Shown: in pieces, positions 1 through 64,000 of the stretch | Numbering within the stretch: position 1 is the first letter of the stretch | Layout of the letters: each line of letters begins with the position of its first letter | Virus record (IMG/VR): IMGVR_UViG_3300031823_000001 | Span: 97,741-161,740 of that record | DNA from: a virus | Length of the DNA stretch: 64,000 nt | Strand: one strand, 5' to 3' | Made by a program: the position numbers and the translations under genes | Notes under the pieces: generated by a model | The model's database searches: none | What the model saw: the letters and a program-made list of their open reading frames with translations, nothing else | What the model was told of the DNA's origin: nothing

Positions 1-1296
1 GGCACCCAGTCCACCGCTGTCGGCAACGACTCGGCCGCCGCCGGGAACCAGGGGGCCGCCTTCGGCGACTCGTCGTCTGCCGGGGGAGCTTCGTCCCTGG
101 CGGCCGGCCAGGCCGCCTCCGCCTCCGGGTCTTCTTCCACGGCAGTCGGCCAGCAGGCGGTCGTCGCCGGCAGCTCGTCTGTCGCCGTCGGCCAGCGGTC
201 GGCCGCCTCCGGCCAGCAGGCGACCGCCCTGGGCACCGCCGCGAGCGCGGCGGCGAACAACTCCGTCGCCGTCGGCGGCAGCGCCACCGCCGGAGGGACC
301 GGCGCGGTCGCCCTTGGGCAGGGAGCCAGCGCCTCAGGGACCAACTCCGTCGCGATCGGCCAGGGGGCCAGCGCCAGCGGGAACAACCAGGTCGTGCTCG
401 GGGGCGCCTCCTCCGAGGTCGTGATCCCGGGCACCCTGTCGGCGCCGGGCGCCATCGCGTTCTACGGGATCTTCGGCAGCGGATCGGGCGGAGCCGTCAC
501 CCTGGACGGCACAACCTCCTACTCCGGGCTGACCCTCGCCGGGTCCGTGTACACGATGACCGAGGTCTTCCTGGAGGCCGCGCCGTCGTCCCTGACGGTC
601 AACTCCGGGGTGACCCTCAACACCGCCGGGCTGCCCCTCCAGGTCAACGGGCCGCTGGTCAACAACGGGACGATCTCCAACAACGGCGGCCCGGCGTCGG
701 GCTCTTCGGCGGGCGCGCTCGCCGGGAAACTGCTGTACGGGGCGTTCACCGGGGCGGCGGCAGGTACCGGGGCGGGCGCGGCAGCCGGGGCCTCGCCGGC
801 CACTGCGGCCGGCGCGGGCGGCAACGGCGGCAGCAGCCCGGCCGAGGGATCGGGCGGCAGCGGCGGGACGGTGACGTCCTCCTCGGGCACCGTCCCCTGG
901 CGCAGTCCTTACGCTGTCCTTACGGGTATAGCCGCCCTCGCCGGTCTCGCCGCCGCGCTTTGCGGCGGGGCCGGGGGAGGGTCGGGGTCCGGTGACGGGG
1001 CTAACCCGGGCGGGGCCGGAGGGGCAGGCGGCGGCGTTGTCGCCGTCTTCGCGCGATCTGTCGTCAACAACGGCGTGATCTCGGCAAACGGGGGTGCCGG
1101 GGCCACCCCGATCGCCGGGAACTGCGGCGGCGGCGGAGGAGGCGGCGGCGGGACCGTGGTCACCGTCACGGTCACTCCGGTCAGCGGCGGCGGGTCGGCC
1201 ACCGCGTCGGCGGGTACCGCCGGAGGCGGCCACGGGACGGGATCGGCAGGGACAAACGGATCTTCCGGGCAGGTTATCCAGCAGCTTGCGGCGTGA
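1..1296 (+). CDS. Phage fibre/adhesin-like protein with YadA-type head repeats (5' end outside window)
   Basis: The frame is open from the first base, so the N-terminus lies outside the window; 431 residues are visible. Residues 1 to about 130 are repeats of roughly 14 residues with the pattern S-x-A-x-G-x-x-A-x-A-x-G (for example STAVGQQAVVAGSSSVAVGQ), the signature of YadA/Hep_Hag trimeric adhesin heads. A VVLGGASSEVVIPGTLSAPG segment resembles the usual exit from such repeats. The remainder is Gly/Ala/Ser-rich with beta-prone VNNG stretches. Such folds make trimeric beta-rolls, so a receptor-binding fibre or virion appendage is inferred. Position next to a GH25-type lysin and other fibre-like genes agrees. 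A bidirectional hairpin follows the stop. The exact structural role is not proven. Confidence 0.7.
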   Translation, partial: GTQSTAVGNDSAAAGNQGAAFGDSSSAGGASSLAAGQAASASGSSSTAVGQQAVVAGSSSVAVGQRSAASGQQATALGTAASAAANNSVAVGGSATAGGTGAVALGQGASASGTNSVAIGQGASASGNNQVVLGGASSEVVIPGTLSAPGAIAFYGIFGSGSGGAVTLDGTTSYSGLTLAGSVYTMTEVFLEAAPSSLTVNSGVTLNTAGLPLQVNGPLVNNGTISNNGGPASGSSAGALAGKLLYGAFTGAAAGTGAGAAAGASPATAAGAGGNGGSSPAEGSGGSGGTVTSSSGTVPWRSPYAVLTGIAALAGLAAALCGGAGGGSGSGDGANPGGAGGAGGGVVAVFARSVVNNGVISANGGAGATPIAGNCGGGGGGGGGTVVTVTVTPVSGGGSATASAGTAGGGHGTGSAGTNGSSGQVIQQLAA

Positions 1297-1359
1297 CGCA
1301 ACTGGATTTCTTGCACGTGCGCCCTGTATTGTCTGTTCCGAGGAATCGCGCAAGCGCTG

Positions 1360-1400
1360 AAGAGCCCCCTCAGGCGACCAGAGGGGGCTCTTGCTTTTTG
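1360..1400. terminator. Bidirectional intrinsic terminator
   Basis: A perfect 12-bp stem (arms 1360-1371 and 1381-1392) with a 9-base loop is followed by a T-rich tract. It lies between the convergent ends of the fibre gene and the helicase gene and could stop both. Confidence 0.8.
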
Positions 1401-1406
1401 CGGTGA

Positions 1407-3440
1407 CTAGCGGGACTTGCCGAGGAAATCGGCTGCCTCCTTCGGGTCGGTGGTGCGGGTCGCCGGCGGGAGCGCCTCCATGATCCGGCGGCCGTAGGCC
1501 TTGCTGTTCAGCCGGGGGTCCAGGATGGCGACTACGCCCTTGTCCTCTACGTGGCGGATCAGGCGGCCGAACGCCTGGGTGAGGACCAGGGTCATCTCCG
1601 GGACGGCCAGGTGGTCGAAGCCGGCCCGCTCGCTGTGGTAGCGCCGGACCAGCACCTCCTCGCGTGCCTTGTGCACCAGGTCGGTCGGCGGGGTGAACGG
1701 GAGCTTGTCGAGGACCACCAGCCGCAGCGCGCTGCCCTGGATGTCCACGCCCTCGAAGAACGTGCGGAGGGCGAACAGGACCGCGTGCCCGTCCTCCTTC
1801 ATGAGGCGGACCAGCTCGCCGGGCGTGGAGTCGCCCTGCTTCATGACCAGCAGCCCCTGGTCGCGGAAGTCGTCGGCGAGCACCTGGTAGGCCTCGTTCA
1901 TCGCGTTCCTTGAGGTGAATAGCAGCAGCGCCCCGCCGCCGGACGCGTTGACCAGGTACTTAGTCGCTCCCTGCGAGTAGGCCCGCCACGCGACCATCGT
2001 CTTCTGGAGCGGCTCCGGCTTGCCCTTCTCCGGGGTGAACAGCACCGCCTGGGCGGGGTAGTCGAACGGCGATCCGGCGTCGAACTCCCGGGCCTCGCCC
2101 TTGTCCAGGCCCACGGTCTCCTCCATGAAGGAGAAGCTCTTCCCTGTGGCGAGGGTGGCAGACATCAGGACGGTGGGGATGGAGTCCCACAGCACCTTGC
2201 GCAGGAACGGGCCGACATCGACGGGGGCGGAGCACAGGAGGACGCGCTCGCGGCGCTCCCCCCGGAATGTCTTGATCTCCAGCTCGGCCCAGCGCACCGT
2301 CTCGCCCTCAGGGCTGGTGGTGTAGGCCCGGATGCGGTCCAGCATGTTCGCCGAGCGGCGCAGCATCCGGGTCTTGGCCGTCTTCTGGCGGTCGTCGAAG
2401 GGGCGCTTGGAGCCGACCTCCTCCCGCGCCGCCCAGATAGCCTGGGAGAGGGCGATGAAGTAGGGGCCGAGGTCATCGATCAGCATCTTCTGCGACAGGG
2501 CCATCGGGTCGGCCTGTCCCCGGTTCTTGTCCTTGACCCAGGTGCGGTAGGCGACAGTGAGGTGGTTCCACAGGGAGTCGGCGGCCTGCTTGACCTCTAG
2601 GGCCAGGGCGTGCTCCAGGTTCTCGCGCTGCATGTACGCGCCCATGTCCTTAGCCAGGTTGACGAGGCTGCCCTGGCCGATCGTGTCCTCGATCGCGCTC
2701 CGGGTGACCTCGGGGAGGGTGTGCCCTTCGTCGATGACGACGCGACCGATCTCGCCGAGGAGCTGCACGTTGCCCTCGGAGATGTCGCGGAGGGCGAGGT
2801 CCCGCAGGAGGTAGGCGGTGTTGGTGATCACGATGTTCGCGTCGGCGGCCTTCGCCTTCGCGCGCTCGGCGATGCAGACGTCCCCGAACGGGCAGTTCTT
2901 CTTGCCCGGGCACTCGTCGCTGGAGATGGAGAACGGCCGCCATTCCTCGTCGGGCAGAAGCGGGAAGTCCTCCCGGTCGGTGACGCGCAGTTCCCGGACG
3001 GCCTCGGGGGTGCTCAGCTCCTGCACCCGCGCGATGACTTCAGCCTGGCGCGTGGTGGGGGCGGTGACCTGCTCCATCTGGAGGTGGCACGGGTAGTTGG
3101 CCCGGCCCTTGATGACGGCCCAGGTGAAGGGGACCCCCAGGTACTTCTCCAGGAACGGCAGGTCCTTGCCCGCGTACTGTGACTGGAGTGCCTTGGTGGC
3201 CGTGGCGACGATGGTGCGCTCACCTGAGAGGATGTGGGCGATCAGGGCGGCGAGGGACTTGCCGGTGCCGGTGCCCGCCTGGCAGAGCCCGTGGCCGCCG
3301 TCCGCGATGACCGTCTCGATCTCGGCGGCGAGGGCCTCCTGGTGCGCCCGGCAGGTGTACCCGGGCAGGTTCGCGGCGAGGACCTCCTGGGCCTCGGCGA
3401 ACGTCGTGGGGACCTTCACGGTCTCGGTCGTCTCCGTCAT
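1407..3440 (-). CDS. DinG/XPD-family iron-sulfur helicase
   Basis: A 677-residue superfamily 2 DNA helicase. Visible motifs are a Q-like region (YTCRAHQEAL), Walker A AGTGTGKS, a motif II DEGH box (VIDEGHTLPEV), and late motifs including DILDPRLNSKAYGRR-like residues near the C-terminus. Four cysteines in NYPCHLQ and CPGKKNCPFGDVC between motifs I and II fit the 4Fe-4S cluster of DinG and XPD. These enzymes unwind 5'-3' and remove R-loops or D-loops. The start at 3440 is preferred over an upstream ATG at 3467 because AGGAGGA lies just before it. A copy of the 19-bp phage element is 54 bases upstream in the correct orientation. It is divergent from an SNF2-type helicase, and the two may cooperate in replication or repair. 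Confidence 0.85.
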   Translation of the reverse strand: MTETTETVKVPTTFAEAQEVLAANLPGYTCRAHQEALAAEIETVIADGGHGLCQAGTGTGKSLAALIAHILSGERTIVATATKALQSQYAGKDLPFLEKYLGVPFTWAVIKGRANYPCHLQMEQVTAPTTRQAEVIARVQELSTPEAVRELRVTDREDFPLLPDEEWRPFSISSDECPGKKNCPFGDVCIAERAKAKAADANIVITNTAYLLRDLALRDISEGNVQLLGEIGRVVIDEGHTLPEVTRSAIEDTIGQGSLVNLAKDMGAYMQRENLEHALALEVKQAADSLWNHLTVAYRTWVKDKNRGQADPMALSQKMLIDDLGPYFIALSQAIWAAREEVGSKRPFDDRQKTAKTRMLRRSANMLDRIRAYTTSPEGETVRWAELEIKTFRGERRERVLLCSAPVDVGPFLRKVLWDSIPTVLMSATLATGKSFSFMEETVGLDKGEAREFDAGSPFDYPAQAVLFTPEKGKPEPLQKTMVAWRAYSQGATKYLVNASGGGALLLFTSRNAMNEAYQVLADDFRDQGLLVMKQGDSTPGELVRLMKEDGHAVLFALRTFFEGVDIQGSALRLVVLDKLPFTPPTDLVHKAREEVLVRRYHSERAGFDHLAVPEMTLVLTQAFGRLIRHVEDKGVVAILDPRLNSKAYGRRIMEALPPATRTTDPKEAADFLGKSR

Positions 3441-3493
3441 GATCTTCCTCCTGGCTCTCAGGGACACCCCCGGAAGGGCTACAGCCCTATCCT

Positions 3494-3521
3494 ATTATCA
3501 AGAAGTCCTGTATTACAACCA
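3494..3521 (-). promoter_or_regulatory. Phage promoter/19-bp element, site 1
   Basis: On the minus strand ATACAGGACTTCTTGATAA ends in the -10-like GATAAT. The -35 position reads TGGTTG, which is weak. It points at the DinG-like helicase and predicts a leader of about 45 bases carrying a ribosome site. Confidence 0.65.
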
Positions 3522-3554
3522 GTATATCGGGGCACAGTCCGGTATTCTCGGAAT

Positions 3555-5141
3555 ATGCCTGCACAGGGAGAGCCGCACCCGGAGTGGCCCCCGGGCATCC
3601 TTTTCAAGCCCACCTACGACATCGACTGGCAGTACGACTTCATCGCCAAGATGTTCCTCATGGGGCGCGCCGTGGTCGCCGCCGATATGGGGCTCGGCAA
3701 GTCGGTGATGGCGCTCGGCGCCGCCGCAGTCGCGTTCGAGTACGAGCAGACAGACCTCGTGCTGGTCGTGTGCGAGAAGAACAAGCTGTCGGAGTGGGTG
3801 CGGGACCTCGGCCGGTTCACCCGGCTGTCGGCCGCTCTCTACTACGGGCCGAGGCCGAGGCGCAGGAAGCTCCTCGACGGGGAACTCCCGCAGGTCCTGG
3901 TCACCACCTACGAGACGGCCCGGACCGACAGCGCGGTCTTCCCGCCAAAAAAGAGCCGCTCCCGGACGCTCACCCCTGGCCCGCTGCTGGAGGCCATGGC
4001 GGGCAAGCGGGTCATGCTGGTCTACGACGAAGTGACCAAGATCGGCCACGGCCGGTCCTCCAACCTCTACAAGGCCCACAAGTGGCTGGAGGAGCAGCTC
4101 CGCGCGGCCTGCAAAGAGACTCGCGTCCTCGGCCTGACGGGCACCCCCATGGATACCGACCTCGACGGGGTGCTCAACGAGATGCGGGTGGTGGTGCCGC
4201 GCGCCATGCCGACGATCAAGGAGTACGAGGAGCGGGTAGTGCGCAGCCGGGACATCTACGGCCGCCCTCTGTACCGGCCCGAGGGGAAGGAGTGGTTCCG
4301 GGCGCGGTGCGAGCCCCACATCCTGCGCAAGCGCAAGAGCGACCCTGACGTCCGCGAGCAGTTCCCGCCGCTGCTGGAAGAATTCCGCCGCCTCCAGATG
4401 CACGACGACCAGTACAGGCTCTACCGGATGCTGGAGGACCTGGCCTGGGACGAGAAGGGGAGCAAGCTCGACGCCCCCGCCGGGCTCCAGCTCGCCCTGC
4501 GCCTGGTAGCCGGGGACCCGCTCGCCCTCCTGGAAGCGGCCCGCAACGGGGAGTCGGAGTTCCTGGCGATGCTCGCCGAGGAGCTGGGGGAGGACCTGGA
4601 GCGGTGCTCGTCGGCCAAGGCTGAGGAGCTGGTCTCGATGTCTGACATCGTGACGTCCGGCGGCGGAAAGCTGATGGTCTTCACCTGGTTCGCGCACACC
4701 GTGATGCCCGTGTTGCAGCGCAGGCTCGGCGACCGCCAGGTGTTCACCTACCACGGCGGCATGACGTCGGCTGAGCAGGACCGCCAGCTCGCCCTGTTCG
4801 AGGCCTGCGGGGGCGGCGCCGTCCTGCTGGCCAGCGACGCCGCGAAGCGGGGCATCAACGTCCCCTTCGTGGACGTCATCGCCGAGTACGAGCCGGCCTC
4901 CAAGCATTCCGACCGGGTGCAGCGCGCCAACCGGGGCCACCGGCTGGGGAGAGTCAACCCGCTGACCTTCGTCACCTTCGTCCTCGAATCGACGATCGAG
5001 TCCACCTCCAGCATCAGCAGCGTCCTGGGGCGCAACGCCGACCAGGACTTCCTGCTGCGCGACGACGAGGCCGATGGCTACACTACGGCCGACGACCGGC
5101 GCGAGCTGTACGCGCAGGCGCGGCCGAGGAAGGCGGGTTAA
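3555..5141 (+). CDS. SNF2-family DEAD-like helicase
   Basis: A 528-residue superfamily 2 ATPase. Motif I is MGLGKSVM, motif Ia lies in LVLVVCEKNKLSEW, motif II is VYDEVTK (DEVT in place of the usual DEAH), motif III is LTGTPMD, and the second RecA domain has SDAAKRGINVP and VQRANRGHRLGR (motifs V and VI, with the family's Q-x-x-R-x-x-R). SNF2-like proteins translocate on duplex DNA; phage versions are common beside replication genes, but the function here is not known. The start ATG at 3555 gives MPAQGEP and lacks a clear ribosome site, so a very short leader is possible. The frame is open upstream to 3234, but that part is antisense to the neighbouring helicase. Confidence 0.8.
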   Translation: MPAQGEPHPEWPPGILFKPTYDIDWQYDFIAKMFLMGRAVVAADMGLGKSVMALGAAAVAFEYEQTDLVLVVCEKNKLSEWVRDLGRFTRLSAALYYGPRPRRRKLLDGELPQVLVTTYETARTDSAVFPPKKSRSRTLTPGPLLEAMAGKRVMLVYDEVTKIGHGRSSNLYKAHKWLEEQLRAACKETRVLGLTGTPMDTDLDGVLNEMRVVVPRAMPTIKEYEERVVRSRDIYGRPLYRPEGKEWFRARCEPHILRKRKSDPDVREQFPPLLEEFRRLQMHDDQYRLYRMLEDLAWDEKGSKLDAPAGLQLALRLVAGDPLALLEAARNGESEFLAMLAEELGEDLERCSSAKAEELVSMSDIVTSGGGKLMVFTWFAHTVMPVLQRRLGDRQVFTYHGGMTSAEQDRQLALFEACGGGAVLLASDAAKRGINVPFVDVIAEYEPASKHSDRVQRANRGHRLGRVNPLTFVTFVLESTIESTSSISSVLGRNADQDFLLRDDEADGYTTADDRRELYAQARPRKAG

Positions 5142-5142
5142 C

Positions 5143-5487
5143 GTGCGGCGGACGTCCGACATCGTGGCACAGATGGTCAAGCAGGCCATAGGCGACCTGG
5201 ACATCCTCGCGGTTGACCGCGATGCCGTCGAGTGGGAGGTCATCCCGTTCGTGAACCCCGGCGCCTCTGTCTGCTGGCTGCTCGGCATCGGCCTGCCTGT
5301 CCCGGCAGTCGGAGACACCATCATGCCGTTCGTCCGGCTGTCCGATCCGCACAGCCGGGAGGAGGTCGCCCGGACCGTCCAGGCCCTCTACCGCACCGTG
5401 GCCATGCAGGTCCTCGGCGTCTCCGGTGACGCGACGAAGGCCGCCGAGGAACTCCGCACCTCTCCCGGCGGCCTGATCGTGCCGTAA
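5143..5487 (+). CDS. Hypothetical protein, 114 aa
   Basis: It starts at GTG two bases after the SNF2-like stop, with AGGAAGG upstream, so it is probably co-transcribed and translationally coupled. The mixed alpha/beta sequence has no membrane segment, cysteine cluster or nuclease motif that I recognise. The C-terminal half (SREEVARTVQALYRTVAMQV) is probably helical. No function is proposed. Confidence 0.6.
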   Translation: MRRTSDIVAQMVKQAIGDLDILAVDRDAVEWEVIPFVNPGASVCWLLGIGLPVPAVGDTIMPFVRLSDPHSREEVARTVQALYRTVAMQVLGVSGDATKAAEELRTSPGGLIVP

Positions 5488-5505
5488 CCGCGCCCCGGAA
5501 GGGGT

Positions 5506-6498
5506 GTGACCGGAACTACCTCTTTCCTCGTTGACTGCTCTTCGTACCAGGGTGTCCCCGCCTGGGCGAAGGCCGCCGCCGTGTGCGCCGGCGGGGCAGA
5601 GAAGGTCACTGAGGGCACCGGCTATACGAACCCCGACTGGAACGCGTCGAAGACCGCGCTCCAGCAACTGGCCGCGCACGGGTTCGTGCCGCTGGCCTAC
5701 CTGTTCCTCGACGCCGGGCCCGGTGCCGCGCAGGCGCAGTACTTCGCGAGCAAGGCCGGGAGCCTCACGGGCTGGGGCATCGCGATCGACCTGGAGCGCT
5801 CCTCCGGCAGCCCCACTGTCGCCCAGGCTCAGGACTGCGCCGCCGAGCTGCGCAAGCTCTACCCGGCCCACCCGATAGGCGGGTACGCGCCGCACTGGTA
5901 CACGGGCGGAGCGAACCTGTCGTTCTGCGACTGGCTGTGGGCCAGCGAGTACGTGAACGGGTCGGGCGACCCGGGCGTGCTCTACAAGTCGGTCCCGGCC
6001 ACCTGGTGGGCGCCGTACGGCGGCAAGGCACCGCTGCTTCTCCAGTTCACCTCCTCAGCGACCGTCGCCGGGATCAGCGGCCCGGTTGACTGCTCCGCGT
6101 TCGCCGGGACCGGAGCGCAGCTCGCCTCGCACGTCCTGCCGGAGCCGGCCGCCCCGCCGAAGCCGGCTGCTCCCCCCGCACCCAAGGAGGCGGCCGTGTC
6201 CGACCCGGGCGTCCTGTTCCAGCTCAACCACGACAGCCTGCCGCTCGACGTCCCAGTCGCCGGGGCGCTCCCGTCGCAGGACTTCCGGATGGTGGTCACC
6301 GGGGACACCGGGGCGGTGACGACGGCGACCGCCTGGTTCACCGACGGGTCAGCCGCCCAGCAGCTCTCCTTCGCCCTCCATAACGGCCAGTCGGCCAGCG
6401 TCGTCTTCCGCCGGCCGTGGAGCGGGGTGAGCACCGTCAGGTTCCAGCGGCAGGACACCAAGACCGCTCTCTCCGCGTCCGTCTTCATCCGCTTCTAA
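5506..6498 (+). CDS. GH25-type peptidoglycan hydrolase (lysin)
   Basis: 330 residues, GTG start after GGAAGG. Residues 1 to about 205 look like a GH25 lysozyme fold: VDCSSYQGV near the N-terminus matches the family's D-x-S-x-Y-Q-G, EGTGYTNPDW follows, and AIDLERS supplies the D-x-E pair expected for catalysis. A Pro/Ala linker (EPAAPPKPAAPPAPKEAA) leads to a C-terminal beta-rich domain of about 100 residues. GH25 enzymes cleave the MurNAc-GlcNAc bond. There is no signal peptide and no holin nearby, and it sits in the fibre cluster, so it may be either the endolysin or a virion-associated wall hydrolase. Confidence 0.7.
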   Translation: MTGTTSFLVDCSSYQGVPAWAKAAAVCAGGAEKVTEGTGYTNPDWNASKTALQQLAAHGFVPLAYLFLDAGPGAAQAQYFASKAGSLTGWGIAIDLERSSGSPTVAQAQDCAAELRKLYPAHPIGGYAPHWYTGGANLSFCDWLWASEYVNGSGDPGVLYKSVPATWWAPYGGKAPLLLQFTSSATVAGISGPVDCSAFAGTGAQLASHVLPEPAAPPKPAAPPAPKEAAVSDPGVLFQLNHDSLPLDVPVAGALPSQDFRMVVTGDTGAVTTATAWFTDGSAAQQLSFALHNGQSASVVFRRPWSGVSTVRFQRQDTKTALSASVFIRF

Positions 6499-6528
6499 GC
6501 CCCAGAAGGATCAGGAGGGAGTCATCCC

Positions 6529-6735
6529 ATGTCAGTACAGCCTGCCGGGCCCGTCCGGGCCCTGCGCGAGTGCGACGAGTGCCACGGCATCGACGACCTG
6601 GGCCATCACCAGGTGGTGGTGCCCGGGGAGGACGGCAGCCTGGTGGTCGCCAGCCGTCACTTCGCGTGCTGTGCCGGCAGCGGGTGCCCCGACGGAAGCT
6701 GCAACGCGATCCTTACGGGAGCACCAGGTGTCTAA
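6529..6735 (+). CDS. Small zinc-ribbon-like protein, 68 aa
   Basis: ATG follows AGGAGGG at good spacing. The protein carries CDECHG and CCAGSGCPDGSC, a cysteine layout like DnaJ-type zinc knuckles, so metal binding is inferred. Its last eight bases overlap the next gene. The role is unknown. Confidence 0.6.
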   Translation: MSVQPAGPVRALRECDECHGIDDLGHHQVVVPGEDGSLVVASRHFACCAGSGCPDGSCNAILTGAPGV

Positions 6736-7120
6736 CCTCGACCAGACCTTCAGCAACTCGCTGCTCCAGGCCAGCGTGGGAGGCAGCTTCACTGCTCCGA
6801 CCACGCCGATCACCTGCCGCCTGATGACGGCGACCGGGACGAACACCAGCAACGGCACGGAGCTGGCGACCAGCGGCGGCTACACCAGCGGCACCGGGGC
6901 GCCGCAGGTGACGTTCGCCTCGGCGTCGGCGGGCTCGATGGCCTCCAACGTCGCCGTCACCGTCACCAACATGCCGGCCACGACGATCAACGCCGTGGAG
7001 CTGTGGGACTCCGAGGGCAGCCCCAAGCGGCTGTGGTGGGGGCCGCTGACCTCGGCGAAGACCACCAACGCCGGGGACACCTTCACGATCGCGTCGGGGT
7101 CGCTCACCCTGGCCATGTAA
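6728..7120 (+). CDS. Probable fibre/minor tail protein, 130 aa
   Basis: GTG start inside the end of the previous gene, with GGGAG upstream. The sequence is Thr/Ser/Gly-rich and beta-prone. The layout ITCRLMTATGTNTSNGTE then GGYTSG recalls short actinophage tail proteins of the 'LALYT...GGGYAR' type, which sit among tail fibres. There are no transmembrane or catalytic motifs. The tail assignment rests on composition and context only. Confidence 0.5.
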   Translation: MSNLDQTFSNSLLQASVGGSFTAPTTPITCRLMTATGTNTSNGTELATSGGYTSGTGAPQVTFASASAGSMASNVAVTVTNMPATTINAVELWDSEGSPKRLWWGPLTSAKTTNAGDTFTIASGSLTLAM

Positions 7121-7129
7121 GGAGCCGTC

Positions 7130-7408
7130 ATGGCCGAGACCCCCACCAGCCTGTCGTACGCGGGCAACTCCACTGCCTCCGACCTGACGGCCAACGGGAG
7201 CACGGTCACGATCGGCCCGCTGAACGTCACCATGGCGGGCTTCGATCTCACCGGCACCCAGGCGGAGTGCGTCCTCGGGCGCGGCGGCGGATCGGCCGAC
7301 GAGCCGGCCGGGAACACCGCGAGCGGGTCCACCGACTACGGCTTCACCGACACGACCTACACGCTGACGGCGGCGCAGGTCCAGGCCGGGAGCCTTATGG
7401 GAGCGTGA
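7130..7408 (+). CDS. Hypothetical small structural-type protein, 92 aa
   Basis: ATG nine bases after the previous stop, with AAGGAG upstream. It is Thr/Ser/Ala-rich with alternating beta-type segments, no cysteine motif and no membrane segment. It lies between two fibre-like genes and is probably a minor virion protein; this is inferred from context. Confidence 0.5.
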   Translation: MAETPTSLSYAGNSTASDLTANGSTVTIGPLNVTMAGFDLTGTQAECVLGRGGGSADEPAGNTASGSTDYGFTDTTYTLTAAQVQAGSLMGA

Positions 7409-7412
7409 GGCG

Positions 7413-8957
7413 GTGGCCAACTACCGTCTTTTCCCTTCGACGAGCGGCCCGGCGCTTACCAGCTACACGGGCAAGTTCATGGCGGGGGTCGCCTTCCAGG
7501 TCACCGAGGGCGCTACCTGGCTGTCTGGTTTCTGGTGGTGGGTTCCCGCCGGGGGCGATACCGCCGCCCAGGAGTTCTGCCTCTGGCAGCTCACCGCCGG
7601 GCTCGCGGGCATCGTCGTGCCCGCGACCACGGTCACGTCCGGGACGCTGACCGCCGGGGCGTGGAACTACGTCGCGCTCGCTTCCCCGGTGGGGCTTACG
7701 CCGGGAATCCCCTACCTGGCTGAGACCGCGTACACCGCCGCCCACGGCTTCCCTGAGACGCACGGCCAGTTCGGCAGCGGGGACCCGTACTCCGCAGGAA
7801 TCACCAACGGCCCCCTGTCGGCCTACTCGGACGCGTCCGGGTCGAACCCGGCGCCGTCCGGCTGGGTGACCCAGGGGTCTTTCGGCACCGCCTACAGCGT
7901 CCCTACCTCCGGTATCCCCAACCTGGGGTCGGACAGCAGCAGCAACTTCTGGCTGGACGTCCAGGTCACCGACACGCTCCCCGCAGGAGGAAGCTACCGG
8001 CTGTGGCCGTCGCTGCCGCTGCCGCAGGGGATGATCCAGGACTCGGCCGCGAACTTCACCCTGGCGACCGAGTTCGTCCTCTCCGGGTCGTGCTCGCTGG
8101 ACAACATCTGGTTCTACTCCCCCTCCGGCGCGCCTAACCTGCCGACAGAATGCGGCATCCTCGGCCAGACCTCCCAGGCGCTGGTCAGCGGCACGCACGT
8201 CACCTCTCCCTCCTGGTCGGGGGCGGCCGGGTCGGGGTGGGTAGCGCACGCCTACACCGGGGTCACGCTGCCCGCCGGGGCCTACCGGGTCGCGGTGGCC
8301 AACTCCGACGGCACCGCCGGGGCATGGAACGACGCGACCGTCGATTACTTCCTCACCGGGGCCGGGTCGGCGGGACTCACCGCAGGGCCGTTGTCGGCCC
8401 CGCCGAACAGCACGGCGGGCAGCCCCGGCCAGGGGTCCTACAACTCCGGTGCAACCCTGGCGTGGCCCGGCACGTTCGACACCGGCCACGCGCCGTCTTA
8501 CTGGGTGGACGTCGAGGTCACACCTGGAGCCACCATCGACTCCGGGTCAGCCGCCCTGGCCGCGCTGCCGTCACTCGCGGCAGCCGGCACCCGGACAGTC
8601 CTCGCTTCAGCTCACGTCACCGCCGCCTCTTCGCTTTCGGCGCCCGGGACAAGAGCGGTTCCCGCTGCCGCCGCGCTGTCGGCACCGGGGGCGCTGTCGG
8701 CTCACGGCACGCTGTCGGTCCGCGCCGCCGCCTCGGCGGCTGCGCTGGCGCGGCTCTCGGCGGCAGGGGCGGTTCCGGTCACCGCTGGTGCGGCACTGGG
8801 TGCTTCCGCCGTATTGACGTGCTCTTATCTTCCCGCACGAATCGTGATCGCCGCGAATATCATGTTCCCAGATAACCAGTCTGGGATATACGGGGCCAGT
8901 GAGGCTGAGACGACCGTAATAGTCCCTGGCGTGACAGACGGGATTTACAGCTCATGA
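7413..8957 (+). CDS. Fibre-like protein with two DUF4082-type beta-sandwich repeats
   Basis: 514 residues, GTG start four bases after the previous stop. Residues about 1-190 and 195-375 are two related units. Each has F-x-V-x-x-G...L-x-G-F-W-W/Y near the start, a W-x-x-V/A turn, then AYTAAHGFPET or VANSDGTAGAW and a final N/S-FWLDV/SYWVDV strand, the pattern of DUF4082 carbohydrate-binding-like domains. Residues about 380-470 are an Ala/Ser repeat (SAPGTRAV, SAAGAVPV), perhaps an elongated stalk. The last 45 residues are coded with lower GC. A receptor- or wall-binding fibre is likely. The stop overlaps the next start (ATGA). Confidence 0.6.
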   Translation: MANYRLFPSTSGPALTSYTGKFMAGVAFQVTEGATWLSGFWWWVPAGGDTAAQEFCLWQLTAGLAGIVVPATTVTSGTLTAGAWNYVALASPVGLTPGIPYLAETAYTAAHGFPETHGQFGSGDPYSAGITNGPLSAYSDASGSNPAPSGWVTQGSFGTAYSVPTSGIPNLGSDSSSNFWLDVQVTDTLPAGGSYRLWPSLPLPQGMIQDSAANFTLATEFVLSGSCSLDNIWFYSPSGAPNLPTECGILGQTSQALVSGTHVTSPSWSGAAGSGWVAHAYTGVTLPAGAYRVAVANSDGTAGAWNDATVDYFLTGAGSAGLTAGPLSAPPNSTAGSPGQGSYNSGATLAWPGTFDTGHAPSYWVDVEVTPGATIDSGSAALAALPSLAAAGTRTVLASAHVTAASSLSAPGTRAVPAAAALSAPGALSAHGTLSVRAAASAAALARLSAAGAVPVTAGAALGASAVLTCSYLPARIVIAANIMFPDNQSGIYGASEAETTVIVPGVTDGIYSS

Positions 8958-9595
8958 GCATGCAGCAGCACTCGGCAGCCACCGCCCTGCTCGCCGACCC
9001 TTCCGTGCGCGCCGACCCGGGACAGTCTTTCAGCACAGTGCAGCGCGGATATCACAAGGGCGAGGTAGACGACTGGGTGCGTTCGGCCCTGTCGGAAATC
9101 GACCGTCTCGGGCGCCAGGTAACCGCATTCCTCAGTCACGAGGCGTCCAGCCCCCAGGGGCAGAAGCTCCTGTCCGAGCTGATGCAGCTCGCCGCCGACG
9201 AGGTGACGGGTCAGCGGGCGGCTGCCGTAGAGGAAATCGAGCAGATGATCGCCGGGGCGCACCAGCAGTCCGACGGGATCATCGCCGACGCCCGCAGGCA
9301 GGCCGAGCAGATCACCGGCAGCGCCACCCAGCAGTCCAGCTCGCTGATCAGCAACGCCCGCGCCGACGCCAAGAAGACCACCGACAAGGCCGAGGCTTAC
9401 GCCGCCGCCGTCCGGGAGGCCGCCGAGGCGCGCCTGACGCAGCTCGTCCGGCTCCACGACGACGGGATCGCCAGGCTCTCGCAGGTCAACGAGGTGACCG
9501 GCAAGATGCTCGCAGCGGAGAGCCAGCGGGGGTCCCTCGCCGACGAGGTGACCAGGGCTCTCGCCCCGATCACCTCTGCCGCCGAGCAGCGCTAG
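8954..9595 (+). CDS. DivIVA/Wag31-like coiled-coil protein
   Basis: 213 residues, coupled by an ATGA overlap with the fibre gene. Residues about 25-55 (FSTVQRGYHKGEVDDWV) match the DivIVA N-terminal pattern F-x-x-x-x-x-G-Y-x-x-x-E-V-D-x-W/F. The rest is a long Ala/Gln-rich coiled coil. In Actinobacteria, DivIVA/Wag31 marks cell poles and directs tip growth, and host proteins of this family bind curved membrane. A phage copy could mimic or poison polar growth, or tether the virion or genome to the pole; that part is inference. A structural coiled coil with chance resemblance remains possible. The stop abuts the stop of the convergent FtsK-like gene with no terminator between them. Confidence 0.6.
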   Translation: MSMQQHSAATALLADPSVRADPGQSFSTVQRGYHKGEVDDWVRSALSEIDRLGRQVTAFLSHEASSPQGQKLLSELMQLAADEVTGQRAAAVEEIEQMIAGAHQQSDGIIADARRQAEQITGSATQQSSSLISNARADAKKTTDKAEAYAAAVREAAEARLTQLVRLHDDGIARLSQVNEVTGKMLAAESQRGSLADEVTRALAPITSAAEQR

Positions 9596-11650
9596 CTACT
9601 CGCCTTCGACGTTCGGTCCCGGGCCGGCCTTCCAGCAGCGGTACCGGGGGTGGTGCACCACCTCGTTGTCCCTGTCTTCCGCCAGCCACTTGTGCAGGGT
9701 TTCCCGCGCCGGGGCGATCCCCTCCTGGTCGAGCATGTTCCAGATCACCTGGGCGCTGGCCCCGTCCACCGGCCGGCCCGCGAGGAACTCCCGCATCCTG
9801 ATCCGCCCGGGATGCAGGTCCTTCTCCGGGTCGGTCAGCCCGCCCCCTTTGACGACCTCGTCGAAGCGGTCCGTTCCGCCGCTGTCGCCGCTGTACCCGT
9901 TCAGGGCGCTGCCGGCCGCCAGGGCCATCGCCGGGACCTTCAGGACGCCGTTCTGCTGCGCCCGCGCCCAGCGCTGCGCGTACCCGGTGCCCAGCGCCCG
10001 CGCGGTCATCGCGTCCAGCCGGGGACGCACCGGGGCGGTGTCGATTTCCGACTGGTAGACCGGGCACTCCGGCGGGCACAGCGGGTTGTCGTCGTCTTCG
10101 CCGCACACCTTGTCGATGTGGTCGTGGTGCAGGAACTTGGACGGCTGGCTGGCGCGCGGCCCCCGGCCCATCATGCCGACGCCGGGTGTCTGCGCGAGGA
10201 ACTGGAGCTGGCGCCCGGCCAGATGGGGCAGGTCGGGGACGATCCAGCTCAGCTCGCTGAGCTGGCTGGGCCGCAGCGCGAACCTGACGTCGATGTTCGC
10301 CTTCATGTCGGTGCTGCCCCCGGCCGAGGTGGTGCCCCGCTGCGACGCCCAGACGGTGGTGACCGCCTCCGACCGGCCCTTGCGGGTGATCTCGATGCCC
10401 TGCTTGATGAACCAGTTATTGGTCATGGCGTCCGCCTGGCCGGCCCGTTCGAGGTCTCCCCTGGTCCCCGAGATGTCGCTGAACAGGTCGGCCATCTCGT
10501 CGCAGACCAGGATGATCTGCGGCCGGCCGGCGGACGGCTTGATCTTGCTCCGGCCGATGCCCGAGTTCATTCGTACCTCGGTCGCGGCGATGACCGCCTC
10601 GATCATCAGCGTCGCCTCGGCCCGGTCGGTGGCGATCCAGTCGATCGGCGGCATCCCGGTGCGGCCTTCCTCCCACGCCTGGAACCAGGGCTTGATCGCC
10701 CGGCCGCCCTTCATGTCGATGGCCCAGATCACCGTGTCCACGCAGCTCGCAAGCTGGGCGATGAGCACGTTGATCAGGTTGCTCTTCCCGGACCCGGTGG
10801 AGCCGACGATCATGATGTGGACCTCGCGGACCGGCACCTTCAGGTACGAGCCGTCCTCCTGGACGCCGACCACGATCTCCTCGGTGCAGGTCCGGGACCG
10901 CACCTCCGGGGTGAGCAGGTGGGTGCCCTCCATGCCGTCCTGCTCGCGGAGCTTCATGAGCACCTCAGAGGAGGTGGCGCCGGCCTCGAACATGCAGGCC
11001 CCCTCCTGCGACTGGAGGGCTACCTCGAAGTTGCGGGCCTTAGCCCGGAAGTCATCGATGGTGACCTTGCCGGACTGGGGGAGCCGGATGCGCACCTGGC
11101 GGCCCCAGCGTTCCTCGGTGAGTCCGGTGACTTCCACCGGGACGACCTCACCCGTGATCGGGTGCACGCCGGCGGTGATGCCGAAGTCGGCGAACATCGT
11201 GGCGAACAGCTCCCGCTGGACCTGGTTCTCGTCGGGCTCCGGAGCGATCATGAGGGGCTCGGGCACGGCGGTGAGCGCGATGGGCTCCTTCTTCGGGTGC
11301 CGCCTGTGCCAGGCGGCGACGCCCAGGGGGACGAACGCGAACGCGCCCGCGAGGAAGCCGCCGATGACGTTCCCGTGCCACAGGCCGGCGGCCTGCGCCC
11401 AGGCGGTCCAGCCGCCGAGGAAGCCGCCGAAGCCGAACAGGTAAAACGGGAAGAGCTTGCGCCCGGTGACGCTCCACGTCACGAGCGCGGTACCCGTCGA
11501 GGCGATGATCTCCGACGCGGGGAGCACCCACCCGGGAGCGCTTGTCCCCGAGAGGATGGCCTCGGCCCCGAGCGCGGCAACGGTGGCCAGGCTGATCCAC
11601 TCAGCCGGGTGACCGTACTTCTGGTAACCCCCCTCAGGCTCCTCTTCCAC
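9596..11650 (-). CDS. FtsK/TraB-like DNA translocase with N-terminal membrane domain
   Basis: 684 residues, GTG start after AGGAGAGG. Residues about 15-125 contain three or four hydrophobic segments. The motor has Walker A GSTGSGKSNL near residue 290, an IWAIDMKGG strand, and Walker B IILVCDEMADL. A CPPECPVY cysteine pair follows the motor, and the last 90 residues resemble a winged helix. This arrangement matches actinomycete FtsK-like translocases, including TraB/TraSA, which pump double-stranded DNA between cells in Streptomyces conjugation; host SpoIIIE/FtsK proteins are the other relatives. Pairing with a divergent SpdB-like gene favours a conjugation-type module. Function in a phage is unproven: plasmid-like spread, chromosome interference and packaging help are alternatives. 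Confidence 0.75.
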   Translation of the reverse strand: MEEEPEGGYQKYGHPAEWISLATVAALGAEAILSGTSAPGWVLPASEIIASTGTALVTWSVTGRKLFPFYLFGFGGFLGGWTAWAQAAGLWHGNVIGGFLAGAFAFVPLGVAAWHRRHPKKEPIALTAVPEPLMIAPEPDENQVQRELFATMFADFGITAGVHPITGEVVPVEVTGLTEERWGRQVRIRLPQSGKVTIDDFRAKARNFEVALQSQEGACMFEAGATSSEVLMKLREQDGMEGTHLLTPEVRSRTCTEEIVVGVQEDGSYLKVPVREVHIMIVGSTGSGKSNLINVLIAQLASCVDTVIWAIDMKGGRAIKPWFQAWEEGRTGMPPIDWIATDRAEATLMIEAVIAATEVRMNSGIGRSKIKPSAGRPQIILVCDEMADLFSDISGTRGDLERAGQADAMTNNWFIKQGIEITRKGRSEAVTTVWASQRGTTSAGGSTDMKANIDVRFALRPSQLSELSWIVPDLPHLAGRQLQFLAQTPGVGMMGRGPRASQPSKFLHHDHIDKVCGEDDDNPLCPPECPVYQSEIDTAPVRPRLDAMTARALGTGYAQRWARAQQNGVLKVPAMALAAGSALNGYSGDSGGTDRFDEVVKGGGLTDPEKDLHPGRIRMREFLAGRPVDGASAQVIWNMLDQEGIAPARETLHKWLAEDRDNEVVHHPRYRCWKAGPGPNVEGE

Positions 11651-11662
11651 TGTTGCCTCTCC

Positions 11663-11704
11663 TGTGACCCGGAGTGTGACCCGGAGTGTGACTGTGACTG
11701 TGAC
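11663..11704 (+). repeat. TGTGAC direct repeats, probable operator
   Basis: Five TGTGAC boxes begin at 11663, 11675, 11687, 11693 and 11699; the first two are part of a perfect 12-bp repeat TGTGACCCGGAG. A sixth forward box is at 11732 and one inverted box at 11771. They lie 13-54 bases upstream of the translocase start in the divergent control region. A repressor site is inferred. Confidence 0.5.
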
Positions 11705-11851
11705 TTATCTACTTTCCCAGATAACGAGAACTGTGACGAGCGCCGGGATCTTCCCTGGCGGCGCGCCGGCGTCACACTGTCCCGGCGCACCAGTGCGCCA
11801 GGACCCGCCACCTGACGCGCCGCCTCACACTCTGGCGCGCACCAGATTCGG

Positions 11852-11879
11852 TAGACACATTACAGGTTTTCTTGATAAG
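11852..11879 (+). promoter_or_regulatory. Phage promoter/19-bp element, site 2
   Basis: -35 TAGACA, 16-base spacer, -10 GATAAG; the spacer plus -10 contains TTACAGGTTTTCTTGATAA. The box GCAAGGAAC, shared with two other leaders, follows nine bases after the -10. The transcript leads into the SpdB-like gene. Confidence 0.75.
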
Positions 11880-11918
11880 TTGGAAGCCGCAAGGAACGAG
11901 CAGCCAAAGGAGCACCGA

Positions 11919-13286
11919 ATGAACGCGCCAGTTACCGCACCAGAGACAGATCCCGTCGCCGCAGCCCGCAACGCGGTGCGCACCAGGTGGAGCGCGCACC
12001 AGTCGCAGCAGGCGGTGCGCCAGGCGGCGCGGGAGGAAGAGCGCGCCATCAGGGACGAGCGGCGCGGGGCGCGCCGGGAAATGCGCCGGCTGCACCGGGA
12101 AGACCGCGCCGACCGCACCGCCGCTGCCGCTGGTGCAGCCGGCGGGTGGGTGCGCCGCGCCGCGCCGGTAGTCGGTGCGGCCGTACCTGTCGCCCTCGTG
12201 AACGCCACCGCCTTCGTCGGCCAGTTCGCCTACATCAGGGACCACGTGCCGTGGGTTCTCCCCGGGCAGATCCTGGTGGCCGCCACCTTCGAGTCGGTCG
12301 CCGTCTACCTGGCCTGGCACGCGCACATGGCGATGATGAAGAACGACTCGGCGACCCGCCTCAAGCTGGGCGCCCAGCTCTTCGCCCTGATCATGGCCGC
12401 GATGAACTACAGCCACTACGCCGTCCACTGGCGTCCCACTGTCCTGGCCGTGGGCCTGGGCCTGATGTCGCTGCTGTCCCCGTCGCTGTGGGGCATCTAC
12501 TCCCGGCGCGCCGCCCGCGACAAGCTGATGGAGCGCGGCCTGATCGAGGAGCACGCGGTGCGCCTCGGCGCGAACCGCTGGACGTGGCACCCGGTGCGCT
12601 CCGTTGCCGTCATGTGGCGCGCCACCTGGGTCGGCGAGAACGACCCGAAGCGCGCCATCGGCCTGTACGAGTCGGCGCAGGTCTCGCGCCGCGCCATCCG
12701 GTCGGCGCGCCGCGCCAGCGACGGCGCGCCAGGTGCGCCGCGCCAGGGTGGCGCGCCAGAGGCGGCGCAGCCCGCGCCGGTACCCGCGCCGCGCCAGGAG
12801 GCCATCGCGGCTGGCGCGCCACTGGCGCAGGAGTCCCCGGCCGCGCCGCTGCCAGTCGGCACCGACGGCACGCCGCTCCAGTGGCCGGGCCTGGCGCAGT
12901 ACGCGCAGCAATCGGCCCCGGCCGCCCTGATCCCCGGCACCACCCTGAACGGCCACCCGGTCGCGGACGTGAAGGCTATTGCGGAACTGGCCGCGACGCC
13001 TACCCTGAGTGCATCGCACCCGATTGACCCGCAGCGCGTCGTTGATGCCGAGCTGCACCTGGCGGGACTTGCCGTCAGCGACCTGCCGTCTGAGCGCGTT
13101 GTCTCGCGGATTCTCTGCCCCGAGCACGACCACCGCCGCCACGCCAAGGCGCTGCTCCAGGCGCGCCGCGCCGCCGGCCAGGACCCGCTCCCCGCGTTTG
13201 TCCAGCGTCAGCGCCCGGCGCACGCCCCCACGGTCATCGCCACCCCTGCCGCTACCCTCCCAGGAGGCATCCAGGCTCATGGCTAG
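11919..13286 (+). CDS. SpdB/DUF2637-like polytopic membrane protein
   Basis: 455 residues; ATG after AAAGGAG. Residues about 20-75 are strongly charged. Four hydrophobic segments lie between about 90 and 205, around VVGAAVPVALVNATAFVGQF, VLPGQILVAATFESVAVYLA, LGAQLFALIMAAMNYSHYAV and PTVLAVGLGLMSLLSPSLWG. The C-terminal half is Ala/Pro-rich and ends in a helix-turn-helix-like stretch (VVDAELHLAGLAVSDLPSERVVSRILC). The layout recalls DUF2637/SpdB proteins, which accompany the TraB translocase in Streptomyces plasmid spread. The DNA is unusually rich in GCGC and GGCGCGCC words. Assignment is by architecture and neighbour, not by a strong sequence match. Confidence 0.5.
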   Translation: MNAPVTAPETDPVAAARNAVRTRWSAHQSQQAVRQAAREEERAIRDERRGARREMRRLHREDRADRTAAAAGAAGGWVRRAAPVVGAAVPVALVNATAFVGQFAYIRDHVPWVLPGQILVAATFESVAVYLAWHAHMAMMKNDSATRLKLGAQLFALIMAAMNYSHYAVHWRPTVLAVGLGLMSLLSPSLWGIYSRRAARDKLMERGLIEEHAVRLGANRWTWHPVRSVAVMWRATWVGENDPKRAIGLYESAQVSRRAIRSARRASDGAPGAPRQGGAPEAAQPAPVPAPRQEAIAAGAPLAQESPAAPLPVGTDGTPLQWPGLAQYAQQSAPAALIPGTTLNGHPVADVKAIAELAATPTLSASHPIDPQRVVDAELHLAGLAVSDLPSERVVSRILCPEHDHRRHAKALLQARRAAGQDPLPAFVQRQRPAHAPTVIATPAATLPGGIQAHG

Positions 13287-15078
13287 CATCCTCCCGTCGT
13301 CCCCGCCGCCGTCCGGGTCCCGGCTCCACCTCGCAAGGAGAGCCGGGATCGGCGTCTGCGCAGGCGCCGTCGTGCTCGGCGGCCTGGGGCACGTCATCGG
13401 CTGGAAGTCAGCCGGCATCCTCGCGGCGTGCGCCGCTGGGGCCGCCGCGCTGTTCTTCCTCGTGCGCGGCATCCGCCAGCGCAGGTCCGGCGGCCTTCCC
13501 CCGGGCTTGCGGGGACTGCCCCCGGGCCTGCGGGGCGGCGGCCGGATTCCCGGCCTCCCGCGCGGCCTCGGCCGTGGCGGTCTGCCCCGGGGGCTCGGCC
13601 GTGGCGGCCTGCCTCGCGGATTTCCCCGTGGCGGCCTGCCTCGCGGATTTCCCCGTGGCGGCCTGAAGATGCCCCGGGGAGTTGGACGCGGCCGTCTCCC
13701 GGGCGGGATGCGGTCGTCTCTCCCCAAGGGGATGCGTGCCCCGGCGTCGCGCTCGCGCATGCCCGGCCTGGCGTCCCGTTCCGGCCGCAGTGCCGGTCCC
13801 GGCCGCAGCAAGGGCGCACTCCCGGGCGGCTCGCGCAGCAAGTTCCGGCCGCGCGCGGCTGGCGCTCCGGCGTTCCGTTCCTCGCGGGCCAGCGGGCGCC
13901 CCGGAGCCCGGGCCGGCTCGCGTGCCGGGTCGCCGGGATCTTCGCGCAGAAGCGGCGGGATCGGCTCGCGCGCTTCCGGCGGCCTGCCCCGCAGCGGGCG
14001 CACCTGGGGCGGCCGGCGTTCCGGGCTCGGGTCCGGCAGTGCCCGCACCGGAAGATCCCGCTCCCCGGGCGCCAGGCCCGGCGCTCCGGCGCGGGTGAAC
14101 GGCTGGCGCAGGGCCGTCCCACCGAGGATGCGCCCCGCGTCGTGGACCGGCGGCACGCCCGCCCCGGCGCGCGGGTGGCGCAAGCTCATTCCGCCGCGCC
14201 TGCGCCCGGCCGCACCGGGCACTATCCCGAACCCGTCCGCCGGCGCGACCAGGCGGCGCGGTACCAGGCGCAGGAACAACTTGAACAAGCCGCCCCGCGT
14301 CCGGCTGCGGCGCCGCTGGTTCCGCCGGCCGGGGCGCCGGGTGAAGGGACCGAGGCCGGTGCGTACGCACAAGCTGCGGCCGTTCACCCAGGCGTGGCTC
14401 CTTCACCATGTCGGCCGGTACGGCCGGCGCCGCAACCGGAGGCAGACGGCGCGGCAGGCCCGCAGGACAGCCAGCACACGCCGGAGATCAATTCGCGGCA
14501 GGATGCGCAGAATGCAGGCTTTCTTGATAAGGTGGAGGCTCAGAAAGAAGAACAGGACGCAGGCACCGAGCGCTCCGGTGGGTCCGGCGGTAACCATTAC
14601 GCCGCCGAGCAGGACCGCCGACCCGGATGCTCACCGCCGGCCCCGGCCGGCCCGTCCGCGCCCAGGACCCGCCGCTCCGGCCGGAGCGCCTTTCGCGGGC
14701 CAGCCGAGTTCCCCAACCGGAGGACAAATGCCCAATGTCACCTCTGCTCCGATCGAGCAGGTTATCGAGGCGATCAACTCCGCCTTCGGCAACTTCAACC
14801 CCGAGAGCGTCGTCCCCGACGTGGAGGCGTTCCTGGAGAACCTTCCCAAGGTGTTCGACGCTCTCGACGCCAACATCAAGAAGGTCGCCGGCCGTATGGA
14901 CGAGGACCTGCCGGTCCACAAGGACGTAGGCGAGGCGCTGCGCGAGCTTATCCCCCCGCTCGGCGGCCTGTCCGAGCGGGCCGAGGAGGCCTACACGACC
15001 TTCAAGAACCGTCACGCGCAGGAGCTGGACCAGCACTACAACCCGCGCCCGCACGAGGAGGCCTGGAACCGGCGGTAG
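13279..15078 (+). CDS. Arg/Gly-rich membrane protein with nonapeptide repeats
   Basis: 599 residues if read as one frame; ATG overlaps the previous stop by eight bases. Residues about 14-60 contain two hydrophobic segments (GVCAGAVVLGGLGHVI and AGILAACAAGAAALFFLV). There follows about 400 residues of extremely basic low-complexity sequence, including the tandem nonapeptide GGLPRGFPR. The third codon positions remain GC-rich in this frame, so it is probably translated. The final 117 residues are different: acidic, helical, and preceded by their own ribosome site, so this may be two products (see the internal CDS). An RNA- or DNA-binding membrane protein is a guess from composition. Confidence 0.5.
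   Translation: MASILPSSPPPSGSRLHLARRAGIGVCAGAVVLGGLGHVIGWKSAGILAACAAGAAALFFLVRGIRQRRSGGLPPGLRGLPPGLRGGGRIPGLPRGLGRGGLPRGLGRGGLPRGFPRGGLPRGFPRGGLKMPRGVGRGRLPGGMRSSLPKGMRAPASRSRMPGLASRSGRSAGPGRSKGALPGGSRSKFRPRAAGAPAFRSSRASGRPGARAGSRAGSPGSSRRSGGIGSRASGGLPRSGRTWGGRRSGLGSGSARTGRSRSPGARPGAPARVNGWRRAVPPRMRPASWTGGTPAPARGWRKLIPPRLRPAAPGTIPNPSAGATRRRGTRRRNNLNKPPRVRLRRRWFRRPGRRVKGPRPVRTHKLRPFTQAWLLHHVGRYGRRRNRRQTARQARRTASTRRRSIRGRMRRMQAFLIRWRLRKKNRTQAPSAPVGPAVTITPPSRTADPDAHRRPRPARPRPGPAAPAGAPFAGQPSSPTGGQMPNVTSAPIEQVIEAINSAFGNFNPESVVPDVEAFLENLPKVFDALDANIKKVAGRMDEDLPVHKDVGEALRELIPPLGGLSERAEEAYTTFKNRHAQELDQHYNPRPHEEAWNRR
13603..13668 (+). repeat. 27-bp tandem repeat inside the Arg/Gly-rich gene
   Basis: Two exact 27-bp units at 13603-13629 and 13630-13656 and a partial third encode GGLPRGFPR repeats. 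Two diverged units encoding GLGRGGLPR lie just upstream. Confidence 0.7.
14504..14531 (+). promoter_or_regulatory. Phage promoter/19-bp element, site 3 (intragenic)
   Basis: ATGCAGGCTTTCTTGATAA followed by G gives -10 GATAAG; the -35 position TGCGCA is weak. It lies inside the preceding frame, about 200 bases before the internal start at 14728. Confidence 0.5.
14728..15078 (+). CDS. Possible separate 116-aa product from an internal in-frame start
   Basis: ATG at 14728 is preceded by CGGAGGACAA, an excellent ribosome site, and an intragenic copy of the phage promoter element lies upstream. The product (MPNVTSAPIEQVIEAINSAF...) is acidic and helical and bears no compositional resemblance to the basic upstream part, although it shares its frame without an intervening stop. 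It could be made alone, as the C-terminus of the longer protein, or both. Function unknown. A strong terminator follows the shared stop. Confidence 0.5.
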   Translation: MPNVTSAPIEQVIEAINSAFGNFNPESVVPDVEAFLENLPKVFDALDANIKKVAGRMDEDLPVHKDVGEALRELIPPLGGLSERAEEAYTTFKNRHAQELDQHYNPRPHEEAWNRR

Positions 15079-15095
15079 CGGGCGATCCCCTCAGC

Positions 15096-15140
15096 AGAGG
15101 GCGGGACGGTCTCCTCCCCAGGCCGTCCCGCCCTCTTTTA
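15096..15140 (+). terminator. Intrinsic terminator
   Basis: A 14-bp stem (15096-15109 with 15123-15136) is followed by TTTTA. It separates the Arg/Gly-rich gene from the leaderless gene at 15182. Confidence 0.85.
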
Positions 15141-15145
15141 CGTCC

Positions 15146-15173
15146 TTGTGCAGATACAGCTTTTCTTGATAAT
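15146..15173 (+). promoter_or_regulatory. Phage promoter/19-bp element, site 4 (leaderless)
   Basis: -35 TTGTGC, 16-base spacer, -10 GATAAT; contains ATACAGCTTTTCTTGATAA. The predicted transcription start (about 15180) is two bases from the ATG at 15182. Confidence 0.8.
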
Positions 15174-15181
15174 CTGCTCCC

Positions 15182-15487
15182 ATGACGAACAGCGCTGCCC
15201 CCACCCTGGTCATCACCGGGACGGCCGTCCAGTGGGACGGACGCCCGGTCGCCCGGCTTCTCTGGTCGGGCCGCTGCCTGAAGGTGGAGAACCTCCGGGG
15301 CCGTGGCCTCGGGCGCCTCATTCCGGCCGGATACACCGAGGGCCGCCCCGACGACGGAAGCGGCCTGTACGACGCGTGGACGGCCAAGCACCCTCACGTG
15401 CACACCCCCAGCGACACGGTCATCGCCAGGGACAAGAGACTGGCCGAGGGCATCGCCCTCATCATCAAGGAGAGCACCAGTGGCTGA
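15182..15487 (+). CDS. Hypothetical protein, 101 aa, probably leaderless mRNA
   Basis: The ATG is eight bases after the -10 box of a phage promoter copy, so there is no room for a ribosome site; leaderless translation, common in Actinobacteria, is inferred. The protein has a beta-rich N-terminal half (LVITGTAVQWDGRPVARLLW) and a helical C-terminus. No known motif was recognised. It overlaps the next gene by eight bases and heads a four-gene run. Confidence 0.6.
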   Translation: MTNSAAPTLVITGTAVQWDGRPVARLLWSGRCLKVENLRGRGLGRLIPAGYTEGRPDDGSGLYDAWTAKHPHVHTPSDTVIARDKRLAEGIALIIKESTSG

Positions 15488-15833
15488 CAGAGACATCAGG
15501 AACCTGCCGGTCTGGGGCCAGGTCCTGGTCCGCAGGCTTGAGGGCGAGCGCGACCGCGCCCGCCGCGACCTGGAAGATTACAAGGCCCGGGAGACCGCAA
15601 CGCTGGAAGACAGCACTGTGGTCGCCGATCCCTACGGCGAGTGCCCCCGCCCCCTGGGGAAGGACCCGTCAGTCCACTTCAACGGCAGGGACATCTCGTT
15701 CTGCATTGAATTCGACAGCGCCGAGGGCATCCTGACCGTCACGGCGACCGGCTCCGGCCCGGCTGCCGGGAGCGGCCTCGCGGTCTACCCCTGGACCTCC
15801 AACGGCATCCGGCTGAAGGGCGGCCGTCCGTGA
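15480..15833 (+). CDS. Hypothetical protein, 117 aa
   Basis: GTG start with AAGGAGAG upstream inside the end of the previous gene. An N-terminal helix (LVRRLEGERDRARRDLEDYK) with coiled-coil character is followed by a beta-rich domain. No catalytic motif or membrane segment was recognised. Confidence 0.55.
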   Translation: MADRDIRNLPVWGQVLVRRLEGERDRARRDLEDYKARETATLEDSTVVADPYGECPRPLGKDPSVHFNGRDISFCIEFDSAEGILTVTATGSGPAAGSGLAVYPWTSNGIRLKGGRP

Positions 15834-16144
15834 GCGACCGTGACCTCTTCGACCACATCTGGCATTCTGACCGGACGGGCGGCTGGGTGACAGAGCTGCG
15901 CACCAGCGGGAGGTGGGCCGTCGTGCCCGTCTCCGCCCTGGTCGGCAAGACGGTGAACATCGGCGACAAGGACGGCGGCGTCTACGAGGGCGTCACCCTG
16001 ACGGCGTTCGACGAGCAGACGGGATACCTGACGCTCGAAGGGGGCATCAGCGGGTCGTGCTTCCGGCCGGAGGAGGCGAAGCCTTTGCAGCGCCCCGAGC
16101 GCCTGCTGGCGCACGATGTCGCCCGGGGCTTCGTCCATCCTTGA
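15830..16144 (+). CDS. Hypothetical protein, 104 aa
   Basis: The GTGA overlap with the preceding stop indicates translational coupling. The core (VVPVSALVGKTVNIGDKDGG and YEGVTLTAFDEQTGYLTLEG) looks like a small beta-barrel. The C-terminal 20 residues are helical. No function is proposed. Confidence 0.55.
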   Translation: MSDRDLFDHIWHSDRTGGWVTELRTSGRWAVVPVSALVGKTVNIGDKDGGVYEGVTLTAFDEQTGYLTLEGGISGSCFRPEEAKPLQRPERLLAHDVARGFVHP

Positions 16145-16150
16145 AGCCTG

Positions 16151-16178
16151 TTGCACCAATACAAGTTTTCTTGATAAA
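16151..16178 (+). promoter_or_regulatory. Phage promoter/19-bp element, site 5
   Basis: -35 TTGCAC, 16-base spacer, -10 GATAAA; contains ATACAAGTTTTCTTGATAA. The predicted leader is about 32 bases with CAGGAGGG before the ATG at 16217. Confidence 0.8.
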
Positions 16179-16216
16179 GTCGGTCTAGGACACCACCCAC
16201 AGGAGGGAAACACGCG

Positions 16217-16957
16217 ATGACCGAGACGGACGAGCGGGCGGCGGGCACTGCCAAGGAGCTTGAGCAGGTAGCCCCCGGCTCGCTGGCGTACGCGACGGCG
16301 ACAGACCCGACCAAGAAGTGGGACCTCGCGAAGCTGGCCGGGATGCTCGGCGGCGACGCGGAGCCCCCGAAGGTCACCCCGCAGCCCAAGCCGGCCGAGC
16401 CGGTGAAGATCACCCCGGAACTGAGGGCGGCCCTGCGCCGGCTCCCCGAGGTGTTCGGCGGCGTGGCCCCGACTGAGCCCCGCAAGCTGGAGGCCGCCGA
16501 AGTCAAGCGGCTCACCGACGAGCGCGACGTGCTCAGCCAGGTGATCACCGCCCTGGGCAACCGGGACAAGGACATCGACGAGGCCATGCGCACCCACATG
16601 GACTACCTGGCCCCCGAGGGCGCCCCGGTGATCGCCGACGGCGTGGCCAAGGGCCACCGGCTCCTCGCTAAGGACGGCGAGCCCTTCGAGGTTCCCGTCG
16701 AGGGCTACGAGGACGCCTGGCAGCAGCGCAAGGTGCACGGCCGGGCCGACATGAGCATCGGCGTCCTCGCCGACCTCCTGGTGGCGGAAAAGATCACCAA
16801 GGAGGAGTTCATGTCCCTCACCGCGCAGGTGCGGGTCCTGGACGAGGACAGGATCAAGCGGGCGGTCCGAAGGAACCCGGCCCGGGTCCTGTCCATCCTC
16901 AAGGCGATCACCCTCCGCAAGGGCGACACCGCCCAACTGGTGCCGCCGAAGAAGTAG
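16217..16957 (+). CDS. Hypothetical protein, 246 aa
   Basis: It has its own promoter copy and a strong ribosome site. A Pro-rich segment near residues 55-75 (PPKVTPQPKPAEPVK) is followed by a helical domain (EAAEVKRLTDERDVLSQVI, then RDKDIDEAMRTHMDY) and a C-terminal region rich in basic residues (DRIKRAVRRNPARVLSILK). No family was recognised. It precedes a probable DNA-binding protein and a 5'-3' exonuclease, so a role in early DNA metabolism is possible but unproven. Confidence 0.6.
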   Translation: MTETDERAAGTAKELEQVAPGSLAYATATDPTKKWDLAKLAGMLGGDAEPPKVTPQPKPAEPVKITPELRAALRRLPEVFGGVAPTEPRKLEAAEVKRLTDERDVLSQVITALGNRDKDIDEAMRTHMDYLAPEGAPVIADGVAKGHRLLAKDGEPFEVPVEGYEDAWQQRKVHGRADMSIGVLADLLVAEKITKEEFMSLTAQVRVLDEDRIKRAVRRNPARVLSILKAITLRKGDTAQLVPPKK

Positions 16958-16966
16958 GCACTCCGG

Positions 16967-17000
16967 GGACGCCCGGCCCCTGACCGGGGGCCGGGCGTCC
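16967..17000 (+). terminator. Strong hairpin, probable terminator or attenuator
   Basis: A perfect 14-bp GC-rich stem with a short loop (arms 16967-16980 and 16987-17000) lacks a U tract. It sits between the unknown gene and the next ribosome site. Confidence 0.55.
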
Positions 17001-17018
17001 TCCCGTACCAAGAGAGAG

Positions 17019-17447
17019 ATGATGACAATCGAAACGAACGTCGTCCCCGCTGAGGCCGTTCCGCCGTTCATGGTCACCGAAGAGATGATCAACGAGCGCG
17101 ACTGGAGCCGGGGGCAGGCGCCTTTCTACCGGGTGGCGGAGGTGGCGAAGTTCTTCTTCGGCATGTCCGAGTCGTGGCTGCGGCTGAAACTGCGGCCGGA
17201 CGAAGACCACCCCGACACCTGGTTCGTCCTGCGCGGGGAGCGGATCGACATCCGTCGCAACAACCCGGACAAGGACGACTCCTCGCGCGTCTTCACTCTC
17301 GCGGACATCGAGCCCATGGCATGGTCCCTGCGCCGCTTCGGTGCGATCAGCAGGCTGCGCCTCGCCCAGATCCTGCGGGTAGTAGAAGCGGAGGCGTTCC
17401 TGTACGGGCTGTTCACGCCCCCGGCGCCTGAGGAAGAGCCCGAGTGA
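17019..17447 (+). CDS. MerR-like helix-turn-helix protein
   Basis: 142 residues; ATG at 17019 (or 17022) follows AGAGAGA. The segment YRVAEVAKFFFGMSESWLRL resembles the N-terminal helix-turn-helix of MerR/excisionase-type proteins, and VFTLADIEPMAWSLRRFGAI resembles the following wing and helix. DNA binding as a regulator or recombination accessory factor is inferred. The gene overlaps the exonuclease gene by four bases. Confidence 0.5.
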   Translation: MMTIETNVVPAEAVPPFMVTEEMINERDWSRGQAPFYRVAEVAKFFFGMSESWLRLKLRPDEDHPDTWFVLRGERIDIRRNNPDKDDSSRVFTLADIEPMAWSLRRFGAISRLRLAQILRVVEAEAFLYGLFTPPAPEEEPE

Positions 17448-18322
17448 CGGCGCCTCCTCCGCTGATGGCGGTGGACGGCACCGGGCTGCTGGTCCGGTGC
17501 TCCCGGGCCGCCGCCCGCACCGGGATGCACGCCCCCGACGGCACGCCCACGGGAGCGCTGACGCTGTTCGTCGGCTCCCTGGCGTCCATGGTGCGGGAGG
17601 TCCGGCCGTTGTACTTCCTGGTCGCCTGGGACGGGGCGAACGGGAGGGCCTGGCGGCGCGCGATCTGCCCGGAGTACAAGGCCAACAGGCTTCCGTTCCC
17701 GGACAAGCGCCCGGTGGAGAGCGAGCAGGTACGCGAGTTCTGCACTGCCGCAGGGATCGCCCAGTGGTGCATGGACGACTTCGAGGCGGACGACCTGCTT
17801 GCCGCCGCCGCCCGGCTGTCCGGCCGGGACCTCCCGGGCTGCGACGTGGTGCTGTGCTCCGACGACCGCGACGTGCTCCAGCTCATCGAGCCGGGCCGGG
17901 TGCGCGTGCGCACCTTCGGCAGCGGCGGCATGACAGCCGACACCCTGAGCGTCATCGAAGAGTGGGGCGTCTACCCGGAGCACCTGCCGTCCCTGCGCGC
18001 CCTCGCGGGCGACCCGAGCGACGGAATCCCCGGGCTGCCCGGGGTGGGCCCGGTGAGGGCCGCACTGATGCTCCAGCAGGCCGGGTTCTCCTGGCCGCTG
18101 CCGGAGGCGGTTCTTCCCGACCCGGCGCAGCACGCGCAGGCACAGGCATGGCACGACATCATGACCCTGCACGGCGCCCCGGAGACCCCCGAAGGCCACG
18201 ATGCTACCGGAATCCTTGATATCCGCCAGACAGCCTGGACGCGCGGTAACATCCTCCCCGTACTTGAAAAGTACGGGATGCGTGTTTTGGCGGAAAGGTG
18301 GTCGAAAAGCGCTCTCTGGTAA
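17444..18322 (+). CDS. 5'-3' exonuclease / flap endonuclease (PIN-like, Pol I N-domain family)
   Basis: 292 residues, GTG start coupled to the upstream gene. Recognisable nuclease motifs are MAVDGTGLLVRC (first metal Asp), DDFEADDLLAAAA (metal cluster), VLCSDDRDVLQLI (third acidic group), and the helix-three-turn-helix region DPSDGIPGLPGVGPVRAALM. Such enzymes remove RNA primers and flaps or digest DNA 5'-3'. Length is close to the usual 290-residue phage form. It precedes the primase-helicase gene. Confidence 0.85.
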   Translation: MTAPPPLMAVDGTGLLVRCSRAAARTGMHAPDGTPTGALTLFVGSLASMVREVRPLYFLVAWDGANGRAWRRAICPEYKANRLPFPDKRPVESEQVREFCTAAGIAQWCMDDFEADDLLAAAARLSGRDLPGCDVVLCSDDRDVLQLIEPGRVRVRTFGSGGMTADTLSVIEEWGVYPEHLPSLRALAGDPSDGIPGLPGVGPVRAALMLQQAGFSWPLPEAVLPDPAQHAQAQAWHDIMTLHGAPETPEGHDATGILDIRQTAWTRGNILPVLEKYGMRVLAERWSKSALW

Positions 18323-18334
18323 TTAAAGTTCAGC

Positions 18335-18364
18335 TTGACCGGCGCATTATCCCGGTCATAGCCT
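18335..18364 (+). promoter_or_regulatory. Host-type promoter candidate for the replication block
   Basis: TTGACC, an 18-base spacer and TAGCCT fit the Streptomyces housekeeping consensus. It lies in the 128-base gap before 18451 and differs from the 19-bp phage element. Confidence 0.4.
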
Positions 18365-18373
18365 CTCCCTACA

Positions 18374-18407
18374 CGGCGTGAATTCCCCGAGCGGGGGCCA
18401 GACGCCG
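18374..18407 (+). promoter_or_regulatory. Leader hairpin
   Basis: CGGCGT at 18374-18379 pairs with ACGCCG at 18402-18407, with an inner CCCC/GGGG stem. It would lie in the untranslated leader of the gene at 18451. Function unknown. Confidence 0.35.
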
Positions 18408-18450
18408 CTTCAGCCTTTTGCGGTTCCTCAACCTGAAAGGTCAGTGAGTC

Positions 18451-18762
18451 ATGTCGCCGACTCTCGACTTTGCACTGCCGTCCCCTCAGACGGTCACCCG
18501 GGACTCTTTCCCGGGATTCGTCCAGGACGAGATCCTCCGGACCTCCGGACCCCAGCCTCCCTGCCCGGCCGCCCGGGACATCCTCTTCGCCTTCTGGGAC
18601 CGATTCGGCCCGAGCAAGACGATGGACGTGTGCTCCCTCGTGTTCGGCCCGCAGCACCGTGGTATCTGGCGCAGCGCGCCGGTTACCCCGCTGCGCTTCG
18701 CCGAGCGCCAGGACGAGTTCTTCGCGCTCCCGCTCCTGGAGGGCGGTGACTGCCTTGAGTGA
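18451..18762 (+). CDS. Hypothetical protein, 103 aa
   Basis: ATG follows GAAAGGTCAGTGAG. A helical protein with no membrane segment; PCPAARDILFAFWDRFGPSK and MDVCSLVFG are the most distinctive parts. It overlaps the primase-helicase gene by 17 bases and shares its promoter, so a helper role in replication initiation is possible. Confidence 0.6.
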   Translation: MSPTLDFALPSPQTVTRDSFPGFVQDEILRTSGPQPPCPAARDILFAFWDRFGPSKTMDVCSLVFGPQHRGIWRSAPVTPLRFAERQDEFFALPLLEGGDCLE

Positions 18763-21157
18763 GGAGATCGCCGGCGGCGACCTCGGCACCGGCTACCTGA
18801 CCCCCCCGGAGGAAGACCGCCGCGCCGAGCTGTGCAGCGCAGCGCTTCACTACGCCCGCGACCTGCGCTTCGCTGTCATCCCCGTCCGGTGGATGGAGAA
18901 CGGCGCGTGCTCCTGCCCGCGCGGGATCGAGTGCCCGTCCCCGGGCAAGCACCCGGTGCACGAGCACTGGCCCGACACCGCCACCGCCGACCCGCTGGAG
19001 GTGGCGCACTGGTGGCGGCCGGTGCCGCCGGACGCCAACCCGTCCGAGTGGTGGCCGAAGGCGAACATCGGCATCGTGACCGGCCGCAAGTCCGGCATCT
19101 GGGTGCTCGACGTGGACTCCTACAACGGCGGGGACCACCGGCTCGCCGGGTACGAGAACCGCCACGGCGACCTCCCCGAGACACGCCTGCACCGCACCGG
19201 CTCCAACGGCGTGCACTACTTCTTCGCCCACCCCGGGTTCGACGTCCGCAACAACGCCAGCACGATGCTCGGCCAGGGCCTTGACCTGCGCGGCGAGCGC
19301 GGCTTCGTCGTCGCTCCCCCCTCGGTGTCCGCCAAGGGCATCTACGAGCTGAACCCCGCGCACGACATCGCCCCGGCAGCCGCCCCGGCGTGGCTGCTCG
19401 ACCTGCTGCGCGAGTACGACAAGCAGCAGAACGGCGAGGCGCTCGCGGGCAGGATGCCCGAGATCGCCGGGTCCGGCACCCGCCGGTACGCGGAGGCGGC
19501 GCTGCGCGCGGAGGCCGAGCGGATGCGCAAGGCCGGCCCGGGCTACCGCAACGACACTCTCAACCAGTGCGCGTTCAGCCTCGGCACTCTCGGCGGGGCC
19601 GGGCTCCTGGAGGAGGCCACGGCATTCGCCGCGCTGCGCGAGGCCGCCTGCGACTCCGGGCTGGGCGAAGGCGAGATCCGGGCTACCTTCATGTCCGGCT
19701 GGAAGGCCGGCCTGGAGAACCCCCGGCAGGTGCAGTGGCAGGCCATGCAGGGCGAGTGGCCGACCCGCGCCCGCACCGAGTTCGGCCTGGCCGACAGGTT
19801 CGCCGACCACTGGGGAGAGCTGGTGCGCTGGTGCCCGGAGCGCGCCACCTGGATGACTTACCACCAGGGCGTCTGGATGACCGACGCCCCGCAGGCGGGC
19901 GAGTGGTACGCCCAGATGATGATCCGCTCGCTGGAGGACACCGAGGGACTGTCCTACGAGGAGGAACCGGGAACCGCTCCCGACGGGGAGACCGAGACGC
20001 CGTCCCCGCGCGCCATGTTCAGCGAGTGGGTCGCCAAGCAGCAGACGAGGAAGGCGGTCAGCGCCGCCGCCCGGCTGGCGACCGGCCTTCCCCTGATGCG
20101 CATGGCCCAGTCCACCTTCGACGTGGACCCGATGAAGCTGAACGTCAGGAACGGCGTGGTTGACCTGGCGACCGGGGAGTGCACCGAGCACTCTCCGGAC
20201 TACCGGATGACTCTCCAGGCGAATGCGTACTACCGCCGGGGCGAGGCCGCGCCGCAGTGGGACGAGTTCCTGCGGCGGGTGCAGCCTGACCCGGAGATGC
20301 GCGCTTACCTCCAGCGGGTAGCCGGCTACTGCGCGACCGGCCGTACCGACGAGCAGGCCATGTTCCTGTGGCACGGCTCGGGGGCGAACGGCAAGTCCGT
20401 CGCCCAGGCGGTTCTCGCCCACGTGCTGGGCGGCTACGCGCAGACGATGCCGGTGTCCACCCTGATGGCCAGCTCCATGGACGACCGCATCCCCAACGAC
20501 GTTGCCCGGATGGCGGGCAAGCGGTTCCTGGTGGCCAGCGAGACCAAGGCAGGCAGGGCCCTCGACGAGCCGCGCCTGAAGCAGCTCACCGGAGGGGACA
20601 CGATCGCGGCCCGGTACATGCGGGCCGAGTACTTCGAGTTCAAGCCGGTCGGCAAGATCCAGCTCACCACCAACCACCTGCCGAAGATGAGCGACGACGC
20701 GGCCACCTGGCGGCGCATCCACCTGATCCTGTGGGGCGTCGTCATCCCTGAGCACGAGCGGGACGGCTTCCTCCAGGAGCGGCTGATCGCGGAGGAGTCC
20801 GCCGGCATCCTCAACTGGATCATCGAGGGGGCCCTGGCCTGGCAGGCAGACGGCCTGAACCCGCCGGAGGGCGTGCTGGCGGCCAAGGAGGCCTACCGCG
20901 TCGAGGAGGACGTGGTGCAGCAGTTCATCGAGGCGATGATCGACGTGGTGGACCCGGTGGCCCGGCACGTGGGCCGCAGCACGGCGGAGATCCACTCGGC
21001 CTTCGAGAACTGGGCGGCCAGCGAGCACCTCGGGGCGGACGGCAAGCTCGGACAGAGGGCGCTGACCTCGCGGCTGCGGAAGCGCGGCTTCGAGTACGTG
21101 CGAAGGGGCGGCTGGGCCGGGTTCCCGGGGCTCCAGGTGAGGTCGCTCCTGGGCTGA
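18746..21157 (+). CDS. PrimPol-SF3 helicase (primase-polymerase fused to D5-type helicase)
   Basis: 803 residues from GTG 18746 (TTG 18755 also possible). The N-terminal bifunctional primase/polymerase domain includes CSCPRGIECPSPGKHP, GIVTGRKSGIWVLDVDS (catalytic D-x-D) and a basic/His motif TGSNGVHYFFAHPG. The C-terminal half is a superfamily 3 helicase with Walker A GSGANGKSVAQAV near residue 545, an ASETKAG region and LTTNHLPKMSDD as the sensor motif. Such fusions prime and unwind at phage and plasmid origins. A repeat-rich, AT-richer region follows directly and may be the origin. Confidence 0.85.
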   Translation: MTALSEEIAGGDLGTGYLTPPEEDRRAELCSAALHYARDLRFAVIPVRWMENGACSCPRGIECPSPGKHPVHEHWPDTATADPLEVAHWWRPVPPDANPSEWWPKANIGIVTGRKSGIWVLDVDSYNGGDHRLAGYENRHGDLPETRLHRTGSNGVHYFFAHPGFDVRNNASTMLGQGLDLRGERGFVVAPPSVSAKGIYELNPAHDIAPAAAPAWLLDLLREYDKQQNGEALAGRMPEIAGSGTRRYAEAALRAEAERMRKAGPGYRNDTLNQCAFSLGTLGGAGLLEEATAFAALREAACDSGLGEGEIRATFMSGWKAGLENPRQVQWQAMQGEWPTRARTEFGLADRFADHWGELVRWCPERATWMTYHQGVWMTDAPQAGEWYAQMMIRSLEDTEGLSYEEEPGTAPDGETETPSPRAMFSEWVAKQQTRKAVSAAARLATGLPLMRMAQSTFDVDPMKLNVRNGVVDLATGECTEHSPDYRMTLQANAYYRRGEAAPQWDEFLRRVQPDPEMRAYLQRVAGYCATGRTDEQAMFLWHGSGANGKSVAQAVLAHVLGGYAQTMPVSTLMASSMDDRIPNDVARMAGKRFLVASETKAGRALDEPRLKQLTGGDTIAARYMRAEYFEFKPVGKIQLTTNHLPKMSDDAATWRRIHLILWGVVIPEHERDGFLQERLIAEESAGILNWIIEGALAWQADGLNPPEGVLAAKEAYRVEEDVVQQFIEAMIDVVDPVARHVGRSTAEIHSAFENWAASEHLGADGKLGQRALTSRLRKRGFEYVRRGGWAGFPGLQVRSLLG

Positions 21158-21158
21158 C

Positions 21159-21319
21159 GTGCAATCTTGCCGGGGTCCTGTGCAATCCGGTGTGCACATT
21201 TTGTGCAGAACATGTTTTCGGTAAAACTGAATAACAGGCGAAGTGTGCACATGTGCAATCTTTACCCCGCTGATCCTCCAGAAAAAAATCCGGAGGATCG
21301 TACGGGCATGTAATTGCAC
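21159..21319 (+). repeat. GTGCA iterons, candidate replication origin
   Basis: The 232-base gap after the primase-helicase gene is AT-richer than its surroundings and holds GTGCA at 21159, 21180, 21192, 21203, 21245 and 21253 and its complement at 21315. Three extend to GTGCAATC and two form the palindrome TGTGCACA. An initiator-binding array is inferred from this layout and the adjacent PrimPol-helicase. Confidence 0.45.
21272..21299 (+). other. Hairpin with A-rich loop
   Basis: GATCCTCC at 21272-21279 pairs with GGAGGATC at 21292-21299; the loop is mostly A. It lies inside the iteron region and could be a terminator for the upstream gene or part of an origin structure. Confidence 0.45.
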
Positions 21320-21389
21320 ATACCGGATTTACGGCTGCATAAGTCACTTTAATACTGCGCAGTACCATATCCGCAAAGGAGGAAACACC

Positions 21390-21572
21390 ATGGCAATCCG
21401 CAAGACAGGGGCCGTCACCGGCCAGGTCACCGAGGTGGAGCAGGAGCCGCAGGAGCAGATCTCCGCCACGGCCGCCCGCTGGCCGCAGGACTACGAAGCC
21501 GCCCCCGTCACCTGGGACGACATCCAGGAGGAAGCCCTGGCGGCCGAGAACAAGGCGGCCGACCAGGAGTGA
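21390..21572 (+). CDS. Small acidic hypothetical protein, 60 aa
   Basis: ATG follows AAAGGAGGAAACACC, a strong ribosome site. The product is acidic (EVEQEPQEQ, WDDIQEEALAAENKAADQE) and probably partly disordered. It overlaps the J-like gene by four bases. Function unknown. Confidence 0.6.
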   Translation: MAIRKTGAVTGQVTEVEQEPQEQISATAARWPQDYEAAPVTWDDIQEEALAAENKAADQE

Positions 21573-22498
21573 ACGGCCCGTTCGCCTTCCGTGGCCCTGA
21601 CGGGGAGATCGACCTGGAGGAGGCCCTCGGGCCGCACCTCCGGCACTACGTCGCGGTCATGGTGTCGGGCGCGAACGGGTCGAGAGCGCAGGTCCTGGCC
21701 ATCGGCCGCACCGAGACGCCGCACGGGACCCTGCTCCGCCAGGGGTTCGGCCGCCCTGTCCGGGCGTCCTCGTGCGGCGAGGTTGTCCGGCAGCCGCAGT
21801 GGTCGTGGGACGTCTGCGCTTACTACCTGCTCCTCGGAGTCCGCTGGACGGCGGCCAAGCGGGAAATCCGCCTCGCCTACAAGGCACTGTGGAAGCGGTC
21901 GGGCGGCGTGCAGGACGAGCGGCTCACCTACGCGGTCTCCCAGCTCACCGACGACCGGGTGCGCCGCGCCTACGACCTGGTGCCGCTCGGGGGCGTCTTC
22001 CTGCGCGACCGGGACACCGCCGAGCGGCTCAAGAAGGCTGCGGTCGCCGAGGCGGTCCGCCGGATGACCGAGGAGGGCGAGGAGTTCACCGCCGACGAGG
22101 TGCTGGAGGAGATGGGGCTCCGCAACGAGCCGGCGCCCCCGCAGAGCGCGAAGCCGCCGGAAGAGGCGCCGCCGGGGCGCCAGGAGCCACCGGAGAGCCG
22201 CTGGGGACTGGCGTGGGGTCATTACCTGCTGTCCGGCCCCCAGGGCCCCCCGCAGGCTGACGCGGCTCTCCTGGAGGCCTGGCAGGGCCTGGTCGCCGCC
22301 GCGCTGCGCGAGCGCGGGATCAGCACCGGCTTCGCCGTCGGAGTCGGCTTCGGCGACACCCCTAAAGTGTTGCGCGATATCAATGAACCCTGTATCTTCG
22401 TGATGACAGAAAAAGGGGCTAGCCCGGATAAGGCGAGAGACGCCGTGGAAATGGGCATATCCCTTGGCTACGTCGGAAACAACGCAGGAGGGAATTAA
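21569..22498 (+). CDS. J-domain-like protein, 309 aa
   Basis: GTG start coupled to the previous stop. Residues about 70-145 (YYLLLGVRWTAAKREIRLAYKALW then LTYAVSQLTDDRVRRAYDLV) follow the DnaJ pattern Y-x-x-L-G-V...I-R-x-A-Y...L-x-D-x-x-R-R-A-Y-D, but the HPD tripeptide that activates Hsp70 is missing. A Pro-rich hinge (residues 185-205) leads to a mixed alpha/beta C-terminus. Phage J-like proteins may remodel replication complexes; without HPD, DnaK activation is doubtful. Position between primase-helicase and polymerase suggests a replisome accessory. Confidence 0.55.
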   Translation: MNGPFAFRGPDGEIDLEEALGPHLRHYVAVMVSGANGSRAQVLAIGRTETPHGTLLRQGFGRPVRASSCGEVVRQPQWSWDVCAYYLLLGVRWTAAKREIRLAYKALWKRSGGVQDERLTYAVSQLTDDRVRRAYDLVPLGGVFLRDRDTAERLKKAAVAEAVRRMTEEGEEFTADEVLEEMGLRNEPAPPQSAKPPEEAPPGRQEPPESRWGLAWGHYLLSGPQGPPQADAALLEAWQGLVAAALRERGISTGFAVGVGFGDTPKVLRDINEPCIFVMTEKGASPDKARDAVEMGISLGYVGNNAGGN

Positions 22499-22500
22499 CA

Positions 22501-23469
22501 GTGCCGAATTATTCAAAGGGCACCAAGAAGGCGGAGGAAGTCGCCGAGGAGAACCGTTCCTCGGGCTTCTACCGGGTCAAGACGATGATCATGAAGGCCG
22601 GCGAAGGGCCGTGGTATCTCCGGCTCCTCACCGACCTGGACGAGATGACGTCGGCCGACACCCACATGTTCTGCGATACCAAGCCCAAGCCTCCGGAGTT
22701 CAAGGGCGACAACTGGCCGAAGGCCATGCCGGCGGTCTGCCGGAACGACCGGATGTTCCGCGTCCTCGACGCGGACGGGCGGCCCACCGACCAGTTCGAA
22801 GAGGACGAGGAGGGCGGCGGCACCTACGGCGACTGCTACATCCACGACCGTGACCGGGGCAAGGTCCGCGAGGGCAAGTTCAAGCGGGACAAGTCCGTTC
22901 CCGACTGGCAGACCTACAGTCTGGCCGTCGTCCGCGAGCCCATCCTCGACCCGGTGAGCAAGCGCCCGATCGGCTACCGGGACGCCGAAGACGAGTTCAA
23001 GATGCCCGACGGGTCGATCAAGAAGATCCCCCGGCTGGTCATCGTCTCCCAGAAGCACCGCAACTTCTGGAGCGGCGTCGAGGCCGCGCTGTTCGAGGGC
23101 GGCCCTCTCGGCGCCCGCGACATCAGGATCACCCGCAAGGAGAACGACTACAGCTTCGGCGTGTCGTCCCCCGATCCGAAGCTGTACCCGGGGTCGGACG
23201 CGTGGAAGCGCTACACCGAGGCCATCGAGCTGGTCGGGTTCGACCTGGACGAGCACATCCTCGAACTGGCTAGCAAGGACTGGTACGACCGCTGGTTCGT
23301 CGAGGGCGCGGTCCCGAAGGACGGCTACGCCCGGTCCGAGGACACCACCGAGGAAGCCTCCGACGCCGTCGCCGGGACAGAGGCAGCCGAGAAGATCGAC
23401 CCGGAGAGGGTGGACGTCTTCGCCGAGCAGCTCAGGTCGGCCCGCTCGACGGCCGCCGCCTCAGCCTGA
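22501..23469 (+). CDS. Probable single-stranded-DNA-binding-type replication protein
   Basis: 322 residues, GTG start two bases after the J-like gene. The first 230 residues contain WYLRLLTD, a Cys/His set (HMFCDTKPKPPEF, AVCRND, YGDCYIHDRD) and the FWSGVEAALFEG stretch. The C-terminal 45 residues are acidic and Ala/Glu-rich, as in phage ssDNA-binding proteins that recruit partners through acidic tails. Similar proteins sit before polymerase genes in large actinophages. Assignment is by layout and context; no diagnostic motif proves it. Confidence 0.45.
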   Translation: MPNYSKGTKKAEEVAEENRSSGFYRVKTMIMKAGEGPWYLRLLTDLDEMTSADTHMFCDTKPKPPEFKGDNWPKAMPAVCRNDRMFRVLDADGRPTDQFEEDEEGGGTYGDCYIHDRDRGKVREGKFKRDKSVPDWQTYSLAVVREPILDPVSKRPIGYRDAEDEFKMPDGSIKKIPRLVIVSQKHRNFWSGVEAALFEGGPLGARDIRITRKENDYSFGVSSPDPKLYPGSDAWKRYTEAIELVGFDLDEHILELASKDWYDRWFVEGAVPKDGYARSEDTTEEASDAVAGTEAAEKIDPERVDVFAEQLRSARSTAAASA

Positions 23470-23479
23470 CCGTCCCCGG

Positions 23480-23523
23480 AACCCCGGCCCGCGACCTCGC
23501 ACCTGTCGCGGGCCGGGGTTTCT
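23480..23523 (+). terminator. Intrinsic terminator
   Basis: A perfect 16-bp stem (23480-23495 with 23505-23520) ends in GGGGTTTCT. It separates the ssDNA-binding-type gene from the polymerase gene and may set polymerase level by partial termination. Confidence 0.75.
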
Positions 23524-23538
23524 GGTCCTGGAGGAACG

Positions 23539-26500
23539 ATGGCCTTCGCTGACCTGCACGTCCACTCCGAGTACTCCGTCCTCGACGGCCTGAGCACCAC
23601 CGCCGAGATCGCCCGCCGGGTCGCCGAGAACGGCGGCACCGCCGCAGCCCTGACCGACCACGGGGGCTGCTTCGGTCATGTCCAGTGGCAGCGCGACGCC
23701 GATGCCGCCGGGATCAAGCCAGTCTTCGGGATCGAGACTTACTTCCGCCCCGACCGGCTGGCGCGTCCCGCCGAGGGCGACAAGGAGGCGCAGAAGCGCC
23801 TTGTCAACGGCGACCACCTGATTCTCCTCGCCCAGGGAGACAAGGGGCTGCACGACCTGTGGGCGGCTTCCACCGAGGCGTACGTCTCCGGCTTCTACGG
23901 CCGCCCCCGGATGGACTGGGCCCTGCTGGAGGAGTTCGGCTCCGACCTGATCTGCACGACCTCCTGCCTCAGCGGCATCATCGCCGACGACATAAAGCAC
24001 GGCCGGGTGAACCAGGTGATCACCGCGCTCGACCGGCTCAAGTCGATCTTCGGGGACCGGCTGTTCCTGGAGATCCAGGGCAACGAGCTGGCTGAGCAGA
24101 GGTACATGAACAAGGCGCTCGCCGAGGTCAGCGAGATCATGGGCATCCCCGTGATCGCCACGAGCGACGCCCATTACCCGGGCGCAGCGGAGAAGGACCT
24201 GCACCGGACCTGGATGGCCTGCCAGTCGGGCAAGCGCAACGACGACTACTGGCACTTCTCCGGGATGCTGGCGGAGGACCAGCTCCGGGGGTTCCTCGGC
24301 TACCTGGACCCGAAGGTAGTCGATAAGGCCGTCTGGAACACCAGCGAGATCGCCGCCCGCTGCACTGCCCGCATCGGCGGCCACGCCGAGCCGCCGGTAT
24401 TCACCCCCGGCGGCACCCCTGAAGACGACGCCCGCGCGCTGCGCGCGATGTGCGAGGCCAACCGGGGGCTGGTGGACCACCTGGGCCGCGAGTACCGCGA
24501 CCGCGAAGACCGCGAGTTCGAGGTGGTCACCGGGAAGGGCCTGGCCGGCTGTTACCTGATCGTCGAGGACCTTATCCGGTTCGCCCGCAGCCAGGGGCGC
24601 CTCGTCGGACCGGGGCGCGGGTCGGCTGCCGGGTCGCTCATGAGCTACCTGCTGGGCATCACGAGCGTTGACCCGATCAAGACCGGGCTGCTGTTCGAGC
24701 GGTTCCTCACGAAGGGCCGGGAGGCCCTCCCGGACTTCGACCTGGACTTCGCCTCCAGCGCCCGCGCCCCGATCCAGGACTACGCCGTGAGCAAGTACGG
24801 CGCCGACCACGTCGTCCGCGTCGGAACCATCATGCGGTACGGCGCCAAGGGCATCCTCAACAAGCTGCTGTCGATTGAGGCAGATCGTTACCGCACCCTG
24901 AATACCGGCCCTTACGGGGACGCGGGCGGTCAGCGCCAGGCACTTGCCGACCAGTGCAAGGCCGATGCATCCGTCATCGGGAAGATCGTCGACCAGGCGG
25001 AGGCGGGCACCGCAGGCCTGGGACTCCCCTGGGAAGAGATCATGCAGGACCCGGAGATCGCTGAGTACCGGGAGAAGTACCCGCAGGTCTTCGCGACCGC
25101 CGAGCGGCTCCAGGGCCGCGTCTACGCCCAGGGCCAGCACCCGGCCGGGCTGATCATCTCCCCGGGCCGCGTGCTGACCGGGGCGATGCCGATGCGGCAT
25201 GCCAAGCCGGGCGACAAGCTGCTGGTCTCCCAGTGGGACTACCGTGCGGCCGAGGACCTCAATCTGCTGAAGCTCGACATCCTGACTCTGCGCACACTGG
25301 ATACGGCGGAGACGGCCGTCAGGCTGGTGGAGGAGCGCACCGGCATCCGGCTCGACCCGCGCTCCTGGGACATCGAGCATCTCGACCCCCAGGTCTACGA
25401 CGCCGTGGACACGGGGCAGACGCTGGGCGTCTTCCAGCTTGAGACGCGGCTGTGCTCCGACTACGCCCGCCGCATGAGGCCGCGCACCCTCGCCCACCTC
25501 GCCGACCTGACCACCTTCATCCGCCCGGGGCCGCGCAACTCCGGCGCGACGGAGAAGTACCTGGCCCGGTTCCTGGGGACCGAGGAGGTGGAGTACGCGC
25601 ACCCGCTGCTGAAGGAGCTGCTGAGCAGCACCTACGGGGTGATGCTGTACCAGGAGCAGGTGATGCTGGCCTGCATGATCCTGGCCGGGTACTCCGAGCT
25701 GGAAGCCGACGGGGTGCGCAAGATCCTCGGCAAGAAGCTGGTGTCCAAGATCGAGGCGGCCGGGCAGGAGTTCATCCGCCGGGCGGTAGAGCGCGGCCAC
25801 GACGAGGAGCAGATGACTGCCCTGTGGGCGGACATGGCGGAGTTCGGCCGTTATGCCTTCAACAAGGCACACGGCTACTCCTACGGGGTGCTCAGCTACT
25901 GGACTGCGTGGCTGAAGGAGCACTACCCGGCGGAGTTCCTCACCGCCGTCATGTCCACGGTGGACATGGACCGGCTGCCGGAGTTCGCCATGGAGGCGCG
26001 CCGGATCGGCCTGACGGTGCTGCCGCCGGACGTCTCCTGCTGCCAGGGCGGGTTCACCTGCCAGGGGATCACCGTCCGCTACGGGCTGCTGGCTATCCCC
26101 ACGGTGGGGGAGGCGGCGGTGAGGACGATCGTCCGCGCCCAGCCGTACAGCTCCTACGCCGACTTCCTGGCCCGCTCGGGGGCGAACGCGGGGGTGACTT
26201 ACGCCCTGGCGAAGGCGGGCGCGCTGGACAGCCTGGTGCCCAGCCGCAAGGGCCTGGTGCGGGTAATCGAGTCCGACCGGGACGGGACCTCGGTGCGGTG
26301 CGTGCACAAGACCGACGAGGCGGCGGGCCCCGGCGGCCTGCCGTGCGGATTCGGCTGGGAGGCCGACCAGCGGGAGCAGGAGGAGCAGCACGCGCGGCTG
26401 ATGGCCCCGCGCCTCGCCGACGGCAGGAAGGCGCTGAAGCTCGCCGTCAAGCCGCCTCCGGCCCGGTGCACCAGAGCGTGCCGCCGCTACACCCCGCCGT

Positions 26501-26955
26501 CGCTGCCGGGCATGGCGGCGTGGGGCGAGTACCCGCCGGACGCCCTGTTCCGGGCTGACATGGAGGTCTACGGCACCTGGATGACGGAGGCGGTTTTCGC
26601 GCAGCTCGACACCCTGTCTGAGGGCCTGCGCGAGCAGGCGCGGGAGATGGGCCGGCTGCTGGTGACCGCCGCGCCGGGGACCTACCCGGCGGCGGCCGTG
26701 TTCGCCGGCGCCCGCAGCGCCGTCACCAGGACCGGGAGCACGATGTGGTGGGTGCGGCTGCTCACCGAGGCGAGCGTGCTCGACCTGGCGTGCTTCTCCC
26801 CGCGCCGGGAGGAGGACCTGGACGTGCCGGGGATGGTCCGGCGGCTGCGGCAGGGGACCCTGGTGCAGGCCGAGGTGAAGAAGCGCTCGTACATGAGCAG
26901 GTCCGGTCCCCGGATGGGATGGAACCTGACGGCTGTCTACCCGCTGGGAGGATAA
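23539..26955 (+). CDS. DNA polymerase III alpha subunit-like (DnaE, C-family)
   Basis: 1,138 residues, close to bacterial DnaE; ATG after GGAGGAACG. The N-terminal PHP domain starts FADLHVHSEYSVLDG and keeps LTDHGG and DAHYPG motifs. The polymerase core has GPGRGSAAGSL, the catalytic pair in PDFDLDF, VGTIMRYGAKGIL and the third acidic site in LDILTLRTLDT. VYAQGQHPAGLIISP and YTFSYGVLS-like NKAHGYSYGVLSYWTAW are typical of the fingers. The C-terminal part after about 900 is divergent and probably holds an OB fold. No separate proofreading subunit was seen; an intact PHP domain could serve. A phage-encoded replicative polymerase implies host-independent DNA synthesis. Confidence 0.9.
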   Translation: MAFADLHVHSEYSVLDGLSTTAEIARRVAENGGTAAALTDHGGCFGHVQWQRDADAAGIKPVFGIETYFRPDRLARPAEGDKEAQKRLVNGDHLILLAQGDKGLHDLWAASTEAYVSGFYGRPRMDWALLEEFGSDLICTTSCLSGIIADDIKHGRVNQVITALDRLKSIFGDRLFLEIQGNELAEQRYMNKALAEVSEIMGIPVIATSDAHYPGAAEKDLHRTWMACQSGKRNDDYWHFSGMLAEDQLRGFLGYLDPKVVDKAVWNTSEIAARCTARIGGHAEPPVFTPGGTPEDDARALRAMCEANRGLVDHLGREYRDREDREFEVVTGKGLAGCYLIVEDLIRFARSQGRLVGPGRGSAAGSLMSYLLGITSVDPIKTGLLFERFLTKGREALPDFDLDFASSARAPIQDYAVSKYGADHVVRVGTIMRYGAKGILNKLLSIEADRYRTLNTGPYGDAGGQRQALADQCKADASVIGKIVDQAEAGTAGLGLPWEEIMQDPEIAEYREKYPQVFATAERLQGRVYAQGQHPAGLIISPGRVLTGAMPMRHAKPGDKLLVSQWDYRAAEDLNLLKLDILTLRTLDTAETAVRLVEERTGIRLDPRSWDIEHLDPQVYDAVDTGQTLGVFQLETRLCSDYARRMRPRTLAHLADLTTFIRPGPRNSGATEKYLARFLGTEEVEYAHPLLKELLSSTYGVMLYQEQVMLACMILAGYSELEADGVRKILGKKLVSKIEAAGQEFIRRAVERGHDEEQMTALWADMAEFGRYAFNKAHGYSYGVLSYWTAWLKEHYPAEFLTAVMSTVDMDRLPEFAMEARRIGLTVLPPDVSCCQGGFTCQGITVRYGLLAIPTVGEAAVRTIVRAQPYSSYADFLARSGANAGVTYALAKAGALDSLVPSRKGLVRVIESDRDGTSVRCVHKTDEAAGPGGLPCGFGWEADQREQEEQHARLMAPRLADGRKALKLAVKPPPARCTRACRRYTPPSLPGMAAWGEYPPDALFRADMEVYGTWMTEAVFAQLDTLSEGLREQAREMGRLLVTAAPGTYPAAAVFAGARSAVTRTGSTMWWVRLLTEASVLDLACFSPRREEDLDVPGMVRRLRQGTLVQAEVKKRSYMSRSGPRMGWNLTAVYPLGG

Positions 26956-26980
26956 AAGCGATACAATCTTTCCAGATAAA
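26953..26980 (+). promoter_or_regulatory. Phage promoter/19-bp element, site 6 (variant)
   Basis: ATACAATCTTTCCAGATAA carries CCA where other sites have CTT; -10 is GATAAA and the -35 position TAAAAG is weak. The predicted start is about eight bases from the RecA-like ATG. Confidence 0.5.
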
Positions 26981-26994
26981 AAGAAAGGACGAGA

Positions 26995-28098
26995 ATGCCT
27001 CCTAAGCCGCCGCCGGTAGGAACGTCGAAAGCTAAGTCCCTCAGAGGCTTCGCCCTGGAAATGCAGTCCCGTTACGGGCAGAAGCGGATTGCCAACGGGC
27101 CGCCGCCGGTCATCGTCCCTACCGGGTCCCTGAACCTGGACCGGGCACTGCGAGTCGGCGGCTGGCAGCTCGGCCGCGTGTACGAGATCGTCGGCCCCAA
27201 GGACTCGGGCAAGTCCAGCCTGGTGATCGCCTCCATGGTCAGCTTCCTGGAGGCATTCCCCGACAAGGGAGCCGGCTACGTCAACATCGAGAACACCTTC
27301 GACCCGGACCGGGCGACTGAGATGGGACTGGACTGCTCGGACGAGGCCATCGCGAGCGGCCGGTGGGCGCCCCTGCTCCCGGCTAATACCGAGGAGGCCA
27401 GCGACATGGCGCGGGACTACTGCGCCAGCGGTTTCTACTCGGTGCTCGTAGTTGACTCGGTCGGCGGAATGGAGTCCCAGCGCGTCCTGGACAAGAGCGC
27501 CGCCGAGGACACGATGGGCAAGAACGCCCAGGTCATCACCAAGATGACCAAGCACCTGTCCACTCTGGCGCGGCTTAACCAGTGCACCGTCCTGCTGGTC
27601 AACCAGCAGCGGGCCAATTTCTCCTCCTACGGCGGACCGCAGTCGGCCGGCCCGATGGCGATGCAGTACTCCACCACCGCGAAAGTCGAGATGTCGATGC
27701 GGGCGTCCGCCGACAACGGCGACATCCGGAAGCTGAAGCTGCCGGGCGACGACGAGCCCGTGGCGGTCAGCCAGCGGCACGTGGCCAGGATCACCAGGGC
27801 GAAGAACACCCTGGCGGGCGGCCGGACAGCGCAGCTATTCATCAACAAGGTCGGCACGGAGCAGTACGGGCCGCCGGGGATCGACTACTCCGACGAGTAC
27901 CTCACGATCGGCTCGGCTCAGGGAGTCGTTAAGGCCTCCGGGGCCTGGTACACGTTCCCGGACGGCGGCCGGGCCAACGGCCGTGACAAGGGCGCGGCTT
28001 ACCTGCGGGAGCACCCGGAGGTCATGAAGCAAGTCCGGGAGGCCATCGACTTCGATGCCCCGGTAGAAGAGCTAGAAGGAGCGACGGATGCCAGCTAA
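26995..28098 (+). CDS. RecA-like recombinase
   Basis: 367 residues. VYEIVGPKDSGKSSL corresponds to RecA Walker A (GPESSGKTT), YVNIENTFDPDRATEMGLD to the RecA A-E-H-A-L-D-P strand, VLVVDSVGGM to Walker B, VLLVNQQRANF to the NQxR segment of loop L2, and SAGPMAMQYSTTAKVEM to the G-G-x-A-x-K-F region. RecA forms filaments on single-stranded DNA and drives strand exchange. The ATG follows AAAGGACGAGA with a short predicted leader. It starts a run of recombination nuclease genes; the next gene overlaps by 11 bases. Confidence 0.88.
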   Translation: MPPKPPPVGTSKAKSLRGFALEMQSRYGQKRIANGPPPVIVPTGSLNLDRALRVGGWQLGRVYEIVGPKDSGKSSLVIASMVSFLEAFPDKGAGYVNIENTFDPDRATEMGLDCSDEAIASGRWAPLLPANTEEASDMARDYCASGFYSVLVVDSVGGMESQRVLDKSAAEDTMGKNAQVITKMTKHLSTLARLNQCTVLLVNQQRANFSSYGGPQSAGPMAMQYSTTAKVEMSMRASADNGDIRKLKLPGDDEPVAVSQRHVARITRAKNTLAGGRTAQLFINKVGTEQYGPPGIDYSDEYLTIGSAQGVVKASGAWYTFPDGGRANGRDKGAAYLREHPEVMKQVREAIDFDAPVEELEGATDAS

Positions 28099-28942
28099 CC
28101 CGAGTACCGCCGAGATGGGGCGGCGTCACGTGGAGCGCGCAGCCGAGGCCCTCGGGTGCGTTCCCTCGTCCGGCAGCGGCAACAGGTGGCAGAACCCCGC
28201 CGACGGGCGTTCCCCGCACGACAAGCCCTACCCGCTTGCCCTGGAGGGCAAGTCCACCCGGGGCAAGTCGATCTCCGTCACCCTGGAAATGATCGCCAAG
28301 CTCCGCGAGCAGTCCCTGGGGGAGAACCCGGTGCTGCCGATGTGCTGGTACGGCACCGACGACCTGACTGAGGTCCTGGAGGACTGGGCGGCGGTCCCGC
28401 TCGACTTCCTGGCCGAGGTCCTCGTTTCAGCCAGGAAGTTCGTGGAGCTGGAGACGGAGCTGGGCGACGTCACCCCGGAGCACATCAAGGCCCTTGTCCT
28501 GCGCGCCGGGCTGGTAGACGGCCTGCGCAAGAACCTCGCCGAGGCGCACGAGGCGCTGACGGCAGCGGGGGAGGCTATCGCCTTGCGGAACCTGGACGTG
28601 CGGGACGCCGAGGCCGAGGTGGCCCGCCTGCGCGACCGGGAGGCCTACCCCAAGGAGCTGGCGCAGTGGGTGCCGAAGCTCCCGTGGACGGTCATCCGGA
28701 TCTTCCCCGAAGACCAGCGGGGCAAGAGCGCCGACAACCCGGCCGGCGCCGCAGTCCATTACGAGCCCGACGGGACCCAGCGGCTCTCCAAGGTCAGGCA
28801 GGTGCGCGTGCAGCGCTCGGCAGTCAACCGGCCGCAGGTCTTCGCGGACAACGTGCGGATCAGGAACGCCGACGTGTTCGGCTCGGACGGCAGGCTCCTG
28901 GCCCGCTCCTGCGAAGACGACGAGTCGATCGAGGAGGGGTGA
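28088..28942 (+). CDS. Restriction-endonuclease-fold nuclease (resolvase-like)
   Basis: 284 residues, starting within the end of the RecA-like gene. The N-terminal 80 residues contain GSGNRWQNPADGR and LALEGKSTRGKSISVTLEMI, matching the E-x-K core and following hydroxyl/basic residues of RecU/Hjc-type or VRR-NUC-type nucleases. The middle is a coiled coil (residues 140-190), and the C-terminus is beta-rich with basic residues. A Holliday-junction or branched-DNA nuclease is inferred. A RuvC-like gene two genes downstream would then be a second resolvase. Confidence 0.5.
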   Translation: MPANPSTAEMGRRHVERAAEALGCVPSSGSGNRWQNPADGRSPHDKPYPLALEGKSTRGKSISVTLEMIAKLREQSLGENPVLPMCWYGTDDLTEVLEDWAAVPLDFLAEVLVSARKFVELETELGDVTPEHIKALVLRAGLVDGLRKNLAEAHEALTAAGEAIALRNLDVRDAEAEVARLRDREAYPKELAQWVPKLPWTVIRIFPEDQRGKSADNPAGAAVHYEPDGTQRLSKVRQVRVQRSAVNRPQVFADNVRIRNADVFGSDGRLLARSCEDDESIEEG

Positions 28943-29712
28943 TGCCGCACCTGACCCGCCTGGCGGAGTTCTCCGCCCGGGGCACCCTGGTGAAGCCGCT
29001 GCTGCACCAGTTCGTCATGGACCCGAAGGCCGACGTGCCGCTCAACCTGCTGGTGCAGCGGCCGATGCCGCGCCAGCCGGACGGCCGCTTCCACGCCAGC
29101 CAGCATCCCCTGATGGACGAGTTCGAGCTGTACCTGTGGATGACCGGCCAGCTCCCGGACAACGACACGTTCGACGAGTCCAGCTTCAATGTCCGGATGG
29201 CCGTCATGTTCGGCTCGCTCGCGCACGCCGTGATCGAGGCGTTCCTGGCCTGGACGGGGAAGGCGGTCCCGCTTCCGCAGGGGACCTGCGCGAGCTGCGG
29301 GCGGCCGTACCGGGCGCTGCACGCCCGCCCGGACCCGGTCAAGTACTGCACCGAGTTCGGGTTCGCGCACCCGCAGACGCGCTCCTCGGCTCACCTGGAC
29401 GCCGTTCTCGACTTCGGCGACGGCCTGACCGGCTTCGACTTCAAGACCATCTGGCCGCTGGGCCTGAAGGGCGTCCGGGACATGGACACGGCCCAGTTCA
29501 GGGAGAAGTGGCCGAAGTACTGGGCGCAGGGCCAGGAGTGCATGCGGCTGAGCGGCCTGCGCCGGTACATCTTCCTGTTCATGACCATGGGCTCGCCGTG
29601 GGAGACCCGGGAGTTCCACCTGGACTTCGACCACGAGTTCGCGGTGGAGACCGAGGCGAAGTACCTGCGGGTCATCTCCCACATTGAGCGAGGGGTGCCG
29701 ATCGTCGCATGA
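28942..29712 (+). CDS. RecB/Cas4-like PD-(D/E)XK exonuclease
   Basis: 256 residues, ATG overlapping the previous stop (TGATG) with GAGGAGG upstream. GSLAHAVIEAFL supplies the family's His, SSAHLDAVLDFG the first Asp, GFDFKTIW the D-x-K pair, and YWAQGQECMRLSG the Q-x-x-x-Y-like motif IV, the order seen in RecB-family nucleases. A CASCGRPY pair suggests one structural metal site; a full 4Fe-4S set is not evident. It probably resects DNA for RecA-driven recombination or repair. Confidence 0.75.
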   Translation: MPHLTRLAEFSARGTLVKPLLHQFVMDPKADVPLNLLVQRPMPRQPDGRFHASQHPLMDEFELYLWMTGQLPDNDTFDESSFNVRMAVMFGSLAHAVIEAFLAWTGKAVPLPQGTCASCGRPYRALHARPDPVKYCTEFGFAHPQTRSSAHLDAVLDFGDGLTGFDFKTIWPLGLKGVRDMDTAQFREKWPKYWAQGQECMRLSGLRRYIFLFMTMGSPWETREFHLDFDHEFAVETEAKYLRVISHIERGVPIVA

Positions 29713-30350
29713 GCATCAGGACGTCATGCACGGGCGCCTCTGTCATCGAGCAGTCCCGGGTGCGGATCCGGCAGTCGAAGCCTGCTCCTGCTCGCCCTCC
29801 CTGGCACCCCCCGGCGCTGACCGACTTCCTGCCGGACCAGGCGGTCGTCGCCTTTGACGCCTCACTGGTGAACACCGGGTGGGCGGTGCTGATGCGCAAC
29901 GGCGGCGGCTTTGACGTCCTGGGTCACGGGACGATCAGGCCGAAGACGGCCGCCGTCGGCTACATGGCTACCTGGGAGCGCGCCAGGCTGCTGGAGCAGG
30001 CCCTGTGGGATGAGGGCCTCGTGGTGCGCTTCATCCGCGCGGACAACATCCTGATGGCAGTGGAGGCTCCCTCGGTCGGCGGCGGCTACCGCACCGAGTC
30101 CAGCCTGGTCGCCGGGCTGACCGTATGGCGCCAGGCTCCCCGCAAGTGCCAGGTGGTCTCAGCGACGCACGTCAGTGCGGTGCTTCTCGGCGCCCCGGAG
30201 ATCAAGAGCACCGAGCGCAAGTCGGCGATCAAAGAGGCGGTCTGCCGCTACGTGCCGGAGGCGGCCGGGCGCGACTTCAATGAGCACGAGCGAGACGCAC
30301 TGTCAGTGGGCCTTACTAGGCTTTTCGACTTGAAGGAGGCAGCGGAATGA
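29709..30350 (+). CDS. RuvC-like Holliday junction resolvase
   Basis: 213 residues; ATG overlaps the exonuclease stop. After a Pro/Arg-rich N-terminal 35 residues, VVAFDASLVNTGWAVL is the RNase H-fold strand with the first catalytic Asp and the T-G-W-A of RuvC. LMAVEAPSVGGG carries the catalytic Glu, and FNEHERDALSVGL gives the C-terminal Asp and the D-A-x-x-x-G/A pattern. The enzyme would cut four-way junctions generated during recombination and before packaging. Confidence 0.75.
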   Translation: MSIRTSCTGASVIEQSRVRIRQSKPAPARPPWHPPALTDFLPDQAVVAFDASLVNTGWAVLMRNGGGFDVLGHGTIRPKTAAVGYMATWERARLLEQALWDEGLVVRFIRADNILMAVEAPSVGGGYRTESSLVAGLTVWRQAPRKCQVVSATHVSAVLLGAPEIKSTERKSAIKEAVCRYVPEAAGRDFNEHERDALSVGLTRLFDLKEAAE

Positions 30351-31048
30351 GCGATGCACAGGCCCAGATCGAGCGCGTGATGGAAGCGTCGGAGGTCCCG
30401 GCCGGGGACGCCCCGGCCGAGAAGACCATGGAGTCCGACCTGCACCCGGACCGGACGCACGAGATGACCCGGGCAGGCTTTGCCCGGATGCGCAGCTCCT
30501 GGGCGGGCGACGACGCGCGCCAGGTGAGCGAACTGGAGGCGCTGTCCGACAAGATCATCCGCAACAGGTTCTCGGTCGCCTTCGGCATCATAGAGCGCAT
30601 CCACGCGCACGTCAGGAGGCAGGCGTTCGACGGGAGGACCGGCGAGTACCTGATTTACGAGGACGGCACCCCGCAGTGGGAGAAGGACGAGTTCGGGGTC
30701 CCCGTCGAGGACTGGGCGTCGCTCTCCGACCGGGACCGGAACAACGTCCTGGGCACCATCATGAGCCACATGTTCGAGTGGGAGCTGGCCAAGGCCAACA
30801 TGTGGGCGCAGGCGATGTACGCCAAGGGCGAGTGGGAGGAGATCTTCGCCCGGGGCTTCACGTCGCTGCCGGGCCATGTCGTCTCGGGCAAGCCGACGAT
30901 CGAGGACCGCACCCAGTGGGCGCAGAAGAACGCGGCGCAGGAGCGGTACTTCGCGCTGTGGCAGTCCTCGCTGTCGAGGAAGGCCGACGGGGTCGTGAGG
31001 GTCATGACGGGCTTCCAGCGGATGCTGGAGAACACCCGGGCCGGGTAG
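30347..31048 (+). CDS. Hypothetical protein, 233 aa
   Basis: ATG overlaps the RuvC-like stop by four bases with AAGGAGG upstream. Mostly helical and charged, with a Trp-rich middle (WASLSDRDRNNVLGTIMSHM, WELAKANMWAQAMY). The first 45 residues are probably disordered. It is last in the recombination run and is followed by a terminator. No function was recognised. Confidence 0.6.
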   Translation: MSDAQAQIERVMEASEVPAGDAPAEKTMESDLHPDRTHEMTRAGFARMRSSWAGDDARQVSELEALSDKIIRNRFSVAFGIIERIHAHVRRQAFDGRTGEYLIYEDGTPQWEKDEFGVPVEDWASLSDRDRNNVLGTIMSHMFEWELAKANMWAQAMYAKGEWEEIFARGFTSLPGHVVSGKPTIEDRTQWAQKNAAQERYFALWQSSLSRKADGVVRVMTGFQRMLENTRAG

Positions 31049-31071
31049 CCGCCGTAAATACCTGAAAGGGC

Positions 31072-31102
31072 AGGGGGAGCGTCTTGTGGCGCTCCCCCTT
31101 CC
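31072..31102 (+). terminator. Intrinsic terminator
   Basis: A 10-bp stem (31072-31081 with 31090-31099) with an eight-base loop and a short T pair closes the replication/recombination unit. Confidence 0.7.
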
Positions 31103-31176
31103 GTGCTTTATCATCGCGCTGTGAACCCTGTATTTATTCTTTTCTCAGTGGCGTTTGCCCAGGCAGGGGGTGCGAG

Positions 31177-31602
31177 ATAGACCCTAAGCTGCTCGTCCGG
31201 CTGCTGCGTAACTTGCAGTTCTTCTACTCTTTGTACCTTTCCGAGGGAATAGACACCGTAACTGGTCCCGACGGCGATCTCTATTCAATCTTCGATGTTA
31301 TTGGCATATTCGAGAAGAGAAAGACCCTCTTGAGCCCGCAGCGTGCGAAAGCGGTCGAACTGGTATTTTACCGGGACATGACCGAGCGGGAGGCCGCCCT
31401 CGCCATGGGGCTAGCCCCCGGGGCACCGGTCTCCTCCTACGCCAGCCAGGGCGCGAAGCTGCTGGCCGCCGCGTGGCCGGGGGACCCGTGGCTGGGAGAG
31501 GCGGCGGCGTTATGCCCTACGACCGGAAGAACATGCGGCTGCGCCACGGTACCTGCCGGGAACTGGAAGACCAGGCCGACGCCCTGCTGTGGGAGTCGCT
31601 GA
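31177..31602 (+). CDS. Helix-turn-helix protein with uncertain start
   Basis: The frame has no ATG or GTG. The only start with a plausible ribosome site is ATA at 31177 (AGGGGG upstream); TTG at 31213 is an alternative, and TTG at 31084 lies in the terminator. The product includes QRAKAVELVFYRDMTEREAA followed by AMGLAPGAPVSSYASQGAKL, a sigma-70 region 4-like helix-turn-helix. The first 200 bases are less GC-rich than the surroundings. DNA binding, as a regulator or a packaging factor, is inferred from position before the terminase. It overlaps the next gene by about 90 bases, which is unusual. Confidence 0.4.
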   Translation: MDPKLLVRLLRNLQFFYSLYLSEGIDTVTGPDGDLYSIFDVIGIFEKRKTLLSPQRAKAVELVFYRDMTEREAALAMGLAPGAPVSSYASQGAKLLAAAWPGDPWLGEAAALCPTTGRTCGCATVPAGNWKTRPTPCCGSR

Positions 31603-31853
31603 AGGGTGTCACCAGCCGGGAGGCCAAAAGCGACGTCCTGACTCCGTGGAAGCAGCAGGACAGGCTCGACCACGAGGTCTACACAGGTACCGGCACTGCC
31701 GACCCGGCCGTCCGCAAAGGGCAGTTCAGCCGGGTGTGGAACAGCAAGTACCCGCACCTGAACTCCCGCGACGGCCACTACCCGGTGCGCCGCGCGCAGG
31801 ACGGGCTGGACACCTTCGTAACCGGCGACGACAGCCATGACGAAGGAGAGTAG
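31512..31853 (+). CDS. Hypothetical protein, 113 aa
   Basis: ATG at 31512 follows GAGAGGCGGCGGCG. A charged, soluble protein (MPYDRKNMRLRHGTCRELED) with an acidic C-terminus. It overlaps genes on both sides, as in tightly coupled packaging operons. No recognised family. Confidence 0.5.
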   Translation: MPYDRKNMRLRHGTCRELEDQADALLWESLKGVTSREAKSDVLTPWKQQDRLDHEVYTGTGTADPAVRKGQFSRVWNSKYPHLNSRDGHYPVRRAQDGLDTFVTGDDSHDEGE

Positions 31854-32463
31854 GCCCGGTCTCAAGGTCGTCGTCACCGACGAGCAGACGTGGGAGAAGC
31901 CGTACGAGTGGAGCTGCGGGGCGTGCCGTTCCCCGTACGGCGACCAGATTGACCAGGCGCTGGCCGAGGGGTGGAGCTACAAGGCGGTCCGCAAGTTCTT
32001 CGCCGGCCGCAAGCCCGCCTGCCCCAACGAGGTGATCCTCCGCCACCACGTCGATTCCGCCCACCTGATCCCCCCGCACTTGAAGGCCCGTCTGGCGTTC
32101 GAGGAGGCGGCGGCCGGGCGCGGAGACGACACCGGAACCTCCTCGGCGCGGGGCGAGGACGCCCTGGCGGCGATCATCCGCCAGGGCACCGCCCAGCTTC
32201 TGGGCGGCATGACGGACGTCCGCGCCTCCGACGTGGTGGCGGCGGTGCGGCTCCAGGAGCAGATCGCCGCGCGCCGCGACGGCGAAGGGGTGGAGGCCTC
32301 CGTCTGGCAGTCAGCGCTGATGGAGTTCTTCGAGATCGTCCGGGGTCACCTGACGCCGGCCCAGTGGAAGCAGTTCGTGGGAGAGGTGTACTCCTCCGAG
32401 CCGCTGCGCCGGGTGCTCACCAGCGACGACCGCGCACTGCCCGGAGGAGCAGATGGCCACTGA
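31837..32463 (+). CDS. Candidate small terminase subunit-like protein
   Basis: 208 residues, ATG overlapping the previous gene by 17 bases with AAGGAG upstream. The N-terminal 75 residues hold CGACRSPYGDQIDQAL and WSYKAVRKFFAGRKPACP, which may form a zinc-supported helix-turn-helix, followed by HHVDSAHL. The C-terminal half is helical and could oligomerise. DNA-recognising small terminase subunits have this layout and lie just before the large subunit. Assignment is by context and a helix-turn-helix-like look only. Confidence 0.4.
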   Translation: MTKESRPGLKVVVTDEQTWEKPYEWSCGACRSPYGDQIDQALAEGWSYKAVRKFFAGRKPACPNEVILRHHVDSAHLIPPHLKARLAFEEAAAGRGDDTGTSSARGEDALAAIIRQGTAQLLGGMTDVRASDVVAAVRLQEQIAARRDGEGVEASVWQSALMEFFEIVRGHLTPAQWKQFVGEVYSSEPLRRVLTSDDRALPGGADGH

Positions 32464-32854
32464 CGTCTTGGATTTGTACGACCACGAGGTAGAGGAGATC
32501 CTCCAGCTCCAGTTGAAGCTGAACGACAAGGCGCGGTACGGCCGCCACAACTACACCGACTTCGAGCGGGAGATCCGCGAGCGGTTCGCCGGGATCGGCT
32601 TTACCGTCGAGGTGAGCTGGTACGGCTTCTCCGTGGGCGGCCAGCCGCAGGACGGCGCGATGCCCGAGGTCACCGTCACCGGCCGCACTGACGCGAAGCA
32701 CGTCTTCGACAAGGACCGCCAGGTGCACGAGGTCACCAACAACGTCCTCGGCATCCCCGGGGAAGAGGGCGTCATCAAGGCCGACCCGGACACCGTGAAG
32801 AACTTCCTGGACGGGAACGGAGGGCACGGCCATGGGCACGGACACTCCCACTAA
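32453..32854 (+). CDS. Hypothetical protein with His-rich tail, 133 aa
   Basis: ATG after CCGGAGGAGCAG, overlapping the previous gene by 11 bases. A helical N-terminus with FEREIRERFAGIGFTVEVSW is followed by a beta-rich part. The C-terminus ends GHGHGHGHSH, a likely metal-binding tail. The core somewhat resembles small head-completion-type proteins, but this is not established. Confidence 0.55.
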   Translation: MATDVLDLYDHEVEEILQLQLKLNDKARYGRHNYTDFEREIRERFAGIGFTVEVSWYGFSVGGQPQDGAMPEVTVTGRTDAKHVFDKDRQVHEVTNNVLGIPGEEGVIKADPDTVKNFLDGNGGHGHGHGHSH

Positions 32855-33296
32855 GTCCCTGCTGGTGCAGGAGGCCCCCTACCCCGACACCCTCCAGGAC
32901 CTGGTGGACAGCCTGGTCTACCGGCCGGGCTGGAAGTTCCGCCTGGCGCGCCTCGACCGGGGCCAGGGGAGCATCGGGCTGACCCTGGTCATCACGACGC
33001 TGGGCTATGACGCCTATCACGTGGACCGGGGCGAGACGTACCAGGTGAACCACTACATGCTGGTGCCCCCGGCCGCCTACAACCAGCCGTCGTGGCGGAT
33101 GTGGCTGTTCGAGCAGATCCTCCTCGTGGAAAAGCACGAGGCGATGGAGTTCTTCGCCTTCCTGTCCGAGAAGAAGATCACGCGCCCGTACGCGCCGAAC
33201 CACGGTTTCGGATGGGACCCGTACCTGGTGACTGAAGTCTCCTGGGACAGGGACCGCCGTACTAACTTCCGGAACGAGCTTTCCCCGGAGGCCTGA
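32832..33296 (+). CDS. Hypothetical protein, 154 aa
   Basis: It starts within the end of the His-tailed gene. Aromatic-rich alpha/beta sequence (LVYRPGWKFRLARLDRGQG, YQVNHYMLVPPAAY, RMWLFEQILLVEKHEAMEFF) with no membrane segment. Its stop overlaps the original terminase start in TGATG. Similar-sized proteins occur before terminase genes in actinophages, and a head or packaging role is possible. Confidence 0.55.
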   Translation: MGTDTPTKSLLVQEAPYPDTLQDLVDSLVYRPGWKFRLARLDRGQGSIGLTLVITTLGYDAYHVDRGETYQVNHYMLVPPAAYNQPSWRMWLFEQILLVEKHEAMEFFAFLSEKKITRPYAPNHGFGWDPYLVTEVSWDRDRRTNFRNELSPEA

Positions 33297-33352
33297 TGGC
33301 TGTCGGCCGGTGGGACGCCCCGGACACCACGGCCGCCGGGCCGCTCGACGTC
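33296..33352 (+). pseudogene. Stranded original 5' end of the large terminase gene
   Basis: The 19 codons from ATG 33296 encode MAVGRWDAPDTTAAGPLDV. The working terminase begins MAISRWQAPETQTAGPLDV at 34092. The two stretches match at 39 of 57 bases and most residues. The upstream copy runs on, in frame, into the HNH gene, so it is a remnant left when the HNH gene and a foreign terminase 5' region came in. Confidence 0.7.
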
Positions 33353-34102
33353 TATGCTCTAAGGAGGTTGCCCAGGCGCCGCGCTAACGGTCCTGGGCTG
33401 GAAGACCTGTGTGGAGGTCCCCCCATGGCTTCAGTGTACGTCTTTTCTGGTACCCCGAGCTGCACGGTGTGCGGCGTTCCGGTGCGAAGCGACAACAAGG
33501 TCGGTATCTGCGACCGGACTCCGGCATGTCGCCGTGTCCGTGCCCAGCTCGCTTATACCCCTGCTAAATGGGAGTTCTCCTGTTCTGTCTGCGACAGGGG
33601 TATCAGGGCCGACAATCACTCAGGCGTCTGCCAGAGGTCACCTGAGTGCCGGAGAGAACATGACCGTCGCCGCCATATCGCGAACCGGGCGAAGCGGCTT
33701 GCGGTCCAAAAGCAGTACCGGGACCGTCCCGGACGCGCATGCCGTTACTGGGCGTCCGGGTGCACTGAGCATGCCGTAATCGGAGGTCACGCCTGCCGGG
33801 AGCATGCCCGTCAAGAGGGCCGAGCCTTGCATGCAGCACACCGGACCAACCTCGTTAACCGGCTTGCGGAAGCACAGCACTGGATTTGCACGTGGGAGAT
33901 CTGCTGGCAGCCGATTCTTCCGGACCACCAGGTCGAGATCGATCACATCATCCCGATCTCCTCGGGCATCGTCATCCAGGATGAATGGAATCTCCAGGTC
34001 CTTCACCAGGGGTGCAACCGAGCGAAGGGGAGCAAGATCACTGGCCAGAGCGTGAGATTGGCATGGAAACACGGAATAGAGCTGATCTCAGTTGGCGATT
34101 AG
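33296..34102 (+). CDS. HNH homing-type endonuclease inserted at the terminase start
   Basis: 268 residues if translation begins at the old terminase ATG; ATG 33425 (GGAGG upstream) gives the likely native 225-residue form, MASVYVFSG. Two related zinc-ribbon units (CTVCGVPVRSDNKVGICDRT and CSVCDRGIRADNHSGVCQRS) precede a third Cys/His group and the HNH core: DHQVEIDHIIPISSG, then WNLQVLHQGCNRAKGSK. Free-standing HNH endonucleases cut alleles lacking them and spread by repair. Codon use is less GC-rich than in surrounding genes, which supports recent transfer. Confidence 0.8.
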   Translation: MAVGRWDAPDTTAAGPLDVYALRRLPRRRANGPGLEDLCGGPPMASVYVFSGTPSCTVCGVPVRSDNKVGICDRTPACRRVRAQLAYTPAKWEFSCSVCDRGIRADNHSGVCQRSPECRREHDRRRHIANRAKRLAVQKQYRDRPGRACRYWASGCTEHAVIGGHACREHARQEGRALHAAHRTNLVNRLAEAQHWICTWEICWQPILPDHQVEIDHIIPISSGIVIQDEWNLQVLHQGCNRAKGSKITGQSVRLAWKHGIELISVGD

Positions 34103-36215
34103 CCGGTGGCAGGCTCCCGAGACGCAGACTGCTGGACCGCTCGATGTCATGGAGTGGTTCAACGGGCCGCCTGTGCCCGACCCGGTTACGTTCATCACCG
34201 GAGAAGACTGGCTCGATAAGCCGCAGGCTTATCCTCGCCAGATCACGCTCATCAAGATCATCTTCTTGCGGGACGATCTCTTCACTGACTATGACAGGGC
34301 GGTCATCAGTGAGTGGCAGCGCAGATTCCAGGAGACTAATCCTGAGGCTGGCGACGGAAAGTTCAGCGCTCAGACTAAGGGTCTACAGCCTGACCTGTAC
34401 GAGAGAATGGCGTACCTCAAGAGACGCGGATACAAATGGTTCCCGGAACTCATTCTTGCTATCGGAAGGCGTGGGTCAAAGGGGTACCTGTCAGCCTTGT
34501 GCATGGCGTACGTTCTGTGGAACTACCTGTCTCTTGGTGATCCTCAATCTCATTACGGAATTGACGTCAACAAGCCACTCGCGTGCGCCGTCTTCGCGGG
34601 AAAGAAACAGCAGGCGATCGAGAACCTGTGGGGTGACCTGTACGGCGTACTGACTAGCGCGCCCTGTTTCACGCCTTACATCTCCGAGGCCCAGGTAGAG
34701 AGCCTGACCATCTACGCGCCATATGATTTCGTGCGGATGCGGAAGATGGCACAGCGAGGGATCATCTCGTCCAAGGACATGGCTACGTTTCGCATCGTTC
34801 CCCGGGAGTCCACCCCGCTAGCGCCCCGTGGCCCGGCCGGCTGCATCCTCGCGTTCGACGAAGCAGCTCACGTGAAGAATGCCGGGGTGACGAGAGAGTT
34901 CGGAGTTGTCTACGGCGCGGCCAAGCCGAGCCTTGATCAGTTCGGGACCGATGGCTTCACCGTGCTCCCGTCGTCCACCTGGGAGATGATCGGGAAGTTC
35001 TACGAGCTGTGGGAGCTGTCTCTTCAGCGTGAGCCTGCCCCGGAGCCGGGCGAGACGATGCCCGCCTACCCCACCAAGTTCATGGTCCAGATCGAGTCTT
35101 GGGCGATCTACGAGGACTGGGAGAAGGCCCATCTCCTGCCGCTGTTCCCGCCGGGATTCACGGGAGACCTGAACGAGTACGACCCGGAGAACTTGCCTCT
35201 CCTCAAGCCCCTCAAGGGCGCGATCCAGGCTTACGACGAGGAAATGGCCCGCGAGGAGAAGGCCAACCCCGATACGTTCCGGGTCGAACGGCGCTCAGAT
35301 TGGGCGACAGCCCTCGACGCCTACCTCAACACGCAGAAGATCGAGGAGATGTTCAGTCCCTGGGCGGAGCGCGACTCCCGGTTCGGCCGACCGGAGTTGT
35401 TCATGACCTCTAAGGGTCCCTTGTCGATCGACTACACGGCGCATGGCGACCCGTCAATGGTGAACTGCCGGTTCGGCTTCGCCGTCGCCCACCAGGAGCC
35501 GGGCCCGGACGGGATGAACCACGCCGTCTTCGACCTGATCCACTACTGGGACCCGGCCGATTTCGAAGATCATATCATCGACTACGACGTGCCGATCGAG
35601 TGGATCTTCGATAACGTCGTGCTGAAATTCCAGCCAGACGAACTGACCTTCGACCAATTCAACAGTGTTGCCTCGGTGCAGGCGCTCCAGAAGAAAGTGC
35701 GTGGGGCGCACCTCCAGAAGAACGTCATGGTCTACGAGCGGACCGCGACAGCCGCGTTGAACTGGAGCACGTGGGAGACGTTCAAGGCTGCCTTGAACAT
35801 GGGCCTCGTCCACGCCCCTCCCCACGGGGAGGCCAAGGACGAGCTGCGCTTCTTGCAGAAGCCAGAAGGACAGCAAAAGGTCGTGCACCCTGAGTCAGGC
35901 CCCGTCAGGACGAAGGACATCGCCGACTGCCTGGCTATCTCAACCGCCCGGCTGCTCGGCGAGCAGATGAAGGCCTATCTCGCCAAGGACCTGCGCAACC
36001 AGCGCCCGCACATGAGCCAGCCGGGCGGCCGGGACGCGCTTGACCGTTTTGCCCCCGACTCGGTAAATCCTCTCGCCGCCGAGCTTGGATCGGCCCAGGG
36101 GCGGGGAGGACTGTCGAGGGGGTTCCGGCCGGGCATGGCGCCGAGGATGGGGCGCCTCCAGCAGCAGGCCAGGTACGGGAACACCCCGGGGGCGATGCGC
36201 CGAGGGCGCTCGTGA
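34092..36215 (+). CDS. Terminase large subunit
   Basis: 707 residues from TTG 34092, which overlaps the HNH stop. The ATPase has a Walker A variant IGRRGSKGYLSA, Walker B CILAFDEAAHV and a coupling motif PSSTWEMIG. The C-terminal RNase H-like nuclease offers SIDYTAHGDPS (first Asp), WIFDNVV (second) and TKDIADCLAI (third). It cuts concatemers and powers DNA packaging into proheads. Roughly the first 800 bases use AT-ending codons much more than the rest, indicating a mosaic gene whose 5' part arrived with the HNH element. The C-terminal 60 residues are Arg/Gly-rich. Confidence 0.88.
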   Translation: MAISRWQAPETQTAGPLDVMEWFNGPPVPDPVTFITGEDWLDKPQAYPRQITLIKIIFLRDDLFTDYDRAVISEWQRRFQETNPEAGDGKFSAQTKGLQPDLYERMAYLKRRGYKWFPELILAIGRRGSKGYLSALCMAYVLWNYLSLGDPQSHYGIDVNKPLACAVFAGKKQQAIENLWGDLYGVLTSAPCFTPYISEAQVESLTIYAPYDFVRMRKMAQRGIISSKDMATFRIVPRESTPLAPRGPAGCILAFDEAAHVKNAGVTREFGVVYGAAKPSLDQFGTDGFTVLPSSTWEMIGKFYELWELSLQREPAPEPGETMPAYPTKFMVQIESWAIYEDWEKAHLLPLFPPGFTGDLNEYDPENLPLLKPLKGAIQAYDEEMAREEKANPDTFRVERRSDWATALDAYLNTQKIEEMFSPWAERDSRFGRPELFMTSKGPLSIDYTAHGDPSMVNCRFGFAVAHQEPGPDGMNHAVFDLIHYWDPADFEDHIIDYDVPIEWIFDNVVLKFQPDELTFDQFNSVASVQALQKKVRGAHLQKNVMVYERTATAALNWSTWETFKAALNMGLVHAPPHGEAKDELRFLQKPEGQQKVVHPESGPVRTKDIADCLAISTARLLGEQMKAYLAKDLRNQRPHMSQPGGRDALDRFAPDSVNPLAAELGSAQGRGGLSRGFRPGMAPRMGRLQQQARYGNTPGAMRRGRS

Positions 36216-36225
36216 CACAAGATCA

Positions 36226-36261
36226 CCGGCACCTTACCCTTGGGTAAGGAACATGTGCCGG
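36226..36261 (+). terminator. Two-part hairpin after terminase
   Basis: CCGGCAC/GTGCCGG outer arms and CTTACC/GGTAAG inner arms form a long stem without a U tract. It could be a terminator or an mRNA-processing structure. Confidence 0.45.
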
Positions 36262-36296
36262 AAGTGAAACGCTGTAAAGGCGGGAAGGAGATGTCC

Positions 36297-36596
36297 ATGA
36301 GCAGGAGCGGAGCCGGAACTGTCCGGACGGGCGTGCACGTGAGTGCGGCGCCCTCGGGCTGCGGCGCCTGCGGGCACCCCTACACCCTGCACAGCAACGG
36401 CAGGACCGGCTGCAAGGCGGCCGGCTGCAACGCGGGCCCCGCCGAGCCGTGCGGCGAGTGCCACGGCACCACCTTCAGCCTTGTCGCGGGCGTCGAGTGC
36501 ACCGTCTGCTCCGGCCGGGGCTCTGTCCCGGCGCCGTGCCCGGGGTTCACCTCCCGCGACCGGGTGCACGAGGCGGTCGAGCTGCTAGCCTCGTAA
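36297..36596 (+). CDS. Zinc-ribbon protein, 99 aa
   Basis: The second of two in-frame ATGs is chosen because GGAAGGAG lies six bases before it. Cysteine pairs occur as CGACGHPY, CKAAGC, CGECHG and CTVCSGRG, a pattern close to DnaJ-type zinc fingers and rubredoxin-like knuckles. Metal binding is very likely; the partner is unknown. It sits between terminase and the giant genes with terminators on both sides. Confidence 0.6.
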   Translation: MSRSGAGTVRTGVHVSAAPSGCGACGHPYTLHSNGRTGCKAAGCNAGPAEPCGECHGTTFSLVAGVECTVCSGRGSVPAPCPGFTSRDRVHEAVELLAS

Positions 36597-36622
36597 TCCT
36601 CGTCTGGTAGCAAGATCACGAG

Positions 36623-36662
36623 CAGCCTCCCGTGGAAGACATGGGAGGCTGTCGCTTTCTGT
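36623..36662 (+). terminator. Intrinsic terminator before the giant-gene operon
   Basis: A 9-bp stem (36623-36631 with 36643-36651) is followed by TCGCTTTCT. It isolates the giant-gene promoter from packaging transcripts. Confidence 0.7.
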
Positions 36663-36672
36663 CCGTCCTCCC

Positions 36673-36700
36673 TTACCCGAATACGGGCTTTCTTGATAAG
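36673..36700 (+). promoter_or_regulatory. Phage promoter/19-bp element, site 7 (leaderless, giant genes)
   Basis: -35 TTACCC, 16-base spacer, -10 GATAAG; contains ATACGGGCTTTCTTGATAA. The predicted start (about 36707) is three bases from the ATG at 36710. It would drive both giant genes. Confidence 0.7.
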
Positions 36701-36709
36701 GTGGACGGC

Positions 36710-39700
36710 ATGGCGTCGATTCAGGGCGACGGTCACGGCACTGACTGGGACCGTGTCTTCCGGGAGAAGGACCCCCGCCTCACCGAGGTGCACCGGGGCC
36801 TGCGCATCTGGCCGGACTACGACGCCTACCAGCACGCCCACGACAAGTCCGTCCCGGTCGCCGAGCGCGCCCACGCGCTGCTCGGCCACATCGGCGACCT
36901 CATGAGGCGCGAGCATCGTGGCATCGGCATGAGCTGGAGCGACAGCCCGACCCTAGCCCGGCAGGCCGCCGGGGAGGGCGGCTGGAGCCATCACGGGCTG
37001 ACCGGGCGCCCGGACCCTGAGAGCCCGGACTACGATGACCGGCCCTTCCACATGCCGGTGGTGCTGAACGCGGCGTGGCCTGAGAAGGAGCACATCGAGA
37101 CGCGCCCGCACGTCCTTGACCGCCACGGCGTGTTCCCCTATGACGACGCGGAGATGTCGCAGGGCGAGGTCCCCGTCCGGAATGGTGCCCCGGTGCGGGT
37201 CACCGGGATCTCCTGGGCGAAGGACGGTACCGAGCGCGACACCTGGAACCACCACGTCTTCGACCACCCGGTGCACTACAACGGCACGGAATTCGAGCCC
37301 CACGGTCCTGGCCACGAGCACACCGCCGCGCTACTGGAGCACTTCGAGGCAGCGGAGGGTGACGGCCGCCGCTACTACCACGCCAGCGACGAGGACTTCG
37401 AGCCCGGCGACACCGTGTCCGGCGGCCACCGGCTCGACGACCTGTACCTGGCCGACACCATCCCGGGCGCGCACAAGTACTACACCTCGGGCAACGTCTA
37501 CGAGATCGAGCCCCATGACGATCCGCAGCCGTCGATGAAGGGCGAGTACACGGTGCCGTCGGGCACCGTAAAGCGCAGGGTGCCGTCAGAGGAGGTCAGC
37601 AAGGCCGTCCGGGACGCCTACAACGCACCCGACCAGAAGGCCGCGCGGGACCGCACCAACCGCCGCCAGCGCGAGCACTCCTGGCGCGTCAAGAACGACC
37701 GCTGGTACCACGGCTACGGCGGCCAGGACAAGCCCGGCTGGGACGAGTACCAGTCCCACTGGTTCCCTGAGGGCATCGAGAACGCGACGGACGAGCAGTC
37801 GGAGGCGTCCCGGCACGGCAGTCCCCTGCCGCCGGAGATCCACCGCTGGATTCACGGGACGGAGGCCGCCGTGCAGCCGATCGACCTCTACCACCACACC
37901 ACTCCGGAGAATGCCGCCGCGATCATGCGCGAGCGGAAGATGAAGTCGGCCGAGCGAGGGCCGGACGGCCGTCTCTCAGCGTTCTTCACCACCGACCCGT
38001 CTCCCTTGGAGAGCCAGGCGGGCAGGCGGGGGAGCGCCACGGTTCACGTCCGGGTGCCCGAGCACCTGACCTGGGTGGAAGACGAGTTCCCGTCGGGCGA
38101 GCAATGGCACGGGATTCCGCTGGCAGAGCTGCGGCCTGAGCACTTCGTGGACTCCGAGATCAGCCGGGAGGCATCCGTGCAGCATCATGGCATCAGCGGG
38201 GAGAGTGCCCCGGAGAGCGCGGACATCTTCGCCGAGCCGACCGGGATCAGCCCGGTGGGCTCCCACCACGCGGACCTGATGCGCCACCCGGAGAGGTCCG
38301 TCCGGGTGAACGGGCGCGGGGAGAGCGAATGGGTGCACCCGCACCTGACCGCCCCGGACCACGGCCCGTACTACGTCGCCCGCGACCCCGGGGATCCGGA
38401 CGGCAACGAGGGCACCCTGCATGTCCTGGACCGCAACGGCCACGCGACTCACCGGCCCTACAAGGGCGGTAGCTGGCAGCACGCCAATGCCTACCGGGAC
38501 TGGCACCGGCTGACCTACCGCCAGGACCCGGAGGGGGAGGGGACTGAGCGCGACGTCCCCTCGATCATGGAGGACCACCAGCGGCACCTGTCCGCGAACC
38601 CGCCGCAGTTCCCGCATTCCCGCACCGACCCCCGCGACACCGAGATCCTGAGGCGGCCGGACGCCCGGGTGGCGCGGCCGGAAGGGTACAGCCCGAGTGA
38701 CGAGTACCACGGCTCCTACGAGGTGGTGCGGCACCCGGACACCGGCCGGTTCCACGTCGTGGACAACCAGGGCCGTCACGCCGGCGCCGGCTATGACGGC
38801 GCGCCCACGCAGATCGGCGCGGAGCGGTCCCGCGACTATATCGAGAAGCGCCAGATGGGCAAGGAGCGCGCCCGGGGCATCGCCGACAAGCTCATGGGCG
38901 GCGGCATGGAGGCTCTCGACCCGGGCGGCACGGCGGAGTCCCGCGAGTCCGAGGCGAATATGGCTGCGGCCTCGGACATGATGGGCCGTTACGAGGGCGG
39001 CCGGGGCAAGGTCAAGTTCGACTCCGACGAGGAGGGCGGGCGTCCCTACTACGAGCGGGAGCACCACCTGCCGAACGGGCAGGCCTCCGGCTGGTACGCG
39101 AAGCACTACGGCGGCCCTTCCGCCGACGTCTACCACCGGGCGACTGGCGACCTCTCCTACGCCCTGCTGCGGTTCCCGGTGCACCCGGAGGACGAGGGCA
39201 GCATGACCCCGCGCCTGCACCCGGCCTTCCGCGACGAGCACCTGGCGGAGTCGCTGAAGAACTGGCACGACAACGAGGAGAGCCAGGAGCGGCAGTCCCT
39301 GGAGGCGGCCGACCCGAGGATCAGCCGCTGGAAGCAGCAGCGCCTCGGCTCGCAGCACGAGGTGGTCGCCCACTTCGAGGAGACGGCCGCCGCGCAGGAC
39401 CCGGACGAACGCCCCTTCGGCTACTACACCCTGCGCCACCGCACCGAGGACCTCGGCGAGCGCAAGCCCCGCCATTTCATCGAGGCCCACACCCCCGAAG
39501 GCAGCGTCGTCGGGCGGATGAACTGGTTCGGGACGACCGGCTGGGTGCACCACATCGACGTGGCAGGCGAGGAGGACGACGTCGGCAACGGGTTGTCCTC
39601 GATCGGCGACGGCCGCGACCACCAGGGACGCGGCCTGGCTACCGCCATGTGGGACTGGTCGCAGGAGATGCGGCCCAAGGCGAAGCACTCCAAGGACCAG

Positions 39701-42700
39701 TCCAATCAGGGCAAGGCGTGGGCGCGCGGGCTGAAGGACCGCGAGCGCCGCGACCCGCCGGAGGAGCCGCCGTCCTTTCAGGTGACCGCAGCAGCGGAGT
39801 ACGGCCCGAAGCCCGAGTTCCGGGCTGCGCCGGAGCACCTGTCTGATGACGAGAAGATGGAGCACTGGGAGGGGGAGCGCCGGAAGAAGCACGCCTGGGA
39901 GTCGCACATCCGCCGGGGCCTCGCCCTGGGCCACCTCGACTACGGCTGCGCCCGCGAGCTGGGCTACTGGGGCAACGGGGACGAGCACCCGGACGAGACG
40001 TGGAACCACGAGGGCGAGATCGTCTCCCGGCGCGGGTGGCAGCCGCTCCCGCAGCGCCTGTACCACGTCACTACCAACCTCCCGGCGGTCCGCGAGCACG
40101 GGCTGAAGTCCCGCCGCGAGCTGGGGCAGCACACCACCGGGGGACTGGGCCTCGGCGGCGGCCCGGACGACACCGTCTCCCTGACCTCGCATCACGGCAC
40201 CGCCCGGAACATCCTGCGGTCGATGCATGAGTACCACGACGTCCTCAACGGCAGGAAGACCCCGCAGGAGATGATCGACGAGGCCCGCACCGGGTCCTCG
40301 GCGGAGCGTCCCTTCCTGCACGACTGGATCGGCCTGTCCGGGCACCCGGTCCCGGAGGAAGACGAGCTGCCCCGGCCGATGCGGGCGGTAATGGAGGGCC
40401 ATGAGGTCTACACCAACCCGACGCTGCGCACCCGCGAGGACATGCACGAGCAGGAGGGTCCCGGCTGGGAGCCGGAGGACGAGGGGCGTGACTTCGCCGG
40501 GCACCACGTCCACAACGGGCCGTGGCGCCGCACCCCGACGCCCGAGCGCCGCCGCCAGCAGCTATCGGAGTTCTACAAGAACTTCTCCTGGGCCAGGTCG
40601 TGGGCGAAGGGGCCGGACAACCCGCTGTTCTCGGCCAACGACGCCGAGGGCTTCGCGCACCTCGACCCCCGGCACTTCGCGATCGTCCACGCGACCCCGC
40701 ATCCCGGCGCCCAGGGGTTCCCGCAGTCGTCGCTGCAAGAGTGGCGCACCGCGAGCGGTGACGCAGTGCACGTGCACCGGGCCGAGCAGCTTGAAGGCGG
40801 CCACCTGAAGGAGGCATCAGTGAGCCTTGCGTCGCGCTTCCAGCCAGGGCTTCGCAACCCGCACACAGGCGGGGACGAGTGGTTTCACGGCACCCAGTCC
40901 GACCCCGGGGACTTCGTGCACGGGTTCTCCCACGACGACACCCATGACCACGAAGACGAGGAGCTGCGCGAGCACCTGTCGCACTGGAACACCAAGCTCG
41001 GCTCTCACTTCGCGGCCGACCACGGGGTGGCGGAGCACTTCGCCCGTCAGGGGGCTTCGACGGACGACGACGAGGACGACTGGGGCGGTGACGACGGCCG
41101 CAGCCGCTACCAGGAGAAGGACCCGCAGTCGGTGATCCACGCCCGGCTGCACCTGCGCAACCCGAAGGTCTACGACTCTGAGTTCGACATGGACCACGAG
41201 GCGTACGAGCACGAGTACGGGCAGCGGAAGAACTACATCTCGAAGCACTTCGAGGACAGCTACGAGGACGAGGACCCGTCTCACGAGGATTACGACCCGG
41301 ATACCCCGGGCGAAGGCGAGGAGTGGCCGCTGGCCGCCCGGTACCGGCACGACGACAAGCAGCCGATCCCCCGTGAGCAGATGCAGCGCCGGACCCTGTT
41401 CTCCAACCCGGACATGCCGGAGATGCCGGAGCGTACCCGCTGGCTGGCTTCCCACCCGGACAAGGCGGGGATTGCCCGGCGCTTCAAGGAGCGGCTCCAG
41501 GCCCAGGGCCACGACGGCATCCTGTACGGCAATGAGTTCGAGACCAGCCACGCCACCGGGGACGGGGGTCACCACGACCTGTCGGCCATCATCTTCCACC
41601 CGCACCAGGCGGAGATCACCCAGCACCACCAGACCGGGGCTCCCTGCCTGTCGCGCGAGGAGGGCGAGAGCCAGCGGGGCCGGATGCCGCAGCCCGGCCA
41701 GGAGGAGCTGCCCGGTGTCGAGGAGCACGCCGACCACTTCCCGAACGGGTTCCTGCGCGGCGCCGCCCTCCTCGCTCACTTCGGGGAGCCGAGGACGGCT
41801 ATGCCGCTGCACATGCAGCAGAAGCTCTTCCACATGCAGCCCGACCCGACATTGCACGAGCCTGAGTCCGGCCGCCATAACCCGTCCGACCCGGAGGCGC
41901 ACCTGCGCTGGCGGCACGAGCACGACGAGGGCTACGAGCCGGACACCTGCGAGCAGTGCGGCGAGGACCAGCGGCGCTGGCGCGAGCACGCCGAGAAGCA
42001 CGACGACTGGCAGCGCGGGCAGGACTGGTACACCGACTGGAGCGAAGAGCACCCGGGCGATGCCATCCACCGGGGTATCGGCGTCGCCCTTCCTCCGGAG
42101 GTGCACGCCGTGGTGCACGACGAGTCGCGGCCCCTTGCCGAGCGCGCCCGCGCCCTGGCGCATCACGTGGTGAGCAGGGGCGGCCTGGGAAACTTCTGGT
42201 CGTCCGACCCGGACGTGTCGAAGACCTACGCCGAGTCGTCCGCGAAGCGGTACAGCAGCCAGGGCGAGAAGACCCCGGTCATGCTGCATGCGCACACCCC
42301 GGGCACAGAGCACATCGAGACCGACCCGGAGACGCTCCAGCACTGGGGCGTTTACTCCTACCACCTGGCCGGGAACCGGGAGGTGCCGCTTCAGCACCAG
42401 GCCCCGGTGCACCTGAAGGGCATCTCCTGGGCGCCTCCGGGGCACGAGGCGCAGGGACCTCACCCCTCCGATCCCAAGTGGCACAACCCGGGACCGCACC
42501 GCTTCGACCAGGACCGGGCCTGGACGCACCACGAGTTCGGTGGCGACGGGATAAGCGCGAATGCCTCCCTGGCGGCGGTTGTAGCCCACTTCGATGAGGG
42601 ACCGCAGGTTCCGTCGTTCACCTGGAAGTACCAGACCTACGGGCCGGAAGGCGGCTACACCGACAAGGAGCAGGAAGTCGCCGGGCCGTTCTACCACGGC

Positions 42701-44164
42701 AGTCGCTCGAAGGGACTGCGCCCCGGCAGCAGCGTGAAGAAGGGCATGTCGGCCAACCCGTGGGGCGACGAGGGCAACGAGGCGGCAGAGCCGGACCCCT
42801 GGGATGAGTTCAGCCGGCCCTCTCGCTACATGCGGGCTCCCGAGGAGCACGAGGCATTCGGCCATCTCAGAGATGACCACAGGATCAACCCGGAGCTTCT
42901 GATGCGGCTGCCCGATGAGACTCTCCGTAGAACTCACTACGAGATACACAGCGGCGAGCTGTACGGGGCGCCAGGCAGCGGTCATTACCATGATGAGCGG
43001 CCCGGTGAAGACAACTGGGACGGCGCCCTCCGGGGGCTTCATCCTGAGGCATCCCTCCCGGCCGTCGTCGCCCACTTCGAGGATGGCGACCAGTACGTCG
43101 CCCCGCCGCAGCCTGGCGACGAGACGTGGAGCCACCTCCAGGAGGCGCACGGAGCGCGCCCTTCGGCGGGCAGCGACAAGGCGCCGGGCGCCGACTTCAC
43201 GAGTGCCCTGCACCGCAGGTTCCACGACGGCAAGAAGGCGTTCCCGGGGTCGGTCCCCCACCATCACGGGGCTCAGGCCGAGGCCCCGGCTGCCGGGCAG
43301 TCTGCCAGGGACTCCATCTCCCGGATGTTCACCCCGATCCCGCCTGAGGAGCTGGAGGCGCAGCGGCGTGCAAGCGAGCCGAAGCCCGAGCGGCTCGACG
43401 ACCGGGAGTACTCGATCCGTGACGTGAGCAGGCACTACGACTGGGAGGGGTTCGACCCCCACGAGATCGAGCACCTGGTGCACCGTCCCGAGCACGCGAC
43501 TTTCACCAGGGAGGACGTGCCGGTCCACACCCTCCGGCACGCGGACGAGCACGGGAACCTGGTGGCGCCGCCTTCCTACCACGACATCGCCAGCCAGGAC
43601 GACGACGAGCGGGAGCGCCTGGAGGGACTGGAGCGCGGCTACGAAAACGGCGAGCCGGTGCCGCCGATCGTGACGGTCCGCGACGGCGAGCACCACATCA
43701 TCGCCGACGGCTCGCACCGGGCGGCCGTCCACGTCAGGCGCGGCAGCACCCACATCCCGGCGTTCGTCACCCAGCGGACCATCTACCCGGGAGCGCACGA
43801 GGCGTCGCGCCGCGAGGACGAGATCGTCCTGGCGCCCGTCTGCGACACCGTCCCGGCGATCGACGCCTCCCCGCTGGCGCAGGTGATCGCCGCCGCCGGT
43901 CTCCTGGGGTCGTGGGCGCCGCAGACGCGGGAGGACGCGCTGGACGGGATCAGCGCGTTCACGGCTGAGGTGCTCCCCGCTCTCCGCCAGGGGCTGCTAC
44001 GGCTGGCGGCGGTCATCGAGGAGATGCCGGTGCACCCGGACGTCGCCGAGCTGCTCTACGGCATAGCGCGGGCGTCCCGGGTCGCGGCGCAGGACGGCGC
44101 GGAGATGCTGCGGAGGCTGCCCCCGGAAGCACCATGGCAGGAGAGTGGTCCCCCAAATCGCTGA
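36710..44164 (+). CDS. Giant polyvalent protein 1 (2,484 aa) with multiple ADP-ribosyltransferase-like modules
   Basis: Start ATG 36710 fits a leaderless transcript. Modules by eye: 26-190, R-S-E type ART (VHRGLRIW, MSWSDSP, GEVPVRNGAPVRVTGISW); about 220-290, Arr-like (YYHASDEDFEPGD, VYEIEPHDD); about 394-484, Tpt1/DarT-like (LYHHTTPENAAAIM); 500-900, unrecognised; about 904-1015, GNAT (DHQGRGLATAMW); about 1117-1365, LYHVTTNLPAVREHGL ART-like; about 1390-1645, ART (WFHGTQS, AQGHDGILYGNEFE, SAIIFHPHQAEI); 1746-1911, CEQCGED then a second R-S-E ART (IHRGIGVALPPEVH, NFWSSDP, REVPLQHQAPVHLKGISW); about 1994-2107, degenerate Arr-like (FYHGSRSKGLRPG); about 2229-2365, ParB-like (IIADGSHRAAVHV); C-terminal 100, helical. 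This layout matches phage 'polyvalent proteins' injected with DNA. Activities are inferred. Confidence 0.75.
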   Translation: MASIQGDGHGTDWDRVFREKDPRLTEVHRGLRIWPDYDAYQHAHDKSVPVAERAHALLGHIGDLMRREHRGIGMSWSDSPTLARQAAGEGGWSHHGLTGRPDPESPDYDDRPFHMPVVLNAAWPEKEHIETRPHVLDRHGVFPYDDAEMSQGEVPVRNGAPVRVTGISWAKDGTERDTWNHHVFDHPVHYNGTEFEPHGPGHEHTAALLEHFEAAEGDGRRYYHASDEDFEPGDTVSGGHRLDDLYLADTIPGAHKYYTSGNVYEIEPHDDPQPSMKGEYTVPSGTVKRRVPSEEVSKAVRDAYNAPDQKAARDRTNRRQREHSWRVKNDRWYHGYGGQDKPGWDEYQSHWFPEGIENATDEQSEASRHGSPLPPEIHRWIHGTEAAVQPIDLYHHTTPENAAAIMRERKMKSAERGPDGRLSAFFTTDPSPLESQAGRRGSATVHVRVPEHLTWVEDEFPSGEQWHGIPLAELRPEHFVDSEISREASVQHHGISGESAPESADIFAEPTGISPVGSHHADLMRHPERSVRVNGRGESEWVHPHLTAPDHGPYYVARDPGDPDGNEGTLHVLDRNGHATHRPYKGGSWQHANAYRDWHRLTYRQDPEGEGTERDVPSIMEDHQRHLSANPPQFPHSRTDPRDTEILRRPDARVARPEGYSPSDEYHGSYEVVRHPDTGRFHVVDNQGRHAGAGYDGAPTQIGAERSRDYIEKRQMGKERARGIADKLMGGGMEALDPGGTAESRESEANMAAASDMMGRYEGGRGKVKFDSDEEGGRPYYEREHHLPNGQASGWYAKHYGGPSADVYHRATGDLSYALLRFPVHPEDEGSMTPRLHPAFRDEHLAESLKNWHDNEESQERQSLEAADPRISRWKQQRLGSQHEVVAHFEETAAAQDPDERPFGYYTLRHRTEDLGERKPRHFIEAHTPEGSVVGRMNWFGTTGWVHHIDVAGEEDDVGNGLSSIGDGRDHQGRGLATAMWDWSQEMRPKAKHSKDQSNQGKAWARGLKDRERRDPPEEPPSFQVTAAAEYGPKPEFRAAPEHLSDDEKMEHWEGERRKKHAWESHIRRGLALGHLDYGCARELGYWGNGDEHPDETWNHEGEIVSRRGWQPLPQRLYHVTTNLPAVREHGLKSRRELGQHTTGGLGLGGGPDDTVSLTSHHGTARNILRSMHEYHDVLNGRKTPQEMIDEARTGSSAERPFLHDWIGLSGHPVPEEDELPRPMRAVMEGHEVYTNPTLRTREDMHEQEGPGWEPEDEGRDFAGHHVHNGPWRRTPTPERRRQQLSEFYKNFSWARSWAKGPDNPLFSANDAEGFAHLDPRHFAIVHATPHPGAQGFPQSSLQEWRTASGDAVHVHRAEQLEGGHLKEASVSLASRFQPGLRNPHTGGDEWFHGTQSDPGDFVHGFSHDDTHDHEDEELREHLSHWNTKLGSHFAADHGVAEHFARQGASTDDDEDDWGGDDGRSRYQEKDPQSVIHARLHLRNPKVYDSEFDMDHEAYEHEYGQRKNYISKHFEDSYEDEDPSHEDYDPDTPGEGEEWPLAARYRHDDKQPIPREQMQRRTLFSNPDMPEMPERTRWLASHPDKAGIARRFKERLQAQGHDGILYGNEFETSHATGDGGHHDLSAIIFHPHQAEITQHHQTGAPCLSREEGESQRGRMPQPGQEELPGVEEHADHFPNGFLRGAALLAHFGEPRTAMPLHMQQKLFHMQPDPTLHEPESGRHNPSDPEAHLRWRHEHDEGYEPDTCEQCGEDQRRWREHAEKHDDWQRGQDWYTDWSEEHPGDAIHRGIGVALPPEVHAVVHDESRPLAERARALAHHVVSRGGLGNFWSSDPDVSKTYAESSAKRYSSQGEKTPVMLHAHTPGTEHIETDPETLQHWGVYSYHLAGNREVPLQHQAPVHLKGISWAPPGHEAQGPHPSDPKWHNPGPHRFDQDRAWTHHEFGGDGISANASLAAVVAHFDEGPQVPSFTWKYQTYGPEGGYTDKEQEVAGPFYHGSRSKGLRPGSSVKKGMSANPWGDEGNEAAEPDPWDEFSRPSRYMRAPEEHEAFGHLRDDHRINPELLMRLPDETLRRTHYEIHSGELYGAPGSGHYHDERPGEDNWDGALRGLHPEASLPAVVAHFEDGDQYVAPPQPGDETWSHLQEAHGARPSAGSDKAPGADFTSALHRRFHDGKKAFPGSVPHHHGAQAEAPAAGQSARDSISRMFTPIPPEELEAQRRASEPKPERLDDREYSIRDVSRHYDWEGFDPHEIEHLVHRPEHATFTREDVPVHTLRHADEHGNLVAPPSYHDIASQDDDERERLEGLERGYENGEPVPPIVTVRDGEHHIIADGSHRAAVHVRRGSTHIPAFVTQRTIYPGAHEASRREDEIVLAPVCDTVPAIDASPLAQVIAAAGLLGSWAPQTREDALDGISAFTAEVLPALRQGLLRLAAVIEEMPVHPDVAELLYGIARASRVAAQDGAEMLRRLPPEAPWQESGPPNR

Positions 44165-47100
44165 CGCCGCCCCGCCCGATCAGGGCGGAGGCGGCCGACG
44201 ACCGCATCTGGTACCACGGAACGCCAGATGAGCGGACCTGGGAGCACGGTGCGCCCTACGGCATCCACGTGGGTACCGAGGAGGCAGCCAGGCAGGCTCT
44301 GCACGCCCGGATCGGCAAGCCTGCCGAGGGCGAGTGGGACGGCACCCGGGAGTACGGCAAGACGCTCCTGAACAGGGACTACAGCATCTATAGCCTGGAC
44401 GGCACCAAGACAACCCAGCGCAATCCGCCGTCGTACCCGACTAAGGGGCCTGGCTACAGTGACGGGACCACCGGCCCTATGGATGCCCGGCCGAGCATCT
44501 TCCCGGTCCGGATCAAGGGGCCGATGACTAATCACCCCGACGCCCCGGTGACCGACGATTACGCGAACGGCCGGATGCGCGGGCAGATCACCCGGGGTAA
44601 TGCGCGGCGCGGTTACTACTACACGAACCACGGTGAGGACGAGGGATCTATCTCAGCGGCCGTCCCGTCGGCCGCCCACCTGGAACGGATTCATCCGCCG
44701 AAGACTGCGGCTCACGGCGGTGAGCGGTCCTACGTTCTCTACCACGGCGCTCACCATGACGACGTGCGTAGCATCCTGGCCTCCGGCCTGCGGGGGGACC
44801 CTGACCAGCCGACGGTGACGACGAGCCGCGAGGGCGCCGAGCTGTACGGCCGTAAGCGCGACTGGACGGCGCCGAAGGTGCTGGAGATTCACGTGCCCCG
44901 CTCCCAGGTGCACCGCTACCTGGGCGAACCGCAGGAGGGCCTGCCGGTGGAAGGCACGGTGCACGCGCTGCGGGAGACGCTGCCGCCCGCGTTCATCCGC
45001 GCGGTGCACGAGGCGAGCCTGAGACGGGGAGCTGCCTGGAGTCCCCAAGTTGGGATCTTCGGCCCGACCACCGGCCTGGACCCGCTGCTGTTCGATGAGG
45101 GCGGCATGCTGCGCGGCCAGGTCCGCCACGAGATCATGACGCGGCTCGACCAGTGCCTCCGGGTGAACTCCGGGCTGGCCGGGAGCGACTGGCAGGAGTG
45201 GCTGCACGTCTGGCTGACGGGCGGGTCGGCCTCGGAGTGGGCCGGGTCACGGCCGAATGAGAAGGCGCAGGACCTGGACGTCATCGTGGCGATCGACCTG
45301 CCCGAGGCCCAGGGATACGGCGCCTTCGATGGGATGAACGGCGGGGAGGCCGCCTCCGCGCTGAACGCCGCCCTCTGGAAGCACTTCAACACCGACGGGT
45401 GGCAGCCCGGGTTCGGCGGACGCTGGAATCTCACCGCGTTCTGCAACCAGCGGGCGAAGGACGGCATCGGGGCGATCAAGCCGTACGCCGCCTACGACGT
45501 CACGGGCATGCGGTGGGCGGTCTCCCCTCCCCACCTGCCGGAGCACACCGTCGCCGACTTCGACCCGGCGGTGATCGCCCACGCCCGCGCGGTGGCGGCC
45601 GAGGCCCGCGCCATCCTGCGGATGCCCGAGCCGCTGCGCACCCGGGAGGCCCGCGACCTGTGGGAGCACGTCCACCAGCACCGCTGCACGGCGTTCTCGA
45701 AGGAGGGCACCGGCTGGGAAGATCCCGGCAACGTGGACGAGAAGATGCTGGCATACGCCCCGCACGACTTGCTGGGGAAGATTAAGGAGCTGGCGCTGAA
45801 CAGTCAGCAGAAGACGGCTGCCTGGTCGCCCGAGTGGCCGGAGGACGAGCGGTCATGGCGCGGGGAGCGTCGTCTGCTGCCCCTTACGGACCTGATCGCC
45901 AACGATAAAAACATGCGCGAGGTGCTGTCCTCGGGACGCCGTTCTGAGACCGTCGGTGCCATCCACGTCTGGCCGCGCGATGACATGCCCGGCTTTGAGA
46001 TCGGTGATGGCCACCACCGGGTCGCCGATGCCATCCGCAGGGGTGAGACCCATATCGACTCAGAGGTCGAGCCGTGGCCCGACGAAGAGCAGTACGATCC
46101 CCCGTTTTACGACTTCAGCCAGCACATGCGCCGGGAGTCAGCCCTGGCGAAGACGGCCGCCGCGCAGAACCCGCCGTGCCGGTACTGCGGGGAGCCCCTC
46201 GACGAGGAGGACGTCCGCGACGGCCACAGCGCGCACGAGGAGTGCTCCGACATGCGCTGGTGCGAGCCGCACCAGGAGTACCACGATGACCCCCAGGAGG
46301 CCGAGGGCCACAACGGCACGTACACCGACTGGGGCTGCTACCTGCCGTTCGAGGGCGGCATCCACCGGGGCCTTACCGTCCGGCTGCCGGAAGAGGCTCA
46401 CCGCCTGGTGCACGACGAGACGCGTCCGGCCGCCGAGCGAGCCCGCGTGCTGAAGAGCCACCTCGACGATGGCGGCCACTACGGCGTCCACTGGACCGAT
46501 CACCTGCCTGTCGCCCAGGCGTGGGGCTCGGACAACGGGGCCGTCTTCGGCGTCCCCGACCCGGACGACTCCTCGCGCACCCACGTGGTGCTGCACGCCG
46601 CGAGCCCGGGTGTGGAGCACATCGAGGATGACCCGGAGAAGCTGTCCGGCCGCAACCTGTGGGGCTTCGGCCATGAGAACTCCGAGCGCGAGGTCCCGCT
46701 GAAGGAGGGCGCGCCCGTCCACGTCACCGGCATCTCGTGGAAGCGCGGCGGCGAGAGCGAGTGGAACCGGCACGACTTCGGGGAGACCGCGCCCAAGACC
46801 GCCTCGTGGGACCACAGCGGATCGGACCACAGCGGCGTCTACCTGCGGTTCGGCGACTGGCCGCACGACGAGCGGTCCTTCAGCCCGGCCGGCGGCTACC
46901 ACGAGGAAGGCGTCAGCGCCTACGACCTGGACCGGCACGGCGACCCGTCGATCGACCACGGCCTCAACCGGGGCCATCAGCACGACGACGAGTGCGACGT
47001 GGACGAGAACGGCACCTGCCAGTTCCAGGACCCGTGGGGGGAGCCGGACAACGACCCGCAGGAGGAGATGCGAGGCCGCGTCGCCCGTGCCGAGCGCTCC

Positions 47101-50100
47101 CGCTACTACGGCAGCGACAAGCCCTCCGAGGTAGGTCACCTCGTCCGGGGAGAGATGACCGGCGTCGGCTACGACGGCGAGCCGTTGCTGAAGAACGTGA
47201 GGCGGGTCGGCGACTGGATCGACCACCGGCACCTGTTCCTCGACCAGGCGAAGCCGCACCGCCTTGCCCGCGACCCCTCTGACGAGGACTACGAGGAGCC
47301 AGAGGAGAAGCCGCCGTACGGCTACCGCAACCGCACTGCTGCCCTGGAGGCCGGAACCCAGCTGTATCACGGAAGCCTGCACCAGTACGCGCCGGGCACA
47401 GTACTCACTCCCGAAGGGAAGGACGCCGAGGGCTCCCGCTGGTCGGGTGACTACGTCTACGCCGCCACGAGCCCGGAGGCGGCCCGGTACTTCGGCTCCA
47501 TGCACGACACCACCCCCATGAGCGACGCGGACGTGCACGTGCACCGGGTCGAGCCCGTTGGTGACGTAGAGCCGGACGAGTTCCCCGAGGGCGCCGAGGA
47601 CGAGAGGTTCGCTCGCGGGAACTACCGGGCGAAGGCGCTGCGCGTACTCGACAGCCGCCGCGTGCCGGGACACTGGGCGAAGACGGGCGCCTACGAGGGC
47701 GAGCGGATGCTCCGCAACACCCACGAGCTTGGCTGGAGCAACGAAGAGTGGGCTGCCGCGCGCCGCGAGCCGTGGCACGCGGCGGCTAAGCTCGCCCAGC
47801 GGCAAGTGCGCCTGGACCACCCGAAGACGACCATGGATTTCCCGCGCGGCGAGGAGGGCGACCGGATGGTCGGCCATATCCTCCGCCATACCGGGTACCA
47901 GGGGGACGTCAGCGGGGCGTTCGTCTCCCGGCATCCTGATCCCGCGAGGAGGACCTCCAATCCCGCGTGGCTGGACGGGTACCCCGGGGTAACCCTGCAC
48001 CCGGAACGATGGGACTACGGCACTGTCGCGCATGAGGCCGCCCACCACGCAGTGATGGAGGCCCACGGTGTCGGCCCGAACCAGTACGAGTCCGACGAGG
48101 CCAGTCACGGCCCCGAGTGGGCCGGGCACTACGCGCAGGGGCTGAACAGGATCTCGAAGAGCGCCGGGGACGACTTCCTGGCCCACCACCAGTTCTACCG
48201 GGACCTGATCGGCGAGGGCCTCCAGTGGAAGCGCCCGTCGGACATGGACGCGGCCGACGAGCGGTGGCGGAACTCGGGGGAGTCTTACCCGCGCGGTCCC
48301 CGACCGCAGCAGAGTCACTACGGCACGGGCATCGAGCGCGAGGCGGCAGCGGCAGAAGGACCTGCCGGGATCCGCATGGTCGAGCCTGAGGAGTACCGGA
48401 AGTACGTCTTCCCTGACTACCCGGCGAAGACCCTCCCGGCTCTCGCCAGGCACCTGAGGAAGAACAGCCCGGGGTACTACGACAAGCTCCGCGCTGACGT
48501 GCAGGCTAACGGGGTCCGCACGCCGCTCCTGGTGCGCTTCCCCGGCGTTCCCGGGCACCCGGTGAAGAAGCCGCAGGTGATGGATGGCCATCACCGGGGA
48601 GCTGTCGCCAGCGAGCTGGGCCTCCCGGTGCCAGTTGGCGACTATGACAACGAAGAGCACTATCGGTCGGCTATGCAGGCGGGGCAGGCGTGGTTCCGCG
48701 AGAACCACGACCTGAAGGCCGGCATCGTGCGCGAGGCGGCAGCCGACCCGGCTTACCTGCACGGAGGGCCGAACCGGGTGGAGCCCGGCGGTCTCATCCA
48801 CCAGGACGCCATGCCGGAGAGCTACGGTCGGCTAAGCCATAACTTCTTCACTACCAGCCGGGACGTGGCCGAGGAAGCCGCTGACATGCGCAACGGCCTC
48901 GGCCACGGCTGGGTGCATACCGTTGAGCCGACCGGGCCGTTCGAGGTTGACCCGGGCGAGCCGGATTCCTGGAAGTCGGAGGCTCCCCTGCGGGTGCTGT
49001 CGGTAGAGCCGGGCCGGCTGAATGGCAAGGTCCCGCACCCGCCGATCGTGCGCGAGGCGGCGGCTGAGCACGGCCCCGTCTACACCTACGTGCCGGGCTC
49101 CTCCCCGGGGTCGCACGCGATCGTCGCGCACCCGGCCGGGGCCGAGCAGACGAAGGAGAACCGCATCGGCAGGCTGAGCTGGACCGAGGAACCCGAGGGA
49201 CCGCGCGTCGTAAACGTCCACGTGGACGAGGGGTGCCGGCGGCACGGCATCGCGACCGAGATGCTGCGGCGCGCCGAGGAGATCACCCCCGGGATCAGGC
49301 ACTACAACCCTAGTCCCGACGCCGTGAAGTGGATCGAGGGGATGGGCAAGGAGGCGGCAGCCGGAGACTACCGCCAGCCGCACCAGGGGCCGGACGCTGA
49401 GGACGGGGAGGCACTGCACGAGCTGGGGACGAAGGGTTTTTTCCCGCCTGACGTGCACGAGCGTCCGCAGGATTACGGGGCCGACACCCAGACGGCGGGC
49501 AAGATCCGTAAGGCACGCGGCAACCCGGACGAGCGGATCACCATGTACCGGGCGATGCCGAGCCCGCATCACAAGATCAACACAGGCGACTGGGTGACCT
49601 TGTCCGAGGACTATGCCCGTGAGCACGCCGAAGAGTCTCACCCGGACGATAACTACGCCGTCCTCGGTAAGGTCACCCGCGCCAGGCACCTGCGCAATGA
49701 TGGCAACGACCTGAACGAGTGGACCTACCACGGGCCGACCCAGCACTTCCCGAAACTTGTTGACCGGGGCGGCAAGAACGGCGGCTGGAAGAACTCAGCC
49801 GAGCTGAGCAAGGCCCAGTGGAAGGACGTGCCCCCGGAGGATGAGATGCCGTCCCGCGAGGCGGCCAGCTCTGACGGCGTCCCCCAGCGGCCGAAGCGGA
49901 CCCCCGGCAGCGCCATGGTGTACCTGGACGTCCCGCACGGCACCGTCGAGCCGTACGAGGGGATGGAGACCGGCCACCACGTCGCCCTGGCGTACCTGCC
50001 CCGCAAGATCGGCGACGAGGACTTCGCCCGGGTGGTGGACCGCGCCCGGGAGGCGGCGGCCAGGCACGCGCCGATGAAGGCCACCATCTCGGGCGGCGGG

Positions 50101-52551
50101 GTCTTCCCGCCCGGCACCCCGCCCGACCGGCGGAGGGCGGCGGTCGTCCCGGTGCACGCCCCCGGCATCCACGAGCTGCACCGCGAGTTCTCCGAGTTCG
50201 ACCGGGCGCACTACGAGGCGTACACCCCGCACGTCACCCGGGCGCAGCTCGGCGGCCACCAGGCCGACCCGCCGGCGCACCCGGAGGTGAGCTTCCCCGT
50301 CACCCACGTGCACGTGCGGCGGGGCGACGAGGTGCACTCCTTCCCGCTGACCGGGACGAGCCGCACAGAAGCCGCCCTTCTCGACCCGAAGTGGCGCGAG
50401 GTCCAGGTCATGAACGGCTGGACCTGGGACCCTACCCCGCGTCCCGTCGGGAAGGGATACGACACCCGGCCGGTCTCGGTGCGCGCTGACGACGCGGTGC
50501 GCGATTACCTGACGCACCGCAGCCAGCACGACAGCGAGACGGACGAGGAGTTCGCCGAGCGCAAGGCAGACATCGGGCGCTACGGCCCCTGGCACAAGCC
50601 GAAGGACAGGGACGTCCGGGTCCTGGAAAAGTACCGGGACCGGGCACTGAAGGGCGGCCCGATCCGGCGGGAGGGCGGCAGGAACGGGAGCATCCCGCAG
50701 GGAACTGAGTTCAGGCACGAGGTACTCGAACCGCCGGACGACTTTCACCAGATCACTGCCGAGCACCCGGAGCACGGCAGGATCGGCCGCATCACCTGGG
50801 AAGGGGCGTCAAGCGGCATCTTCCCGTCTGAGGTGCACGTGGCAGAGGTGCATCCCGACTTCCGCCGCCGGGGGATCGCCACCGAGTTGTTCCGCCGCGC
50901 CTCGGAGATCACCCCTGGCTTGCATCATGCGCCGGAGGAGGCGCAGGGTGACGACGCAAGGGCCTGGATCGCCCGTGAGGCGGCTGCCCGGACGGTTTGC
51001 CCGTACTGCGGCACCTACGAGGACGCCCACCCGCAGTTCGAGGGCCTCTACCACGCGACAAGCCCCGCGCACCGGAACAGCATCAGGGACTCGGGGCTGC
51101 GCACCGAGTTCGACCAGGGCGAGGACATGACCGAGCCCGGGATCTACATGAGCCCGCACTCTAACGATGACGCCCACCAGGACGTCTGGCACGTTGATAT
51201 CAGAGGACTGCGCCTCCACCCGGACGACCCGGGGAACATGGAAGAGTTCAAGGACGTCGGCGGGTCCTACTTCTCGAAGGAGGACATCCCCCCGGAGAGG
51301 CTGCACCTGCACCGGCCGGGCACGGGGAACAAGTGGATCGGCTATCCCCCGAAGACAGCGGCGGCCGGCCCGCAGTTCTTCCATGGGACCGACTCGAAGC
51401 TGAGCGAAGGCGACCTGATCGTTCCCGGTCGCCCGAAGGTGAACGCAGGCAGCGACCCCAGGCACGTCTACTTCACCGAGAAGTACGAGCACGCCGAGGG
51501 CGCGGCGAGGGGAGCCACTGACCGCCGTGCCACCAGCTACGACCGCGAGAACGGCAGGTGGGTGCATGACGCCCCGGGGGCGCACTACGTGTACGAGGTG
51601 GAGCCGACCGGGGAGTGGGGACAGGACGAGCAGCTCCCGTGGACGCCCTACAGCCACCAGTCCGCTCACCCGCTCCGGGTTGTGCGTGACGTCACCAGGC
51701 GTGACGGGGACATGCACCGCGAGGCGGTCAGCGGCTACGACGGGCTGACCGGGCGCTCCGCGATGATCTACCTCGATCTCCCGCCGGGCACCGTGCGGCT
51801 GGTGCCCGGCGGGGTCGATGATCACCACGTCACCCTGGTGTACCTGGGCAAGAACGTCAGCGACGAGGCGTTCGGGGAGGCCTGCCGCCGCACCAGGGCA
51901 GCCGCCGCGAAGCTCGCGCCGATGGACGGGGTGCTGCGCGGCATCGACATCTTCCCGCCGTCTAAGTCCAGCGACGGCAAGGTGGTCGCGTTCGTGCCCG
52001 CCTACATCGGCAGCGTCGGGCTGCTGCGCCGCGAGCTGGATGACCTGTCGGCCTCCGAGCACACCGACTGGCGCCCGCACGTCACCCTCGCGTACCTCGA
52101 AGAGGGCGACTCGCTGCCCGCACCGCACCCGGCGGTGCCGCTGCGCTTTGACCGCATCCACGTGAAGCGCGGGGACGACGTACGGAGCTTCCCGCTGGGC
52201 GGGATGCAGCGCCAGGCAGCGGCTGAGCTGCCTGCTTACTATCACGGCACCAGGTACGAGCTAACCCCGGGGCAGGTGCTGACTGGCGGCGCGAAGCCCG
52301 CGAACAACCCGGGTGTCGGCAGGTACGAGCACGTCTACATGACGCGGTCGCCGATGGGGGCTCATGCGGCGGGGAGCCTCGCCTACGATGAGCTGGGATA
52401 CCAGCGCGGGCAGCCTAACGTCTACGCCGTGGAGCCCCTCGACCCGGTAGAGCGCGACCCGTTTACGAACGGAGCTGTGCGCAGTAAGCGCGCCCGGGTG
52501 ATACGTAAGGTCAACCCGTTCACTGAGCCATACGATGGTGACGATGACTGA
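44134..52551 (+). CDS. Giant polyvalent protein 2 (2,805 aa): ART, Arr-like, GNAT, 2H, ParB-like, NTase and peptidase modules
   Basis: ATG overlaps protein 1 by 31 bases. Modules by eye: 26-190 ART (WYHGTPD); 202-290 ART (LYHGAHHDDVRSILASGL); 305-550 nucleotidyltransferase (LTGGSASEW, DLDVIVAID); 570-648 ParB-like (GDGHHRVADAI); 683-870 zinc knuckle plus R-S-E ART (IHRGLTV, VHWTDH, REVPLKEGAPVHVTGISW); 890-1053 unknown; 1077-1180, 1541-1633, 2416-2525 and 2702-2805 Arr-like (FFHGTDSKLSEGD, VYEVEPTGEW, HPLRVV); 1219-1370 zinc metallopeptidase (VAHEAAHHAV, SHGPEW); 1412-1510 ParB-like (MDGHHRGAVA); 1648-1730 and 2195-2283 GNAT (RRHGIATEM, RRRGIATEL); 1804-1875 ART (MYRAMP, DWVTLS, NEWTY); 1925-2085 and 2543-2695 2H phosphoesterases (paired H-V-A/T-L and H-V-T); 2306-2400 ART (LYHATSP). 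Effector cargo is inferred. Confidence 0.78.
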   Translation: MAGEWSPKSLTPPRPIRAEAADDRIWYHGTPDERTWEHGAPYGIHVGTEEAARQALHARIGKPAEGEWDGTREYGKTLLNRDYSIYSLDGTKTTQRNPPSYPTKGPGYSDGTTGPMDARPSIFPVRIKGPMTNHPDAPVTDDYANGRMRGQITRGNARRGYYYTNHGEDEGSISAAVPSAAHLERIHPPKTAAHGGERSYVLYHGAHHDDVRSILASGLRGDPDQPTVTTSREGAELYGRKRDWTAPKVLEIHVPRSQVHRYLGEPQEGLPVEGTVHALRETLPPAFIRAVHEASLRRGAAWSPQVGIFGPTTGLDPLLFDEGGMLRGQVRHEIMTRLDQCLRVNSGLAGSDWQEWLHVWLTGGSASEWAGSRPNEKAQDLDVIVAIDLPEAQGYGAFDGMNGGEAASALNAALWKHFNTDGWQPGFGGRWNLTAFCNQRAKDGIGAIKPYAAYDVTGMRWAVSPPHLPEHTVADFDPAVIAHARAVAAEARAILRMPEPLRTREARDLWEHVHQHRCTAFSKEGTGWEDPGNVDEKMLAYAPHDLLGKIKELALNSQQKTAAWSPEWPEDERSWRGERRLLPLTDLIANDKNMREVLSSGRRSETVGAIHVWPRDDMPGFEIGDGHHRVADAIRRGETHIDSEVEPWPDEEQYDPPFYDFSQHMRRESALAKTAAAQNPPCRYCGEPLDEEDVRDGHSAHEECSDMRWCEPHQEYHDDPQEAEGHNGTYTDWGCYLPFEGGIHRGLTVRLPEEAHRLVHDETRPAAERARVLKSHLDDGGHYGVHWTDHLPVAQAWGSDNGAVFGVPDPDDSSRTHVVLHAASPGVEHIEDDPEKLSGRNLWGFGHENSEREVPLKEGAPVHVTGISWKRGGESEWNRHDFGETAPKTASWDHSGSDHSGVYLRFGDWPHDERSFSPAGGYHEEGVSAYDLDRHGDPSIDHGLNRGHQHDDECDVDENGTCQFQDPWGEPDNDPQEEMRGRVARAERSRYYGSDKPSEVGHLVRGEMTGVGYDGEPLLKNVRRVGDWIDHRHLFLDQAKPHRLARDPSDEDYEEPEEKPPYGYRNRTAALEAGTQLYHGSLHQYAPGTVLTPEGKDAEGSRWSGDYVYAATSPEAARYFGSMHDTTPMSDADVHVHRVEPVGDVEPDEFPEGAEDERFARGNYRAKALRVLDSRRVPGHWAKTGAYEGERMLRNTHELGWSNEEWAAARREPWHAAAKLAQRQVRLDHPKTTMDFPRGEEGDRMVGHILRHTGYQGDVSGAFVSRHPDPARRTSNPAWLDGYPGVTLHPERWDYGTVAHEAAHHAVMEAHGVGPNQYESDEASHGPEWAGHYAQGLNRISKSAGDDFLAHHQFYRDLIGEGLQWKRPSDMDAADERWRNSGESYPRGPRPQQSHYGTGIEREAAAAEGPAGIRMVEPEEYRKYVFPDYPAKTLPALARHLRKNSPGYYDKLRADVQANGVRTPLLVRFPGVPGHPVKKPQVMDGHHRGAVASELGLPVPVGDYDNEEHYRSAMQAGQAWFRENHDLKAGIVREAAADPAYLHGGPNRVEPGGLIHQDAMPESYGRLSHNFFTTSRDVAEEAADMRNGLGHGWVHTVEPTGPFEVDPGEPDSWKSEAPLRVLSVEPGRLNGKVPHPPIVREAAAEHGPVYTYVPGSSPGSHAIVAHPAGAEQTKENRIGRLSWTEEPEGPRVVNVHVDEGCRRHGIATEMLRRAEEITPGIRHYNPSPDAVKWIEGMGKEAAAGDYRQPHQGPDAEDGEALHELGTKGFFPPDVHERPQDYGADTQTAGKIRKARGNPDERITMYRAMPSPHHKINTGDWVTLSEDYAREHAEESHPDDNYAVLGKVTRARHLRNDGNDLNEWTYHGPTQHFPKLVDRGGKNGGWKNSAELSKAQWKDVPPEDEMPSREAASSDGVPQRPKRTPGSAMVYLDVPHGTVEPYEGMETGHHVALAYLPRKIGDEDFARVVDRAREAAARHAPMKATISGGGVFPPGTPPDRRRAAVVPVHAPGIHELHREFSEFDRAHYEAYTPHVTRAQLGGHQADPPAHPEVSFPVTHVHVRRGDEVHSFPLTGTSRTEAALLDPKWREVQVMNGWTWDPTPRPVGKGYDTRPVSVRADDAVRDYLTHRSQHDSETDEEFAERKADIGRYGPWHKPKDRDVRVLEKYRDRALKGGPIRREGGRNGSIPQGTEFRHEVLEPPDDFHQITAEHPEHGRIGRITWEGASSGIFPSEVHVAEVHPDFRRRGIATELFRRASEITPGLHHAPEEAQGDDARAWIAREAAARTVCPYCGTYEDAHPQFEGLYHATSPAHRNSIRDSGLRTEFDQGEDMTEPGIYMSPHSNDDAHQDVWHVDIRGLRLHPDDPGNMEEFKDVGGSYFSKEDIPPERLHLHRPGTGNKWIGYPPKTAAAGPQFFHGTDSKLSEGDLIVPGRPKVNAGSDPRHVYFTEKYEHAEGAARGATDRRATSYDRENGRWVHDAPGAHYVYEVEPTGEWGQDEQLPWTPYSHQSAHPLRVVRDVTRRDGDMHREAVSGYDGLTGRSAMIYLDLPPGTVRLVPGGVDDHHVTLVYLGKNVSDEAFGEACRRTRAAAAKLAPMDGVLRGIDIFPPSKSSDGKVVAFVPAYIGSVGLLRRELDDLSASEHTDWRPHVTLAYLEEGDSLPAPHPAVPLRFDRIHVKRGDDVRSFPLGGMQRQAAAELPAYYHGTRYELTPGQVLTGGAKPANNPGVGRYEHVYMTRSPMGAHAAGSLAYDELGYQRGQPNVYAVEPLDPVERDPFTNGAVRSKRARVIRKVNPFTEPYDGDDD

Positions 52552-52831
52552 AGACACGCAGGCGGCAGAGAACAGCCTGCCCGAGGTGAAGTTCGCGGAG
52601 CACCCGCAGCGCAAGTGCCGCGAGCCGGTGACCGAGGATGGTCTGATCGACCACTGGTGCGACCTGCCCGCCCCGTCGCAGAAGGGGCACCCGGGGCCGT
52701 GCTGCCCGAGCACCCTGCGCTCCGCGATCCGCCGTCGCCAGCTCTGGGAGAAGGCGAATCCGGGGTGGGAACAGATGCAGCGTACTGACGACCCGTTCGC
52801 CGATTTCACCAAGATCCCGGGAGTGACCTGA
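52535..52831 (+). CDS. Small Cys-containing hypothetical protein, 98 aa
   Basis: It overlaps the end of giant protein 2; ATG 52544 is an alternative start. CREPVTEDGLIDHWCDLP and GHPGPCCPS give four or five cysteines and histidines that could bind one metal ion. The last base of the stop is the first of the next start (TGATG). Function unknown; probably co-expressed with the giants. Confidence 0.5.
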   Translation: MVTMTEDTQAAENSLPEVKFAEHPQRKCREPVTEDGLIDHWCDLPAPSQKGHPGPCCPSTLRSAIRRRQLWEKANPGWEQMQRTDDPFADFTKIPGVT

Positions 52832-53175
52832 TGGTTTCCCAGTACCCGCCGCAGAAGCCCGAGGTCATGAAGATGCGGCTGGCCCCGCGCGCCGCTCAGC
52901 CGCAGCGCGTAGCGCCGCCGGAGGTGATCACTTCCGACATCCCCTCGTCCGCGCTCCTCCCGGCCGCCCCTCCCCCGTGGACCATCACGGTCCCTGCCGC
53001 CGACGGCACCCCGCTGCTGACGATGCGCGAGGAGAACGGGTTCCTGGTCGTCGAGGGCGACGAGTCCCGCTGGGACGAGGGCGCCAAGAAGTTCCTGTAC
53101 GGCATGATGCAGTGGGCCGGCCAGGCGGGCATTACCTGGAAGGACGAGGTGCGCAAGGCGGGAGAGGCCAGGTGA
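52831..53175 (+). CDS. Hypothetical protein, 114 aa
   Basis: ATG overlaps the previous stop. The first 50 residues are Pro/Arg-rich and probably disordered; the C-terminal 60 form an alpha/beta unit (TMREENGFLVVEGDESRW, FLYGMMQWAGQAG). No family recognised. Confidence 0.5.
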   Translation: MVSQYPPQKPEVMKMRLAPRAAQPQRVAPPEVITSDIPSSALLPAAPPPWTITVPAADGTPLLTMREENGFLVVEGDESRWDEGAKKFLYGMMQWAGQAGITWKDEVRKAGEAR

Positions 53176-53444
53176 CGGCGTACGTCATGGCCGGAGGTAC
53201 CCGCATCCCTGTCACCGGGTTCGCCCTGCGCGGCGGGAAGATGATCCTGACGTGCGAGACCGCCGGACCAGTCCCGGAATCGGCCGGGGATGTCGCGGTG
53301 ACGGTCTTCGGCGAGGACGGGATCGGCTTCGGGCAGGGTTACTGTCGTGTCTCCTGGCAGGAAGTCCGCCCAGGCGAAATGCTTGCCCTGGTCGTCGCGA
53401 TGGGGCTTGAGCGCTGCTACGGCGACGCGGAGACGGCGGTCTAG
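53172..53444 (+). CDS. Hypothetical protein, 90 aa
   Basis: GTGA overlap with the previous stop. A small beta-rich protein (VTGFALRGGKMILTCETAGP, DVAVTVFGEDGIGFG). No catalytic motif. The next gene starts immediately after its stop. Confidence 0.5.
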   Translation: MTAYVMAGGTRIPVTGFALRGGKMILTCETAGPVPESAGDVAVTVFGEDGIGFGQGYCRVSWQEVRPGEMLALVVAMGLERCYGDAETAV

Positions 53445-53726
53445 GTGCCCTCCTACCACGACCTGCACGTCACCACCGCCGAGATCCCGCGCACGTCGGT
53501 CTTCAGTCTGCCTTACGACCTCTGGGTGATATGTTCCCGCATCTCCGGGTGGGAGCTGTGGCGGACCGCCTCCCGGCCGGCCGGCTGGAAGCTCCTGGCG
53601 GGCGAGTACGCCTCCCTTGACAAGTGGCTGGTGCTGGACGTGGACGGCAGTGTCATCGTGGACAGCCGGAAGCAGCCGGACGGGAAGACAGACAGCGTGC
53701 CCGCTGCCCCTAACGGGGTTGTCTAG
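53445..53726 (+). CDS. Hypothetical protein, 93 aa
   Basis: GTG directly follows the previous stop. Trp-rich beta-type sequence (SRISGWELWRTASRPAGWKL). Its stop codon lies inside a reversed copy of the 19-bp phage element. Function unknown. Confidence 0.5.
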   Translation: MPSYHDLHVTTAEIPRTSVFSLPYDLWVICSRISGWELWRTASRPAGWKLLAGEYASLDKWLVLDVDGSVIVDSRKQPDGKTDSVPAAPNGVV

Positions 53727-53741
53727 CAAGAAAAGCTGTAT
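53723..53741 (-). promoter_or_regulatory. 19-bp element, site 8 (opposite to local genes, -10 end altered)
   Basis: On the minus strand ATACAGCTTTTCTTGCTAG keeps the first 15 bases but loses the GATAA end. It overlaps the stop of the upstream gene, and no leftward gene follows, so it fits a protein-binding site better than a promoter. GTTCCTTGCA, the complement of a leader box found elsewhere, lies about 35 bases to the right. Confidence 0.5.
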
Positions 53742-53820
53742 TATCCTGGCTTTACGTCAGGCGCTTCCGCAAGAAAGCGCTTGTTCCTTGCAACGCGGGC
53801 CCGGACCGATGGGCCTGCGC

Positions 53821-53863
53821 GCAGACCGGGCGACCCGCACTGGCTCTGGGTCGCCCGGTCTGC
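53821..53863 (+). terminator. 16-bp perfect hairpin before the uracil-DNA glycosylase gene
   Basis: Arms 53821-53836 and 53848-53863 are exact complements, followed by CGTTTCC. It sits 20 bases before the start codon at 53883 and next to its ribosome site. It may terminate upstream transcripts or control translation. Confidence 0.6.
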
Positions 53864-53882
53864 CGTTTCCGGAGGAGGACTG

Positions 53883-54470
53883 GTGGAGCAGACGGACCGC
53901 GAGACGGCGATGACTGCCTTGTACGAGGACTACGCCAGGGCGCCGGTCCTCGCGAGACTGGCCGGAGGGCGGACGCTGGTGCGCGGCCACGGGATGCTCA
54001 GCGCCCCTGTCGCGGTCGTCGGCGAGGCACCGGGCGAGCAGGAGGACCGCCGGGGCAGGCCGTTCGTCGGGCCGGCCGGGCTCTTGCTGAAGGACTTGCT
54101 CGGCAAGGCCGGGATTCCGTGGGAGTACTGCTACGTGACCAACGTGCTGCCGTGGCGCCCCCCGGCCAACCGCACCCCGTACCCGTTTGAGGTTCAGGCG
54201 TCCGAGGCGCGCCTGGCAGCCGAGGTCGCCCTGGTTGACCCGGTGGTGGTCGTCGCGGCCGGGGAGGTCGCCTGGCGCGGCCTTACCCGGGGCAGCCTGG
54301 GGAGGTTCGCCGGCGCGCGGTTCCAGTGGCACGAGCTGGACGGCCGCCGCCTCCTCGCGGTCCCGCACCCGAGCTTCATCCTGCACCTGAAGGAAGCTGA
54401 GGTCCCTGAGTGGAAGAACGCCACGGTCGAGGCGCTGCGGCTGGCGCTGCCGCAGAAGGCCAGCGCGTAG
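53883..54470 (+). CDS. Uracil-DNA glycosylase, family 4/5-like
   Basis: 195 residues, GTG after GGAGGAGGAC. VVGEAPGEQEDRRGRPFVGP is the catalytic water-activating and minor-groove region of the family 4 type, YCYVTNVLPWRPPANRTP follows, and VPHPSFILHL holds the H-P-S leucine-loop motif. The N-terminal and internal cysteines that bind 4Fe-4S in family 4 are absent, so this is a cluster-free member, as in some phages. It removes uracil from DNA, protecting the genome against deamination. Confidence 0.8.
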   Translation: MEQTDRETAMTALYEDYARAPVLARLAGGRTLVRGHGMLSAPVAVVGEAPGEQEDRRGRPFVGPAGLLLKDLLGKAGIPWEYCYVTNVLPWRPPANRTPYPFEVQASEARLAAEVALVDPVVVVAAGEVAWRGLTRGSLGRFAGARFQWHELDGRRLLAVPHPSFILHLKEAEVPEWKNATVEALRLALPQKASA

Positions 54471-54814
54471 CCGGGTCGGCAGAAGAGGAAGAGACTCCCG
54501 TCTATGACGGGCCCGACCCCCGGAGGTGGCCGGGCCGGGAGGACATCTGGCCCCTGGCGGAGGACCTGCGCCAGGCCGACTCGATGCTGGAGCTGCTCGA
54601 CGGGAAGGTGGCCCGGGACGGGATGCCGCCCGCGTTCGACGAGGCGCGCTCCCTGCTGCGGGCCACCGCAGCAGGGTGTGCCGGGAAGCTGGCCGTCGCC
54701 CTGCTGTCCGCTTTCGGGGTCCCGGTCCCGGAGGAGCCCGAACTGCCCACGGAAGCCGTGGGAGGCTTCAGTGGCGACAGCGACGGCCCGGGAGACCGGG
54801 ATCACCTGCGATGA
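54410..54814 (+). CDS. Hypothetical protein, 134 aa, start uncertain
   Basis: GTG 54410 lies inside the glycosylase gene; no later in-frame ATG or GTG occurs before 54585, where ATG gives a 76-residue form. The helical core (WPLAEDLRQADSMLELLDGK, SLLRATAAGCAGKLAVALLS) is flanked by acidic segments. It overlaps the next gene by 44 bases. No function recognised. Confidence 0.4.
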   Translation: MEERHGRGAAAGAAAEGQRVAGSAEEEETPVYDGPDPRRWPGREDIWPLAEDLRQADSMLELLDGKVARDGMPPAFDEARSLLRATAAGCAGKLAVALLSAFGVPVPEEPELPTEAVGGFSGDSDGPGDRDHLR

Positions 54815-55301
54815 GTGCCAGGGCGAGTTCGTGCTCGGCACTGAGTACTTCTACTGGTACGGCCGCAAGCTGCACCAGTCGTGCGCCAGCGAGGCGGCGG
54901 CCGAGCGGCGGGAAGACGACTGCACCGCCGTAGAGGCGGCCCGGCTGATCCTGGCCGCAGGAACGCGGGTCGTCCTTTCCCGCGCTCAGCTCCGCGCCCT
55001 GGTGACCGCAGCCGTGGAGCAGGGGCTGGAGCCTGTCCGCAAGCCTGACTCGGGCAGGCAGCAGTGGTACGGGCGGATGCCCGGCTGGTCGGCCGCCCGG
55101 GTGAAGCAGGGCCTGGCCGCGTCGGAGGCGGCGGGCATGTGGCTGGATTTCCTCGACGCGGGGCGGATGCCGCCGCTGCGGGGCTGCGACTTGTCCCGGC
55201 TGATGGACGTCATCGACGGGCAGGGATCACAGCCAGGTAACAGTGACCCGCTGACCTCTATCGTTACCGTGCCGTTACCTGTCTCTGCGTTCTTCCCGTG
55301 A
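54771..55301 (+). CDS. Hypothetical protein with N-terminal zinc motif, 176 aa
   Basis: GTG 54771 follows GTGGGAGG. ITCDECQGEFVLGTEYFYWY then LHQSC suggests a treble-clef-like metal site. The C-terminal 120 residues are helical, including a possible DNA-binding stretch (VLSRAQLRALVTAAVEQGLE). Unknown role, between the glycosylase and the linker-sharing genes. Confidence 0.5.
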   Translation: MATATARETGITCDECQGEFVLGTEYFYWYGRKLHQSCASEAAAERREDDCTAVEAARLILAAGTRVVLSRAQLRALVTAAVEQGLEPVRKPDSGRQQWYGRMPGWSAARVKQGLAASEAAGMWLDFLDAGRMPPLRGCDLSRLMDVIDGQGSQPGNSDPLTSIVTVPLPVSAFFP

Positions 55302-55339
55302 CCCGGCCGCAGAAGGTACAGGAACCCACGGGAGGGCTG

Positions 55340-56857
55340 ATGACGAACCGCAGTGACCTGACGCGGATGATCCGCCAGGCGTCCACGGGCCGGGAGACCG
55401 CGCAGGCTGTCGCCGCCCTCGACGAGTTCGACCGCCGCCAGGCGGCGCTCGCCGAGCAGGACAGGGCGACCGACCTGGGCGCGCGGATCGCCGCCCAGCG
55501 CCTCATGCCGTTCACCGCGCACGAGCACCACACGGCGGCCACCGACTGGATCGCCGAGTACGAGCCGGCCGGCGACTACCGCACCGCGATGATCGCCGAG
55601 GCGAGCACCTGGTACCGGAACCTGCCCCGGGAGGTTCGCGCCGACCGCGAGGAGCTGACCGCCCAGGCGTCCGGCCGGGCCCGCACCCTCGCCTCCGCCT
55701 ACGCCTCCCGGGCGGCGGCCGAGAGCGAGTTCCTGTCGGCGGTCGGCTACCTGCACACCCGGGAGGGGGCCTCGGGGCTGCCGCAGATCGACCAGACGAT
55801 CGACCCGAACAACCAGCCGCAGCAGACTCCGTACCCCGCGCAGGTGTTCCCCACCTTCGCGCCTGACCAGGACCCGTACAACGCCCAGGTCGAGGGGCCC
55901 AACCACGACTCGGAGATCTCCAGCCAGGTGGCCCCGCTGATCCAGCAGGTGCAGCAGCAGGACGCCGGCGGCTCGGGGTACGGCGCGGGCCCGGAGCGGC
56001 CCGACGCGCATACCACCAGCTTCGACACGGCCGACTCCTACGCGGAGGTCCCGCTCGGTCCTCCGGGCATGATCCCGACCGCCCCGGCGGCGACCGACTC
56101 CCAGGGCTACAGCGCCCCCAACCCGGTCGCCGGGGTGCCGCAGGACGCGGGCGCCGAGCGCAGGACCGCCGCCGTGATCGACGGGTACTCGCTGCCCGAC
56201 CCGTTCGGCTACCGCTGGGCGATGACCCGCGAGGTAATGCACCCGTTCCACGAGCGCTGCGGATCGGCCCACTGGCCGGACGAGGACTGCTTCGACCGCT
56301 CGCACACCGCCTCGGTCGCCGTCGGGTACCTGATGGACATCGAGGGCGTCCGCCGCCAGGCGCAGTGCGAGGCCGTCGGGGTCAGGGAGGGGCTGCGCGC
56401 GGTCACCTCGTCGCACTCGGCGGCGGAGCTGGGCACGGCCCACAACCGCTTCACGTCCGCCTGGGGGCAGAGCGACCGCAGCGCCGACGACAGCGCGGTG
56501 CTGCACGGTTTCATGGCCGTGGTCCGGCCGGTGCTGTCGGAACTGTCCTGCACCGCGTGCAAGGGCGGCGACTGCGGCAACTGCCACGACCGGGACTGCG
56601 CGTGCGCTAAGCACCCGAAGGGGACCGGCAGCCGGATGGGCGCGAGGGGCCTGGCGGCCGGCGGCGTCACCGAGTCCGAGCGCGAGCACGCCGTCCACCA
56701 CCTGCCGGGCACCGACAAGTTCCCGGTTGACTCGGCCGCCGACGTGGAGAACGCCAAGCACGACATCGGCCGCACGAACGAGCCGCACGGCAAGGTAGTC
56801 AACTACATCGACGACATGGCCAAGGAGTACGGCGTCGCCCCGGTAGGAGGCAAGTGA
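55340..56857 (+). CDS. Large hypothetical virion-type protein A, 505 aa
   Basis: ATG 55340 with GGGAGGG is preferred over GTG 55298. A helical N-terminal domain (to about 140) is followed by a Pro/Gln/Asn linker containing SGLPQIDQTIDPNNQP and later GAGPERPDAHT, peptides echoed in the next two genes. A Cys-rich cluster (CTACKGGDCGNCHDRDCAC) near residue 425 should bind metal. The C-terminus (HHLPGTDKFPVDSAADVENA, then VVNYIDDMAKEYGV) resembles the small helical domain often attached to phage head proteases and internal proteins. A structural or DNA-associated role is inferred. Confidence 0.5.
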   Translation: MTNRSDLTRMIRQASTGRETAQAVAALDEFDRRQAALAEQDRATDLGARIAAQRLMPFTAHEHHTAATDWIAEYEPAGDYRTAMIAEASTWYRNLPREVRADREELTAQASGRARTLASAYASRAAAESEFLSAVGYLHTREGASGLPQIDQTIDPNNQPQQTPYPAQVFPTFAPDQDPYNAQVEGPNHDSEISSQVAPLIQQVQQQDAGGSGYGAGPERPDAHTTSFDTADSYAEVPLGPPGMIPTAPAATDSQGYSAPNPVAGVPQDAGAERRTAAVIDGYSLPDPFGYRWAMTREVMHPFHERCGSAHWPDEDCFDRSHTASVAVGYLMDIEGVRRQAQCEAVGVREGLRAVTSSHSAAELGTAHNRFTSAWGQSDRSADDSAVLHGFMAVVRPVLSELSCTACKGGDCGNCHDRDCACAKHPKGTGSRMGARGLAAGGVTESEREHAVHHLPGTDKFPVDSAADVENAKHDIGRTNEPHGKVVNYIDDMAKEYGVAPVGGK

Positions 56858-58578
56858 TGGCCCGGCCGGACTACTCCCCGGGTGCCCGCACGGGGCTCAT
56901 GTGGGCTACCGCGTCTGACCCGGACGGGGACGGGGACAATGACTCGACGCCGCAGGGCGACACCGACCACGACTGGTGGAGCACCGACGGGCGGCCGATG
57001 CGCTCGCAGGCCGCGTCGGGGCTGCCGCAGGTCCAGCAGCACACCGACCCGAACAACCAGCCCGACCCCGAGGGCGACCAGCTCCCGGTGGGGGTGGCGT
57101 TCCCGCTGGGCGACAACTCGCCCAGCTCCACGTTCCGCCAGGAGTGGTCCACCGGGCCGGACGGTCCGCAGCCGCGCACGGCGAAGGCCGACCTCGCGGC
57201 GGGGGACGCCGAGGCGCTCGGCAAGGCGGCGGCCACCCGGGGGGAGCGCCCGCAGCACAAGGACAAGTTCGGGCACAGTGCCGTCCAGCACGGCCGCTAC
57301 CTGTCCGCGTGGAACGAGACGGCCGGGCTGATGCACGGCGCGGTCGGCCGCGCGGCGATGAGCCGCGACGAGTACGCGCGGCACACCGGGCGCGCCGACC
57401 TGCACTCGCAGTACCTTGCCGCCTACGCCCAGGGACGGCGGATGAACTCCGACTCCTCGGCGCTGTACCGGGCTGACGCCGAAGGGCAGGCGACCGCTTC
57501 GCTGCGCCGCCAGGCGGACACCTGGAGCCAGCCGCGCCAGTCCACCGACGACATCAGCCCGCCGTTCAACTCGGCTGCCACCTCTCCGGACCCGTGGTCG
57601 CAGAACGAGGACGGCGGAGACTTCCAGGCCGGCCTGAGTGCCGGGCAGTCGGACCGGGCCGCAGGGGAGCGTCCGCTGTTCGCCGACAACAGCTCGGGGG
57701 TCTCGCCGTACGTCAAGGGCTACGCCCAGGGCTACGGCGGCTCCCAGGGCCCCGCAGGGCCGCAGGACGTGCCCCGCTCGATGGGCGGCGACTCCGGGCA
57801 GGCACAGAACGCTCAGGAGGCCCAGCGGGCCTTCCAGGTGGCCAGGGCGTCCCGCACCGCGTCGCTGCGGCGCGTATCGGCCGCGTTCGCCCCCGACTCG
57901 CTGATGGACGACCCTGAGTTCCGCAAGGCATACAAGTACTCCTTCATCTGGGAGCCGGGCGTGCCGCTGGTGAAGAAGGGATCGGCCCGGTTCGAGGCTG
58001 GCCTGTACGCGGGGATCACCGACCAGCCGGCCAAGCAGCAGGCGTGGCTCGCAGAGCATGCCCGGTTCGCCTCGTGCTTCCCCGAGCTGGGACGCCGCGT
58101 CGAGCTGCACGAGGCGTTCACCCGCAAGACCGGGGCCGCGCGCGGCGTTTACGTTCGCCAGGCGGGTACCTCCACCGACCTGGTCACCGACGGACCGGGC
58201 ACCTCACCGGACCCGATGGGCTCCACACCGCTGAACGGCCCGGGGGCGCCCCCGCCGATGGGCGGCCTGTCCGACCCGGCCCAGCAGGGGGGAGCGCCGC
58301 CGTACCAGGGTGCCCCGCCGCTGCCCGGCGGCCCGGTGGTCCCCGACGACGTCATGGGCCAGCCGCAGCAGCAGCCGCAGCCGAACGGGCCGACGGTGCA
58401 GACGTACTCGGGGATGCACCCGGAGAACGCGCAGCTTGCCCCCACGGCGCCCAACAGCGCCGACCAGAGCGGCTACACGAACCGATCGGCGTACAGCGGT
58501 GATCCGCGCGGCAACGACCGCCTGGCGGCCTTCAGGCGCACTGTCCAGGCCAATCTGGCGACGATGGGAGCACGGTGA
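56857..58578 (+). CDS. Large low-complexity hypothetical protein B, 573 aa
   Basis: ATG 56857 after AGGAGG, overlapping the previous stop by one base. It repeats the linker SGLPQVQQHTDPNNQP, has two TASLRR peptides (about residues 208 and 330), and ends in a Pro/Gly/Gln-rich tail (PPMGGLSDPAQQGGAPP). Short ordered parts such as FGHSAVQHGRYLSAWNETAG occur between. The arrangement suggests a scaffold-like or internal virion protein, but no family was recognised. Confidence 0.5.
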   Translation: MARPDYSPGARTGLMWATASDPDGDGDNDSTPQGDTDHDWWSTDGRPMRSQAASGLPQVQQHTDPNNQPDPEGDQLPVGVAFPLGDNSPSSTFRQEWSTGPDGPQPRTAKADLAAGDAEALGKAAATRGERPQHKDKFGHSAVQHGRYLSAWNETAGLMHGAVGRAAMSRDEYARHTGRADLHSQYLAAYAQGRRMNSDSSALYRADAEGQATASLRRQADTWSQPRQSTDDISPPFNSAATSPDPWSQNEDGGDFQAGLSAGQSDRAAGERPLFADNSSGVSPYVKGYAQGYGGSQGPAGPQDVPRSMGGDSGQAQNAQEAQRAFQVARASRTASLRRVSAAFAPDSLMDDPEFRKAYKYSFIWEPGVPLVKKGSARFEAGLYAGITDQPAKQQAWLAEHARFASCFPELGRRVELHEAFTRKTGAARGVYVRQAGTSTDLVTDGPGTSPDPMGSTPLNGPGAPPPMGGLSDPAQQGGAPPYQGAPPLPGGPVVPDDVMGQPQQQPQPNGPTVQTYSGMHPENAQLAPTAPNSADQSGYTNRSAYSGDPRGNDRLAAFRRTVQANLATMGAR

Positions 58579-59579
58579 TGGACGACCTTTGGACGATCGC
58601 CAGCGAGGACCACGAGGGCCTCGCCCGCCAGGCGGCACTGGCGCGGGCGGACGCCGAGCTGGAGGGCGTGATGCCGTTCCTGCTCGCTTCCCGCACCCCG
58701 GGCGAGTTCGAGCACCGGGCGTCGCTCGCCGAGGACTCGTTCGTGGCCATCGCGGCGCGCGGTGACCTGGACCTGGGCGACCTGATCGCAGTCGCCCGGC
58801 GCCGCTACGAGCTGTACCGCGAGGCCCTCGCGGAGGACGTAGACCCGGTGATCTCGCTGGAGCCGCTGCTGAACGGCGGCGGCTTCGGCAGCGGGCCGGA
58901 GCGGGCCGACAGCCACACCGAGGGGCCCGACTACTCGGGCGGCTACTCCGAGGTCCCGCCGGGCGCACCGGGCGGCCCCGACCCGCAGGTGACCCAGGTG
59001 CGGCCGGAGACGCCGGGCCAGGTGACCCAGGCGACAGGCTCGCTGCGCAGGCGGGCGGACGCCGACCCGGGCTCGATGATGATGAGCCCGTACATGCCGC
59101 CGGACCTCGGCACCGGGGACGGGTCGGTGGACATGAGCACGCCCAGCGGCGGCACTGACGGGCTGACGCCGAGCATCCCCGCCGGGACGCAGGGCGGCGG
59201 AGGCACCGCCCCCGTCGGCCAGCCGACGAGCAAGCCCGGTGTGTCTTCGACGGCCAGCGCCGACCCGGTGCACTCGCGGGTGCTGCGGGCGACGGCGGTG
59301 ATCGCGCAGGCGAACCCGGGGCTGCCCCGCGCCGAGTGCGAACGGCTGGGCCGCACGGTGGTGGCCCGCTACCTGCGGGAGGCGGACCTGACCGACTCGG
59401 TGATGGGCAACGGCCCGGTGAACGGCGGGGGCGGGGGGTCCGGCGGTTCGGGCTCGGGGGGCGGCACCGGGCTGGCCGGGCACGTGCTGGAGGGCCAGGG
59501 TATCCGGAGCCTGATCAGCGGCGGCGCGGGTGAGGCTGCCGAAGGCCTGGCGGAAGCGGCCCCGCTGCTGGCCCTGTAG
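58578..59579 (+). CDS. Hypothetical protein C, 333 aa, Gly-rich
   Basis: ATG overlaps the previous stop after GGGAGCACGGTG. A helical N-terminal 95 residues (FEHRASLAEDSFVAIAARGD, LIAVARRRYELYREAL) precede GSGPERADSHT and SEVPPGAPG, matching linker peptides in protein A, then ATGSLRRRADAD, matching TASLRR in protein B. A helical unit near 230-275 and a Gly-rich run close to the C-terminus follow. Probably works with the two preceding proteins. A terminator follows. Confidence 0.5.
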   Translation: MDDLWTIASEDHEGLARQAALARADAELEGVMPFLLASRTPGEFEHRASLAEDSFVAIAARGDLDLGDLIAVARRRYELYREALAEDVDPVISLEPLLNGGGFGSGPERADSHTEGPDYSGGYSEVPPGAPGGPDPQVTQVRPETPGQVTQATGSLRRRADADPGSMMMSPYMPPDLGTGDGSVDMSTPSGGTDGLTPSIPAGTQGGGGTAPVGQPTSKPGVSSTASADPVHSRVLRATAVIAQANPGLPRAECERLGRTVVARYLREADLTDSVMGNGPVNGGGGGSGGSGSGGGTGLAGHVLEGQGIRSLISGGAGEAAEGLAEAAPLLAL

Positions 59580-59586
59580 AAACGCT

Positions 59587-59618
59587 GAGGCCGCCGGGAG
59601 CGGGGTTCCGGCGGCCTC
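59587..59618. terminator. Bidirectional-type terminator
   Basis: An 11-bp stem (59587-59597 with 59608-59618) lies between the rightward structural run and the leftward accessory block. Confidence 0.65.
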
Positions 59619-59681
59619 GTGCTGCGGAGGCGTTTGCTTTCGGGGGAGCATTTTGTGCCTCTGCGGGTCACTATAGCGTCG

Positions 59682-60233
59682 TTACGCGGTCTTCTTCCTG
59701 GCGTTCATCGACTTGAGCAGCTCGGCCATCTGGAAGTCGGCGATCCTGGTGCCGTTGATCGTGCGGAAGGAGAGGGCGGTGTAGCCGTCCCTCGCGAGCT
59801 GGCGGATCATCGACCGGCCGCCCTTCAGGGCGTGCGCCCTGGTGGTCAGGCCGAGGTCCCAGGGGTAGGCCCATCCCGGCTGCATCATTCCGTCGTCCGG
59901 CTGGCCCGGCTTGTAGAGCGCGTTGATGATCACCCGGTGAGTGCCGAAGTAGGCGCGGACCACCGGGGCGGTCGCCTCGACGAGGGGGACGACCGCCATG
60001 ACGTAGTGCTCGTCGGAATTCAGCAGGCCGGGGCGCACCTGGTGCGCGACCGCCCTGGTGCGCCTGGTCACCGAGTCGTGCGAGGTCCCGACGGCGACGA
60101 CCTTACGGGGGAAGTCGTTCTCCGCGTCCGGGTACATCAGGACCCCGGCTACGGTGTAGTCCCCGGCAGTCTTGTACTCGATCGCCTCGCCGAATGCCTC
60201 GGCGATCATCGTCTTGCTGGTGCGTCCGGCCAT
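59682..60233 (-). CDS. Hypothetical protein, 183 aa, with its own phage promoter
   Basis: ATG 60233 follows GAGGAGGACCTG. The protein is alpha/beta without membrane segments (MYPDAENDFPRKVVAVGTSH, VVPLVEATAPVVRAYFGTHR, TRIADFQMAELLKSMNARKK). The promoter is a full copy of the phage element, and its leader shares an inverted repeat and a GCAAGGAAC box with the gene at 62565-63506. Function unknown; an early-expressed host-interaction protein is plausible. Confidence 0.6.
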   Translation of the reverse strand: MAGRTSKTMIAEAFGEAIEYKTAGDYTVAGVLMYPDAENDFPRKVVAVGTSHDSVTRRTRAVAHQVRPGLLNSDEHYVMAVVPLVEATAPVVRAYFGTHRVIINALYKPGQPDDGMMQPGWAYPWDLGLTTRAHALKGGRSMIRQLARDGYTALSFRTINGTRIADFQMAELLKSMNARKKTA

Positions 60234-60239
60234 CAGGTC

Positions 60240-60270
60240 CTCCTCGTCGCTTCGTTCCTTGCACGAGGAG
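60240..60270 (-). promoter_or_regulatory. Inverted repeat spanning start of transcription and ribosome site
   Basis: On the minus strand CTCCTCGT (60270-60263) is complementary to ACGAGGAG (60247-60240), which contains the ribosome site. The loop carries GCAAGGAAC. Depending on the true transcription start it is either an SD-masking RNA hairpin or a DNA operator. Confidence 0.5.
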
Positions 60271-60298
60271 CTTATCAAGAAAAGCTGTATTGTCACAA
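60271..60298 (-). promoter_or_regulatory. Phage promoter/19-bp element, site 9
   Basis: Minus strand: -35 TTGTGA, 16-base spacer, -10 GATAAG; contains the exact consensus ATACAGCTTTTCTTGATAA. Confidence 0.8.
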
Positions 60299-60313
60299 GG
60301 GGATTACCAGGCG

Positions 60314-60347
60314 CAGAGGCCCGGGTCACCGTTGACCCGGGCCTCTG
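60314..60347. terminator. Strong 15-bp hairpin terminator
   Basis: Perfect arms 60314-60328 and 60333-60347 with a four-base loop, placed just after the stop of the secreted-protein gene (leftward). Confidence 0.75.
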
Positions 60348-60361
60348 GCGGTGCGGCGGTG

Positions 60362-61333
60362 CTACGGGGTTACGACGTTGATCCAGCCCGTCTGCGCGTG
60401 GGGGAGCGGCTGGCGGTTCGCGCCGGCCGGGATCAGCTCGATGTCGTAGGTGTGCCCCGGCTTGAGGCCCTCCCAGAAGCCGACAGTGCCCCCGGTGAAG
60501 CCCAGGTGCGGCGAGCCGGCCGGGCTGAAGCCGTAGCCGAACGTGCGGGTCAGGACGTAGTGCACGCCGGGGCCGTCCTTCCAGCCCAGCTCGACCCGGG
60601 TGGGCAGCAGCGAGCCCGGCACCACGTGGCCGTCGTACAGGTGCGGCAGGATGCAGGTCTTGCCGGTGATGTTGCCGTCGGCCGGGAGGTTCCCGTCCCC
60701 GTTGGTCCCGGAGTCGGTCCAGGTCTCGCAGTCAGTGGAGTACGTCCAGTCCCAGCCGTTGCCGCCGCTGGTGTAGGCGCCTGTCACGCTGGCCTGGGCG
60801 CTGGCCGCGAACGCCTGCCTGAACCAGTCGGTGGTGGTGTCGGCGCTGGCAGCCGGAGAGGCGAAATTGTCGTTCTGGGTCTTCTCGGCGTACCCGGCGC
60901 TGGGGATGTCGGCGGCCGGGGCGTAGAGCACGTACGTCGCGGTGCCCTCCATCGTGCCCTTCGCGGACCTGAGGATCTTCACGCCTGCGACAGCCTGGTT
61001 GGGGGCGTCACTGCCGACAACCGCGTTGAACTGGCCGCTGTCGCTCACCTCAGCCGTGTAGCAGGTGTCCTCGCTCGCGTCGAAGTTACTCAGCTCCGCA
61101 GCGGTGCAGACCGAGGCGGCGGCGGCGTCCATCGTCAGCGTGCGGTTGAAGTCGTCGTATGCCCACGCGTTGCCGCCGTTGCCCGAGTCAGGGTGGTTGA
61201 GCACCCGGGTGACGGCCTTGACCAGCGGGGCACTGGCCGCCTGGCCCGAGGTCGTGGCGAACGCCGCGCCTGCGCCAGTGGCGACGAACGCCGCTGCGGC
61301 TATGCCGATAAGCCCGTTTCGGTTCAGCTTCAT
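60362..61333 (-). CDS. Secreted protein with Sec signal peptide
   Basis: 323 residues; ATG after AAGGAAGGA. The N-terminus MKLNRNGLIGIAAAAFVATG followed by AGAAFATTSG is a classical signal peptide with likely cleavage after AFA. The mature part is beta-rich with several cysteines and a C-terminal fibronectin-like stretch (VGFWEGLKPGHTYDIELIPA). Such proteins are typical of actinobacterial secretomes rather than phage cores, so this is a probable accessory gene acting outside the host cell, for example in surface modification or superinfection control. Function unknown. Confidence 0.65.
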   Translation of the reverse strand: MKLNRNGLIGIAAAAFVATGAGAAFATTSGQAASAPLVKAVTRVLNHPDSGNGGNAWAYDDFNRTLTMDAAAASVCTAAELSNFDASEDTCYTAEVSDSGQFNAVVGSDAPNQAVAGVKILRSAKGTMEGTATYVLYAPAADIPSAGYAEKTQNDNFASPAASADTTTDWFRQAFAASAQASVTGAYTSGGNGWDWTYSTDCETWTDSGTNGDGNLPADGNITGKTCILPHLYDGHVVPGSLLPTRVELGWKDGPGVHYVLTRTFGYGFSPAGSPHLGFTGGTVGFWEGLKPGHTYDIELIPAGANRQPLPHAQTGWINVVTP

Positions 61334-61413
61334 GCAGTTCCTTCCTTAACCTGAAATGTCAAGGAAGACCATAGCCCACTCAGGGTCACTCTCGCCCGCG
61401 TAAAGCCCGTTCC

Positions 61414-61439
61414 GTTATATCTGTGCCCTGTTGTCACAA
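61414..61439 (-). promoter_or_regulatory. Weak promoter candidate for the secreted-protein gene
   Basis: Minus strand TTGTGA and TATAAC are separated by only 14 bases. The 100-base gap from 61334 to 61433 also has a TTGACA close to the ribosome site. Neither is convincing alone. Confidence 0.25.
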
Positions 61440-62021
61440 AGATACCGACGCGCGGACGAACCGCATGATGCTCCAGCGGTAACGCCGTTCGAAGGCGAGG
61501 ATACGGGCTGCCTCGGCGGCATTGCCGTGGCCCTCGAACGGGCGGTAGGTGAAGCGCCCGCTCCTGAATGCCCAGTAATTCGACTTCACCCGGTTGTGGG
61601 CGCCGCACAGGGTGCAGAAATTCCAGAACGACGTCCGGCCGCCGAGCGACCAGGGGCGCACGTGGTCGAGGTTGAGGTCAGCGCTGCTGTGGCACCAGGG
61701 CAGGCAGCACATGTGCCTGTCGGCCGCGTAGACGATCCTCCGCAGCCGCTTGCTGACCCCCGGCCGGTACGGCTGGCCCCGGCGCCACCAGGTCCGCCAC
61801 GAGCACGGCACGAGGGCTCCAGGCGCCTCGATCGCCAGGAGGACGACCAGCGGGTAGAAGAGGCTGACCAGCAGCCCGGTGACGACCAGGCCGGCGAAGC
61901 CCAGCACGCCGCCCGGGGTGTTGTCCGCCAGCCAGCCGAAGAACGCGAACACCCCCGGCAGCGCCCAGCGGCCGAGGGTGCGCGCGGGAGCGCGGTGCCT
62001 GGCGGCACTGCTCGTCGTCAT
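61434..62021 (-). CDS. Membrane-associated HNH-type protein
   Basis: 195 residues; ATG 62021 follows GCAGGAGCGCACC. Two hydrophobic segments near residues 20-65 (LPGVFAFFGWLADNTPGG, LGFAGLVVTGLLVSLFYPLV) precede a compact HNH domain: CCLPWCHSSADLNLDHVRPW then FCTLCGAHNRVKSN, with the two CxxC-type zinc pairs of this family. The combination of a membrane anchor and a nuclease suggests cutting DNA at the cell envelope, such as incoming phage DNA; that is inference. It lies in a run of small membrane proteins. Confidence 0.65.
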   Translation of the reverse strand: MTTSSAARHRAPARTLGRWALPGVFAFFGWLADNTPGGVLGFAGLVVTGLLVSLFYPLVVLLAIEAPGALVPCSWRTWWRRGQPYRPGVSKRLRRIVYAADRHMCCLPWCHSSADLNLDHVRPWSLGGRTSFWNFCTLCGAHNRVKSNYWAFRSGRFTYRPFEGHGNAAEAARILAFERRYRWSIMRFVRASVSL

Positions 62022-62033
62022 GGTGCGCTCCTG

Positions 62034-62198
62034 CTAGATGTGGGTGATGAAGACGCCGATGCGGTTGGCGACGACCGGGATGTAGCCGAGGAGGCCGTGG
62101 ACCCGGTCAGCCCAGCCGACCGGGTCGTCCCAGATGCCGACGACCAGCACGATGACGATGATCCACACGAACGGGTGCCACTGCGGGATCCACCTCAT
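62034..62198 (-). CDS. Small membrane protein, 54 aa
   Basis: ATG 62198 directly follows the previous stop (TAAATG) with GGGAGGAAG upstream. The product starts MRWIPQWHPFVWIIVIVLVV and has one clear membrane helix, then a short tail ending FITHI. It ends 12 bases before the HNH start and is probably co-translated. A small anchor or holin-like role is possible, but nothing proves it. Confidence 0.6.
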   Translation of the reverse strand: MRWIPQWHPFVWIIVIVLVVGIWDDPVGWADRVHGLLGYIPVVANRIGVFITHI

Positions 62199-62477
62199 TT
62201 AAATTCTTCCTCCCTCGACGGCGCCCCTGGCGAGGCCCATAAGAGTGTTGACGCTGTCGGCCAGGCTGCTTACGTCGGCCTGGAGTCCGGCGATCGTCCG
62301 GTCCTTGACTGCCTTGTCGCGCTCTAGGACGATGACGTCGTGCTCCAGGGACTGCACGCGCCGTTCGAGCATGTCCAGGTCGTGCTCTTCGGCCGCGCCG
62401 ATGTCGCGCGGCGTGTGGCTGTGCCGGTCGTCGGCTACGCCCTGGACCTCGCTGGCGTAATGGCTGTGGTCGCTCAT
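62199..62477 (-). CDS. Coiled-coil protein, 92 aa
   Basis: ATG 62477 with GAGGG upstream is chosen over ATG 62489. Residues about 33-80 form a heptad coiled coil (LERRVQSLEHDVIVLERDKA). The N-terminus is His-rich. The gene overlaps nothing and runs straight into the small membrane protein. A rightward copy of the 19-bp element lies immediately upstream, pointing away. Confidence 0.6.
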   Translation of the reverse strand: MSDHSHYASEVQGVADDRHSHTPRDIGAAEEHDLDMLERRVQSLEHDVIVLERDKAVKDRTIAGLQADVSSLADSVNTLMGLARGAVEGGRI

Positions 62478-62482
62478 GATCC

Positions 62483-62510
62483 CTCTCATGATACAGGTTT
62501 TCTTGATATA
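62483..62510 (+). promoter_or_regulatory. 19-bp element, site 10 (points away from adjacent genes)
   Basis: ATACAGGTTTTCTTGATAT with -10 GATATA; -35 position CTCTCA is weak. A strong hairpin begins 16 bases downstream, so any rightward transcript would be very short. It may instead bind a regulator for the leftward coiled-coil gene. Confidence 0.5.
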
Positions 62511-62525
62511 CGGACTTGAATAACC

Positions 62526-62558
62526 GGGCCCGGCTCCAGGGGAAGAGGAGCCGGGCCC
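62526..62558. terminator. 12-bp hairpin terminator
   Basis: Arms 62526-62537 and 62547-62558 are perfect. It follows the leftward gene ending at 62565 and also faces the rightward element at 62491. Confidence 0.7.
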
Positions 62559-62564
62559 CGTGCG

Positions 62565-63506
62565 TCAGGCCGCGTGAGCGGCGTAGACGCTGAACTGGGT
62601 GAACGCCCACCCGACGGGGTTCTCTGGGTCACGGACGGCTTCAGCCCAGCCGGCGATGACGTCCTGCCACCGCTCGCTGCGGCCCAGCTCCAGCAGCAGC
62701 TCGATGTCGGCGGCGATCTCCTCGCGCACCGAGTCGTTCAGGCGGTCGCCGGCCCACTTGTCGCTTACTGCCTTGATGCCGGCCCAGCGGCGCTCCTGGG
62801 GTGTCTCCTTGCGGGGCTGCGCTGCCCTGGCCGCACGCTCCTGGAGCCGCGCCTCCTTCGCCTGGGCCGCCTGCTCGCGGGCCACGCGCCTAGCTTCGCG
62901 CTCTGCCTCCCGCTGCGCCCGGGTGATATCCCTGCGGGACTGGCACCACTCGACCGGGGCGTTCGGGAAGCACACGGAGCAGAGCGTCTCGCCGAGGCCC
63001 TCGAACCGGCCCTCGATACCGTGGATGGCCTCGTCGGCGGTCAGGCCGGAGTACTCGGTTGCCCAGCCCATGTCGGTGTCCCACCGGACTGTCTTGCATC
63101 CCCGGAGACTCGCGTGGATGTGGCCGTCAGCGTTCAGGCACGGGTAGTAGCGCAGCCATGCGCCCAGCGCGAGGTACTGGTTTTCAAGCTCCTCGGCCTG
63201 GAGGTTCAGCGCGGTGATGACGTCGCGGGCACTGGCGATCCGGGCGAGCAGCTCCGAGGGCCGCACCCGGTAGCTCAGGCTCTTCTCGTCGCTGCCGTTC
63301 GCCATCGCGGCCAGCGCTTCCTCGGCCTCGCTGTGGCTCATCTTCCAGTGCGAGCTGCCCAGGCCGCGCTTCTTGTCGCCGGCCATCCGGTGCACGGTGT
63401 CAATGAGCCGCTCCAGGCCGCGCGCTTCCATCGTCGCCCGCTGGATGACCGCGAACTCCTGCGCGTCAAACTGGGCCATCTCGTACTGGGTCAGGTCTGT
63501 CGTCAT
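62565..63506 (-). CDS. Hypothetical protein, 313 aa, with its own phage promoter
   Basis: ATG 63506 follows GAGGAGAGCCTG. The N-terminal half is helical; a central Cys/His group (YYPCLNADGHIHASLRGCK and LCSVCFPNAPVEWC) may bind metal. Residues about 200-245 form a charged Ala/Arg/Glu coiled coil (AQREAEREARRVAREQAAQA). The leader shares a CTCCTC/GAGGAG inverted repeat and GCAAGGAAC with the gene at 59682-60233. The function is unknown; strong individual regulation suggests early expression. Confidence 0.6.
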   Translation of the reverse strand: MTTDLTQYEMAQFDAQEFAVIQRATMEARGLERLIDTVHRMAGDKKRGLGSSHWKMSHSEAEEALAAMANGSDEKSLSYRVRPSELLARIASARDVITALNLQAEELENQYLALGAWLRYYPCLNADGHIHASLRGCKTVRWDTDMGWATEYSGLTADEAIHGIEGRFEGLGETLCSVCFPNAPVEWCQSRRDITRAQREAEREARRVAREQAAQAKEARLQERAARAAQPRKETPQERRWAGIKAVSDKWAGDRLNDSVREEIAADIELLLELGRSERWQDVIAGWAEAVRDPENPVGWAFTQFSVYAAHAA

Positions 63507-63543
63507 CAGGCTCTCCTCGCTGTGCGGTTCCTTGCAAGAGGAG

Positions 63544-63571
63544 CTTATCAAGAAAAGCTGTATTGCAACAA
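63544..63571 (-). promoter_or_regulatory. Phage promoter/19-bp element, site 11
   Basis: Minus strand: -35 TTGTTG, 16-base spacer, -10 GATAAG; contains exact consensus ATACAGCTTTTCTTGATAA. GCAAGGAAC follows eight bases after the -10. Confidence 0.8.
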
Positions 63572-63635
63572 GGGGAAATGCGAAGGGCCGCCCGGGATCG
63601 CCCGCGCAGCCCTTGCCCTGGAGGAGGACCAGGCT

Positions 63636-64000
63636 TTAAGTCCCCGGTGCGATGTAGGGGATGGTGTGCCCAGCGCCTACCCAGTAGTGCCCGAGCAGGC
63701 CGAGCAGCGTCACCAGGACGACTACCACGGTCATCGTCATGACGACTCCGGCATGGCTCTTGCGGATGTTGATGCTGACGTTCTTCCGCCACATGTCGCT
63801 GAACCGCTCGCGGATCACAGGCGGCATGATGGGGAGGCGCACCCACGCGGGGAGGATGTGGAGCCCGGCGTTGTTCAGCCGGACGGCCTCGTCGGTGCTG
63901 ATCTGCGCGGCCTCGACCTTGCCCTGCCAGTAGTCCACCGTCCGGTCGAGCTGGTACCCCTGGAGTGTCGCCCCGACGGGGGCCCAGTAGCGGTGCAGGA
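63636..64000 (-). CDS. Tail-anchored membrane protein (5' end outside window)
   Basis: The leftward frame remains open to the window edge, so the true start is beyond 64000; a GTG at 63938 is only an internal codon candidate. The visible 120 residues include a soluble part (TVDYWQGKVEAAQISTDEAV) and a C-terminal membrane helix (GVVMTMTVVVVLVTLLGLLG) with a short outer tail. A basic stretch (RKNVSINIRKSH) before the helix suggests the N-terminus faces the cytoplasm. Function unknown. Confidence 0.55.
   Translation of the reverse strand, partial: LHRYWAPVGATLQGYQLDRTVDYWQGKVEAAQISTDEAVRLNNAGLHILPAWVRLPIMPPVIRERFSDMWRKNVSINIRKSHAGVVMTMTVVVVLVTLLGLLGHYWVGAGHTIPYIAPGT

What the first reader, a model, noticed from the sequence alone, without database searches (positions are those of the whole stretch)
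33296..34980. HNH element with co-transferred terminase 5' end, leaving a stranded start
MAVGRWDAPDTTAAGPLDV at 33296 and MAISRWQAPETQTAGPLDV at 34092 are two versions of the same terminase N-terminus, matching at 39 of 57 bases. The HNH gene lies between, and both it and the following ~800 bases of terminase use less GC-rich codons. The simplest story is homing from a related phage with co-conversion of the flanking terminase sequence. The working terminase now starts at TTG.
Basis: partly seen in the sequence, partly recalled or inferred. Interest (0 to 1): 0.68.

Follow-up and report, generated by a model that had tools for sequence, protein, structure and literature searches.

The report
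Endonuclease insertion that re-headed phage terminase
A DNA-cutting gene has inserted near the start of this phage's essential packaging-motor gene and appears to have brought a replacement front end from another phage, leaving the phage's own original start stranded upstream of it.

Summary
The 33296 copy is the phage's own terminase start: it is 88% (L005) and 86% (L007) identical in DNA to HNH-free relatives, sits directly behind the same 154-aa gene as in L008 and L009, and loses homology at codon 19-21. An HNH endonuclease gene follows (own start 33425; also in frame with the stranded ATG). Then comes a second, complete terminase N-terminus (TTG 34092). It differs from relatives mostly at synonymous sites, so it is probably the translated one.

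A tract from the insert to about codon 215-272 of the terminase looks foreign. GC3 is 69-71% there, against 86-93% on both sides. Diagnostic residues switch from L009-like (15:6) to backbone-clade-like (10:42; Fisher p=6e-5). Genes on both flanks belong to the L003/L004/L007 clade. None of 8 close relatives has an HNH at the terminase or a second start. No intron or intein signal was found.

Best reading: freestanding HNH homing with a homologous crossover inside terL and a non-homologous left join. This mirrors the fungal mitochondrial atp6 hybrids, but at a 5' end. The cutting itself is inferred, not shown.

The parts
32832..33296 (+). 154-aa gene upstream of terL; its TGA overlaps the stranded ATG. 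Native backbone.
   Evidence: 75-76% aa to L004 and L007; same gene directly in front of terL in L008 and L009
33296..33352 (+). Stranded native terminase start, codons 1-19 (homology may run to 33358)
   Evidence: 88% nt to L005/L006 and 86% to L007 terL starts, homology ending at 33351-33352
33353..33424 (+). Leader between the stranded start and the HNH start, with Shine-Dalgarno GGAGGT; no homologue found in held loci
   Evidence: blastn; SD duplex -10.5 kcal/mol; fold not unusual
33425..34102 (+). HNH endonuclease gene, 225 aa; also in frame with ATG 33296 (268 aa)
   Evidence: PF01844 E=1e-7 over the cut-off; GC3 69%
33461..33649 (+). Two Cys-rich repeats at the HNH N-terminus (CxxC...GxC...C twice), putative zinc/DNA-binding modules
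   Evidence: Cysteines conserved with the paralogue in the same phage; function inferred
33896..34033 (+). HNH catalytic domain
   Evidence: Pfam match to residues 201-246 of the 268-aa frame
34092..34148 (+). Second terminase N-terminus (TTG start; overlaps the HNH stop by 11 bases)
   Evidence: 10 synonymous against 1 non-synonymous codon differences to L003; lowest non/syn ratio of the set, 0.37
34092..34907 (+). Foreign-looking 5' part of terL, codons 1-272; right boundary lies between about 34734 and 34908
   Evidence: GC3 breakpoint at codon 272; residue-pattern breakpoint at codon 215; trees
34908..36215 (+). Remainder of terL, recipient-like
   Evidence: GC3 86%; 42:10 sites with the L003/L004/L007 clade

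Best explanation
This is a freestanding (intron-less) HNH homing-type insertion into the 5' end of the large terminase gene that carried a replacement gene head. In an unsampled, less GC-rich phage related to L009, the HNH gene sat directly in front of terL and overlapped its start. In the recipient, which belonged to the L003/L004/L007 clade, the terL gene was broken near codon 19-22, most simply by this HNH. Repair on the right side used homology between the two terL genes and switched back to recipient sequence around codon 215-272. The result is the native terL head (codons 1-19), then leader and HNH, then the donor terL head fused in frame to the recipient terL body. Terminase is then made from TTG 34092, probably by reinitiation after the HNH stop; the native initiation site now feeds an HNH-fused frame. 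Shown: the two starts, the mosaic composition and phylogeny, the native identity of the stranded copy, and the absence of the insert in relatives. Inferred: cleavage by this HNH, the donor, the non-homologous left join, and TTG initiation.
For: Relatives have a single start and no HNH. The stranded copy is 88% nt to L005 and 86% to L007, with homology stopping at codon 19. GC3 steps 91-93 / 69 / 71 / 86 / 88-91% along backbone, HNH, terL head, terL body, downstream, breakpoint at codon 272 in 0 of 500 permutations. Codons 20-268 group with L009 (89/92), and holding the window with L003/L004/L007 is rejected at p 0.03-0.04; codons 276-640 reject pairing with L009 (p 0.0009 aa, 0.0002 nt). Upstream genes are in the L003/L004/L007 clade (100/100) and the downstream neighbours are nearest to it. 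Diagnostic residues switch 15:6 to 10:42 (p 6e-5), with no shift in controls L004 and L007. The second N-terminus carries a protein-level constraint signature. No PF01844 HNH near terL in 50 related records: sporadic presence, as expected of a mobile gene.
Against: No homologue of the HNH with a known target was found, and no donor phage. Cleavage is untested. The L009 affinity of the head is moderate (89/92), not conclusive. Control L003 shows a weak shift of its own (p 0.03). The terL 5' end shows short low-GC3 stretches in some other relatives too (L004, L008), so part of the composition signal there could have another cause, although none of the close relatives has a 270-codon tract. The record is an assembled uncultured virus, and reads were not available.
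Confidence: 0.72

Rival explanations
1. Passive mosaicism: the HNH plus terL head arrived by ordinary phage recombination (illegitimate on the left, homologous on the right), and the HNH was a passenger that did not make the break.
For: The sequence outcome would be the same; nothing here shows that the enzyme is active or cuts terL.
Against: It does not by itself explain why the left join falls inside the target gene with a nuclease gene exactly there. HEGs commonly lie near terminase genes and are known to co-convert flanking sequence (PMC10448857; PMC2988022).
Confidence: 0.18
2. Self-splicing intron carrying an HNH ORF: the stranded copy is exon 1 and the intron ends at codon 20-22 of the second copy, so the mature mRNA uses the native head.
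For: A U...G splice at 33358/34154 would give ...GPLDVYAWFNGPPVPD, close to the family sequence, and one at 33301/34097 would give MAISRWQAPETQ.... HNH ORFs are common in phage group I introns, and ICP1 has a spliced terminase with a HEG next to its N-terminal exon (PMC10448857).
Against: No group I or II match with permissive Rfam searches (E up to 5 and up to 10). Only about 50 bases separate the HNH stop from that 3' site, and they encode a constrained terminase N-terminus (10 synonymous: 1 non-synonymous to L003), which an intron end would do only by accident. 56 in-frame U...G pairs exist in the small region searched, so finding one that looks plausible is expected.
Confidence: 0.06
3. 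Assembly chimera: two related phages in one sample were misjoined at the stranded copy.
For: The record is from an uncultured virus, and the left junction lies at a sequence conserved between related phages.
Against: A single misjoin does not explain why composition and clade affinity return to those of the left flank after codon 215-272 and in downstream genes. The left join runs from native terL into a leader without detectable homology to terL, whereas misjoins usually happen inside shared sequence.
Confidence: 0.03
4. The HNH is a conserved packaging nuclease of the HK97 gp74 / GVE2 type that belongs with the terminase in this clade.
For: Position next to terL.
Against: None of 50 records with a related terL has a PF01844 HNH next to it. 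In Skunavirus, by contrast, the packaging-type HNH was encoded by all analysed genomes (PMC12724721).
Confidence: 0.01

Closest known systems
Mitochondrial mORF gene hybrids (atp6 of Allomyces macrogynus; atp6, atp9, cox2, nad3 of Glomus sp.), PMC3630166
   Same: An endonuclease ORF sits inside an essential gene, carries a foreign copy of one end of that gene, makes an in-frame hybrid, and leaves the native end displaced. The native end is close in DNA to relatives (91-98% there, 88% here) and the inserted end is divergent in DNA but conserved in protein.
   Different: There the 3' end (C-terminus) is replaced, in fungal mitochondria, by LAGLIDADG or GIY-YIG endonucleases. Here the 5' end is replaced, in a phage, with an HNH protein, and a longer conversion tract follows.
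Freestanding homing endonucleases of T4-like phages (seg and mob genes, intronless homing), PMC2988022
   Same: Nuclease gene outside any intron, next to an essential gene, overlapping a neighbouring ORF, with flanking co-conversion.
   Different: T4 genes are intergenic and inherited by repair through homology on both sides. Here the gene lies inside the target's coding sequence and the left join is non-homologous, leaving a duplicate start.
Aeh1 mobE insertion in nrdA (split gene; mentioned in PMC10448857, and PMC2988022)
   Same: HEG inserted into an essential phage gene, which stays functional.
   Different: There the gene becomes two pieces that both remain in use. Here the gene stays whole because the insert comes with a new head.
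HEG-associated terminase exchange in ICP1 and other phages, PMC10448857
   Same: HEGs enriched beside terminase genes and proposed to drive allele exchange.
   Different: No stranded gene end came up in the passages read; ICP1's own interrupted terminase is spliced.

Membership tests
Freestanding HNH homing endonuclease | HNH catalytic motif | tested here: met
   PF01844 over its cut-off
Freestanding HNH homing endonuclease | Not inside an intron or intein | tested here: met
   No Rfam intron; the HNH has its own stop and lies in a different frame from terL
Freestanding HNH homing endonuclease | Sporadic presence; relatives have the empty site | tested here: met
Freestanding HNH homing endonuclease | Co-conversion of flanking target sequence | tested here: met
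   Mosaic tract of about 650-820 bases on the right side; no comparable tract on the left
Freestanding HNH homing endonuclease | Specific cleavage of the insert-free allele | not testable with these tools
   Needs purified protein
mORF gene-hybrid element (Allomyces/Glomus type) | Foreign gene end carried by an endonuclease ORF, with the native end displaced | tested here: met
mORF gene-hybrid element (Allomyces/Glomus type) | Replacement of the carboxy-terminal end, in mitochondria | tested here: not met
   Here it is the amino-terminal end, in a phage: it works like one, but is not filed as a member
Group I intron with HNH ORF | Group I core | tested here: not met
   Rfam E up to 10, none
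Group I intron with HNH ORF | U at the end of the 5' exon and G at the end of the intron at an in-frame join | tested here: inconclusive
   Possible at 33358/34154 and 33301/34097, but 56 such in-frame pairs exist in the region searched
Intein | One continuous reading frame with the host gene | tested here: not met
   Stop at 34100-34102 and frame change
Packaging HNH (HK97 gp74 / GVE2 type) | Conserved beside terminase throughout the clade | tested here: not met
   0 of 50 related records

The most novel reading that the evidence does not exclude
A self-compensating phage homing element: an HNH gene that inserts inside an essential coding sequence, without intron or intein, and keeps the gene working because it carries its own copy of the gene's 5' end. 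It would be an N-terminal, viral counterpart of the fungal atp6 mORFs and a route by which phages swap terminase heads.
Probability: 0.4. Interest if true: 0.65.

Novelty: new variant of a known kind. Interest (0 to 1): 0.5.

Why it matters
It appears to preserve the trace of one homing event with both the old and the new gene end side by side. That gives a testable cut site (terL codons 19-22), a tract length, and a way in which a homing gene can enter an essential gene without splicing. It also shows that a terminase can be a chimera of two phage lineages with a displaced start, which a gene caller would misread as the start of the HNH gene.

Tried and rejected
Close search for the HNH in IMG/VR, GTDB genomes and INPHARED: no relative, or only weak matches to the HNH domain. 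Search of the 72-base leader in held loci: nothing. AlphaFold of the HNH from two sequences: pLDDT 47, not used. PDB by sequence: nothing significant. Leader RNA fold: not unusual (z -0.16). Tandem duplication within one genome rejected: the copies differ at 32% of bases, and only the first is close in DNA to the starts of HNH-free relatives. Intein, intron and packaging nuclease rejected (see rivals and membership). Two extra IMG/VR scans, with the terL head and with the 154-aa gene, gave no donor and no second case. The genes found between the backbone and terL in L003, L004, L007 and L008 have no Pfam match.

Full report
The window is positions 97741-161740 of a 161,740-base IMG/VR virus record. 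Its terminase is distantly related (30-34% aa) to those of Mycobacterium (Myrna, I3, ScoobyDoobyDoo), Rhodococcus (E3, Finch) and Gordonia phages, and closely related (73-82%) to a group of uncultured phages in IMG/VR.

Observation. The HNH ORF between them has a Pfam HNH domain. The HNH has its own ATG at 33425 behind a strong Shine-Dalgarno sequence (GGAGGT, duplex -10.5 kcal/mol), so the 225-aa form is likely the main product. Its stop overlaps the terminase TTG by 11 bases.

Which copy is native. Eight close relatives have one terminase start, MAISRWxxPDT..AGPLDV or very near it, and no HNH there. In L008 and L009 the start directly follows the same 154-aa gene that precedes the stranded copy here. 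The stranded copy is 88% identical to L005 and 86% to L007 in DNA, with homology ending at 33351-33352; the next two codons (TAT GCT) may still be native. The second copy shares less DNA with most relatives but differs from L003 by 10 synonymous codons and one non-synonymous codon; its ratio of non-synonymous to synonymous differences is the lowest of the set (0.37; relatives 0.43-0.91; stranded copy 0.74). So the first copy is read as native and displaced, and the second as a foreign allele under protein-level constraint.

The foreign tract. GC3 is 91-93% in the three genes directly upstream, 69% in the HNH, 71% in terL codons 1-272, 86% in the rest of terL and 88-91% downstream. The codon-272 breakpoint was matched by none of 500 permutations. 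Third-position identity to relatives is 50-52% over codons 20-240 and 61-63% after that; it is roughly even along the gene in the relatives. In trees, codons 20-268 put the window beside L009 (89/92), and holding it with L003/L004/L007 is rejected at p 0.03-0.04. Codons 276-640 reject a pairing with L009 (p 0.0009 aa, 0.0002 nt). The upstream genes place the window firmly in the L003/L004/L007 clade (100/100), and the genes just downstream match the same clade best. At residues where L009 differs from a unanimous L003/L004/L007, the window agrees with L009 15:6 up to codon 272 and with the clade 42:10 after (p=6e-5). The same kind of test at DNA level on L004 and L007 shows no shift, and on L003 only a weak one. 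The right breakpoint lies between about 34734 and 34908.

Mechanism. Homing with homologous repair on both sides would replace the native start rather than duplicate it. The duplicate is explained if the recipient terL was cut near codon 19-22, the right end recombined with donor terL, and the left end was joined without homology to donor DNA ahead of the HNH. That the cut was made by this HNH is inference from position and from what is known of such enzymes (PMC2988022; PMC10448857). A passive recombination event cannot be excluded.

Alternatives. No intron family was found. One U...G splice (33358/34154) would give a plausible protein, but 56 in-frame U...G pairs exist nearby, and that intron would have to end in a conserved terminase N-terminus by accident. 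The frames exclude an intein. No PF01844 HNH lies beside terL in 50 related records, which argues against a conserved packaging HNH. A single assembly misjoin does not explain the return to the same clade on the right, but reads were not available to exclude an artefact outright.

Comparison. The closest known arrangement is the fungal mitochondrial mORF hybrid, first described in Allomyces atp6 and also found in Glomus, in which an endonuclease ORF carries a foreign gene end and the native end is left displaced. Native ends there match relatives at 91-98% and inserted ends at 64-81% in DNA (PMC3630166). The present case is its 5', phage, HNH counterpart. I found no phage example in the papers searched, though the library is partial and most papers were read only in passages.

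Noticed in passing
L004:2095-2240 and L008:5001-5140: Two HNH-free relatives have a sharp low-GC3 stretch at terL codons about 13-48 (L004 54% in codons 1-48, then 98%; L008 71%, then 94%), next to the insertion site seen here. It could be a conversion footprint, recoding of a cleavage site, or an embedded signal.
   Followed up: partly
L107:3575-4207 (-), record positions 22574-23206: A paralogous HNH gene (43% aa identity, same double Cys-rich repeats) lies on the opposite strand upstream of a 759-aa gene that may be the portal.
   Followed up: partly
Record positions 8223-8345 (-) and 159333-159446 (-); the latter is window 61593-61706: Two further HNH domains over the Pfam cut-off in the same phage record.
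   Followed up: no
L061:3010-6108: The terminase of this relative is a single 1032-aa frame with an insertion of about 330 aa that looks like an intein; no HNH beside it.
   Followed up: no
L007:2941-3105: A 54-aa Cys-containing ORF (GCRCEQC) sits between the 154-aa gene and terL, and other unrelated genes occupy the same gap in L003, L004 and L010: the gap in front of terL turns over often.
   Followed up: partly

Follow-up and report, generated by a model that had tools for sequence, protein, structure and literature searches.

Two adjacent giant proteins of a probable actinophage are polyvalent module arrays whose joint peptide recurs in head-assembly proteins

Directly 3' of a terminase gene, two adjacent giant open reading frames, A and B, raise the question of what such chains are made of and how a virus could use them. 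The analyzed window is the final 64 kb of a 161,740-bp IMG/VR virus record. Both ORFs display a coding-like composition (GC3 of 0.91 for A and 0.89 for B) and have conserved relatives; antisense to the giant genes run large ORFs of 845-993 aa, which were treated as high-GC artefacts. The terminase shares ~30-34% identity with its counterparts in Myrnavirus, Bixzunavirus, Rhodococcus phage E3 and Gordonia phage Stormageddon, and the best explanation is that A and B belong to a large actinophage, a distant relative of Bixzunavirus and Myrnavirus. For ORF A, position 36710 is a start candidate with an AAGG-type site upstream. The segment 36632-36710, 5' of this likely ATG, encodes NTGFLDKVDGM and resembles the matching stretch in relatives; it represents either a longer N-terminus of ORF A or a conserved leader that includes the ribosome-binding site. 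The two ORFs were cut into 31 modules, 12 in A and 19 in B (Table 1).

Table 1. ORFs, modules and joint peptides of the giant-protein locus, in window positions
Feature	Position	Strand	Details
Terminase large subunit	34092..36215	+	directly 5' of giant ORFs
ORF A	36632..44164	+	polyvalent effector protein of 12 modules, the last a helical domain; 2510 aa, or 2484 aa if started at ATG 36710
ORF B	44134..52551	+	polyvalent effector protein of 19 modules; 2805 aa
A1: R-S-E ART	36710..37345	+	R29, S77, E153 of A, numbered from MASIQG
A2: short Arr-like ART	37346..37636	+	H224, Y246, D270; 94-96% to Arr group
A3: plausible KptA/PARP-like ART (LYHHTTPENAAAI)	37637..38182	+	10.9%, in register
A4: module common to A and G007A	38183..38860	+	homology
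A5: module common to A and G007A	38861..39382	+	homology
A6: GNAT acetyltransferase	39383..39793	+	homologous to B11, B15
A7: plausible ART (LYHVTT)	39794..40840	+	39% to Arr; homologues in L009, L058
A8: ART-PolyVal type (WFHGT..LGSHF..GHDGILYGN)	40841..41782	+	PF18760 match
A9: R-S-E ART	41783..42592	+	R1788, S1831, E1891; AF2 model
A10: Arr ART remnant	42593..43078	+	FYHGS retained; Y and VEP core gone
A11: ParB-like module	43079..43810	+	joined by B9 profile
A12: helical C-terminal domain	43811..44161	+	ends most A-type proteins
B1: module WYHGTPDERTWE	44134..44709	+	conserved in G001, G005, L058
B2: KptA/Tpt1-like ART	44710..45030	+	91.5%, E 8.7e-7
B3: nucleotidyltransferase-like (GGSASEW..DLDV)	45031..45819	+	motif reading
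B4: ParB-like module	45820..46161	+	profile homology
B5: R-S-E ART, Cys-rich N-terminus	46162..46803	+	R745, T788, E853
B6: DUF6098-like	46804..47343	+	1.2e-3; R..S..E pattern
B7: Arr ART	47344..47688	+	H1079, Y1109, D1148
B8: zincin-like metallopeptidase module (HEAAHH..HGPEW)	47689..48351	+	profile homology, motif reading
B9: ParB-like module	48352..48744	+	profile homology
B10: Arr ART, Phe in place of Tyr	48745..49065	+	profile homology
B11: GNAT	49066..49362	+	
B12: YRAMP..GDWV..EW module	49363..49866	+	PHROG 2579
B13: 2H phosphoesterase	49867..50376	+	
B14: module, no family given	50377..50703	+	
B15: GNAT	50704..50988	+	
B16: plausible KptA/PARP-like ART (LYHATSPAHRNSI)	50989..51363	+	20.8%, in register
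B17: Arr ART	51364..51726	+	H2417, Y2446, D2498
B18: 2H phosphoesterase	51727..52224	+	usual B-type C-terminus in relatives
B19: Arr ART	52225..52548	+	H2704, Y2735, D2775; after RQAAA, beyond usual C-terminus
A1/A2 joint	37331..37345	+	(HTAA)LLEHF
A5/A6 joint	39362..39376	+	VVAHF(EETAAA)
A7/A8 joint	40808..40819	+	KEAS
A8/A9 joint	41768..41782	+	LLAHF
A9/A10 joint	42578..42592	+	VVAHF
A10/A11 joint	43064..43078	+	VVAHF
B1/B2 joint	44701..44712	+	KTAA
B3/B4 joint	45811..45822	+	KTAA
B4/B5 joint	46150..46161	+	KTAA
B5/B6 joint	46795..46806	+	KTAS
B6/B7 joint	47332..47343	+	RTAA
B8/B9 joint	48337..48348	+	REAA
B9/B10 joint	48730..48741	+	REAA
B10/B11 joint	49051..49062	+	REAA
B11/B12 joint	49348..49359	+	KEAA
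B12/B13 joint	49855..49866	+	REAA
B15/B16 joint	50974..50985	+	REAA
B16/B17 joint	51352..51363	+	KTAA
B18/B19 joint	52210..52224	+	RQAAA

The initial annotation had counted 16 units resembling ADP-ribosyltransferases (ARTs), seven in A and nine in B. Our own module cut yielded the same 16 candidates, ten of which are well supported as ARTs: three of the R-S-E type, five Arr units, one ART-PolyVal module and one KptA/Tpt1-like module. The remainder consists of three plausible ARTs (A3, A7 and B16), one Arr remnant (A10) and two modules with no detectable link to ARTs (B1 and B12); ARTs therefore do not fall below about half of the units. Two features had been missed. About half of all modules are not ARTs and comprise three GNATs, three ParB-like modules, two 2H phosphoesterases, a nucleotidyltransferase-like, a zincin-like, a DUF6098-like and a helical C-terminal module, and three more; and the modules are interchangeable cassettes with a recurrent joint peptide.

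The proposed Arr-like type was borne out for A2, B7, B10, B17 and B19 by Pfam and profile comparison. Pfam Arr-ms scores 8.9e-31 over the four stretches of B, the Arr family profile matches the solved ARR-2 and Arr chains in the PDB (2e-13 and 4.6e-11), and A2 joins the group by hhalign. All five modules match the catalytic domain of the rifampin ADP-ribosyltransferase Arr (2hw2, 9iba) and its H-Y-D set, one of them with F. Unlike Arr, they sit in arrays, and rifampin is unlikely to be the target of all of them. By profile comparison A7 reached 39% against Arr, and A10 was identified as the start of an Arr domain with its core replaced, the whole domain being present in relatives.

The R-S-E type was also recovered, as A1, A9 and B5 are mutually homologous and conserve R, W-S/T and E-x-P, with HR, W and E-x-P invariant. 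These units are tied to ARTs indirectly, through a profile link to A8 and through weak fold matches. A8 matches ART-PolyVal (PF18760, best 1.7e-13, with two family members matching) and is linked by profile comparison to both the R-S-E and the Arr groups. An AF2 run on A7-A9 was informative chiefly for A9, whose domain was modelled with a pLDDT of about 70-90. The four best PDB matches of this model were PltC, EcPltA (twice) and IcmQ, at weak E values of 0.45-1.5, none individually significant. All four are ART folds. AF2 was uninformative for B1-B7 (pLDDT 37) because homologues are few and mosaic, and the fold evidence consequently rests mainly on profiles. PDB sequence searches with the R-S-E, ART-PolyVal, B12 and A3 profiles returned nothing relevant.

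A Tpt1/DarT-like type was confirmed for B2 by hhalign against KptA. In the same test DarT, a true ART, scored only 21% and the Arr units B7, B17 and B19 scored 11-14%, while non-ART controls remained below 1%. B16 (21%) and A3 (11%) matched at low probability but in the correct register, and are plausible members only; no relatives of B16 were found in 299 genomes of one family. An apparent hhalign link between B2 and ParB was due to one ParB segment in the B2 alignment, since removed. The fourth proposed type, carrying a Y-R-A/N-E-W pattern, gained no such backing: in profile comparison B12 had no detectable link to ARTs of known families, and neither B1 nor B6 had one to an ART family. B12 matches PHROG 2579, which carries the label 'ParB C-terminal domain', and 150 mycobacteriophage records contain relatives of it. 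B6, with its R..S..E pattern, could be a diverged ART.

With positions assigned by our reading of the alignments, three-residue active-site sets are present in A1, A9, A2, B7, B17 and B19. In B5 the S is replaced by T, in B10 the Arr Tyr by F and in A8 the Y, at its assumed position, likewise by F; A10 has lost the set. Several units may be inactive, for example the A10 remnant and B10 with its Tyr-to-Phe change.

In both chains several unrelated enzymatic domains (ART, GNAT, 2H, nucleotidyltransferase-like, ParB-like and zincin-like) are combined, in a virus record and directly after the terminase. The earlier reading as polyvalent, ART-rich proteins was thus correct, and membership of A and B in this class is well supported. 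Polyvalent proteins have been described as giant ART/GNAT/NTase/ParB/MPTase chains of invasive elements (Iyer et al. 2017; PMC5512222, available part). One protein in that source, derived from a P. aeruginosa prophage, contains as many as 12 copies of the ART, so the density of ARTs is not unprecedented. ART-rich polyvalent proteins are already known; what appears to be new, judged from sequence, is the architecture of cassettes and joint peptide.

Modules of B meet at the peptide [KR][TE]A[AS], and those of A at [VL][LV]xHF, at times preceded by TAA. In B, [KR][ET]AA was observed 12 times versus 0.33 expected from shuffling; in A, [VL][LVA][AE]HF was observed six times versus 0.02, one of the six lying inside module A8. 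Because the motif had been used to draw module boundaries, joints were compared with the edges of BLAST homology blocks. Joints lay <=12 aa from an edge in 24/31 and 24/37 cases (random 10.8 and 11.4; 0/2000 randomizations each), and with the motif masked in 24/31 and 21/37 (random 10.0 and 10.8; p of 0 and 0.0005 of 2000). Codons differ at almost every joint; thus, the peptide is conserved there and not the DNA.

Relatives with a 73-82% identical terminase encode large proteins at the same place, in which module content and order differ, the modules being drawn from one pool and reshuffled. The open frames are long and of coding-like composition in every relative. This phage is the most ART-rich, with 13 by profile (A10 counted, A2 not) compared with 4 to 9 in close relatives. 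Conservation is seen at the ends: the helical A12 closes most A-type proteins, and a 2H domain closes those of the B type, past which this phage has one extra Arr cassette, B19, behind RQAAA. Scanning for related loci with whole protein B found no relative, because modules turn over; relatives were found instead via the terminase and the nucleotidyltransferase module. Nudix-like modules, read from their motif only, additionally occur in the relatives L058 and G007.

The module pool extends to the Streptomyces contigs L061 and L062, where it lies next to the terminase, and to gp88 of Bixzunavirus. These two contigs (NZ_SSBL01000019.1 and NZ_MULI01000008.1) are ~150 kb long, lie in Streptomyces assemblies and carry genes of this phage group, with a terminase in both and portal, protease and capsid genes seen in L061; they are either phage-plasmids or co-assembled phages. 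In a Streptomyces-associated phage, a B6-type module is likewise found immediately behind RREAS, but within another protein of the head region (L061; L070, G009:C16:121878-124229).

Cassette exchange is visible among near-identical, cultured Bixzunavirus phages. Bigswole gp88 (L048:3697-6078) has homologues (L109-L112) among Phlegm, ET08, Essence and Kashi_SSH1, and this family (Bigswole gp88, ET08 gp72 and Phlegm gp85) is annotated as hypothetical or ParB-like. The homologues contain a constant N-terminal block of an ART and a ParB-like module, with 2-19 differences in 900 nt, beyond which whole cassettes differ. Kashi_SSH1 and Essence carry an inserted GNAT with an RQAG copy on each side, the two copies using different codons; Bigswole has a different middle block with RTAG on either side; and in Essence the last ART is replaced where other homologues have RTAG. 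As with A and B, gp88 draws on the same pool (R-S-E ART, ParB-like, GNAT and A3-like ART) and shows similar joints and cassette swaps; unlike them, it is a single protein with few modules, whereas A and B have 12 to 19 each.

The joint peptide recurs in head-assembly proteins. In this phage (G000), whose head-gene set was partly picked after the motif had been seen, [KR]TA[AS] occurs in head-assembly proteins 9 times versus 0.64 expected (14-fold), in B 6 times versus 0.21, and in all remaining proteins 6 times versus 4.18 (~1.4-fold, not significant). In smaller tests, which pointed the same way, the counts in head proteins were 4 versus 0.51 for contig L061 (rest 6 versus 5.83) and 3 versus 0.61 for Mycobacterium phage Bigswole (p 0.015; rest 4 versus 4.35). 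The E variant of the joint is less specific, since [KR]EA[AS] is enriched in ordinary proteins too (12 versus 3.6); [KR]SA[AS] and [KR]VA[AS] showed no enrichment in the same test. The major capsid protein has no clear [KR]TA[AS] site, and some head-protein matches appear to lie inside folded domains (SWIM-like, esterase-like), as does one B match inside a 2H domain. Outside the window, G000:C1:33070-37107 encodes another modular head-region protein of 1345 aa, located between portal and protease; it has a SWIM-like zinc motif and matches lipase/esterase PHROGs.

The protease-scaffold precursor (G000:C1:39201-43310), a head maturation protease match by PHROG, carries the joint site behind the protease domain, ahead of the presumed scaffold region, and also near the C-terminus. 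Sites in such precursors lie at domain joints, and several are conserved among relatives. We know of no described cleavage specificity for this head protease family. Streptomyces homologues of the giant proteins begin with MTDISATDFFRRQAG or MTDLSATAFFRQTGG, and the peptide recurs before inner modules (5 versus 0.19 expected); [VL][LV]xHF resembles their N-terminal peptide SATxFFRQAG. In a literature search of incomplete coverage, we found neither the joint peptide described, nor its occurrence in a capsid protease precursor, nor an exchange of cassettes at it.

Because the joint peptide also occurs in capsid-building proteins, head packing, cutting and injection of A and B are probable. We propose, with a probability of roughly 55%, that A and B are head-packaged polyvalent effector polyproteins with repeated targeting and processing peptides, cut by the capsid protease. 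The two proteins would be made as part of the head and packaging gene set, and the joints (hydrophobic/aromatic [VL][LV]xHF or FF and/or [KRQ][TEQ]A[AGS]) would be signals, repeated along the chain, for both capsid targeting and processing. The capsid maturation protease, which has the same site in its own precursor, would cut the arrays into single, possibly active enzymes while the head assembles. These would leave the head together with the DNA, as a mixture directed at host targets and defences. As cassettes share the same peptide joint, they could be gained, lost and swapped without harm to packaging, allowing fast turnover. A wider version, an 'effector magazine' in which the capsid protease frees a dozen or more enzymes per head-packaged array and cassettes are exchanged plug-and-play across actinophages including Bixzunavirus, falls just short of even odds in our estimation. 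A broad, redundant attack delivered early, as first suggested, fits the post-terminase position, the enzyme mix and the packaging-like peptides, but its delivery is something we infer.

The same chains could remain intact as giant multidomain proteins, with the Ala-rich joints as mere linkers (helix caps or spacers) lacking any signal or cleavage role. Ala-rich linkers are common, and the enrichment of [KR]EA[AS] elsewhere agrees with this view. However, the second joint residue is specific, as the S and V variants are not enriched; the TA[AS] enrichment is limited to head proteins and the effectors; and the aromatic peptide stands at protein N-termini, where a linker would be superfluous. Intact chains are thus unlikely, although they deserve consideration. 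Processing by the embedded zincin-like metallopeptidase B8 rather than by the capsid protease would agree with the release by embedded peptidases proposed for polyvalent proteins generally and with P1 DdrB, a processed protein that has an MPTase at its end (PMC5512222), and B8-type modules are found in G000, G001, G003, G004, G007 and L058. Against it, joints are found in G005, L061, L062, L009 and Bixzunavirus gp88, where no B8-type module was detected, and the site is present in the protease-scaffold precursor itself; we consider this route distinctly improbable.

Two further accounts concern the shuffling. A recombination-prone locus gathering moron-like fragments, mostly decayed and non-functional, would explain the A10 remnant, the active-site changes in B10 and B5 and the very high turnover, yet the frames are long and coding-like in every relative and a plausible set of active-site residues survives in most units of the Arr and R-S-E types, leaving this account very little probability. 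That the joints are DNA recombination sites for cassette exchange, with the peptide incidental, is suggested by the swaps at joints; it is hard to credit when joint codons vary freely, both inside a single gene and from one flank of a swapped cassette to the other, and when no exact DNA repeat is common to the joints.

The proposed packaging and processing of A and B has parallels in other phages. In T4, a short targeting peptide, later removed by the protease gp21, brings Alt and the internal proteins into the prohead (PMC5694885). The proposed likeness comprises a head-packaged ART, a targeting propeptide, processing by the prohead protease and ejection with DNA (PMC5694885), with the packaging here again being what we infer. 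T4 has one effector per targeting peptide, whereas in A and B the peptide appears repeated inside the chain before many modules. Read against T4, the peptide that Streptomyces homologues share between N-terminus and interior is a putative targeting signal, and the enriched motif common to the protease-scaffold precursor is a putative cleavage site. In SPN3US, head proteins are processed at a three-residue motif (PMC10052503). The 250-kDa P1 DarB carries an N-terminal capsid-targeting sequence (PMC9024508, available part). DarB and DdrB resemble A and B in being very large and head-packaged, as A and B presumably are, with an N-terminal signal in DarB and processing of DdrB; they differ in their domains, and the available parts of both sources describe no repeated internal signal (PMC9024508, PMC5512222). 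Head packaging of phage ARTs has already been argued (PMC9503650). Compared with published polyvalent proteins, in the available part of PMC5512222, A and B are likewise phage-encoded giant mixed-domain chains, but differ in their adjacent loci, conserved ends and shuffled middles, and in a recurrent joint peptide common to head-assembly proteins.

If the polyprotein reading is right, it would provide a concrete mechanism by which one virion delivers a large enzyme cocktail, through a polyprotein produced with the head genes and cleaved by the capsid protease, with a logic comparable to that of viral polyproteins. It would also supply a sequence signature for finding injected effectors in many actinophages, including the unannotated Bixzunavirus gp88. 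Near-identical phages of M. smegmatis with naturally swapped cassettes would offer a test system, in which these cassettes could be compared directly against host defences.

Two other features of the window were recorded. A uracil-DNA glycosylase family gene (53781-54470; Pfam 6.6e-26) lies 3' of the giant genes. At ~14700-15075 on the plus strand, an A12-like helical stretch (SAPIEQVIEAINSAFG...) ends another frame and may form a stand-alone protein of ~115 aa.
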